DNA of 35,289 bases, from the IMG/VR virus record IMGVR_UViG_3300027976_000109, positions 1-35,289 of that record; one strand, given 5' to 3'. The notes under the pieces are model-generated. The model was not told where the DNA came from, did no database searches, and was given only the letters and a program-made list of their open reading frames with translations. Each line of letters starts with the position of its first letter. The stretch's first letter is position 1. Shown here piece after piece: positions 1 to 35,289 of this stretch. Both the position numbers and the translations under genes were made by a program. The DNA is from a virus.

Positions 1-3000
1 AATAATATTAACAATAGGTTTCCTACTATTGAAGAATTAATGTCTGCTAATAATTTTGATTCAAAATCAAGTCTTACACCAGAACAAAACAATTATTTAA
101 AAGATGATATACAATTTCAAAAAAATCAAACTAATTCTAATAAAGGTATTGTAGCTTCTGAAAAAACTATTAGAGATTTAGCAGCTAGACTATCTGACAG
201 AATAGGAATACCTATTAAATTTGAATCTGATAGAACTAAAGATTATAAAGGTAAAATAGAAAATGGTATTGCTTATATCAATTTGGCTTACGCTACATTA
301 GATACTCCTATACATGAAATATTAGGACATCCTATTATTAGAGCTATTAAAAATACAGAAAGAAAAGATGGTACTTGGGGAGAAGGTAAAACTTCTGAAC
401 TATACCAAAACCTTCTTAAAGAACTTGAAACAGGTATAGGTAAAGAAGTATTAGATAGGATTAAGAGAGATTATGTAACTAAGGATGTTGATAATAGAAA
501 TAATTTTGAAATTATACAAGGTAGTACTGTAAGAAATAAAATTACTGGTGAAACACGTTCTTATTTTGATAAAGAAAAAGCATTAAATTATATAAATTCT
601 CAAATAGAAAAAGTTAAATATACACTAGAAGAACAACAAGAAGAAGCATTAGTTGAGCTTTTAGGATTAATGACCGCTAATAAACTTGACAATGTAAAAG
701 ATGGAAAACTAATATCTTTACTTAAAAGGTTACTTAAAGAAATGAAGTCTTTTGTTAGAAGTCTTTTAAATCAAAAAAAAATAGAAATAGATAAACTACC
801 TGATAATATGACATTAGGTGATTTATCTGATGTATTAGCTTACACTAATAGTAAACTTATACTTCCAGGATATGAAGTAGAATATACTACTCCTGATAAT
901 GTTAAGCATAAAACTTATCAAGAAGCAAGTAATCATATTACTCAATTAACTAAAAGTATTAAAGATGTTGATTTAAGTGATATTAATATTCCTAATAAAC
1001 CTGATTTTAGTACAATTATTGATTTTGGTTATGAAGGTGCTCATTTTTATAAAGAAAACGGAAAATGGTTTGAAGATTCTCAAGGGTTTCCTATAGAAAT
1101 GAAAGAAAATTATGTTAATAAAAAATATAATGAAAGTAGTTTAACTTCTTTTATAGAAAAAAACAAAGAATACGAACAATCAAAAGAAATAATAGAAGAG
1201 TGGAAAAAAGTAAATAACATTCAATATAATCCAGAAGAAGTTTATTCAAGAGGTCAAGAATTTGTTTCTGTTTTAGGAGCTTATTCTGATTTTGATGTCA
1301 ACCTTATGATGCAAAATTTACTACATCATATTGAAGATAATGAAAAAGCAGGAGGTAAATTTACTATTTCTGCAATAACTAAACCTGTTGATAAGAAAAT
1401 AGGACATTTAGAAGGTGGGGGAGGAAAAATTAGATTTAAAATAAACCCACAATCAGAAGATATACTTTGGGCTTCTAATATTGATGTATATTCAGGTAGT
1501 GTTTGGGATGCTTCTGAAAAAGTTAATAAAGATAAAAAATCTGAGTTACTTGGGGTTAGTTATACTAAATACCCATCTTTAAATAATGTAACTACTATAC
1601 AGCCTAACTTAGCTGCTGTAATAGATGATTTAAAACATTACCACAATGAGCTTGGTATTACGCTTACAGGTAATAATTTTAGACTTGAATATGATGAAGA
1701 TATTCCTTATTCTACTAAGAAAATTATTGATGGTGTAAATAAAGTACTTGACCAAAAATATGGTGTATTAATTAAACCTGAAATTAACAAAACTTATAAT
1801 TTTTTAAATTTAAACGTTAAATATAAAGGAGAAATATATAAAACTTCAAAAGTTTATGAAGATGAAATGTTTAAATATTATGATATAACCAATAGTAGTA
1901 ATCAGACAATAATAGGATTAAAAAGTAATGAATTTGATTTTATTGACAAACACACTACAGGTATTCAACCAACTCAAACTAATGAAACATTAAAAGAAAG
2001 TATTAATAGTATTGAACAAAACGTAATAAGAAATGCAGAAACAGCTGATTTTGTAGATATATTACCAACAGAGCAAATAGTAGGTAAAGAAAATGAAAAC
2101 GGATATATGCTTGTTGATTATAGTGGAAGTTTTAATAAAGATGAAAGATTTAATAAAATTTATACATGGGAAGAAGCTAATGATGTATTAACAGAACTAC
2201 ATAAAAATTTACCTAAAAAAGAATATACTTCTCAAGCATTAATTAATACTAAAATAGCAGCTTTAAAAGAAGTAGCTAAAAAATATCCTAGAAGTTTAAT
2301 TAGAAGTGAAGTTAAGCCTATAAATTCAGCTACTTTAAATGAACAATTTCCAGAAGGATTACCTTTTCAAAAAACACCTTCAAACTTAACCTCAGAACAA
2401 AATCAAAACATAAATGATTTAAAATTAATAGAATCAGCTTATGATGGTTATAGTAATGAACAAATACAATCTTTTATAAACAGTAAGATACCTGATAGTA
2501 AGGTTAAAGAAGTTGTATTTAGAGCTGATAAAAGAATAGGATTGACAAATAAAACTACTGTAGATGATTACTCTCAAGTTTATGTAAATGGTGTATTTTA
2601 CAGTTCAGAAATAAATTATGTAAATAATGTTAATAAAGAACTTAAAGGAATCATATACCCTAGCATTGTAAATAGTATTAACCCTATTCAAACTGATAAA
2701 CAAGAAATACAGTATTTAGGTAGAAATAAAGATGTTTTTGAAAAAGAATATCCTAATAATGATTCTATAATTTATTTAAGTAATGAAAATGATATTAAAG
2801 ATAAATATGGTTTTGAAAGTAAAGAAATTGTAGTATTTGAACCTGAACAAATTATCATTCTTAATTCTCCAGAAACAATATCAGAGTTTAAAGAGTTTAT
2901 TAATGAAGATACTATACTAATTGATGCTAATGTTAAATCTGATTTAGAAACAGATCAAAATCAATTTTTTAAATTATTTAAACAGTTAGGAAAAGAACCT

Positions 3001-3339
3001 GAAATGTTTATTTCTGAAAATAGAAAATATGTTAAAAACTTAAATGGATATTATAATTTAATAGACATTATAAGTGATACAATACTTATGACTGATTTAG
3101 ATTTAAATACAGGTAAAATAATAACTCCTTTTGAATATAAAGATGATACTAAATTATTAAGGTTAGAAAAAGAAAAAGTATTAACTAATGTAAATAATTT
3201 AGTTAAAAATAATAAAATTGATGTAATTTTAGCAATGAAATATGAAGATATAGAAGATTATATTAATGATATAGCCTATGCTTCATCTATAGATAAAATT
3301 AATAGTATTATGAATAAATTAATGTCTAAATTATGTTAG
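1..3339 (+). CDS. Large polyvalent phage protein with metallopeptidase-like N-terminal domain (5' end beyond window)
   Basis: The reading frame is open from base 1, so the ATG at 40 (1099 residues from there) is probably internal and the gene starts outside the window. Counting from that Met, residues 92-97 are HEILGH, an HExxGH zinc-peptidase-like motif, followed by a downstream helix (about residues 200-210) carrying an EEALVE acidic cluster that could supply a further ligand. The middle is long, hydrophilic and beta/alpha mixed. Residues about 820-940 show a pattern FRA..., GVFYSSE..., NSINPI, VVFEPEQI that resembles ADP-ribosyltransferase-like modules seen in phage polyvalent proteins; this is a weak resemblance. 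Large multidomain proteins of this type are thought to be packaged and ejected with phage DNA. It overlaps the next gene by 7 nt, so the two are probably co-expressed. The polyvalent class is fairly secure; enzymatic activity is inference. Confidence 0.7.
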   Translation, partial: NNINNRFPTIEELMSANNFDSKSSLTPEQNNYLKDDIQFQKNQTNSNKGIVASEKTIRDLAARLSDRIGIPIKFESDRTKDYKGKIENGIAYINLAYATLDTPIHEILGHPIIRAIKNTERKDGTWGEGKTSELYQNLLKELETGIGKEVLDRIKRDYVTKDVDNRNNFEIIQGSTVRNKITGETRSYFDKEKALNYINSQIEKVKYTLEEQQEEALVELLGLMTANKLDNVKDGKLISLLKRLLKEMKSFVRSLLNQKKIEIDKLPDNMTLGDLSDVLAYTNSKLILPGYEVEYTTPDNVKHKTYQEASNHITQLTKSIKDVDLSDINIPNKPDFSTIIDFGYEGAHFYKENGKWFEDSQGFPIEMKENYVNKKYNESSLTSFIEKNKEYEQSKEIIEEWKKVNNIQYNPEEVYSRGQEFVSVLGAYSDFDVNLMMQNLLHHIEDNEKAGGKFTISAITKPVDKKIGHLEGGGGKIRFKINPQSEDILWASNIDVYSGSVWDASEKVNKDKKSELLGVSYTKYPSLNNVTTIQPNLAAVIDDLKHYHNELGITLTGNNFRLEYDEDIPYSTKKIIDGVNKVLDQKYGVLIKPEINKTYNFLNLNVKYKGEIYKTSKVYEDEMFKYYDITNSSNQTIIGLKSNEFDFIDKHTTGIQPTQTNETLKESINSIEQNVIRNAETADFVDILPTEQIVGKENENGYMLVDYSGSFNKDERFNKIYTWEEANDVLTELHKNLPKKEYTSQALINTKIAALKEVAKKYPRSLIRSEVKPINSATLNEQFPEGLPFQKTPSNLTSEQNQNINDLKLIESAYDGYSNEQIQSFINSKIPDSKVKEVVFRADKRIGLTNKTTVDDYSQVYVNGVFYSSEINYVNNVNKELKGIIYPSIVNSINPIQTDKQEIQYLGRNKDVFEKEYPNNDSIIYLSNENDIKDKYGFESKEIVVFEPEQIIILNSPETISEFKEFINEDTILIDANVKSDLETDQNQFFKLFKQLGKEPEMFISENRKYVKNLNGYYNLIDIISDTILMTDLDLNTGKIITPFEYKDDTKLLRLEKEKVLTNVNNLVKNNKIDVILAMKYEDIEDYINDIAYASSIDKINSIMNKLMSKLC

Positions 3340-6300
3340 GTTGTCCCAATAAAAGTTCTAAAGAATGGAAAGAAATATTAAAAAAAGCAAATGGTGTAAA
3401 ATCAGAAGCTATTAAATTATGGAATAAAACTTATCCAGAAAATGAGAATATAAACCCTTTAGATACAGCAGAAGAAACTGAAAGTGTAGAAGATATTATT
3501 GGTGAAGAATCTGATATAGAAGATAAATCTACTGATTTTAAAAATCTTATTGATAATATTAAAATCTATTTGCATAAACAATTAGCTATTTTAAAAAAGA
3601 AAGTAGTTACTAATCAAACGGCTAAACAATTAGGTATTGAAAATACTATTAAAAAATTAGAAAATTTAGATGATGTAGCAGGAATAGATGAATTTATTAC
3701 TATTGCATATAATGATTCTATTAAAGTAAAAAAAAGATATGCTAAGTTTATAAAAAATAAAGATACTTTACCTAGAAAAGAAGCTATTAAAGAGTTAATG
3801 GCTATATATGAGTATGCTAGTAGTTATAATATGCTAGATGAAATATCTATATTAAATAAAGAATCTTTTTTAAATTCTAATGATAATGAAATCAAAGATA
3901 GTTTAGGCAAGTTTACTCCTCAATATAAATTATCTCAAGCTCTTACTATACGTAATTATATTCAAGAATCTTTTGAAGAAGAGGGTATTCCTTTAATGGC
4001 TGATTATTTATGGCAATTTAAAGGTGGTTATGAATCTAAAAATTTAGAGCAACAAATAAAATATTATCAAGATAAAATTAATACTTTAAAATCTACACCT
4101 GGTTCTTCTAAAAGAGAATTAGCTAATGCTACTTTAAGTTTAGAAACAGTTTTAAGTCTTAAATTAGATAAAAAAGGTTTAGAAAATTTATTAAAACAAG
4201 CTCTTAGAGATGAATCTACTTTAGATTATTTAATAGGACCTTTAATTTCTTCTCCAGATGCTGTATTAGCATTATTTGCTAAATCTGTTAAATACCAATT
4301 AGAAAAAGCTAGACTTGTTACATTAAAAACAAGAGATTTAATAATGGATAAATTTGATGCTTATGAAAAAATAAATAGTAAGTCAAAAAGTAATCCTAAA
4401 GAATTTAATGAAGGTATTTATGAACTTCTTGAAACAAAATTAATTAAAGAAGATGGTACTGAAGAAACTGTTCTTAGACCTGCATTTGTTCAAAAATATG
4501 ATTATAATGGTTATACAAAAGCTAGAAATAATTTTTTTAATTCAAATCCAAAACCAACAGGAAAACAAATTGGATTATGGTTACAACAAAATAAACAACC
4601 TAAACCAAAAGCTGAAAGAGATGAAATAATTAATGAAAAGAAAAGATTATTAGAAGCAAAGGTAATAACTGATTCTGAATATGCTCTTTGGTTAAATTCT
4701 GTAACTAATACAAATTTTCAAGGTGAAATTACATATAATAGAGAATTATCTGAGCCTTCTGATAAATGGATAAATAATAAATGGTTAGATCTTTATACTA
4801 AAGATGGTATTCCTAAAAATGTAAAAGGAGAATTACATAAAATAAATTTAGATACTTATTTAGAAGATCAAAAATTATTACCTAAAACATCAAGACCAGG
4901 TTACTTTTTACCTTATGTTCCTAAAACAGATTGGGAAAGAGCAACTGAAAATACAATAGGTAGCACTATTAAAAGAATTATATCTGATAAACTTACTACT
5001 CAAGTGTATGATGTAGGATCTGTCCTTAACAATACTGATCAACAAACTATTGTAAATCCTTTAGAAGAAGGTGATGAAGGATTTACTTTTAAAGATAGTA
5101 ATGAAAAAACAAGTTTAACTTCATTAGGAGGACAAGAAGTTAAATTTATACCAACTTATTTTATTCAAAAAATAGATGTTAATGACATAAGTTTAGATGT
5201 AACAAGATCTGTTTTACTATTTCATCAAATGGCTCAAAATTATAATGCTATAAATGAAATATCTGGTGAAACAGCTATGTTAAAAACTATAGTTAAAAAG
5301 AGAAAAGTTGTTGAAACTACTTCTAGTGGTGAAAATATATTAGATGCTTTTGCTAAAAAATATAATATTAAAAAATATATTAATAAAAGTGAAACTTCTA
5401 ATTCTGAAAAACATTTAGATGCTTTTATAGATATGGTAGTTTATGGTGAAATGTCTAAAATTGAAAAATATGGTTCTATTGATTTTGCTAAAATTACAGA
5501 TACTTTAATAGGATATTCTGCTATAAGTGGATTAGCATTAGATCCTATGAAAGCAGTTGCTAATGGTGTTCAAGGTAATATTCAATTAATTATTGAAGCG
5601 GCTTCTGGTCAATATTTTAATTCAAGAAACTTAGCTAATGGTAAATTAAACTACAAATTAGGTGCTGCTTTTTTAAGAGATTTTGGTAAAACAAGACCTG
5701 TTACATTAGAAGGACAATTAGCAGAACTTTATGATGCTATGCAAGGAGAATTTAAAGATGAATATGGAAGAAAGGTTACTCAAGCTGCATTTTTAAGATT
5801 ATTTAATACTAATAGCTTATTTGCAATGATGCATGCCGTAGAACATGAAATACAAATTACTACAATGTTTGCATTAATGGATGCTGAAAAAGTAATAGAT
5901 AATGTTACTAATAAAGAAATGAGTTTATTTGAAGCCCATAAAAAATATGGTAAAGATGGTGTAATAGAAAATACAAATTTTACAGAAAAAAAACAATTTG
6001 ATTTTACTAATAGATTACATGCAATAAATAAAAGCTTACAAGGTGTTTACAATGATTTTGATAAATCAACAGCACAAAGACTTTCAGTAGGTAGATTATT
6101 GCTTATGTACCGTAAACACATGTATCCAGCTTATATGAGAAGGTTTAAAAGCTTTTCTTATGATTATGAAGCTGATGATATAACTCAAGGCTTTTATAGA
6201 ACTTTTTGGAATACATTAGTAAAAGATGTATTTTTATATAGAAAAAATATAATCAAAGAATGGAGTAATTATACTCCTTATCAAAAATCTCAAATTAATA

Positions 6301-6719
6301 AAACAGTGAGAGAATTAGTACTTATAGTTACTGCAATGAGTTTACTTTTTATATTAGCCTCAGCTGCTGATGATGATGAAGATTTAAAAAATAGTACTAT
6401 TTATAATCATGTTTACTATCAATTAATAAGATTAAAATCAGAAACTATACAATATTATCCTATTGTTGGATGGAAAGAAGGAATGAGATTACTACAATCT
6501 CCTACAGCAGCTACTAATACTTTGAAAAAAATAGGAATTTTTGCAGATCAATTTTTTCTTACTTGGAGTGAAGATAAATTAACTTATCAAAGAGATACAG
6601 GTGTTTGGGAAAAAGGAGATAATAAATCATGGGCTTATTTTCTAAAATTAATAGGATTTTCAGGTAATAATTTTAATCCAGAAGAATCTATTAAATCATA
6701 CGAATCTCTTACTAGATAA
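3333..6719 (+). CDS. Large polyvalent-type phage protein with C-terminal membrane segment
   Basis: This 1128-residue protein starts at an ATG that overlaps the stop of the preceding giant gene by 7 nt. It opens with a short CPNKSSKEWK segment followed by an acidic linker, then a long, largely helical, Lys/Asn-rich body with no enzyme motif I can name. Near residues 990-1010 lies one strongly hydrophobic stretch (LVLIVTAMSLLFILA) followed at once by an acidic run, which looks like a single membrane segment. Large size, pairing with the upstream metallopeptidase-like giant and a late membrane-active stretch fit an ejected internal virion protein that crosses or docks at the host membrane. It is the last + strand gene before the convergent early region. 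Coding status is certain from length; the role is inference. Confidence 0.65.
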   Translation: MLGCPNKSSKEWKEILKKANGVKSEAIKLWNKTYPENENINPLDTAEETESVEDIIGEESDIEDKSTDFKNLIDNIKIYLHKQLAILKKKVVTNQTAKQLGIENTIKKLENLDDVAGIDEFITIAYNDSIKVKKRYAKFIKNKDTLPRKEAIKELMAIYEYASSYNMLDEISILNKESFLNSNDNEIKDSLGKFTPQYKLSQALTIRNYIQESFEEEGIPLMADYLWQFKGGYESKNLEQQIKYYQDKINTLKSTPGSSKRELANATLSLETVLSLKLDKKGLENLLKQALRDESTLDYLIGPLISSPDAVLALFAKSVKYQLEKARLVTLKTRDLIMDKFDAYEKINSKSKSNPKEFNEGIYELLETKLIKEDGTEETVLRPAFVQKYDYNGYTKARNNFFNSNPKPTGKQIGLWLQQNKQPKPKAERDEIINEKKRLLEAKVITDSEYALWLNSVTNTNFQGEITYNRELSEPSDKWINNKWLDLYTKDGIPKNVKGELHKINLDTYLEDQKLLPKTSRPGYFLPYVPKTDWERATENTIGSTIKRIISDKLTTQVYDVGSVLNNTDQQTIVNPLEEGDEGFTFKDSNEKTSLTSLGGQEVKFIPTYFIQKIDVNDISLDVTRSVLLFHQMAQNYNAINEISGETAMLKTIVKKRKVVETTSSGENILDAFAKKYNIKKYINKSETSNSEKHLDAFIDMVVYGEMSKIEKYGSIDFAKITDTLIGYSAISGLALDPMKAVANGVQGNIQLIIEAASGQYFNSRNLANGKLNYKLGAAFLRDFGKTRPVTLEGQLAELYDAMQGEFKDEYGRKVTQAAFLRLFNTNSLFAMMHAVEHEIQITTMFALMDAEKVIDNVTNKEMSLFEAHKKYGKDGVIENTNFTEKKQFDFTNRLHAINKSLQGVYNDFDKSTAQRLSVGRLLLMYRKHMYPAYMRRFKSFSYDYEADDITQGFYRTFWNTLVKDVFLYRKNIIKEWSNYTPYQKSQINKTVRELVLIVTAMSLLFILASAADDDEDLKNSTIYNHVYYQLIRLKSETIQYYPIVGWKEGMRLLQSPTAATNTLKKIGIFADQFFLTWSEDKLTYQRDTGVWEKGDNKSWAYFLKLIGFSGNNFNPEESIKSYESLTR

Positions 6720-6737
6720 TAATGTTAGCAGAAAAAA

Positions 6738-6759
6738 AAGGGAAGCCTGAGCCTCCCTT
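6738..6759 (-). terminator. Intrinsic terminator ending the minus-strand early genes
   Basis: Read on the minus strand, a 9-bp stem (AAGGGAGGC with GCTTCCCTT, containing one G-U pair) closes a UCAG tetraloop and is followed by eight U. On the plus strand the wobble becomes an A-C mismatch and the U tract is poor, so it should work mainly against minus-strand transcription. It follows the stop of the 54-aa gene and separates the convergent blocks. Confidence 0.8.
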
Positions 6760-6763
6760 AATT

Positions 6764-6928
6764 TTATATTTCTTCTTGTTCAGTTACATCTAATAATCCA
6801 AATTCATTATTATACCATTCAATACCATCTTGTTTATTAAGATATTCTTTTGAATCAGTATCAATAATAGCTGCTCCACCTGCTATATAAGCTTCTATAA
6901 GAGCTTTTCTTATTTGTATTGAGTTCAT
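6764..6928 (-). CDS. Small acidic protein, 54 aa
   Basis: ATG at 6928, TAA at 6764-6766. The ATG lies 1 nt after the stop of the MazG-like gene upstream and the stop lies a few bases before a strong minus-strand terminator, so position supports it as the last gene of the operon. The peptide begins MNSIQIRKALIEAYIAGGAA and becomes acidic toward its end (DVTEQEEI). A helical N-terminus followed by a loop is all that can be read. I do not recognise a function; similar short proteins occur in Bacteroidota phages. Confidence 0.65.
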   Translation of the reverse strand: MNSIQIRKALIEAYIAGGAAIIDTDSKEYLNKQDGIEWYNNEFGLLDVTEQEEI

Positions 6929-6929
6929 A

Positions 6930-7316
6930 TTAGTTATTTTTAATAAATTGATTTAAATCAGGTTTAAAATAATCAGGTCCTTTTAATATTTTTTTATCTT
7001 CACGTAAAATAGGTTTTCCATCTTTTCCTAATTTACTCATATTACTAGAATGTATTTCATTAAAAACATCTTCTATAATATGTTGCATTCCATGACGTAG
7101 AATTGTACCACATAAAATATATAATTGATCTCCCAGAGCATCTGCAATTTCAACAAGTGATTTAATATCACAAGCTTCTTTATATTCACTATTTTCTTCA
7201 GCCATTAGCTTATGTCTTAGATCATATTCTTCTGTTGTTAAAAATCTAGGGTGTTGACCATCATTTTGTCCAAAAGCTTTATGAAATTTTTCTACTTTTT
7301 GTATTTGTTCTATCAT
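6930..7316 (-). CDS. MazG/HisE-like nucleotide pyrophosphohydrolase
   Basis: This 128-aa protein has the all-alpha NTP pyrophosphohydrolase signature. EExxE occurs at residues 40-44 (EENSE), and E56xxD59 with D63 lies in EIADALGDQ, the metal-binding helices of the MazG/phosphoribosyl-ATP pyrophosphatase superfamily. The C-terminal half (FNEIHSSNMSKLG...GKP...ILKGPDYF) matches the phage/bacterial subgroup where it closes over the substrate. The family hydrolyses (d)NTPs to NMP and pyrophosphate, or cleaves PRPP-linked nucleotides. In a phage the likely roles are cleansing the nucleotide pool or lowering alarmone-type signals; which one cannot be told. It lies second to last in the small-gene block. 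Confidence 0.85.
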   Translation of the reverse strand: MIEQIQKVEKFHKAFGQNDGQHPRFLTTEEYDLRHKLMAEENSEYKEACDIKSLVEIADALGDQLYILCGTILRHGMQHIIEDVFNEIHSSNMSKLGKDGKPILREDKKILKGPDYFKPDLNQFIKNN

Positions 7317-7335
7317 TTTATTTTAATTTATTTAG

Positions 7336-7509
7336 TTAAGATTCTTGAATATTTTCAAAGTAAACCATGTTTTCACAATTAGGACATTCTAATTTTTTTA
7401 TACCTTCTGGACGAACTGCTACCCATTGTTTAGTACATAAATCACATCGCACTAATGATACTTCATGTGGACAATCTATTTCTTCATTATGTATTTTTCT
7501 TTTATTCAT
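7336..7509 (-). CDS. Small zinc-ribbon protein, 57 aa
   Basis: I place the start at the ATG at 7509 (MNKRKIHNEE). A longer frame reaches 7548 but would run into the end of the upstream gene (stop at 7529). CDLC and CPNC pairs spaced by about 20 residues form a zinc-ribbon, preceded by a CPHE sequence that may add another ligand. Such mini-ribbons bind nucleic acid or protein. There is no further clue to function. Confidence 0.65.
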   Translation of the reverse strand: MNKRKIHNEEIDCPHEVSLVRCDLCTKQWVAVRPEGIKKLECPNCENMVYFENIQES

Positions 7510-7528
7510 TGCAATTAAAATTATTAAT

Positions 7529-7873
7529 TTAGTATAATGTATTTTCACGACTTATAATAACCATTCCTATTTCCGGATGATATTGAATTGCACATTTATA
7601 TTCTTCAGCAAGTTTATAAAATTTTTCAACAAATTCTTTATGTTTAGTGTTTTTAGTATTGCAATTTAATTCAAGTTTTTGTCCTTCTAAACTAGCTTTT
7701 CTTAGTCCAATTTCAATACCATATTTTATTCCTCTATACCAAGTTTTTCTTAATTCAATTTGATGTTTAAAATTATGTCTATTAAATAATAATTCCAATC
7801 CCGTTGGTTTTTCCTGAAAAGAAGTATCTCCTTTCATTTCTTCCCAAAAGATGTTTTCAATTCTTAAATCCAT
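7529..7873 (-). CDS. Unknown protein, 114 aa
   Basis: ATG at 7873, preceded by an A-rich leader without Shine-Dalgarno. The protein is mixed alpha/beta with a basic central part (FKHQIELRKTWYRGIKYGIE) and a C-terminal helix plus strand ending in IISRENTLY. No family recognised. It lies in the small-gene block with 15-20 nt spacers, so it is co-transcribed with its neighbours. Confidence 0.6.
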   Translation of the reverse strand: MDLRIENIFWEEMKGDTSFQEKPTGLELLFNRHNFKHQIELRKTWYRGIKYGIEIGLRKASLEGQKLELNCNTKNTKHKEFVEKFYKLAEEYKCAIQYHPEIGMVIISRENTLY

Positions 7874-7891
7874 TTTATTTTATTTTACTTA

Positions 7892-8164
7892 TTAAATTTT
7901 TTTAAATTTTTTTGGATTCCACTGCCGGCGCATTATGTAAATTCCATTCATTGCTTTTGTAGCACAATAAGCTAAATCAAAAATAGGTTTATTTGCAATT
8001 TCACTTTCTTCATAATTTAAACTAGCAAAATAAATTTTCCCATTATAGTTACACCAATCATATACTAATGGACAATCTTTTAACCAATTTGGAACTACAA
8101 CTGTTAATAAACTATCAGAATAATATGTTTTTTGCTGTATTTCTCTAATTCTTTCTGAATCCAT
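7892..8164 (-). CDS. Unknown protein, 90 aa, with sequence shared with a distant gene
   Basis: ATG at 8164, 3 nt after the upstream gene's stop. The N-terminus is helical (MDSERIREIQQKTYYSD). The middle has YEESEIAN, encoded by a 26-bp stretch identical to one in the small gene at 32310-32501. The C-terminus is basic and aromatic (MRRQWNPKKFKKI). No known domain recognised. Confidence 0.6.
   Translation of the reverse strand: MDSERIREIQQKTYYSDSLLTVVVPNWLKDCPLVYDWCNYNGKIYFASLNYEESEIANKPIFDLAYCATKAMNGIYIMRRQWNPKKFKKI
7991..8016. repeat. 26-bp exact direct repeat, copy 1
   Basis: Identical base for base and in the same orientation to 32459-32484, and in the same reading frame in both host genes, encoding YEESEIAN. 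Flanking bases diverge at once on both sides. Confidence 0.8.
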
Positions 8165-8167
8165 AAT

Positions 8168-8458
8168 TTATATATAGTTAATTTCCATATTAAGATTTAA
8201 TGCTAAATTACCATTCCAATCTATTTGAGGATAAAAAGTTATTAAAAGTAAACCTCCATTACTACCATCATTCCAATACCAATATTCGGATTGATCTGTA
8301 ATTTTAACAATTTTTTTTAATCTTGGAAACATTTTATTTAATTCTATTTCTAAATTAAAAGTTTCTTCAAGAGTTACTTTTTCAACAATTCTATCAAAAA
8401 TTAATCTATTTTTTATTGCATCAATTTTTTTTGTTAATTCTGTAATTACTTCTTTCAT
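8168..8458 (-). CDS. Unknown protein, 96 aa
   Basis: ATG at 8458. A predicted N-terminal helix (MKEVITELTKKIDAIKNRL) precedes strands containing YWYWNDGSNGG, a turn-rich aromatic segment, and a C-terminal strand pair. The shape suggests a small alpha/beta binding protein. No family recognised. Confidence 0.55.
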   Translation of the reverse strand: MKEVITELTKKIDAIKNRLIFDRIVEKVTLEETFNLEIELNKMFPRLKKIVKITDQSEYWYWNDGSNGGLLLITFYPQIDWNGNLALNLNMEINYI

Positions 8459-8478
8459 ATAACTTATTTAATTATTAA

Positions 8479-8688
8479 TTAATACCCTAAATTCCATTTA
8501 TCTCTAATTCTACCTAATCTTTTTTGCATATCCCACCGGTTTCCACCATATAAGCCAGTTTGAGCTTCATTTTCCATTTCTGTCACAATATTTCTTACTT
8601 CATCTAATGAATAAGTTTTAGTAACATTATCTTTTAAAGAATCAGGGTTTAGGTTTTTATTAATTGCTTTGTGGTCACGTTCATCCAT
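8479..8688 (-). CDS. Unknown protein, 69 aa
   Basis: ATG at 8688, only 13 nt downstream of a terminator-like hairpin. Hydrophilic and helical (VRNIVTEMENEAQTG), ending MQKRLGRIRDKWNLGY. First gene of the last minus-strand block. No function recognised. Confidence 0.55.
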   Translation of the reverse strand: MDERDHKAINKNLNPDSLKDNVTKTYSLDEVRNIVTEMENEAQTGLYGGNRWDMQKRLGRIRDKWNLGY

Positions 8689-8701
8689 AAGTTTTGTATT
8701 A

Positions 8702-8729
8702 AAAAGGAGATATTTTACTACCTCCTTTT
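8702..8729 (-). terminator. Terminator-like hairpin after the DUF932-like gene
   Basis: On the minus strand an 8-bp stem (AAAAGGAG with CTCCTTTT) with a 12-nt loop is followed by U-rich sequence. It sits 3 nt past the stop of the 8733-9794 gene and 13 nt before the next ATG. Confidence 0.6.
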
Positions 8730-8732
8730 AGA

Positions 8733-9794
8733 TTAAAAAAAGTCTACTGCTAAATCAGAATCTAAATCAGAATCACTTAAATCAAAATCAGTATTGTTTG
8801 TTAATGTTTGTGGCATACTTAAATCAGCATCTTTAGCATCTACTGTATTACCATAATATAATTCTTCATTAAATAATTCTTCATTAAATAATTCTATATC
8901 TTCAATTGTAGGTGTTAAAGAAAGTGTTTCATTTTTAGGAATTGTAGGTTCTAATACTGTAGGGTCATTTGTAAGTTCAGCAATTTGATTTACTTGATTT
9001 TCAGGTTGACCATAATTACTTAAAAGTTTATCTACTATAATAACTTCTGGTTCTAAAGGTACAATTTCAACTTCTATTTTAGTAAAATTAGCAATAATAG
9101 TTATAAAATAGTGTAATAATCTTTGATCTTCCATCCATGTTTTAGGATGAGAATTTTGTAAAGCTACTGTAATATAATTATAAAAAGTCCATAAAGTATC
9201 AGGATTAGGAAAAATAGGATTAGCTGTTGTCATTAATCTTTTTACTAAACTAGCTTGATCTATACTAAGAATATCATATTCAGCAAATAATACTCCTAAT
9301 AATTGAGATTGTTTTCTTAAATTTATATTAATACCTTCCATTGATGCTTTATCAGAACACAATTGATTATAGTAAGAATAAGCATTATCAATATAATTAT
9401 TAATAATATTACTACTTTCTATATCTGCTTTTCCAGTATGTTTTCTAATCCAAGTATTTATATCACCTAATATCATAGAAGCTCCTGTATTATTAATACA
9501 AGCTCCTACTACACATTTAAATTTTACTTGTTTATTATAACTGTTAGTCCATGCAAGCATCATAGATAATTCAGGATCTGTATTAAAATGTAATTTATAA
9601 ATTCCTTGTGCAATTTGTCCATCTGAAGTTGCTCTATATTCTTCTGACATTATTATAAATCCTTTTTCAGTAAGAGCTTTACGACAATGTTCTATTACAA
9701 ATTCATGTGAAATAACAGTGTAACTAGGTTTATGCTCTGGAAGACTTACATTTATTAAGTCTGCTTTAGTAATTAATTTTATTTTTTTAGGCAT
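8733..9794 (-). CDS. DUF932-like phage protein
   Basis: I take the ATG at 9794 (353 aa); a TTG six bases upstream would add two residues. The start overlaps the stop of the DNA polymerase gene by 8 nt, so the pair is translationally coupled. Residues about 80-130 (AWTNSYNK...FKCVVGACINNTGASMILGD...WIRKHTG) and about 200-235 (TLWTFYNYITVALQNSHPKTWMEDQ) resemble the DUF932-like proteins common in phages and plasmids, whose biochemistry is unsettled. The C-terminal 100 residues are acidic and low-complexity, with an LFNEE repeat and a DLSDSDLDSDL tail, possibly a protein-interaction tail. Coupling to the polymerase suggests a replication-linked role, which is inference. Confidence 0.55.
   Translation of the reverse strand: MPKKIKLITKADLINVSLPEHKPSYTVISHEFVIEHCRKALTEKGFIIMSEEYRATSDGQIAQGIYKLHFNTDPELSMMLAWTNSYNKQVKFKCVVGACINNTGASMILGDINTWIRKHTGKADIESSNIINNYIDNAYSYYNQLCSDKASMEGININLRKQSQLLGVLFAEYDILSIDQASLVKRLMTTANPIFPNPDTLWTFYNYITVALQNSHPKTWMEDQRLLHYFITIIANFTKIEVEIVPLEPEVIIVDKLLSNYGQPENQVNQIAELTNDPTVLEPTIPKNETLSLTPTIEDIELFNEELFNEELYYGNTVDAKDADLSMPQTLTNNTDFDLSDSDLDSDLAVDFF
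8861..8895. repeat. 15-bp tandem repeat inside the DUF932-like gene
   Basis: Two and a third copies of a 15-bp unit, in frame, encoding repeated LFNEE in the acidic tail. It could vary in copy number by slippage. Confidence 0.7.
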
Positions 9795-11736
9795 TATCAA
9801 ATAATTTAAATTGATTAATAATTGGTTCTATGTTTTGTATTTCTTGTTTTATTTTTTTTAAATAAAAATCATAATTAATATTATATTCAGAAAATTCTTT
9901 TTCTTTATGGTTAATATATACAGTTTGCATCCATCTACTAGCCTCTACTTGAATAGTTTTTTTAGTAGATTTATTCACTTTTATTATTTTACTTCCTGAA
10001 TTAGAAATAAAATATCTAATAGTGTTTTGTAATTTGTTTATTTTATATTCATTTTTGACTACAAAATGTTCTTCAAAAGCCCAATCACCTTTAATTTTTA
10101 CACCACCACAATAATCAAATATATTTTGATTTTCTTTTAAAAAAGTTTCAGGATCAATATCATTTACAAAATAATTAAAAATAGCTTTTGGTATAATTAA
10201 AAAACTTTTATTTTTATGTAAATGAGTGTATTTATGATTTGCAAGATCTTCCCATTCAAATCTACCTTTACATTTATAATTACCATCTGTATAAATACTT
10301 ATGTAATTATTAATATCCCAAACATACATTGCTTTATAATCAGCAAATTCTAAAGTTAACTTTGTTATTTTTTCCCAATTTTTACAAATTGATTCATAAA
10401 TATTTACATATTTTTTTGAAAAATATAGAGTAGCACCATCTGTATTTGTTTGTAGTAATTTAGCTTCTGGTATATTTATTAATAAATCTTCTACTAACAT
10501 TGTAATAAGAAGTTGACCATTAATAGTTGTTTCCATAGCATAACTACTATCAAAAAGCCAAGAATATTCACTATTACTATTACCAAATGCCGCATTGCTG
10601 GCTTCCTTAAACCCTTCTATAATAGCCATATCTTTATCAGCTTTAGGTTTAACTTTTTCTGCCAATCTTACGTCTACAAGATCATTTTTATATACTTTAA
10701 AAAATTCTTTTCCTAAATGTTCTGGATACATTTCATTTACACAAGCAATACTAGGGTATAGAGAGGCAACATCTAGGTCTTTAATAATAAATTCATCATC
10801 TGCTTTATATACTCCACTTTTAATACATTGATGAATACCTCCTGAACCATAATAAAAAGTAAACCCTTTAAATTGTGCTGTATATTCAAAATCATTTTTA
10901 GTATTATAAATTATTTTTGTTTTGAGCATTTCAAAAAAACTGATAAAAGGAGCAGATTGAAATTTAAAGTATGGAAATAATATTTTACCAATGTCTATAC
11001 TATCTCTATAAGTTCTATATTTTTTTACTTCAAAAGGATTTTTACCTGTGGCATCACAATATAATTTTAAAAGTAATTCACTACCTAGTTTAGTATTAGA
11101 ATAATTGTAACAATTCAAACCATATTTATTCTTAATAGTAGTTCTTACATTAAGCAATGGTTTTGATAAATGTAATATTTTTTTAGTAGATTTAACATCA
11201 TTGATACAGTAATCAATTATCATAGGTATTTGATCAGATGTAACGCATTCTGTATGAGAAATAGGCATGTCTTGAATGGTTGGGTAATCCATACTAAATT
11301 GAATCCATTTAAGAGAACTTTTCTTAGCTTGATTATCCCAATGATTAATTTTAAAAACATCAATTTGTTGAATGCTTAATTTCCATTCTGGAAAATCAGA
11401 ATATTCATTATTTCTAGATTTTTCAATTGTATCTTGTGCTTTACCATAAATCCATTTTGCAACATCTTGTCCTTTCATTAAAGATAAATAATTTGCATTT
11501 TTAAGAATATGTTCTGTAATTTGACTATCAAAAGATATTCCATTATAACTTACATGCCATTCATCAAATGCAATATTTACTTTTAAAAAAGTTAAAAATT
11601 CTTGTAAATCATTTTTACTTTCATGTATTACAAAGGTTCTTGTTTTTTCAGAATTAACAGCTTCAAAGACACCTATAAAACAGTTAGATAAAGTTTCAAA
11701 ATCCATAACCCAGTGGGTTCTTATATGATTTTCCAT
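9787..11736 (-). CDS. Family B DNA polymerase with 3'-5' exonuclease domain
   Basis: A compact 649-aa replicative polymerase. Exonuclease motifs: Exo I D12-F-E14, Exo II with N65 and D70 (SYNGISFD), Exo III Y176...D180 (YCIND). A GSGG linker motif lies near residues 297-300. Polymerase motif A is D322-VASLYPS, motif B is K377xxxN381xxxG385 (KEASNAAFG), motif C is N431-T-D433-G434. Motif C therefore has Asn where most family members have the first Asp; NTDG variants are common among small phage PolBs and the essential second Asp is kept. Only about 45 residues separate motifs A and B, so the fingers are very short. The ATG at 11736 lies 21 nt past a terminator-like hairpin. It presumably copies the phage genome with the primase, helicase and SSB genes upstream. 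Confidence 0.93.
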   Translation of the reverse strand: MENHIRTHWVMDFETLSNCFIGVFEAVNSEKTRTFVIHESKNDLQEFLTFLKVNIAFDEWHVSYNGISFDSQITEHILKNANYLSLMKGQDVAKWIYGKAQDTIEKSRNNEYSDFPEWKLSIQQIDVFKINHWDNQAKKSSLKWIQFSMDYPTIQDMPISHTECVTSDQIPMIIDYCINDVKSTKKILHLSKPLLNVRTTIKNKYGLNCYNYSNTKLGSELLLKLYCDATGKNPFEVKKYRTYRDSIDIGKILFPYFKFQSAPFISFFEMLKTKIIYNTKNDFEYTAQFKGFTFYYGSGGIHQCIKSGVYKADDEFIIKDLDVASLYPSIACVNEMYPEHLGKEFFKVYKNDLVDVRLAEKVKPKADKDMAIIEGFKEASNAAFGNSNSEYSWLFDSSYAMETTINGQLLITMLVEDLLINIPEAKLLQTNTDGATLYFSKKYVNIYESICKNWEKITKLTLEFADYKAMYVWDINNYISIYTDGNYKCKGRFEWEDLANHKYTHLHKNKSFLIIPKAIFNYFVNDIDPETFLKENQNIFDYCGGVKIKGDWAFEEHFVVKNEYKINKLQNTIRYFISNSGSKIIKVNKSTKKTIQVEASRWMQTVYINHKEKEFSEYNINYDFYLKKIKQEIQNIEPIINQFKLFDNA

Positions 11737-11757
11737 AATTTATTTTTATTAACAAAA

Positions 11758-11784
11758 AAAAGAGTGCTTATTAAACACTCTTTT
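11758..11784 (-). terminator. Terminator-like hairpin upstream of the DNA polymerase gene
   Basis: A 9-bp perfect stem (AAAAGAGTG with CACTCTTTT), 9-nt loop, then a run of eight U on the minus strand. It lies 25 nt past the stop of the 11810 gene and 21 nt before the polymerase ATG, leaving almost no room for a promoter in between. Confidence 0.75.
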
Positions 11785-11809
11785 ACAATTAAAATTAAAA
11801 TTATATCTT

Positions 11810-12157
11810 TTATTTATCCATAAAAGTTTTATAATCAAATTTTAAAAAATTAGCTGCAAATAAACCAAGTAAACTTTCAATAGCAGTATTATCTTCAATA
11901 TAAAATTCTTGAAATACTTCTGTTTTATGTCTATCTTGTTTCATACCTTTTGTTCCAGTAATTGCTATACCATATTCATCTAATTTAGGCAACATGTGAA
12001 GTGTTGTTTTTTTAATAGTTGATATAATTACTAATACTTTAGTAGTAGGATCAAAAATACATTCTACATAAGGACAATGTTCCGTAATAGGAATCATTCT
12101 AAAAGTTTGTTGTTCATTCCAGGTAGCCTGAACTAACATCATTGATTTTTCATTCAT
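11810..12157 (-). CDS. Conserved unknown protein, 115 aa
   Basis: ATG at 12157, overlapping the upstream gene's end by 8 nt. The protein is beta-rich at its N-terminus (TWNEQQTFRMIPITEHCPYVECIFD, here split around the CPYVE turn) with a C-terminal helix. It has the look of a conserved Bacteroidota-phage family, but I know no function. It closes the block that carries the MoxR ATPase and the VWA/metallopeptidase protein, and coupling suggests common expression with them. Confidence 0.6.
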   Translation of the reverse strand: MNEKSMMLVQATWNEQQTFRMIPITEHCPYVECIFDPTTKVLVIISTIKKTTLHMLPKLDEYGIAITGTKGMKQDRHKTEVFQEFYIEDNTAIESLLGLFAANFLKFDYKTFMDK

Positions 12158-12737
12158 AATTTGGTTTTAAATCACAAAGATAATCCACTTGTTTTAAAGT
12201 AGGTCTTTTAATTAATAAAATTTCTTTATTTAAATCTGGTATAGTACATAATTCACCTACTTCTTCAAGTAATTCTGGATTTACTCCTAAAAGTTTAGCA
12301 TAATTACCGTAGTAAACTTCAGGATATAAGTAACTTGAAATATATATTTTATTAGCCATGTTGTTTTTAAAATAACTTAATATTTTTTGTTTTAAAACAG
12401 GGTTTATTTTACTATATTTTCCAGTAACAATATAATTCCAATCTTTACTTAAATCAGAAAAGTCAAATACATATACACTTGTAGTACTATCTATTTTATG
12501 GTAATCATATAATCTGTTATGTTTTAATAATATATTTTTTTCAAAATTTATATATGTTGTCATATTAGGAGTATGGTAAACACATATTAATTTTAGGTCT
12601 TCATTACTATACACATTATCCCAAGAGAAATAAGTTTCTAATGGTTTAAAAGTGCATTCTGAATGAATATTTAAAAGAGGGTATAAAAATATCTTAGATT
12701 TTTGAAAATATTTTTTATAAAGAGAATTTATTATCAT
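12150..12737 (-). CDS. Conserved unknown protein, 195 aa
   Basis: ATG at 12737, 1 nt past the upstream stop. Mixed alpha/beta, rich in Tyr and Lys. The C-terminal part (YLYPEVYYGNYAKLLGVNPELLEEVGELCTIPDL, here only cited as a region at about residues 135-170) is the most structured and reads like a helical domain. No catalytic motif seen. It lies between two other unknowns downstream of the MoxR/VWA pair, making it a candidate partner of that module. Confidence 0.6.
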   Translation of the reverse strand: MIINSLYKKYFQKSKIFLYPLLNIHSECTFKPLETYFSWDNVYSNEDLKLICVYHTPNMTTYINFEKNILLKHNRLYDYHKIDSTTSVYVFDFSDLSKDWNYIVTGKYSKINPVLKQKILSYFKNNMANKIYISSYLYPEVYYGNYAKLLGVNPELLEEVGELCTIPDLNKEILLIKRPTLKQVDYLCDLKPNYE

Positions 12738-12738
12738 T

Positions 12739-13764
12739 TTAAAATGTATAAGTATAATTAGTACCTAAATCTGTTAATAGATCTTCATTAAGAGTGATTG
12801 TTTTTACTATAAAAGTATTCGTTGCAATTGAATTTGTAATTTCATGTTTTATATGAGGTATTATAATATCTAAATTGGTAGTATTAAATTGATTTTTTAA
12901 TTTTAGTAAAAAAATTAAAAAGTCTTTATCTAAATTTATTTTATGATTTAACCCCATGCAATATAAAAAATATGCAAAATCAACATTTTTAAGATTATCA
13001 CTATAATAAATAGCATCTCTATTAAGATGTAGTAATAATAGTAAATAAGCATAACTAGCTGAATAATTACAATTAGTCATTACAGACATTGCCAATGATA
13101 AATCTTGTTTACTATTAAACATCAGAGTTAGCTGATCATAACTTTCTTTATTAATTATTATACTATCAGTAGTTGTTAAATATTCAGATAAATCAGATTC
13201 ATCATATATAGGCTTATCTATAATAAAATCTAATAATTCTTCACAATCACTGTGAGGAGAACAAAAATTAATACTGTCATAATCAACATTTAACTTTCTA
13301 TTTAGCATATCCATTAAATAATAATCTATAAACAAAGCTTCTTCTTTATAATCATTTAAAAATGTTGATATTCTTATACTATCAGGGTGACTTTTAAATA
13401 TATCTAGAGTAATAAATTTTTTAAAAATTTCAGTATTAACTTGATAATATTTATAATTATGCACTATTGAGTTTAGACTAAGATTATTACAAATTATAAT
13501 ATTAGATTCTTTAAACTTTTTTGTAACATTAATATTTTCATTAGTACAAATATTTTTAAGTTTATTTCTAGGAATAATAACTTTTGGTAATAAATATAAA
13601 ATGTCTGTTTTTGAAGGTTTATAAACAGTAGAAATTTTAAAAATTTTTTGAAAGTCTTTTTCATACCATCCTGTTAAAAATGATGCATTAAAAATAACAT
13701 CTTTATGTAACTTTATATAAGTATTACGTAAATTACTGCTAATATATAAAATTGTAGTTTTCAT
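12739..13764 (-). CDS. Unknown protein, 341 aa, next to MoxR ATPase
   Basis: ATG at 13764, 14 nt past the ATPase stop. A Lys/Asn/Tyr-rich, mainly helical protein with a Leu-rich stretch near residues 240-250 (YAYLLLLLHL) too polar around it to be a clear membrane helix. No family recognised. Its place directly after the AAA+ gene in a tight operon makes it a plausible substrate, adaptor or effector of the MoxR-VWA machine; this is inference from context alone. Confidence 0.6.
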   Translation of the reverse strand: MKTTILYISSNLRNTYIKLHKDVIFNASFLTGWYEKDFQKIFKISTVYKPSKTDILYLLPKVIIPRNKLKNICTNENINVTKKFKESNIIICNNLSLNSIVHNYKYYQVNTEIFKKFITLDIFKSHPDSIRISTFLNDYKEEALFIDYYLMDMLNRKLNVDYDSINFCSPHSDCEELLDFIIDKPIYDESDLSEYLTTTDSIIINKESYDQLTLMFNSKQDLSLAMSVMTNCNYSASYAYLLLLLHLNRDAIYYSDNLKNVDFAYFLYCMGLNHKINLDKDFLIFLLKLKNQFNTTNLDIIIPHIKHEITNSIATNTFIVKTITLNEDLLTDLGTNYTYTF

Positions 13765-13778
13765 ATTTTATATTTAAA

Positions 13779-14966
13779 TTATTGAACTGATATTTTTAAA
13801 ACTTCTGTATTTGACATTAATTTTGAAAATTTAGCTTTATTTTTATTAACAAGTTCTCTTATAATGTAGTATTTTAAATCATTAGTAAAAAGATTAGGGT
13901 TACTGATTAAAACAATAATTCTTTTAATCATATCTTCAGAAACTACATTAGTAGCAGCAAATAAAACACAATAATTAATAAGTCTTGTTACTATAACACT
14001 TGCTATATCAACTCTATAATCTTTTTCAACACCTATTAAAGAAGTTAAAATGTTTACTACTTGAGATTCTTCTTTTTCAAAAATAGCTCTTGGAGAAATG
14101 ATTTTATCTAATTTATTATTAATAAACATTGTAATCATAGATGTAAATTCAATACCTACAGAGCCTTCTCCTATCATTTGAATTAATGGTAATTTTTCAT
14201 TAAAATTAGAAATAGAACTAATAGAATCAAAGAATTTAGTAATAATCCTGGGATTAACTGTTTTAGTTACTAATTCAGGGTTCATTATTAAAAAATTAAT
14301 TAACCTATTATCCATACCTGTTTTCTCAGCCCATTTAGACCATACATTAACATCAAATTTAAAATTTACAGAAATGTATCTAGTTTGTTGAGCTAAATCT
14401 TGACTATTAACCATGTAATTTCCATCATCAGGGTTTTGAGAAAGAATTATTGTCCAATTTTTAGGTAATTTCCAAGAAATATATTCTTGTCTATCTATAA
14501 TTTCCATAGCAGCTGTAATAAATCTTGAATCTGCTCTATTAAAATCATCAAAAAAGAGAATCCCATTCTCTGATTTACCTTGTATCCATTCTGGAACTGC
14601 ATAAGACATTCTTTTCCCTATAATTTTATATCCTTTTTTAATAGCAGTTTCAATTTGTTGTTCAATAATCCAAGTAGTTTTACCTTCTGAATTTTCAATT
14701 TGAAATTCTTTTATATTAAAACCTACTAAATCACCTATTTCTTCTAATTGACTAAGGTTAATTTTAACTAATTGTAAATCAAGTTCTTTAGCAAGTTCTA
14801 TAATACTTGATGTTTTACCTATTCCTGCTTCTCCCATTACATTAATACTAACAGGAATTTTACCTTGTTTTTGTATAAAATTATTATTGCTAATCATGTG
14901 TTTTAAAAACACTTTAAGTTCTTCTGAATTTAATTCAACTTGATTACTTGCTTTTTTTTGACTCAT
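13779..14966 (-). CDS. MoxR-type AAA+ ATPase (copy 1)
   Basis: A 395-aa AAA+ protein. Walker A is G45-EAGIGK-T52, Walker B with the MoxR-type tail is ILFFDDFNRAD (residues 136-146), and sensor 1 is N178 in SQNPD. Ordering and spacing match the MoxR/RavA/CobS class, which are hexameric unfoldases or activators that work with VWA-domain partners to remodel proteins or insert metals. The partner gene (VWA plus HExxH) lies immediately upstream. The ATG at 14966 follows an A-rich leader. The second Walker B acidic residue is Asp (FFDD) rather than the usual Glu (DE), a conservative change that may slow hydrolysis. Class assignment is firm, the target unknown. Confidence 0.88.
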   Translation of the reverse strand: MSQKKASNQVELNSEELKVFLKHMISNNNFIQKQGKIPVSINVMGEAGIGKTSSIIELAKELDLQLVKINLSQLEEIGDLVGFNIKEFQIENSEGKTTWIIEQQIETAIKKGYKIIGKRMSYAVPEWIQGKSENGILFFDDFNRADSRFITAAMEIIDRQEYISWKLPKNWTIILSQNPDDGNYMVNSQDLAQQTRYISVNFKFDVNVWSKWAEKTGMDNRLINFLIMNPELVTKTVNPRIITKFFDSISSISNFNEKLPLIQMIGEGSVGIEFTSMITMFINNKLDKIISPRAIFEKEESQVVNILTSLIGVEKDYRVDIASVIVTRLINYCVLFAATNVVSEDMIKRIIVLISNPNLFTNDLKYYIIRELVNKNKAKFSKLMSNTEVLKISVQ

Positions 14967-14998
14967 TGTTTTTAAAATTTAAATTTTTAAGTAAATGT

Positions 14999-16294
14999 TT
15001 ACATTTCAAGTTTAATTACAAATCCCGGAAGATTTTTATTCATACTTGATCTTTCAGATAATACCCATAATATTTTACCTTTAGGTTTTATAGGAGGATT
15101 ACATTCTCCATCAGTAAAATATATCAAACTTGTATATTTGTTATAATTATCATTATAATATTCTATAACAGGATTAAATTTTGTTCCTCCTCTACCATAA
15201 ACAGTAAGTTCAAAATCTCCTTTATAAGGTTTAATAGATTGTATTATAGAATCACATTGTATTATGGTAATTTCAACACCTAATTTATAAATATGATGTA
15301 TTTCATTCATAAATTCTGTTAATTCAGAAGTTGTTACAGAACCACTTGTATCAATTGCTAATAATAAATGTGATTTCTTTTTAATTTTAAGACCTAAATT
15401 ATCTGGAAATTTTGTATTTTCTTTTCTTCTACTTTGTTTAGTATAGACTTTTGTATTAACACCTGTAAATTTTCTAATATATCCTTTCCAATCAAATTTA
15501 GGAGGAGTAATTTCAGCAATTACTATTAAACCTTCTATTTCATTAGGAACAATCCCTTTAGATTTAAGAGTTTGTTCCTTAGCATCAGTTAATAATTTTT
15601 GGGTTTGTGCAATAATTAATTTTGTTTCAGCTTCTGTTAAGTTTTCAAATTCTTTCCAAGTACCATGTTGAGGAATATTATTATTAGCAATATCTTCTAA
15701 AAGATTATCTAAAGCTTCATTATTAGTTGTACCATTAAGACTTTTTTCTTTTTCAGCTTCTATAAGTTTATTATAGTAGTATTTAGTACCTGCTTTAGCA
15801 TCCCAACCTCTATCAACATAATCTTCAAACATTATTCCTCTACATGGAATTTTAGATTTTTCTATTAATATTTCTTCATTTGTTAAATTACCTTTCTGTA
15901 TAGCAGTAGTAACTTTATTTACAATATTAATATATTGATCAAAAGATAATTCATCTCCTGGTAGTAAACCTTTGTCAATCAGTTGATTAATCTCCATATC
16001 CATAGCAACATTAGCAATTTTATGATTACTAAATTGAGTATAAGAAGTTAAATGTCCAAAAGCTATATGAAGAACTTCGTGAAGAAGAATACCTATTCTA
16101 TGATTATCAGTAAGACTAAGCCAAAAAGATTCATTAATTTCTAATTGATAATTAATATCTAATTTACTAACTCCTGCTGTATCTAATTCAGTACTCCATT
16201 TTTTATTTAATCCTATTAAAAATATTCCGTAATAACATTTAGTAATAATAAGATTTTTAATTGCTTTGCTTAAATATGTTTCTTTAATATTCAT
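14999..16294 (-). CDS. VWA-domain protein with HExxH metallopeptidase-like domain (DUF2201-like)
   Basis: I choose the ATG at 16294 (431 aa, 4 nt after the upstream stop); the frame extends to 16435 but that extension overlaps the upstream gene by over 130 nt. The N-terminal domain has HEVLHIAFGH at residues 72-81, an HExxHxxxxH zinc site, followed by a helix with MDMEIN, as in the DUF2201/VWA-like metallopeptidase family. A linker leads to a C-terminal VWA domain with a complete MIDAS: D315-TSGS, T371 (GRGGT) and D395 (FTDGE). Such proteins pair with MoxR AAA+ ATPases, and the ATPase is the next gene. It probably binds a client through the metal site while the ATPase drives remodelling. Proteolysis itself is unproven. 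Confidence 0.85.
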   Translation of the reverse strand: MNIKETYLSKAIKNLIITKCYYGIFLIGLNKKWSTELDTAGVSKLDINYQLEINESFWLSLTDNHRIGILLHEVLHIAFGHLTSYTQFSNHKIANVAMDMEINQLIDKGLLPGDELSFDQYINIVNKVTTAIQKGNLTNEEILIEKSKIPCRGIMFEDYVDRGWDAKAGTKYYYNKLIEAEKEKSLNGTTNNEALDNLLEDIANNNIPQHGTWKEFENLTEAETKLIIAQTQKLLTDAKEQTLKSKGIVPNEIEGLIVIAEITPPKFDWKGYIRKFTGVNTKVYTKQSRRKENTKFPDNLGLKIKKKSHLLLAIDTSGSVTTSELTEFMNEIHHIYKLGVEITIIQCDSIIQSIKPYKGDFELTVYGRGGTKFNPVIEYYNDNYNKYTSLIYFTDGECNPPIKPKGKILWVLSERSSMNKNLPGFVIKLEM

Positions 16295-16298
16295 ATAT

Positions 16299-16502
16299 TT
16301 ATAATTCTCTACATGAAATATCCCACCAGTAATCTTTCCCCTGTTCTTTTGGAGTTTCTTCCCAAATAAAAGCAGTTCCAATAAAAGTAGAGAAAGTGGT
16401 TTTTTCCTCCATTCTTTTTTCAAAATAAAGATCATTTTCTTTGAATTGTTTTTGTTCTAACTCACTTAAAGTGTCAAACCACTCTTTGCCTGTCTTTTTC
16501 AT
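16299..16502 (-). CDS. Small unknown protein, 67 aa
   Basis: ATG at 16502 (MKKTGKEWFDTLSELEQKQF), overlapping the upstream gene by 29 nt, with its stop 4 nt before the VWA gene's ATG. Amphipathic N-terminal helix, Trp/Glu-rich C-terminus. No family recognised. Confidence 0.55.
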   Translation of the reverse strand: MKKTGKEWFDTLSELEQKQFKENDLYFEKRMEEKTTFSTFIGTAFIWEETPKEQGKDYWWDISCREL

Positions 16503-16713
16503 CGTTATCTTTTAAATAAGTTTTATATAATGCTATTCCTATTGCCCAATATCCCCAATTTAAGGCTAAACCGTAAACAAATCCTGTATTATCTATTTCC
16601 GTTTTATCTACTGTTGCAAACACTAAACACGGTGTAATTGCAAAATCTAAATCTTTCGGGCTTTCTTTTACTCCATTTATATAAAATGGTGTAAGTTTAT
16701 ATTTTGTTTTCAT
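16474..16713 (-). CDS. Small unknown protein, 79 aa
   Basis: ATG at 16713. The N-terminus reads as strands (KYKLTPFYINGVKE), then an apolar stretch GFVYGLALNWGYWAIGIAL around residues 43-62 that could be a membrane segment or a buried sheet, and a charged tail. No function recognised. Confidence 0.5.
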   Translation of the reverse strand: MKTKYKLTPFYINGVKESPKDLDFAITPCLVFATVDKTEIDNTGFVYGLALNWGYWAIGIALYKTYLKDNDEKDRQRVV

Positions 16714-16722
16714 AATTATAAT

Positions 16723-17040
16723 TTAATTTTTAACAAATACTTTTTGAACTTGATAAGTTCCTGGTATTAATTCTTTAATTCCTTCTTCAGCTTCTGGATA
16801 AGTATTATATTCTTTTTTTAAAAGAGTTAATTTTTCTTCTGCATTAAATATTGTTTTCATGTTATTTGGTTGAACAGAAGGTACAGTTAAGTTGTTAATA
16901 AAAACTTTAATTCCCAATAATGTTTTAGCTCTGGTTTTAGCTACAGTTCTATCTTTTTTTGTAAGAGTGTGCCATTCTGAAAATTCAATTCGTATGTTGT
17001 TTAATTCTTCGTCTAAATAGTTTTCTAATTCTTCTTTCAT
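16723..17040 (-). CDS. Unknown protein, 105 aa
   Basis: ATG at 17040, 2 nt after the upstream stop. Helical and charged from the start (MKEELENYLDEELNNIRIEF), with a second helical region around residues 68-90. No known domain recognised. Probably co-translated with the GIY-YIG gene. Confidence 0.55.
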   Translation of the reverse strand: MKEELENYLDEELNNIRIEFSEWHTLTKKDRTVAKTRAKTLLGIKVFINNLTVPSVQPNNMKTIFNAEEKLTLLKKEYNTYPEAEEGIKELIPGTYQVQKVFVKN

Positions 17041-17042
17041 GT

Positions 17043-17477
17043 TTATATTTTTAAATTGTTTCTAAAAAAACGTCCTAAAATATTAGAATTTAAATATTTA
17101 TCATCTGTAATACAATCATTACAAAATAAAAATTTACATTCCTGATAAGTTAATTCTGATGTTGAATAACAAATCATTAATATTTCTTTTTTAATTATAA
17201 TACCTGACTTATGAGCACTTTTAAGTACTTCATTACTACTGTAGTAATTTATAAAATTAGGTTTTATCACTCTACTATACTTTTTAACTCTTTTATCAGT
17301 ACTTAAAAGCAATTGCTTTTTAGTAAAATGTTTTTTTGTATTAGAATAAAAGTTCTTTTTACCTATATAAGCCACTGATTTACCATCTATAATAGCAGTC
17401 ATTATATATATGAACCCTACACTATTTTCTGGAATACATAATTCAGTAAATTCTTTTCCTTTATAAATCCAACTCAT
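17043..17477 (-). CDS. GIY-YIG endonuclease, SegE-like
   Basis: A 144-aa protein with the GIY-YIG order: GFIY at residues 21-24, AYIGKKNF from residue 36, NYYSSNEVL near 78-85 (the family's 'YYGSS' region), a catalytic-type Glu at 113 (TYQECKFLF) and a conserved Asn in YLNSNI. This matches the phage SegE-like group of free-standing nucleases, often homing endonucleases. The ATG overlaps the primase stop as ATGA, so it is coupled to the primase rather than sitting in a spacer like a recent invader. It could be a domesticated nuclease acting in recombination or host DNA attack; which one is not decidable. Confidence 0.78.
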   Translation of the reverse strand: MSWIYKGKEFTELCIPENSVGFIYIMTAIIDGKSVAYIGKKNFYSNTKKHFTKKQLLLSTDKRVKKYSRVIKPNFINYYSSNEVLKSAHKSGIIIKKEILMICYSTSELTYQECKFLFCNDCITDDKYLNSNILGRFFRNNLKI

Positions 17478-18472
17478 ATTACATTTTTTAATAATTGAAA
17501 TAATTGTAATTTAACAGTATGTTCTGTATGTACTTTAATAGAATCAGATAAATCTTTTTCTAAAGGTAAAATGATGTAATCAATGTTATATTTAGACTTA
17601 TACTGTTTAGCAGCTTTAACACCTGGAATATCATTATCAAATAAAACTATAATTTTAGAATATTTTAATAGTAATTGTTTCATTTGTACTTCATTTATCA
17701 TGCTGTTTTCACTATCAGGAGCAATACTTTCAATGTTTTGGATGTTAAGGTTGTTAAAACAAATTAAGTCTTTAAGAGAAGATGTTATAATTAAATATTT
17801 AGTACTATAAGTAAGTTGTTCAAAACCTTGTAAATAATTCTTAATTTTTATAAACTTTTTAGCTGTATTATCAGGCATGTAAATTTTATATAAATCACCA
17901 TTTTTTGTAAAATACCCATAAAGTTTATTTCTATTAAACTCATATTTAATTATATTACCATTCAAATCTTTTTTTTCCATATTAAAAAAAGAAAGTGGTT
18001 TTATTTCATAATGACCTAAGTTAAAAGAACTTATCTTGTATTGTTTCCAATAATTAAAATCTATTGTATTCCAGAATCTAATCTCATAATCAGTTACTTT
18101 AAATCTATCTTGTTTAACTATATTAAGTTTATTTTGTAAACTATTATTGTTTAAATCACTATTTTTTAAATAATTTTCATAATCAGTCATTATTTTAAAT
18201 ACAGCATCACCTCTACTATTTAAAGAAAATAATACTTTAACTAATTCAATATGATCTCCTCCTTCACCAGTTGAAAAATCTTTAAATCTGTATTGATTGC
18301 TTTTATCATCATAATAAACCCACATTGAAGGGGTTTTATCAGCACTATTAAATACTGATGATATTTTTACATTTTGACCTATTAAATTTTCATATAAATT
18401 AAGATAATGTTCAAAAACCCATTGTTTAGAAACATCTCTTAAATCACTAATAATATTTACAGTACTAATCAT
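17474..18472 (-). CDS. DnaG-type primase with zinc-less N-terminus and Toprim domain
   Basis: A 332-aa protein. The N-terminal 80 residues keep the CHC2-like fold pattern (ADKTPSMWV..., FKDFSTGEGGD) but no zinc-binding Cys/His set. The C-terminal Toprim domain has FDND at 278-281 followed by PGVKAAK, and PLEKDLSD at 303-310. The first Toprim motif is TSSLKD (230-235), where most members have a Glu, so the usual catalytic Glu is absent; I recall similar 'SLKD' forms from related phage primases. It should make primers for the phage polymerase together with the DnaB-like helicase. ATG at 18472 lies 16 nt after a terminator-like hairpin. The 3' end overlaps the GIY-YIG gene by 4 nt. Confidence 0.85.
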   Translation of the reverse strand: MISTVNIISDLRDVSKQWVFEHYLNLYENLIGQNVKISSVFNSADKTPSMWVYYDDKSNQYRFKDFSTGEGGDHIELVKVLFSLNSRGDAVFKIMTDYENYLKNSDLNNNSLQNKLNIVKQDRFKVTDYEIRFWNTIDFNYWKQYKISSFNLGHYEIKPLSFFNMEKKDLNGNIIKYEFNRNKLYGYFTKNGDLYKIYMPDNTAKKFIKIKNYLQGFEQLTYSTKYLIITSSLKDLICFNNLNIQNIESIAPDSENSMINEVQMKQLLLKYSKIIVLFDNDIPGVKAAKQYKSKYNIDYIILPLEKDLSDSIKVHTEHTVKLQLFQLLKNVI

Positions 18473-18488
18473 AATGTCTTATTAAAAA

Positions 18489-18513
18489 AAAGGGTCTATA
18501 TACTAGACCCTTT
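18489..18513 (-). terminator. Terminator-like hairpin between SSB-like and primase genes
   Basis: A 10-bp perfect stem (AAAGGGTCTA with TAGACCCTTT), 5-nt loop, then a U-rich run on the minus strand. It lies 13 nt after the SSB-like stop and 16 nt before the primase ATG. Confidence 0.8.
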
Positions 18514-18526
18514 CATATTAAAATTA

Positions 18527-19198
18527 TTAATCTAAACTAAAATCAGAATTTATTTTAGAAGGAATGTTTAAGTTATCATCCCCAAAACTTTTTAAATCTT
18601 TAACTTCTGTTTTTTTCAAATGAATAGATTCATTATATACAATTACTTTTGATTCTTCACCAAAAGCATATTTACCTTTTTCACTTTTAGGTAAATACAT
18701 GTCATAATTTAAATACCCTGTTTTACCCATGTATTCTTTACCTGAAATACAAAAAGTAAGATATTTATTTTTAAAATCAGCTGTTTTATTAAAAGCTTCA
18801 ACAAAACTTTCAATTGTATTATGTTTATTATCTTGGTCTTTCATCCAATCATTTAATCCTAAAGCATTAGTAAGGTTTTGTAAAAATAACAAAACACTTC
18901 TATCTCTTTGAATTTTAATTCCTGTTTTAGTTTCTCCATCTGCATAAGCATATTGACTAGCTTTTAACCTACCAATTTGACCTTTGTAGTTACCTAAACT
19001 AACATTATCTCTATCAATTAAAAAGCCTTCAAAGCCTTCAATTGGTTCTGTTTCTACATGTAAAATCAAATGTTTAGCATTTGGAATAAAAGTAAAATCT
19101 TCTAATTCCAATCTGTTAATTTTTAATTTTAAATTACCTGGTGTAATTGTTTTAGGAACTCCTGCTCCACCGCCCAAATCTGTTGTACTTAATCCCAT
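18527..19198 (-). CDS. Probable single-stranded DNA-binding protein
   Basis: A 223-aa protein. The N-terminus is a Gly-rich leader, then a run of beta strands (GNLKLKINRLELEDFTF, HLILHVETEPIEGFEGFLID) of OB-fold appearance, and it ends in an acidic, phenylalanine-containing tail (NSDFSLD) typical of SSB C-terminal tips that recruit partners. It sits directly downstream of the Sak4-like ATPase, and such ATPases usually act with an SSB. The start codon is preceded by four to five AAAT repeats and no Shine-Dalgarno. The assignment rests on architecture and context, not on a clear motif. Confidence 0.55.
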   Translation of the reverse strand: MGLSTTDLGGGAGVPKTITPGNLKLKINRLELEDFTFIPNAKHLILHVETEPIEGFEGFLIDRDNVSLGNYKGQIGRLKASQYAYADGETKTGIKIQRDRSVLLFLQNLTNALGLNDWMKDQDNKHNTIESFVEAFNKTADFKNKYLTFCISGKEYMGKTGYLNYDMYLPKSEKGKYAFGEESKVIVYNESIHLKKTEVKDLKSFGDDNLNIPSKINSDFSLD

Positions 19199-19213
19199 TT
19201 TTTATTTATTTAT

Positions 19214-19933
19214 TTATTTGAATATTTGATCCCAATTTGTTGTAAGAATACCATCTACAACTTCTGTAATTATAAAGTCTTTATCACCTAAATGAAGAGG
19301 TCTAGCACCACAATTTACTTCTTCACTTGTTTTGAACGATAGTATTGTTTTACCTTCTTTTCTCATCATATAACCAATAGCATCAGAAGAAGCACATAAT
19401 AGATTTTTAATTTTTCCTGTAAGATCTATATTTGCTGCTAATACTAATTCACCTTTATCATTTACTTGAGCATCTTTAGTATGTCCACATAAAATAACTG
19501 TTTCAGCAAGAGTATCTATAAAATCTAATACTTGAAAAAAAGCAAGTCTTATGTACATATAACCAGCTCCTTGAGGAAGTGTTAATACAGAATCTCCTTC
19601 AAAATTTTTACCTAAAGGAGTATTTTTATAAAGTTTTAAAGCCAATGGTAATACCATATCTTCTAATACACTTACTGTATCTATACTAATAAATTTATAA
19701 GGATTACCTTGATTTCTGATTTCTTTTCCTAAATCTAGTAATTCTTGTAAATTATTAACTTTATATTTAATTGCTTCAATAAAATCAGAACCATTTTCTA
19801 AATCAACAATCAGATTGTTTTCAAGACCTGCTAATGCAGTGCTTTTACCTACTTTAGGTTTACCGTAAATCACTATTCTTTTAGGATTTAAACGAGTAAC
19901 TTTAACTTTCTTAATGGGAAGTACTATACTCAT
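19214..19933 (-). CDS. Sak4-like RecA-fold ATPase (AAA_24)
   Basis: A 239-aa single-domain P-loop protein. Walker A is G24-KPKVGK-S31, a Walker B-type strand is FISIDTVS (D85), and the later VILCGHTKD and ANIDLTGKIKNLL segments match AAA_24/Sak4 proteins, short RecA/Rad51 relatives of phages that promote strand annealing or invasion with an SSB. It overlaps the upstream gene as ATGA and is followed by the SSB-like gene, which fits that pairing. Confidence 0.8.
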   Translation of the reverse strand: MSIVLPIKKVKVTRLNPKRIVIYGKPKVGKSTALAGLENNLIVDLENGSDFIEAIKYKVNNLQELLDLGKEIRNQGNPYKFISIDTVSVLEDMVLPLALKLYKNTPLGKNFEGDSVLTLPQGAGYMYIRLAFFQVLDFIDTLAETVILCGHTKDAQVNDKGELVLAANIDLTGKIKNLLCASSDAIGYMMRKEGKTILSFKTSEEVNCGARPLHLGDKDFIITEVVDGILTTNWDQIFK

Positions 19934-20580
19934 AATTTACTTGTTATTTGTATGATTAAATCATTTAACCATTTTTTGTCACTAACTGGTGCTTTTAACA
20001 TAATTGCAGCAAAATCTTTAATTTTCATATTACTAATTAAATCATTTTCTGAATCATCTTTTGTATCAAAAGTTGACAGAGGTGAATATTCTTTTTCAAA
20101 ATCAGGAAAAATACCTGTTGTTTGTACTTTAGGAGCAAGATTTATTTCTAATAAATCAATACTTTTTTGTCTTTCGTATGTAGAATAAGTCATTTCTGAA
20201 CCATTTTTAGATACAGCTATTATTTCTGATAATGGAATAAGATAAGAAATATAAGGTTCTCCTGTTGAAGAAACATTTTCTTTTGTATCATACTCATCTT
20301 TATAAAAAGGATTACATTTAACTTTGAATAATTGTCTGTTAGGACTATCTGGAATCATATCTATAATTTTTCCACCATCTACTAAATTATCATACAATTC
20401 AATATAAATATCTTCATGTTTTTTTAATTCAGAATCAAAGAATTGAACTTGTTTTCCTAAAGATCCTCTTTGAAAAAAAGCTGTTTTAATCATAAATAAT
20501 GGATTTGTTAATCCTAATATTTTAAATACAGGTTTATGGTGTATAAAAAATTCTTCTTCTTTTTGTTTTTTAATGCTCAT
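19930..20580 (-). CDS. Unknown protein, 216 aa, in the replication/recombination operon
   Basis: ATG at 20580. N-terminal two-thirds mixed alpha/beta (FKILGLTNPLFMIKTAFFQ), then an acidic linker and a C-terminal helical segment (MKIKDFAAIMLKAPVSDKKW). It lies between the DnaB-like helicase (9 nt gap) and the Sak4-like ATPase (4-nt overlap), so it is probably a replication or recombination accessory protein. No family recognised. Confidence 0.65.
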   Translation of the reverse strand: MSIKKQKEEEFFIHHKPVFKILGLTNPLFMIKTAFFQRGSLGKQVQFFDSELKKHEDIYIELYDNLVDGGKIIDMIPDSPNRQLFKVKCNPFYKDEYDTKENVSSTGEPYISYLIPLSEIIAVSKNGSEMTYSTYERQKSIDLLEINLAPKVQTTGIFPDFEKEYSPLSTFDTKDDSENDLISNMKIKDFAAIMLKAPVSDKKWLNDLIIQITSKL

Positions 20581-20589
20581 TGTGTGTAT

Positions 20590-21591
20590 TTAATATGAGA
20601 TTTTTTTTGTTGCTTGAGCAGGAGTGTCAATTTCAATAATACGCATTGTTGTCCTATCTAATTTAAAAAAACTAATTCTTGTTGTACCATTTCTAGATTT
20701 TAAAAAGTGAAATACTAAAATATCTTCATCATTTATTATAAATCTTTCTGGACCATACTGTCTAATTTTTCTTATAGAAGGTTTATTAATACCTATTAAA
20801 ACATCGGTGTGTTGTAAAAGTGCATCACTTCCATATATATCGGAATCTAACACATAATTTCCATATTCACCATCTCGTTGTCTATCTGGATTATCTATAT
20901 TTCTGTTAAGTTGACTTAATACTATAAAAGCAATTGGATATTTTTTTTTCATCATTGTTAAGGCTTCTCCTAAAGACCCTAACATTTCAAATTTATCTCT
21001 TTGACCTTTACCAACTCTAAATAATGCGGCATGATCTATTGCTACTAACATGTTAGTATATGTACCATCTTCTGATTTATGTTTTTCCATTTCATAATGA
21101 ATAGTAGCACACATTTCATCAACAGTACAAGCATCATATATCACATTAATTTTGTCATTAAATTTAGTATTTTCATAAAACTCAACACATTTATCATAAA
21201 TCTTTTTATCAACTAATTTTCCATCCTTACTCATTAATGTATTGTAATCAGTACTTGTATTCAGACTTAATTTTCTTACACCACTTGTTTCATCAACCAT
21301 TTCCATTTGGAATTTTAAAACTCTAAAATCTTCATTAGGATTGTGAACTATTATATCACTAATCAACTGTTCCATAAATAAAGTTTTTCCTGTTCCTGGT
21401 CTAGCACCTACTACAGTGATTGTTCTCCATTCTAATCCATCACAAAAAGCATCATTAAATTTAGCCCAAGCACTTTTTAATGATTTTATATCACCTTGTC
21501 GTCGAGCTTTTATTTTTAAAATTGCTTTTTTAAGAGCATCTCTTTCACTTACGGGTAATAGTGGTTGAGCACCATTAAATAATATTGTCAT
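20590..21591 (-). CDS. DnaB-like replicative helicase
   Basis: A 333-aa RecA-fold helicase. Walker A lies in VGARPGTGKT (residues 61-70), a Walker B-type strand is MLVAIDH (D186), followed by SQLNR (226-230) and SDIYGSDALLQHTD (250-263), the H3/H4 signature of DnaB-family helicases. The N-terminal primase-interaction domain of bacterial DnaB (about 470 aa overall) is absent; only about 50 residues precede the ATPase core. It should unwind DNA ahead of the polymerase. The upstream gene may encode its loader. Confidence 0.87.
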   Translation of the reverse strand: MTILFNGAQPLLPVSERDALKKAILKIKARRQGDIKSLKSAWAKFNDAFCDGLEWRTITVVGARPGTGKTLFMEQLISDIIVHNPNEDFRVLKFQMEMVDETSGVRKLSLNTSTDYNTLMSKDGKLVDKKIYDKCVEFYENTKFNDKINVIYDACTVDEMCATIHYEMEKHKSEDGTYTNMLVAIDHAALFRVGKGQRDKFEMLGSLGEALTMMKKKYPIAFIVLSQLNRNIDNPDRQRDGEYGNYVLDSDIYGSDALLQHTDVLIGINKPSIRKIRQYGPERFIINDEDILVFHFLKSRNGTTRISFFKLDRTTMRIIEIDTPAQATKKISY

Positions 21592-21595
21592 TTTG

Positions 21596-21775
21596 TTAGA
21601 TATGAGTGATTATTTTATCTTTTTGACTGTTATAAAATGTATGAAATATAATTACTACTATTTCTATTAATAACCATTGATAAATGGATATTTTAACAAT
21701 AAATAAATCTACTATACTAAAACATATCAAAAAGTTTACTACTGCAAATACTATTAATACTAAGGTTTTTCTCAT
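21596..21775 (-). CDS. Small membrane protein, 59 aa
   Basis: ATG at 21775 overlaps the upstream gene's TGA as ATGA; the stop at 21596-21598 lies 4 nt before the helicase ATG. Two hydrophobic segments (about residues 4-27 and 31-47, LVLIVFAVVNFLICFSIV and WLLIEIVVIIF) flank a short turn, and the C-terminal tail is charged. It fills what would otherwise be a 180-nt gap. A membrane protein between a helicase and its putative loader might anchor replication to the membrane; this is speculation. Confidence 0.65.
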   Translation of the reverse strand: MRKTLVLIVFAVVNFLICFSIVDLFIVKISIYQWLLIEIVVIIFHTFYNSQKDKIITHI

Positions 21776-22362
21776 ACTATCCTTTCTGTAAAATAATTAA
21801 TATTTTCATTATCAGGGTTTGTTTTTATTAATTCACAATAAGTTGCTAAATCAGATTCATAACTTTTATCTATATTTTGCTTTCTTATAAAATATTGAGA
21901 ATTTCTCATAAATTGATAATTTCTAATACTAAATTCATCTACATACTTTTCAGTAGCTTTTATTATTTCTTCCCATGAATAACTATAATTTTCAAAAAAC
22001 CATTTAAAAGGAGCTTCTAAATTTTTAGAATTAACTCTTGCATATTTGCCAGATGATAATTTTTTATTAGGGAATATTTCTAAAAAGGTAATAATTTTTT
22101 CTTCAAATAATAAACCCATTACATCAGAAGATGTTTTTTGTTTATTTTTTTTAAAAAAACTATTTATTTCAGTTAGCAAAGGTATACTTTTTAAAGTAAT
22201 TTTTAAATCCTCACTAAGCCAACCATTTTTTATTAATCTTATTTTTTCAATAGAAGCATTTACATATTCATTAGGTATTATATTTTCATTAATACAATGT
22301 AATACATAATAGGTATCTGGTTTTAAATCATTTTTTATAAGAGTTATAAATACATTATTCAT
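21772..22362 (-). CDS. Winged-helix-like replication protein, possible helicase loader
   Basis: I choose the ATG at 22362 (196 aa), which overlaps the UDG-like stop as TAATG; a TTG six bases upstream is less likely. The N-terminal 60 residues have a helix-turn-helix cadence (TYYVLHCINENIIPNE... IRLIKNGWLSED). The C-terminal part (FPNKKLSSGKYARVN, WFFENYSYSWEEIIKATEKYVDE, SQYFIRKQ; residues about 95-175) resembles a conserved family in Bacteroidota phages encoded near DnaB, comparable in layout to replisome organisers. It is placed just before the helicase. Role as initiator or loader is inferred from layout. Confidence 0.6.
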   Translation of the reverse strand: MNNVFITLIKNDLKPDTYYVLHCINENIIPNEYVNASIEKIRLIKNGWLSEDLKITLKSIPLLTEINSFFKKNKQKTSSDVMGLLFEEKIITFLEIFPNKKLSSGKYARVNSKNLEAPFKWFFENYSYSWEEIIKATEKYVDEFSIRNYQFMRNSQYFIRKQNIDKSYESDLATYCELIKTNPDNENINYFTERIV

Positions 22363-23075
22363 TACCAATTTATTTTATAGTTTCTTAATTTTAATACTAA
22401 ATCAGATACTTTATTAAATAAATTATCAGAATCCCATCTTCCTTTCTTTATAGATTTAAAAATCCCAGGGTGTTTAACAGTAAATTTATAATTTTTATTC
22501 TCATCAATCATTTCAATCCATTTTGAATCTTCATTCATATAAATATAAATTAATCCTGTTTCATGTTTATTCAAGTATTCAAATAAATAATCTATAAATA
22601 AATACCAAATATCTTCATGTTGACCATATTTATCTACCGTAGTAGTAAGACTTGTATTTAAAAGAAGTATTCCTTGATTAGCCCATCTTTTAAGATTTAC
22701 ATCTAAACTTCCAGGATGACCTTTATAAACAGTTCTATTAATTTCATTTAAAATATGTTGTAAATCAGGACTAATTTTTTGTGTTTGACTACAACTAAAA
22801 GCTAAACCATCAGCAGCTCCAAAATAAGGATAAACATGATTGTTAACTATAATTATTTGTAATTCATCATACGCACATTCTTCAAATGCTTTAAATACAT
22901 TTTTTAAAGGTGGAGTAAATCTTTTATTTTTATTTGATTCATTAACAAGTTTATAGATAATATTGTCAAAATCATAACTAAATATAAAAGGTTTAAATAC
23001 TTTACCCCATCCTTTTTTTTCAAACATGGTAAATATTTTTTGTTTAATATCAGCTAAATCTATTTTTTCTTGCAT
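22362..23075 (-). CDS. Uracil-DNA glycosylase homologue with substituted catalytic Asp
   Basis: I prefer the ATG at 23075 (237 aa); a TTG at 23102 would add nine residues. The family-1 UDG fold is recognisable: IIIVNNHVYPYFGAADGLAFS (region 75-94) aligns with the water-activating loop, WANQGILLLNTSLT (131-144) carries N140 for uracil recognition, and KHPGIF (201-206) matches the Ser-Pro loop HPSP. At the GQDPY position it reads NNHVY, so the catalytic Asp is His80 and the GQ pair is NN; Tyr82, Phe93 and N140 remain. Part of the minor-groove loop (MNEDSKW) also differs from GxxAQ. Activity is therefore doubtful. It may bind uracil or DNA without cleaving, or serve as a polymerase accessory as poxvirus D4 does. 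Confidence 0.82.
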   Translation of the reverse strand: MQEKIDLADIKQKIFTMFEKKGWGKVFKPFIFSYDFDNIIYKLVNESNKNKRFTPPLKNVFKAFEECAYDELQIIIVNNHVYPYFGAADGLAFSCSQTQKISPDLQHILNEINRTVYKGHPGSLDVNLKRWANQGILLLNTSLTTTVDKYGQHEDIWYLFIDYLFEYLNKHETGLIYIYMNEDSKWIEMIDENKNYKFTVKHPGIFKSIKKGRWDSDNLFNKVSDLVLKLRNYKINW

Positions 23076-23083
23076 AATAATAT

Positions 23084-23091
23084 TATTTTTG
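23084..23091 (+). promoter_or_regulatory. Possible -7 element for the lone + strand gene
   Basis: A TAnnTTTG match, the Bacteroidota sigma factor -7 consensus, lies 15 nt before the + strand ATG at 23107, within the short divergent gap to the UDG-like gene. No good -33 element is seen at the usual spacing and AT-rich sequence gives chance matches. Confidence 0.2.
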
Positions 23092-23106
23092 TAAAAAATC
23101 AATCAC

Positions 23107-23418
23107 ATGTCAATACAAGTAAAAGAATTAAAAGATGATGCTATCATAGCAATAAAAGTAAATAAGGCTTATTATTTAATGGTAAAAGACCTATCCTTAT
23201 ATCTGTTTAAGCATATTGAAGTAAAAGATAAAACTGAATACATTAAAGAAATAATGGCTAAAGAATATAAAAATTTAGATCCATTACAAAGAGCACTTTT
23301 TACAACAATTCTTTTATTAATGGAAATTGAAAAAGAAAGTAAAATCAACGATCTATATATAGATAAAACTATTTTAGAACCAGGAGATGCTGGTTATATA
23401 GCTCCTATTATAGACTAA
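23107..23418 (+). CDS. Lone plus-strand protein, 103 aa
   Basis: ATG at 23107; the only + strand gene within about 28 kb of minus-strand genes. It fills a 330-nt interval with no minus-strand gene and its 3' end overlaps the convergent 23408-23782 gene by 11 nt. The protein is charged and mainly helical (VKELKDDAIIAIKV, YIKEIMAKEYKNLDPLQRA) with a tail ILEPGDAGYIAPIID. Composition looks genuinely coding. No family is certain; its strand is that of the virion-type genes, so it may be late-expressed. Confidence 0.65.
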   Translation: MSIQVKELKDDAIIAIKVNKAYYLMVKDLSLYLFKHIEVKDKTEYIKEIMAKEYKNLDPLQRALFTTILLLMEIEKESKINDLYIDKTILEPGDAGYIAPIID

Positions 23419-23782
23419 GATTATAATTGTCTTTTCCTATTTGAATACATGTATTTATAGCCAACATTAATTCTTCTTTTGAACATTCAATAAAAGATTT
23501 ACATTCTCTATGACCGTTATTGTCTTTATACAAACCAGATTCAAGCTTAATAGCTATTTTCATTTCTTCAAAAGTATATCCAGATTCATTAGCTAATTCT
23601 CTTATACAAGCATGTACTTTTGCAAGTTGAGCTTTACTATGAGTAATATTAATTAAATCTAAATACATATCTACAATTTGATCTTCTTTTAAACTAAGTT
23701 CAAATTTTTCATAAACCAACTTATCTTTTGTTTCTAAATAAGTAAGTTTTCCATTTTTTTTAATTAATTTTCCATTAAACAT
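23408..23782 (-). CDS. Unknown protein, 124 aa, possible recombination accessory
   Basis: ATG at 23782, overlapping the upstream gene by 8 nt. The C-terminal half (HACIRELANESGYTFEEMKIAIKLESGLY ... KSFIECSKEEL, residues about 58-105, cited as a region) recalls the helical tail seen in NinB-like and similar phage recombination proteins, where 'S..ECSKEEL' motifs occur. The N-terminal half is short and beta-rich. The assignment is tentative. Confidence 0.5.
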   Translation of the reverse strand: MFNGKLIKKNGKLTYLETKDKLVYEKFELSLKEDQIVDMYLDLINITHSKAQLAKVHACIRELANESGYTFEEMKIAIKLESGLYKDNNGHRECKSFIECSKEELMLAINTCIQIGKDNYNLSL

Positions 23783-24050
23783 AAGTACATTTTGTAATAC
23801 CGTTAATTAATTCTAAAAATTCAGTTAATTTTTCAACACTTTCTATTTTAATAGAAGGTATTTCAAAACATTTAATATACCAGTTATTATTTACTATTTC
23901 AGTACTATCAGAAGAAAATAAAGTTATACCATCACATACTTCTAAAATATAGTAATAATAATCTTTTTCATTACCTGATTCTAAAGCAGTAACTATTTGT
24001 TTTTCAAAATTAATAAAATTATTTTCTTCCATCATTACATACAAATTCAT
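23775..24050 (-). CDS. Unknown protein, 91 aa
   Basis: ATG at 24050, overlapping the upstream gene by 32 nt; a Met at 24035 (MMEENN) would reduce the overlap to 17 nt. Acidic, with a C-terminal helix (IESVEKLTEFLELINGI). No family recognised. Confidence 0.5.
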   Translation of the reverse strand: MNLYVMMEENNFINFEKQIVTALESGNEKDYYYYILEVCDGITLFSSDSTEIVNNNWYIKCFEIPSIKIESVEKLTEFLELINGITKCTYV

Positions 24051-24426
24051 TAAGTAATTTGAGATTTAGTATCTCACTAAGATATATCTTTGATATTAAA
24101 GTGTAAGCATTAGGATTTGTTTCCATACTACCATGTTCTGTTATTCTTAATTTTCTAATATTAGTAATAGCTAGTACAGCTACATTAAAATCATATTCAC
24201 TTTTTGATTTAACCATATTTAAGATATTGGTATGAACATCTTCATCAATATAACCCATTTTTTTTAATAATACTAATTCTAAACTTAATGCAAAAAGGTT
24301 ATACCCTAAACCATAAACTCTATTTAATAAAATATTAGATAATTGCGTATTTAATTTTGATATAATAGTTAAATGTTCTAAAATAATTTCTTTACAAAAA
24401 GGTTTACATTTTTCAAGATGTTTCAT
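24019..24426 (-). CDS. Unknown helical protein, 135 aa
   Basis: ATG at 24426, 14 nt past a terminator-like hairpin. Almost entirely helical and Leu/Ile-rich (LFALSLELVLLKKMGY), with Cys near both ends. First gene of its block. No function recognised. Confidence 0.55.
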   Translation of the reverse strand: MKHLEKCKPFCKEIILEHLTIISKLNTQLSNILLNRVYGLGYNLFALSLELVLLKKMGYIDEDVHTNILNMVKSKSEYDFNVAVLAITNIRKLRITEHGSMETNPNAYTLISKIYLSEILNLKLLNEFVCNDGRK

Positions 24427-24440
24427 AAATAAAAAGTTAA

Positions 24441-24475
24441 AAGTAACTCTTAAATAATATATCTAAGAGTTACTT
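24441..24475 (-). terminator. Terminator-like hairpin after the AEP-like primase gene
   Basis: A 12-bp perfect stem (AAGTAACTCTTA with TAAGAGTTACTT) with an 11-nt loop, followed on the minus strand by interrupted U-rich sequence. It begins 2 nt past the upstream stop and ends 14 nt before the next ATG. Confidence 0.65.
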
Positions 24476-24477
24476 GT

Positions 24478-24930
24478 TTAAACATAACTAAATAATCTTT
24501 CAAGCCAGTTATTAAGATTTGAAGAAGTACTGTTAATTAAATGAGTACATTCTCTAATATCTACAGAATGTACATATTTTGCATATCCTCCTGCATTACC
24601 TTTTCTTTCTCCTACTCTTAAATCTATATCAAACTCAGAAGTTTTATTTCCTAATTGTTTATTACCAGTATAAAGTACCCAATAATGACCACCACCTCGT
24701 TTAGTTTTATAATTAAAAGTTTCTCTTAATTCAAAGTAAATATCAGCAGGTATATTATTAAATCCATTTTTATTTTTCTCAGTATCAATATCCACATCAA
24801 TTACAGTATAAATTCCTGGGCATACAAGTAAATTATACCCTTCTGGAATTTCTCCATTAAAAAAAGTATTATCTGGTAACATAGAAAATTTAATTATAGG
24901 AATTTTTGCTTTACCGAGAAAGGATTTCAT
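24478..24930 (-). CDS. Stand-alone archaeo-eukaryotic (PrimPol-like) primase domain
   Basis: A 150-aa protein with the three AEP motifs in order: hhDhD as VIDVDID (D45, D47, D49), the s-x-H motif as GGGHYW (H82), and hhD as FDIDLRVG (D101, D103). This corresponds to the Prim-Pol core of bifunctional primase/polymerases, but no helicase or zinc domain is fused and it is shorter than usual catalytic cores. The family makes RNA/DNA primers or extends DNA. Its presence next to a full DnaG-type primase elsewhere in the window is notable. It ends a four-gene block bounded by hairpins; ATGA overlap couples it to the gene upstream. Confidence 0.75.
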   Translation of the reverse strand: MKSFLGKAKIPIIKFSMLPDNTFFNGEIPEGYNLLVCPGIYTVIDVDIDTEKNKNGFNNIPADIYFELRETFNYKTKRGGGHYWVLYTGNKQLGNKTSEFDIDLRVGERKGNAGGYAKYVHSVDIRECTHLINSTSSNLNNWLERLFSYV

Positions 24931-25214
24931 ATTGCTATTTTATACTGTTTTCTGTTTTCTTCATTATCCCACCATCTTCCATAATTAGAACGTAAGGCTA
25001 CTTTAAATACACGTTCTAATTCAGGATAATTTGTACTTGATTCTAAATTAATAGAATTTAAAACAGCCATAATAGTAGTAGTATCTTCTTCACCAATACT
25101 TATTGCATATCCTGAAATTATTGTAGATTTTGAATTACGACCATTACCAGAATCTTCTAATATTATTAAATCGTTTTCTTTAATAAAATATTCTATATTT
25201 TTAAAATTTGTCAT
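24927..25214 (-). CDS. Unknown protein, 95 aa, coupled to AEP-like primase
   Basis: ATG at 25214; its stop overlaps the AEP ATG by 4 nt. A strand-rich N-terminus (FIKENDLIILEDSGNGRNS), a central Gly-containing strand and a helix with TNYPELERVFKVAL, ending WWDNEENRKQYKIAI. No family recognised; coupling suggests partnership with the AEP. Confidence 0.55.
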   Translation of the reverse strand: MTNFKNIEYFIKENDLIILEDSGNGRNSKSTIISGYAISIGEEDTTTIMAVLNSINLESSTNYPELERVFKVALRSNYGRWWDNEENRKQYKIAI

Positions 25215-25216
25215 GT

Positions 25217-25405
25217 TTAAATGTTGTTGTAAGGGTTATCACTTATAAATTCTTTAACAAAAGATTCTAATTCTGTTGTTTTAAGACCTAATTCTAAAAA
25301 AGAATCTCTTTGTCCTATTCTAGACCAAGTATCTTTATTATTGTCTAATGTTTTTTTATCAAATGGTTTTTGCAAAGAATTTAATAAATCGTCTATTGTT
25401 GCCAT
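25217..25405 (-). CDS. Small unknown protein, 62 aa
   Basis: ATG at 25405, 2 nt before the next gene. Two helices (MATIDDLLNSLQKPF and LGLKTTELESFVKEF) joined by a polar loop. No family recognised. Confidence 0.55.
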   Translation of the reverse strand: MATIDDLLNSLQKPFDKKTLDNNKDTWSRIGQRDSFLELGLKTTELESFVKEFISDNPYNNI

Positions 25406-25417
25406 ATTTTGTTGGTG

Positions 25418-26179
25418 TTAAATTTCTTTAATTTTAATTTTTAAAATTTCTAATTGAGCATCTGTAATCTCGTGAGTGGTTAACCACACTTGGCATATTT
25501 CTTTTACAATTTTTGTATTTGCCTGTGTAATTTTTAATTTTTCATTAAAACTTTCTGAATTAAAAATACTTTCAAATAATTGTATGTTATCAATAAGATC
25601 AATGTATTTTAATACTACATTATCACAATTGTAACCACGTTTATGGTATTTAAAAACTCTTTCTAATTGTCTTAATATTCTTGATATTTGCCAAACTTCA
25701 GAACTGTTAAAAGCAGTATTCCATTTATTCCAAGAAGCTGTATTACCAGGATTAGTAGTTAAATCTAAATATTCTTTAGTTTGTAAATCATAACCTTTGC
25801 ATATAATATTTATGTCAAAAGAAGATAGTACACTAAATATATTATTACAATTCTTTTTAAGAATAATATTTACATCAATACAAGTATTGTATTTAAATTT
25901 AATAGTGGTAACTCCTGTATGGTGTTTATTACTAAAATTATCTCTGGTTCTAAACATATCACTTTTCCATTTTTCTAATGGATCAAGAATTGTAAACAAT
26001 TCACTATGATATAACATAAAATATAATTCTGTAAATGATTTTTCATCATAACAAAATATATCTACATCTTGAGGATATTTTTCATCAGGAAAATACCCTA
26101 ATAAAGCACTACCTGTTATACAACCTCTAATATTAGTGTCTTTTAAATATTCAATTGCGTTTTCTATTTGTTCTTTCAT
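25418..26179 (-). CDS. Nucleotidyltransferase-fold protein
   Basis: A 253-aa protein with the pol-beta-type nucleotidyltransferase signature: ITGSALLG (G23, S24), then DVD at residues 38-40, and a third carboxylate D102 in CIDVNII. These positions are right for metal and nucleotide binding, so it should transfer an NMP to an RNA, protein or small molecule. The C-terminal half is helical (ISRILRQLERVFKYHKRGYN) and might bind the acceptor. It opens the hairpin-bounded block that ends with the AEP primase; ATG at 26179 lies 19 nt past a hairpin. The acceptor is unknown; alternatives include tRNA or antibiotic-type transferases and toxin-like NTases. Confidence 0.78.
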   Translation of the reverse strand: MKEQIENAIEYLKDTNIRGCITGSALLGYFPDEKYPQDVDIFCYDEKSFTELYFMLYHSELFTILDPLEKWKSDMFRTRDNFSNKHHTGVTTIKFKYNTCIDVNIILKKNCNNIFSVLSSFDINIICKGYDLQTKEYLDLTTNPGNTASWNKWNTAFNSSEVWQISRILRQLERVFKYHKRGYNCDNVVLKYIDLIDNIQLFESIFNSESFNEKLKITQANTKIVKEICQVWLTTHEITDAQLEILKIKIKEI

Positions 26180-26198
26180 ATATTTTTGGATAATAAAA

Positions 26199-26230
26199 AA
26201 ACACTTACTAGAATTAACTAATAAGTGTTT
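26199..26230 (-). terminator. Terminator-like hairpin upstream of the nucleotidyltransferase gene
   Basis: A 9-bp stem (AAACACTTA with TAAGTGTTT), 14-nt loop, and a run of seven U on the minus strand. It ends the block at 26248 and leaves 19 nt to the next ATG. Confidence 0.75.
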
Positions 26231-26247
26231 AAATCAGATTTAATTAA

Positions 26248-26742
26248 TTAATTTAATAATTTGATAGTAGAGGTAACTGCATTAATTACTTCTTTCATTG
26301 TGTAAATACGGTTAAGTTTTACAACATCTTCTGTAAAAAATAAACCAAATTCTTCAAATTCAGCTAATAATTTAAATTGCTGTAAGAAAGCATTGATTTT
26401 AGTTGTGTCAGAAAGACTATCTTGAAAATCTAAAAATGCTAATGCTTCTAGTTTTAAACTTTCAGTTACAGGTCTTCCTACTACAGTAGGAGAAGCTATA
26501 AAAACTGTATTTTTAGTACTATACAATAACTCTTTAACTTGTGTTTGTAAAGATTCAATACTATCTGCTGGTTTTCCAACAAAATCTTTTCCTTTAGCTA
26601 ATTTAGCAAAAGTGATTATATACTCAGCATGTTGTTGTAATGATACAAACTCTTCATTAAATACAGGAGTGTCATCTTTTGTAACTAAATACCCTCCATT
26701 TACTAATTTTAAATCCTTAGATTTTAAAAACATTTTTTTCAT
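26248..26742 (-). CDS. Unknown helical protein, 164 aa, after the second MoxR-VWA pair
   Basis: ATG at 26742. N-terminal beta hairpin (LKLVNGGYLVTKDDTPVF) then mostly amphipathic helices. Last gene before a good terminator. Directly downstream of the VWA gene with a 27-nt spacer, so probably co-expressed with that pair. No family recognised. Confidence 0.6.
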   Translation of the reverse strand: MKKMFLKSKDLKLVNGGYLVTKDDTPVFNEEFVSLQQHAEYIITFAKLAKGKDFVGKPADSIESLQTQVKELLYSTKNTVFIASPTVVGRPVTESLKLEALAFLDFQDSLSDTTKINAFLQQFKLLAEFEEFGLFFTEDVVKLNRIYTMKEVINAVTSTIKLLN

Positions 26743-26769
26743 GTTACTTTATTTATTTATTAATTGTTA

Positions 26770-27783
26770 CTATTTATTTAGGTACTTTACCCAATCACTA
26801 ACTCTTTCTTCTTGTTTCGGACTAAACCATCTGGAATATCCTGCTAAATCATCTGTTCCTTTAGTATGAAAAGATATTAACTTATCTATTTTCCATTTAC
26901 ATAATTTTTTACCATCTGTATCAGATATTTTTTTATCTCTCCCACTCCAAGCATGTCCTGGATGATCATTATCACCAAATACAATAGCAGTATTATAGAT
27001 CTTTTCTTCAGATGTTAATAACTTTTTAAAATAAGATTGATCATTATTCATTCCCATTTCATATATAGTTTCTACATTTAACTCATATATATTTTCATAA
27101 TGATATAAAATGCTTTTACTACCTGTTATTAATAAATCTGCATAAAAAGATTCTGAAAGATTTTTAGCTAATGCTAAACAAGTTGTTGAAACTGCTTTTG
27201 GAATACTACTACTTATATCAATAATAATTAAATTTTTGCCAGGAGATTTTAATTCTAAAGCTCCATACACACCTTCTAATTTTTTATTATATAAATTATA
27301 ATCAAATGAAGCATAGTTATGTATATTAGTAGTAATTGCTTTTTCTATGTTATCTGTTAACCATATTGGAAATACATTTAACTGTTTAAGTTTTTCTATA
27401 TCTACATAACAACTACTATCTTTTACATATTCTGTAAATGCTCTATTACATTCATATAAAGGTTTAGACAAATCTAATTCTTCATTTTCAAGATAATTTT
27501 CTGATGAAAATTCTATACGGGGTGCTGTTCCAAAAGTGTAATCTAAATCTTTAATGTCTAAATATCCATTGTCTAATAATATTTGTTTAAAATTAAAAGG
27601 ATACCCTGATAATAAAGCTCTTTGATAAAGAACTTCATATTCTAATACTCTTATTAAAACATTTTTTATACTTAAAGAACCTATTATAAAAGGAATGCCT
27701 ATTGGAATATCTTTTATTTCTGATCTTTCTGTTATAAAAAATACTTTTGGTAAAATAAATTTTTTACTTGTTAATAATTCCAT
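26770..27783 (-). CDS. VWA-domain protein, partner of MoxR ATPase (copy 2)
   Basis: A 337-aa protein, ATG at 27783, 2 nt after the ATPase stop. The C-terminal VWA fold has the MIDAS start LIIIDISSS (D189-I-S-S-S193) and a later metal-type Asp (D271 in FGDNDHPG), while the middle Thr position is unclear, so the site may be degenerate. The N-terminal 180 residues have no zinc-peptidase motif, unlike the VWA protein of the first pair. As in other MoxR-VWA systems it probably presents a client to the ATPase. Tight coupling to the ATPase gene supports this. Confidence 0.72.
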   Translation of the reverse strand: MELLTSKKFILPKVFFITERSEIKDIPIGIPFIIGSLSIKNVLIRVLEYEVLYQRALLSGYPFNFKQILLDNGYLDIKDLDYTFGTAPRIEFSSENYLENEELDLSKPLYECNRAFTEYVKDSSCYVDIEKLKQLNVFPIWLTDNIEKAITTNIHNYASFDYNLYNKKLEGVYGALELKSPGKNLIIIDISSSIPKAVSTTCLALAKNLSESFYADLLITGSKSILYHYENIYELNVETIYEMGMNNDQSYFKKLLTSEEKIYNTAIVFGDNDHPGHAWSGRDKKISDTDGKKLCKWKIDKLISFHTKGTDDLAGYSRWFSPKQEERVSDWVKYLNK

Positions 27784-27785
27784 AA

Positions 27786-28811
27786 TTATACTTTTAAAAT
27801 GTGGGTTTTAAATTGTTCAAATGTAATTTCTGTGTATTGGTTTTCTGATTTCTGAGATGTTGTACAACCATCAAAAGAAGGAAAATGAAAGTATGTACCA
27901 CTCGTGTAAGGACCTTTAGAACCATGAATATTAGCATAATCATATATTAATTGTGATTCATTGCTGATCGAATTTTTAACACACCATTTTTCAGGACATA
28001 CAAATACATCATCATTTTTTGGTACAGTAGATTCTATATAACAATTCTTTTTATACTTAATTAAATCTATCCATCTAATCTTTTCATTAACTTCTAAATT
28101 CCTATTTTCTGATAAATAAATAGGTTCATTAGTAGTATTTTCAATTAATTCTGAAAGATAATCTTCTAAATGACTATAAGGAGTAGGTATATTATGAATT
28201 AACATATTAATAGCTTTATCAATACTTCTTGGAGTATTAAAATTGTTACCTGTAAAATCTTCTTTGGTAATCAAAGATACTAATTTAGAAATAATACTTG
28301 GCACAAGATTGTATTTTTTTGTCATAAATTCATTCCATAAATTAGAATTAAATTTTACATCATACCATACAAATCTTTCTTTAATTTGAGGAGTTAATGG
28401 ACACATTCCTTGCCAGTTAGAAGCTGCTACAATCATAATATCAGGTAAGTTTTTACCAGAAATAAATCTGCGTTGTTCTAACATTGTTAAACAAGCATTT
28501 AACACTATTGGATTACCATTAAGTAATTCATCAAAAAACAAAATATCACCATCTTTTAAGTTTTCTAACCTATCTAAATTGTAATACATCATTTGCTTAG
28601 TATCTTTATCAGGAATACAAATTCCACTGACTTCAAAAGGTGATACTTGAGATGTAATTATTTCTATTAATTGTACACCTTTATCTTTTGCAAATTGTTC
28701 TATCATCACTGTTTTACCTAATCCTGGGTTTCCTATAAATAAAGGAACAATTGTTTTTCTTAATTCAGGATTATTATAAATTCCTTCTAATACAGTTTTT
28801 ATTTCTTTCAT
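27786..28811 (-). CDS. MoxR-type AAA+ ATPase (copy 2)
   Basis: A 341-aa AAA+ protein. Walker A is G27-NPGLGK-T34, Walker B is ILFFDE (residues 90-95), sensor 1 is N132 (AASNW), and an arginine-finger type R146 lies in KERF. The pore-region order agrees with MoxR proteins. It differs clearly from the first ATPase in the Walker B tail (DELLNGN here, DDFNRAD there) and in its C-terminal part, so the two are old paralogues or separate acquisitions. Partner VWA gene follows at 2 nt. Target unknown. Confidence 0.87.
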   Translation of the reverse strand: MKEIKTVLEGIYNNPELRKTIVPLFIGNPGLGKTVMIEQFAKDKGVQLIEIITSQVSPFEVSGICIPDKDTKQMMYYNLDRLENLKDGDILFFDELLNGNPIVLNACLTMLEQRRFISGKNLPDIMIVAASNWQGMCPLTPQIKERFVWYDVKFNSNLWNEFMTKKYNLVPSIISKLVSLITKEDFTGNNFNTPRSIDKAINMLIHNIPTPYSHLEDYLSELIENTTNEPIYLSENRNLEVNEKIRWIDLIKYKKNCYIESTVPKNDDVFVCPEKWCVKNSISNESQLIYDYANIHGSKGPYTSGTYFHFPSFDGCTTSQKSENQYTEITFEQFKTHILKV

Positions 28812-28838
28812 ATTTTATAATTAGTATTATTACTTTTT

Positions 28839-29276
28839 TCAATCATACAGTAAAGTTTTAAGTAAAAACTTACTTAGTTCAGATACTTTGATATTTCTTG
28901 CTTTTGCCATTTTCTTTAATTTCTTAAAATCTTTAATTTCAATATCTAAAATTACTTTTACTGTTACTTTAGTAGATCTACTATCTTCAGGTACAGGAAA
29001 TACAAAAGGATATTTTGTTAAATACTCTTCTATATTATCCATATAGATTGAATCATTAAGACTTAAAAATAAATAAGGATGTGATTTACTATAATGAACT
29101 ACACTTCTTTTAATTTTAAACAAAGCACTTATATCTATTTCAAGTTGTTTAAATTCATAATATAAAAGAGCAATTAAGTAATTTCTTTTATCAGCAAAAA
29201 TCCTAAAAGACATGGTTTTTTTTGATAATATCAAACAATCATATTCTTCAGTTATGGTTTCTAATGTATAACTCAT
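28839..29276 (-). CDS. Unknown protein with C-terminal ribbon-helix-helix-like segment, 145 aa
   Basis: ATG at 29276. The last 40 residues (VILDIEIKDFKKLKKMAKA, then NIKVSELSKFLLKTL) have the strand-helix-helix cadence of CopG/Arc-type DNA-binding domains. The first 100 residues are alpha/beta of unknown type. A transcription factor or anti-repressor role is possible. It precedes the second MoxR-VWA pair and may regulate that block; this is inference. Confidence 0.5.
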   Translation of the reverse strand: MSYTLETITEEYDCLILSKKTMSFRIFADKRNYLIALLYYEFKQLEIDISALFKIKRSVVHYSKSHPYLFLSLNDSIYMDNIEEYLTKYPFVFPVPEDSRSTKVTVKVILDIEIKDFKKLKKMAKARNIKVSELSKFLLKTLLYD

Positions 29277-29278
29277 TT

Positions 29279-29446
29279 TTAAATAAAAAATGGAAATAAA
29301 ATAGCTTTAAACATACTTGTAAAAGGTCCTACAAATAAATTACTTAATATACTATGTGTTTGACACCATTCATACCAGAACCAAAAAAAGAAAATATTGA
29401 ACATAATCATATATACCCAAATAAAAGGGGTTATCATTTTAATCAT
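29279..29446 (-). CDS. Small aromatic membrane protein, 55 aa
   Basis: ATG at 29446, TAA at 29279-29281, ending 2 nt before the next gene's ATG. It is almost wholly hydrophobic and aromatic (FIWVYMIMFNIFFFWFWYEW) with one clear membrane helix at residues 5-25 and a second weakly apolar stretch. It fills a gap of 180 nt. Function unknown; small phage membrane proteins often affect host envelope or exclusion. Confidence 0.6.
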   Translation of the reverse strand: MIKMITPFIWVYMIMFNIFFFWFWYEWCQTHSILSNLFVGPFTSMFKAILFPFFI

Positions 29447-29457
29447 AAAGTTTGTTT

Positions 29458-29715
29458 TTAATAAGTTAATTCTTCAACTAATTCTTCTTGAAGTACATTT
29501 GTGGTTATAATATTAAATCTTGAAGCACTATAAAATTCATAAGGAAAAGATTCTTCCGATAATTGAATTTCTTTTAGTACATAACCAATTGTGTTGTTTT
29601 GTAAAGCCAAAGTTTTTACTTCAACCACTGTATAAATTTTATCTTTAATTAACCATTCTGAATTAGGAATATTGGATGGTTTATTTGCATTATTCGTGCA
29701 CATTACTTGGAACAT
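29458..29715 (-). CDS. Unknown protein, 85 aa
   Basis: ATG at 29715 (or Met at 29703, leaving 14 nt of overlap with the upstream gene). Strand-rich: LIKDKIYTVVEVKTLAL, IGYVLKEIQLSEES, ending acidic. The 'KxYxV' beginning resembles small SH3-like phage proteins. No certain family. Confidence 0.5.
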   Translation of the reverse strand: MFQVMCTNNANKPSNIPNSEWLIKDKIYTVVEVKTLALQNNTIGYVLKEIQLSEESFPYEFYSASRFNIITTNVLQEELVEELTY

Positions 29716-29941
29716 ATTCTTTAATTTTAGATTTAAAATTTAATTTATCAAACTTATGTTTAATTAAACATAATTCATTTTTAGAACCTATTTTAATAAA
29801 ACATTTATTTGCATTATTCATAATTAAAATACATTGTTCTGCGGCAAAAGAATCTATTTTACAAAATTTAATAATGCAAGCCATTATAAAATCATTGTTA
29901 TGCTCAACATTTTTGTATAATATAAAAGAATAAGTTTTCAT
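29690..29941 (-). CDS. Unknown protein, 83 aa
   Basis: ATG at 29941. A basic, Cys-containing small protein (IIKFCKIDSFAAEQC, LCLIKHKFDKLNFKSK). It overlaps the downstream gene by 26 nt. No family recognised. Confidence 0.45.
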   Translation of the reverse strand: MKTYSFILYKNVEHNNDFIMACIIKFCKIDSFAAEQCILIMNNANKCFIKIGSKNELCLIKHKFDKLNFKSKIKEYVPSNVHE

Positions 29942-29947
29942 AAAAAT

Positions 29948-31033
29948 TTAAAGATTAAAGTTTTTCCAAATAATTTTAGTTTGATCTAAATCAGATAAGG
30001 CTTCTTTACACCATTTTTCGTCCACAGTGTCCATATAACATAGTACATGAACTATTGCTTTGTCATCAGGATTTAACCTCACTAAACGTCCTAATTTTTG
30101 ATTAAACTTTCTTTCATTACCATAGCAATGCATAATTATACCTTGTTTAAGTTCTGGTATATTAACACCTTCACTTAATTGATGTACAGTAGATAGTTTA
30201 GTAATTTCTCCTGTTTTAAATAAAGCTAAATTAACTTCAGAATCAGGATTTTTACTATGATAACTATGTTCACATAATGAATCTGCTTGTAATTGAGTAT
30301 TTGCAAATAATATACATTTACTTTTTATGGATTTAAATAATAATTTAGTATATTCTATTTTAGTAGAATATTCCATAAAAGCTCTCATTCTCATTATTCG
30401 AGCCATTTGAATATTACCTATACCACTAGCTATTTTATTAGTCCAAAAATTATAATTATCATGTTCACTCGTAAGATAAGTACTATACTTTGATTTATTT
30501 TCATAATTTTTAGCAGAACTTAAATATAATTCATGTACAATAATTTGATAATCATTAATAATATGGTTTTCAATAGCTTCATCTACTTTATGAGTATAAG
30601 CTACAGGACAGTATTGATCAACAATTTTTCCTTTTATAGAATTTTGATATTTAGGTGGTGTACCAGTAAGTCCTAGTATTACACCTTTAAATTTATTTAA
30701 AAATAAAGTATGACTACTTAATAAACTATGCATTTCATCTAAATAAACATTATTATAATCATCTGGATTATGTTTATTTAAACTTAGATAAGTAGAAAAC
30801 ACTATTCTTTTAAGTAAATGTTCTTTATTAAACCTTTTAGCATCATCAATCCAAGAATTAAAAATTGCTTTTTTAGGTGCTACTATCAAACATTTCATTA
30901 ATTCAGTAGTGGTATTTTCAATATGATTTAAGCCAACAAGAGTTTTTCCAACTCCAGTGCCTAAAACCACAGAAACTCTTCTTTTACCTACTGTAGCATC
31001 TAAAGCTTGTTTTTGTATATCATCTCTAGTCAT
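29948..31033 (-). CDS. Superfamily 2 DNA/RNA helicase
   Basis: A 361-aa helicase: Walker A G25-TGVGK-T31, motif II DEMH (D99-H102), motif III-type GLTGTPP (121-127), and motif VI QKLGRLVRL (312-320) with the arginine fingers. It is compact, with no accessory domain, similar to phage UvsW/restriction-type SF2 helicases. It likely remodels branched DNA or forks during replication and recombination. Followed by small unknown genes and preceded by the HNH gene at 16 nt. Confidence 0.85.
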   Translation of the reverse strand: MTRDDIQKQALDATVGKRRVSVVLGTGVGKTLVGLNHIENTTTELMKCLIVAPKKAIFNSWIDDAKRFNKEHLLKRIVFSTYLSLNKHNPDDYNNVYLDEMHSLLSSHTLFLNKFKGVILGLTGTPPKYQNSIKGKIVDQYCPVAYTHKVDEAIENHIINDYQIIVHELYLSSAKNYENKSKYSTYLTSEHDNYNFWTNKIASGIGNIQMARIMRMRAFMEYSTKIEYTKLLFKSIKSKCILFANTQLQADSLCEHSYHSKNPDSEVNLALFKTGEITKLSTVHQLSEGVNIPELKQGIIMHCYGNERKFNQKLGRLVRLNPDDKAIVHVLCYMDTVDEKWCKEALSDLDQTKIIWKNFNL

Positions 31034-31049
31034 TTTTTTATATTTAAAA

Positions 31050-31457
31050 TTATTTTAACCATCCTAATTCTCTTGCTTTTTTACTTTCAAGATGTATTTC
31101 AGAATGGCAGTTTCTGCAAGTAGCAGCCCATGTAGACTGAATTAAATAATAAACACTTCTTTCTTCCCCACCTCTAATATGATGAACTTCTCCTGCATAA
31201 TAAGTACATTTTTCAAATTTAATTTGACATAAAGGATTTTGTTCAAGGAATTTTAATCTAAGTTTATTATACTCAACATTTGCTTTTTTTCTTTTGGTAG
31301 ATACAGGAGATATACTAAATTTTGTTGGATTTTGTGTTTTATTTATGCTGTAAATATTCCAGCACTGTTTACATAGTTTTAATCCTCCTGTATTGCTACT
31401 TTTCCAAATAATAGATTCTTTTTGACATTTGTCACAAATTTTTAATTTTGGTATCAA
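31050..31457 (-). CDS. HNH endonuclease with N-terminal zinc finger
   Basis: A 135-aa protein. An N-terminal CxxC...CxxC finger (C8, C11, C29, C32) precedes an HNH core with C77, C84, H92-H93 (VHHIRGG), a C114-xx-C117-H118 cluster and H122, typical of phage HNH nucleases. No ATG exists in the right place; I use the TTG at 31457 (start codon for the Met). The TTG lies in the same frame as the preceding gene, 3 nt past its TAA. It could process recombination intermediates or be a free-standing homing nuclease. Confidence 0.8.
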   Translation of the reverse strand: MIPKLKICDKCQKESIIWKSSNTGGLKLCKQCWNIYSINKTQNPTKFSISPVSTKRKKANVEYNKLRLKFLEQNPLCQIKFEKCTYYAGEVHHIRGGEERSVYYLIQSTWAATCRNCHSEIHLESKKARELGWLK

Positions 31458-31460
31458 AAG

Positions 31461-31934
31461 TTAAAAGCTTTTTAATCTTGGTAATTCATTAGGTTTCTCA
31501 TTTAAATTTAAGAAATTTTTAGGGAGAATACCTTCTGTTATAAAAACATTGATTAATTGATCTTTTGATATACCTAAATCTTTAAAACTTAGTTTATTTT
31601 TAAAAGAATCATCTGTTTCTGTTTTTTCTGTAAAAAGACTATATAAAGGTGAATTAGGAAATAAAAGATTAATTATAAAATTACTTTGAACAACTGTAAT
31701 TTGTTGTTTGAATCTATTAATAATCACTTGAGTTCTATTGTACACACTTACAATTCTTTTTCTTTTATTATTACACATATTAAGAACTTCTTCTTCTGGT
31801 AATGAATCTAAACCATATAAAACTCTTTTGTATAAGTAGTTTTGGTAATTAGAGTAGTTATCTGTTGGGTAATTTTTGTAATGATTATTACAATTTAATT
31901 GAGTTTTTTTTAATTCTTGTGTTAACTTTTCCAT
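31461..31934 (-). CDS. Conserved unknown protein, 157 aa
   Basis: I choose the ATG at 31934 (MEKLTQELKKTQ); a TTG at 31943 is upstream. Helical N-terminus followed by a basic region (NMCNNKRKRIVSVYNRTQVI), ending in a conserved-looking LPRLKSF. Families with the NHYKNYPT... YKRVLYGL... LPRLK pattern recur in Bacteroidota phages, without a known function. In frame with the HNH gene across a TAA. Confidence 0.6.
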   Translation of the reverse strand: MEKLTQELKKTQLNCNNHYKNYPTDNYSNYQNYLYKRVLYGLDSLPEEEVLNMCNNKRKRIVSVYNRTQVIINRFKQQITVVQSNFIINLLFPNSPLYSLFTEKTETDDSFKNKLSFKDLGISKDQLINVFITEGILPKNFLNLNEKPNELPRLKSF

Positions 31935-31984
31935 TTTGTACAATTATTTAGTATTAAAAAACAATTATTACACTTTAAGATTTA

Positions 31985-32239
31985 TTATTCATCATCTGAA
32001 ATATCTAATGTGTCATCAAGAAATTCATCTTCATTGACATCATCATCATCCGGGGAATAATCAAAATCATAGTGTTTTTCTTTGCTATTTTTTGTTATAG
32101 CAGAATTAACAAAGGGGTTTATGAGTACTTCACCGAAATCTATTGAGATCATGTATTGAATATCATCATCACTCATTTCAAGATATTGTTCAATAGAAAG
32201 AACTATTGTTTTACCATTTGCTAATTGATAGTACGGCAT
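31985..32239 (-). CDS. Small acidic conserved phage protein, 84 aa
   Basis: ATG at 32239, 11 nt past a hairpin. Opens MPYYQLANGKTIVLSIEQYL, a pattern I associate with a recurrent Bacteroidota/cyanophage small protein, and ends in a long run of Asp/Glu (SPDDDDVNEDEFLDD...). The strongly acidic tail suggests an interaction with a basic protein or DNA mimicry. Function unknown. Confidence 0.6.
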   Translation of the reverse strand: MPYYQLANGKTIVLSIEQYLEMSDDDIQYMISIDFGEVLINPFVNSAITKNSKEKHYDFDYSPDDDDVNEDEFLDDTLDISDDE

Positions 32240-32250
32240 TGTTTAAAAAA

Positions 32251-32283
32251 GTTTAGTAAATATAAATATTACATTTACCAAAC
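32251..32283 (-). terminator. Terminator-like hairpin upstream of the acidic protein gene
   Basis: An 11-bp stem with one G-U pair on the minus strand (GTTTGGTAAAT with ATTTACTAAAC), 11-nt loop, then six U. It lies 11 nt before the next ATG. Confidence 0.65.
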
Positions 32284-32309
32284 TATATTAAAAACTAATG
32301 TTTTTGACC

Positions 32310-32501
32310 TTATATGGCTATTGCATTGCAGGATTTAAATAAATCAGGATTATATTTTTTTATTATTTTATGACAAACCACATAATCTTTACAAATTAAT
32401 GGAGTAATCATTTTAATAAAAAAATCTTTATCCGGATCTACTATAATATTATTTAAAATATTTGCAATTTCACTTTCTTCATAAGAAATTTTAATATTCA
32501 T
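32310..32501 (-). CDS. Small unknown protein, 63 aa, with shared YEESEIAN sequence
   Basis: ATG at 32501. N-terminus MNIKISYEESEIANIL includes the octapeptide shared with the gene at 7892-8164, encoded by the 26-bp repeat. The rest is helical and Cys/Lys-containing. No family recognised. Confidence 0.5.
   Translation of the reverse strand: MNIKISYEESEIANILNNIIVDPDKDFFIKMITPLICKDYVVCHKIIKKYNPDLFKSCNAIAI
32459..32484. repeat. 26-bp exact direct repeat, copy 2
   Basis: Exact match to 7991-8016, same orientation and same reading frame in the host gene. Confidence 0.8.
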
Positions 32502-32503
32502 TA

Positions 32504-32719
32504 TTAATCATTTATTTTTCTTAATTCTTTTATTTGATTTAAAAGATTTTGATTATAATGAGTAAATAGTTTAGTATCTATTAATTTTAAAGTTTCATTA
32601 TTTCTTAATTCATTAGGATAAGTAGTAGTAACTCCTGTTCTAATTAAGTTACCTTGTAAGTCTTTAATATCATGTTTAAAATTAAATCCTATTACTGAGT
32701 TAATAATTTCTGTTTTCAT
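32504..32719 (-). CDS. Small unknown protein, 71 aa
   Basis: ATG at 32719, 2 nt before the next gene. Strand-rich N-terminal part (INSVIGFNFKHDIKDLQGN) and a helical Lys/Asn-rich C-terminus. No family recognised. Confidence 0.5.
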   Translation of the reverse strand: MKTEIINSVIGFNFKHDIKDLQGNLIRTGVTTTYPNELRNNETLKLIDTKLFTHYNQNLLNQIKELRKIND

Positions 32720-32737
32720 ATTTAGTTGTTATTAAGT

Positions 32738-33172
32738 TTAATTATTTGTAATAATAAGTTCAGGATTGTCTTTGATATTACCTATAACTTTGGTTATATA
32801 TTCGGTAGACATATCAGTTTGAAAAAGTCGGTTTAATAATCCCCAATTTGCAAATTTATTATAGCAGACAAATGACCCCTTTTCAAATCGAATTTCTACA
32901 ATCATAAACATTAAATCAAAAGTTTTAGATACTACTTTTAAAACATCTCCTTGAAATATTTTTATTCCATCAACATCTTTAAAACTTGAAAATTGTAAAA
33001 AAGAACTTCCATCTGAAATATGGTCAAAACCTTTTGTTGTTGTTCCACCAGTATCAAACAATTTTTGTTGTTTTAAACATTCCATTACTATATTTGTGTC
33101 ATAAAACATTTTTGATTTTTTAGGATCACTTTTTACAAAACTCCACATTCTAAAGTCAATTTCTGTTTCCAT
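32738..33172 (-). CDS. YopX-family phage protein
   Basis: A 144-aa protein matching the YopX pattern: an opening FRMWSF segment, a middle LQFSSFKDVDGIKIFQGDVLKV, then IRFEKGSFVCYN and a closing VIGNIKDNPEL. The family is widespread in phages and plasmids of Firmicutes and Bacteroidota; its function is not established. Spacer of 18 nt to the following gene. Confidence 0.8.
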   Translation of the reverse strand: METEIDFRMWSFVKSDPKKSKMFYDTNIVMECLKQQKLFDTGGTTTKGFDHISDGSSFLQFSSFKDVDGIKIFQGDVLKVVSKTFDLMFMIVEIRFEKGSFVCYNKFANWGLLNRLFQTDMSTEYITKVIGNIKDNPELIITNN

Positions 33173-33183
33173 ATTTAATTAGT

Positions 33184-33474
33184 TTAGTTAATATTATAAG
33201 TTTTAATAAGATGTAAGTACATTTCATGACAAATTATAAATTCGTTTATGTTAGTAACTCTTAATCCTATTGTTTTTAATGCAGAAGCTGTATTATTATT
33301 ATTTGCTCTTACTGAAGCTACTATATTAATTAAATCAGCCAATCTTTCAGAAGTAATTCCTAAAGCTTTATATAATTGTTTTTCTTCTTCATTAACAATG
33401 GTAACAATTAATACATTATTAGTAGTGTATTTATTTTTTGTAAAATACTTTTTAATTTTATCAAATAAAAACAT
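33184..33474 (-). CDS. Unknown protein, 96 aa
   Basis: ATG at 33474. A basic N-terminus (MFLFDKIKKYFTKNK), a short strand, and helices (ALGITSERLADLINIVASV). No family recognised; the helical part resembles small regulatory proteins only in shape. Confidence 0.5.
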   Translation of the reverse strand: MFLFDKIKKYFTKNKYTTNNVLIVTIVNEEEKQLYKALGITSERLADLINIVASVRANNNNTASALKTIGLRVTNINEFIICHEMYLHLIKTYNIN

Positions 33475-33478
33475 ATTT

Positions 33479-33724
33479 TTAATTTAGTAATTCTTTAAAA
33501 ATCAATGTTAATCCAAAACTTAAAGACACTAATGTAAAAAATATTAATACTAATCTAAATGGTCTTAATGAATTTTCAAAAAGTAATTTTTGTTCCATTC
33601 TTTCAATTTCTGTTTCTAATTCTCGTGATCTTTTTACATAAGTTTCTTTAGGTTCTCTAAAATGTAATGTTTCACGTTGTTCTATCAAATCTGCTAATTT
33701 GCATTTAATTTTTCTAATGCTCAT
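33479..33724 (-). CDS. Coiled-coil plus single-pass membrane protein, 81 aa
   Basis: ATG at 33724. Residues about 1-50 are a charged coiled-coil-like helix (KCKLADLIEQRETLH, RSRELETEIERMEQKLLF); residues about 56-78 (FRLVLIFFTLVSLSFGLTLI) are a membrane helix. The layout, coil then anchor, resembles small phage membrane proteins such as spanin-like or Rz-type, but no signal or partner is seen. Function unknown. Confidence 0.55.
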   Translation of the reverse strand: MSIRKIKCKLADLIEQRETLHFREPKETYVKRSRELETEIERMEQKLLFENSLRPFRLVLIFFTLVSLSFGLTLIFKELLN

Positions 33725-33792
33725 AATTTTTGTTTTTAAGTTAGTAATTAATATTTAATTTTGATTTTTATTTTCATAATTTATATTTTATT

Positions 33793-35025
33793 TTAAAAGC
33801 ATGTGTTAAAAAATGATTTTAAATAAAGAGTTTGTTTAGTAGATAATGTTTTATTTTTATTAGTATTATAAAATATCATCCATTCAGATACTACTTTATT
33901 TACTTTCCAGCATTTAAAATAGTTAATTATAGTCAATTCAAAAGATTCTATTGCTAAATCAGTTACTCCTACTGTAGTATCATCAGATTTTTCTAACCAA
34001 GTAAATAGTCTATTTCTAAACTTTTTAACTCCATTATAAGCTAAATCTTGCCATTTACCACCTTCAAAATAGTGATTAATAAACATTAAATTAATTTTAA
34101 GCAATTGAGGATCATAATTTTCAGGGCTAATAACATTGTTTTTACTCTTACTCATTTTTTCTCCATTTATTCCTAATATCATGCCTTGATGAACAACTTT
34201 TAAAAAAGGTTCATTAAAATCTATGTATCCTATGTCAAATAGAAATTTACATATAAATCTGGCATAAATTAAATGTTTAGTAGTATGTTCTATCCCTCCT
34301 ACATATAAATCAACAGGTCTTGATTTATCATATTCTATTGTATAAAAAGAACTATCTACAAAAGTATCTAAGGTATCTTCTTCTCCTTCAACAGGAATAG
34401 GACACCCCCATTTTCTTTGTCTACTTACACACCAATCTTGTAAATTATTTAACCAATTAATTTGTATTTGTTTAGAACTAGAAGGATAGTCTACTAATTC
34501 TAAATCTTTAATTAATCTTTCTTTATAGTCAGTAATCTTAAAAAACCATTGATTTAATTCTTTTTCAATAACTTTATTTCCACACCTTTCACATTTATCA
34601 TGTTCAACTTGTTCATTTGCTAAAGTAGTTTCACAAGAATTACAATAAAATTGTTTTCTAATTGCTTTATATGCTAATCCATGTTCTAACAATTTATTAA
34701 ATAGCCACTGAGTTCTTAATTGATATTCTAAAGAATGAGTAGATAATTTATTAATCCAACTTGTATTCATTATTTCCATTTGATTTTCAAAAGATATAAT
34801 ATTTAATTCAGTTGTTTCTAAACAAGATTTACCTATTTTTTTAGCATAATTTTCAGTAGGAAGTCCAAAACTATCATACCCAAATGGTTGAAATACAGAA
34901 TATCCTAAATGTTTTTGTAATTTACAATAAGAATCTACAATACTATAATTATAGTAATGACCTATATGTAATTTTTCACCACTAGGATATGGAAACATTA
35001 CTGTTATGTATTTATTGGGTGTCAT
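33793..35025 (-). CDS. Minimal leucyl-tRNA synthetase lacking the CP1 editing domain
   Basis: A 410-aa class I synthetase of the LeuRS type; bacterial LeuRS is about 860 aa. The Rossmann core is intact: HIGH at 20-23, GYDSFGLPTENYA (49-61), a zinc-finger-type CNSC...CERC (128-148) with LNQWFFKI, DWCVSRQRKWGCPIP (197-211), VDSSFYT, VGGIEHTTKHLIYARF, and KMSKS at 290-294. Between NWL (about 190-192) and NNLQDWCVSRQ, where LeuRS normally inserts the roughly 180-residue CP1 editing domain, nothing is inserted. The leucine-specific insert before KMSKS and most of the C-terminal tRNA-binding region are also missing. It may charge Leu without proofreading, or act on a special substrate. Confidence 0.88.
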   Translation of the reverse strand: MTPNKYITVMFPYPSGEKLHIGHYYNYSIVDSYCKLQKHLGYSVFQPFGYDSFGLPTENYAKKIGKSCLETTELNIISFENQMEIMNTSWINKLSTHSLEYQLRTQWLFNKLLEHGLAYKAIRKQFYCNSCETTLANEQVEHDKCERCGNKVIEKELNQWFFKITDYKERLIKDLELVDYPSSSKQIQINWLNNLQDWCVSRQRKWGCPIPVEGEEDTLDTFVDSSFYTIEYDKSRPVDLYVGGIEHTTKHLIYARFICKFLFDIGYIDFNEPFLKVVHQGMILGINGEKMSKSKNNVISPENYDPQLLKINLMFINHYFEGGKWQDLAYNGVKKFRNRLFTWLEKSDDTTVGVTDLAIESFELTIINYFKCWKVNKVVSEWMIFYNTNKNKTLSTKQTLYLKSFFNTCF

Positions 35026-35027
35026 AA

Positions 35028-35282
35028 TTATTTAATTAAATCAAGTGAGTAAGCATTTAAAATTGAATCCTTGTCTATTGTAATTGTATCTATTGGAATT
35101 TCGATAAATTCTCCATTCCACTTAGTTTTAGCATTTTCACTAATCACTCTAGCTTGTTCTATACAATGAAGTTTAGCAAATTCTATAAAAGTTTTACAAA
35201 TATCTTCGTCAGAGTCTGTCCAAAGTGTACCTAAGGCTTCATCTTTTTGTTTTAAAAATTCTTCTGCTGTTATTGTTTTCAT
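35028..35282 (-). CDS. Unknown protein, 84 aa
   Basis: ATG at 35282; its stop is 2 nt before the LeuRS ATG, so the two are co-expressed. An N-terminal helix (TAEEFLKQKDEALG), Cys-containing middle (DEDICKTFIEFAKLHCIEQA) and a beta tail. No known domain. The block continues upstream beyond the window. Confidence 0.55.
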   Translation of the reverse strand: MKTITAEEFLKQKDEALGTLWTDSDEDICKTFIEFAKLHCIEQARVISENAKTKWNGEFIEIPIDTITIDKDSILNAYSLDLIK

Positions 35283-35289
35283 AATGAGT

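Follow-up and report, generated by a model that had tools for sequence, protein, structure and literature searches.

The question raised by this locus is whether a phage leucyl-tRNA synthetase (LeuRS) of only 410 aa, with no sign of the editing domain of its cellular counterparts, still charges tRNA, and why a phage would keep such an enzyme. The window (the whole stretch of viral DNA that was analyzed, 35,289 nucleotides of IMG/VR record IMGVR_UViG_3300027976_000109) is a 35 kb fragment of its own genome and, like all phage sequences used here, is metagenomic. At one end of the window (1–6719, + strand), two consecutive ORFs of ~1100 aa have no PHROG match at E <= 0.001 and lie on the strand opposite most other window genes; a replication block at 8733–21591 (− strand) encodes a DNA polymerase (phrog_1252), an HNH endonuclease-family protein, an AAA ATPase, a Toprim primase, a Sak4-like annealing protein, and a DnaB-like helicase. 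The features of the synthetase gene are as follows.

33793–35025, − strand: CP1-less leucyl-tRNA synthetase gene, 410 aa (ORF, TIGR00396, AF2, Foldseek)
34957–34968, − strand: HIGH motif, class I signature 1, H20–H23 (sequence)
34582–34644, − strand: ZN1 zinc finger, CxxC..CxxC, C128/C131/C145/C148 (sequence)
34438–34452, − strand: CP1 junction LNNLQ, the site of the ~190-residue editing domain in ordinary LeuRS (alignment)
34405–34437, − strand: DWCVSRQRKWG (197–207), where the second Rossmann half begins (alignment)
34273–34302, − strand: VGGIEH...H (242–251), leucine-pocket motif, E246/H247/H251 (alignment)
34144–34158, − strand: KMSKS motif, class I signature 2, residues 290–294 (aligns with E. 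coli 619–623)
33796–34047, − strand: remnant of the alpha-helical bundle, residues 327–410 (AF2 helices 327–345, 359–371, 375–389, 396–409)

The ORF runs from ATG to TAA. That it might be the cut-short part of a longer gene was ruled out under the standard code, as its 3′ side holds a short AT-rich spacer and then an unrelated 81-aa ORF. The best profile for the protein is bacterial LeuRS TIGR00396 (300 bits, E=3.7e-89), well above the valS, ileS, and metG models; the match is broken into separate stretches and falls below the 548-bit full-length cut-off because entire domains are missing from the protein. The closest solved structures by sequence are also LeuRS, led by 5ah5 and 3ziu. An AlphaFold2 model built from 37 family members is confident along its full length (mean pLDDT 90.4, pTM 0.89), and its top Foldseek match is 3ziu, the CP1-less LeuRS of Mycoplasma mobile (TMq 0.91).

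The class I signatures HIGH and KMSKS are present in a Rossmann fold by sequence, AF2, and Foldseek alike, and the H, G, and H positions of HIGH are invariant across all aligned phage and bacterial homologs. Residues D197, W198, C199, S201–Q203, W206, and G207 are invariant in the 37-sequence phage alignment, and E246, H247, and H251, equivalent to E. coli E532, H533, and H537, are invariant in the main clade; ZN1 is near-invariant in that clade and missing from a few of its members and from a second lineage, that of L003. The leucine pocket matches E. coli at all nine positions compared (M40, Y43, D80, F493, S496, Y499, E532, H533, H537), with F in place of L at position 41, which is variable among bacteria. 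A preliminary description of this DNA had reported the HIGH, zinc finger, KMSKS, and VGGIEH motifs, and mapping these residues bears it out; nor are the catalytic residues degenerate, a prospect that it had raised, since those of the synthetic site are conserved. The protein is confirmed as a bacterial-type LeuRS with a leucine pocket and an intact synthetic site.

Aligned to E. coli LeuRS, the window protein has one residue in the CP1 interval (191 in E. coli, 11 in M. mobile), none in the ZN2-like stretch (48 in E. coli), four in the leucine-specific insert before KMSKS (47 in E. coli), and 117 after KMSKS (238 in E. coli). The window protein has no match to PF13603, the CP1 editing domain, or to PF08264, and the C-terminal tRNA-binding domain is absent. 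The counts agree with the earlier claim that CP1, the leucine-specific insert, and most of the C-terminal domain are gone from a 410-aa protein, and the evidence from profiles, structure, and family upholds its reading of a LeuRS pared down to the catalytic core and devoid of CP1 editing. By itself, a missing leucine-specific insert is unremarkable, since it is also absent from the LeuRS of Bacillus subtilis and M. mobile (PMC5059758), and CP1 is not strictly defining for bacterial-type LeuRS because M. mobile LeuRS is also without it. What is unusual here is the total loss of CP1 with a one-residue junction, together with the loss of the C-terminal domain.

This architecture is not confined to the window. 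Searches of IMG/VR and phage records recovered 44 further distinct phage LeuRS proteins. The largest of their contigs measures 608 kb, and two huge-phage genomes (634 and 735 kb, both sizes given as complete in PMC7162821) are also represented. All but one (43 of 44) are also CP1-less. The preliminary view of editing-free LeuRS as rare holds for cells, where M. mobile is the example, but in this phage group such enzymes are common. A single clade with support of 1.0 (FastTree) unites 40 proteins, including that of the window; a second, small lineage (L003, L055, L056, L057; 504–541 aa) is CP1-less as well, with the ZN2-like insert still present and a linker of 13 residues at the CP1 site; the placement of L053, a long branch, is uncertain. 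The bacterial sequences in the tree were picked by similarity to the phage clade, which puts the donor lineage and the monophyly of the two phage lineages beyond its reach. A five-residue junction of the ‘LENLH’ type (L-x-N-L-x) marks the CP1 site in 36 of the 44 phage proteins, and the compact architecture recurs across many metagenomes, in ~40 distinct contigs, as well as in two complete genomes that have been curated. Pairwise dN/dS within the family is 0.03–0.38, from which it follows that these genes are maintained by purifying selection. A search of the BFVD viral structure library turned up no comparable compact LeuRS, and the matches there are mostly giant-virus synthetases.

Two contigs carry a remnant of the compact gene (L059:6001-6272 and L060:6001-6272), in which an internal deletion has fused residues 5–64 to 365–395 and a stop is present; the compact gene can therefore be lost. 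Another contig carries an intact copy and, ~1 kb further downstream, a separate second ORF (L046:8192-8431) whose match is limited to the C-terminal helical part of compact LeuRS.

A close sister of the window LeuRS retains a compact form of the missing domain. This protein (L050, the same gene as L008; L050:5325-6920 on a 149 kb contig) is ~65–67% identical to the window protein on both flanks of its CP1 insert. Its CP1 interval of ~116 residues matches PF13603 in two pieces, retains equivalents of the E. coli editing residues T247, T248, T252, D342, R344, and D345, and is predicted, with moderate confidence, to adopt a mixed alpha/beta fold. L050 is nested within the CP1-less clade (UFBoot 99 with the window and L009). 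Its placement outside the other main-clade phages, as an early-branching intermediate in a single simple loss of CP1, was rejected (AU p=0.005). Its nested position therefore implies either several CP1 losses or one loss with regain in L050; the common L-x-N-L-x junction favors the latter, a putative history of one loss and one regain. An editing site is not known to serve anything but tRNA charging, and the presence of L050 is therefore an argument for tRNA charging by members of the family.

It is possible, in principle, for editing to be supplied in trans, and the preliminary description had named a separate editing-domain gene as a finding that would count against it. PF13603 was sought in more than 40 phage records. 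Apart from the gene of L050 itself, the matches examined were those in LR745206, G009, G016, and G046, which fall inside isoleucyl-tRNA synthetase (IleRS); three further records also gave matches. The PF13603-bearing IleRS proteins analyzed (735–859 aa) match the IleRS model nearly end to end. There is no PF13603 match outside IleRS in the complete 634 kb LR745206 and none at all in the 735 kb LR756501; no separate editing-domain gene was detected in either, and a split synthetase with its editing domain in trans is rejected for these complete relatives.

IleRS retains CP1 in phages whose LeuRS is CP1-less, and so serves as an internal control. LR745206, G016, and G009 also encode a valyl-tRNA synthetase (ValRS) of 443–516 aa from which CP1 is entirely gone:

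L089:12295-15809 (LR745206): CP1-less ValRS
L029:539-1909: CP1-less ValRS
L062:5905-7455: CP1-less ValRS

Two of these are of the PRK13208 type and one of the PRK05729 type, and because two ValRS types are affected, CP1 was probably lost twice in ValRS. A 457-aa MetRS-like gene adjoins the CP1-less ValRS of LR745206. Miniature class II proteins were also observed, two of them HisRS-like, at 211 and 206 aa (the normal model is 406), and one GlyRS-like, at 246 aa:

L105:7125-7760: miniature class II synthetase, HisRS-like
L453:14581-15201: miniature class II synthetase, HisRS-like
L106:8972-9712: miniature class II synthetase, GlyRS-like

A broader generalization, for which we would put the chances at slightly below even, is that large phages repeatedly trim synthetases to natural minimal enzymes: CP1 would have been lost at least once in LeuRS and in two ValRS types and kept in IleRS of the same genomes; HisRS and GlyRS would have been reduced to ~210–250 aa; and a compact but catalytically complete editing site is present in one LeuRS branch. 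This would leave these phages with a partly self-supplied, low-fidelity charging of leucine and valine, sometimes with their own tRNA-Leu set.

The tRNA genes around the phage LeuRS genes bear on what these enzymes do. Within 3 kb of LeuRS genes, 62 of 121 tRNAs are tRNA-Leu, compared with 25 of 225 (11%) across the four tRNA-bearing genomes that were read through. Clustering of LeuRS with tRNA-Leu exceeds label permutation in G013, G040, and LR756501 (p <= 2e-4) and is not significant in LR745206 (p=0.21). The enrichment of tRNA-Leu near LeuRS supports real leucylation, and the tRNA-Leu clusters, together with purifying selection, favor a translation role over a non-translation one. When a phage tRNA-Leu was looked for elsewhere, as suggested earlier, relatives often proved to carry clusters of 5–7 tRNA-Leu genes beside LeuRS, whereas the close relatives of the window carry none. 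The window itself has zero tRNA genes, and 264 bases upstream of LeuRS, on the side where clusters usually sit, the contig stops. Its three closest relatives (contigs of 72, 173, and 149 kb) have 0–2 tRNAs and no tRNA-Leu, and the more distant tRNA-poor relatives G032 and G017 have no tRNA-Leu either. The argument from tRNA-Leu clusters is therefore not directly applicable to the window and its closest relatives, and since the latter have no tRNA-Leu genes, the substrate in this branch is probably host tRNA-Leu. Codon use may be relevant here: the window has a GC content of 24%, leucine makes up 9.7% of codons in the ORFs counted, and TTA accounts for 69% of leucine codons, TTA-heavy coding that would fit a demand for charged tRNA-Leu(UAA).

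Some of the phage tRNA-Leu genes are themselves unusual, with 28 of 68 near LeuRS genes having a variable region of 4–7 nt and no long arm. These short-arm tRNA-Leu nearly all have A73 and occur beside normal long-arm tRNA-Leu, and the tRNA-Ser of the same loci are long-armed. Examples are found at the following positions.

L024:4797-5171: short-arm tRNA-Leu
L033:5374-8256: short-arm tRNA-Leu
L055:5679-5990: short-arm tRNA-Leu
IMG/VR pieces L120–L239: short-arm tRNA-Leu

This looked at first like co-evolution, the long variable arm of tRNA-Leu having been lost together with the C-terminal domain of LeuRS. The idea was dropped, because short-arm tRNA-Leu(UAA) is widespread among IMG/VR contigs and none of 120 contig pieces bearing it has a LeuRS nearby.

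The reading that best accommodates these observations, and one we consider likely, is that the gene encodes a working minimal LeuRS that does no post-transfer editing and that the phage retains in order to leucylate tRNA-Leu in the infected cell. Leucine activation and transfer would take place in the Rossmann core, where the residues are intact. The tRNA would be held by ZN1, the core, and the short helical bundle, so that leucine might reach tRNA-Leu through contacts with the acceptor end and core only, and with CP1 absent there is no post-transfer proofreading in cis. Charging could be weak, because the CP1 linker and the C-terminal tRNA-binding domain are both lacking. In tRNA-rich huge phages the substrate may be mainly the tRNA-Leu set that the phage itself encodes. 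A raised rate of the norvaline and isoleucine errors that editing normally removes would be tolerable in a short, burst-like infection, a 410-aa gene would be cheaper than one of 860 aa, and a TTA-heavy phage may place high demand on charged tRNA-Leu(UAA). In the phages with compact LeuRS, accuracy of translation seems to have been given up in exchange for a small enzyme. Extra charging capacity, tolerance of mistranslation, and evasion of defense, all put forward in the preliminary description, would be candidate reasons for keeping it.

Three other explanations were weighed. The enzyme may be kept as a replacement for a host LeuRS shut down by a defense system or inhibitor, the absence of CP1 conferring immunity to agents that act at the editing site. 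We consider this unlikely, though far from negligible, as the distinguishing cause; it overlaps with the preferred reading, being one reason to keep a working LeuRS. Such a role would suit phages that keep LeuRS without any tRNA-Leu; a search for further PF00133 or PF00587 synthetases in the closest relatives of the window came up empty, and there is a precedent for self-immunity in the agrocin-resistant LeuRS AgnB2 (PMC5059758). However, no LeuRS-directed defense or inhibitor was found in the sequence data, and the shrinkage of ValRS, HisRS, and GlyRS in some relatives points to general compaction rather than to one LeuRS-specific threat.

It is less probable still that the protein is a LeuRS paralog that makes leucyl-adenylate or binds tRNA-Leu without aminoacylation and acts in signaling, in peptide or carrier modification, or as a decoy against tRNA nucleases. 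Sulfolobus LeuRS-I, which activates leucine and binds tRNA without charging it (PMC9437257), illustrates such a state. It would be compatible with a protein that has no C-terminal tRNA-binding domain and an incomplete helical bundle, as well as with the lack of tRNA-Leu in relatives of the window. Yet conservation extends over HIGH, KMSKS, and the leucine pocket, where most positions do not vary in any of the 40 clade members; family members are located in tRNA-Leu clusters; and the editing site retained by the sister L050 would be useless without tRNA charging. Finally, a decaying gene, an assembly artifact, or a chimeric contig is a scarcely credible source of the missing domains, and is rejected: truly broken copies do exist (L059/L060), but the architecture recurs in ~40 contigs and two curated complete genomes, dN/dS is far below 1, and the AF2 model is confident throughout.

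To our knowledge, bacterial cells are regarded as needing LeuRS and ValRS editing almost universally, the loss of editing being known mainly in host-restricted parasites (Mycoplasma, microsporidia). In these phages editing loss is common, and the enzymes concerned are smaller than every natural LeuRS to which they could be matched here. Two questions follow: how little of a LeuRS suffices to charge tRNA-Leu when the CP1 linker and the C-terminal domain are gone, and whether lowered translation accuracy in its host is a gain or a cost to a virus.

Several elements of this picture are already known, including phage synthetases (PMC7162821), a CP1-less Mycoplasma LeuRS (PMC3834818), and the loss of editing in cellular parasites, which is documented (PMC11415595). 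The huge-phage survey counts as many as 15 synthetases in one phage, and its searched passages make no mention of missing editing domains (PMC7162821). We found no earlier report in the open-access literature of a phage-wide class of 410-aa LeuRS without CP1, linker, or C-terminal domain, or of a CP1-less phage ValRS beside a CP1-bearing phage IleRS.

Among characterized enzymes, M. mobile LeuRS (3ziu, TMq 0.91 with the window model) is similar to the window protein in being bacterial-type and in lacking CP1 (PMC3834818) and the leucine-specific insert. However, it is ~637 aa long and keeps a C-terminal region and an 11-residue linker, where the 410-aa window protein has one residue, and the phage-borne window LeuRS falls in a separate clade. 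In M. mobile LeuRS a nonapeptide is said to make up for the missing CP1 (Tan 2012, cited in PMC3834818); by that account, the compensating peptide at the CP1 site is absent from the window LeuRS, whose interval holds a single residue. E. coli LeuS shares the catalytic core and, residue for residue among those checked, the leucine pocket, and differs in CP1 (191 vs. 1) and in the region after KMSKS (238 vs. 117). Other phages offer parallels: the LeuRS of LR745206 (634 kb) is 422 aa, CP1-less, and 56% identical to that of the window, whereas that of LR756501 (735 kb), also CP1-less, ~504 aa, and beside five tRNA-Leu genes, belongs to the second lineage, with its ZN2-like insert and 13-residue CP1 linker retained. 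Although stripped of CP1 and the anticodon-binding domain, the LeuAC urzyme made from Pyrococcus horikoshii LeuRS still activates leucine and slowly charges tRNA-Leu, and direct, linker-free joins performed best in it (PMC9026127); charging by a minimal phage LeuRS is therefore chemically reasonable. LeuAC is engineered and ~130 aa long, whereas the phage LeuRS is natural, 410 aa, and carries ZN1 and part of the helical bundle. Engineered urzymes of this kind have natural counterparts in the compact phage LeuRS, which also offer small scaffolds for engineering synthetases.
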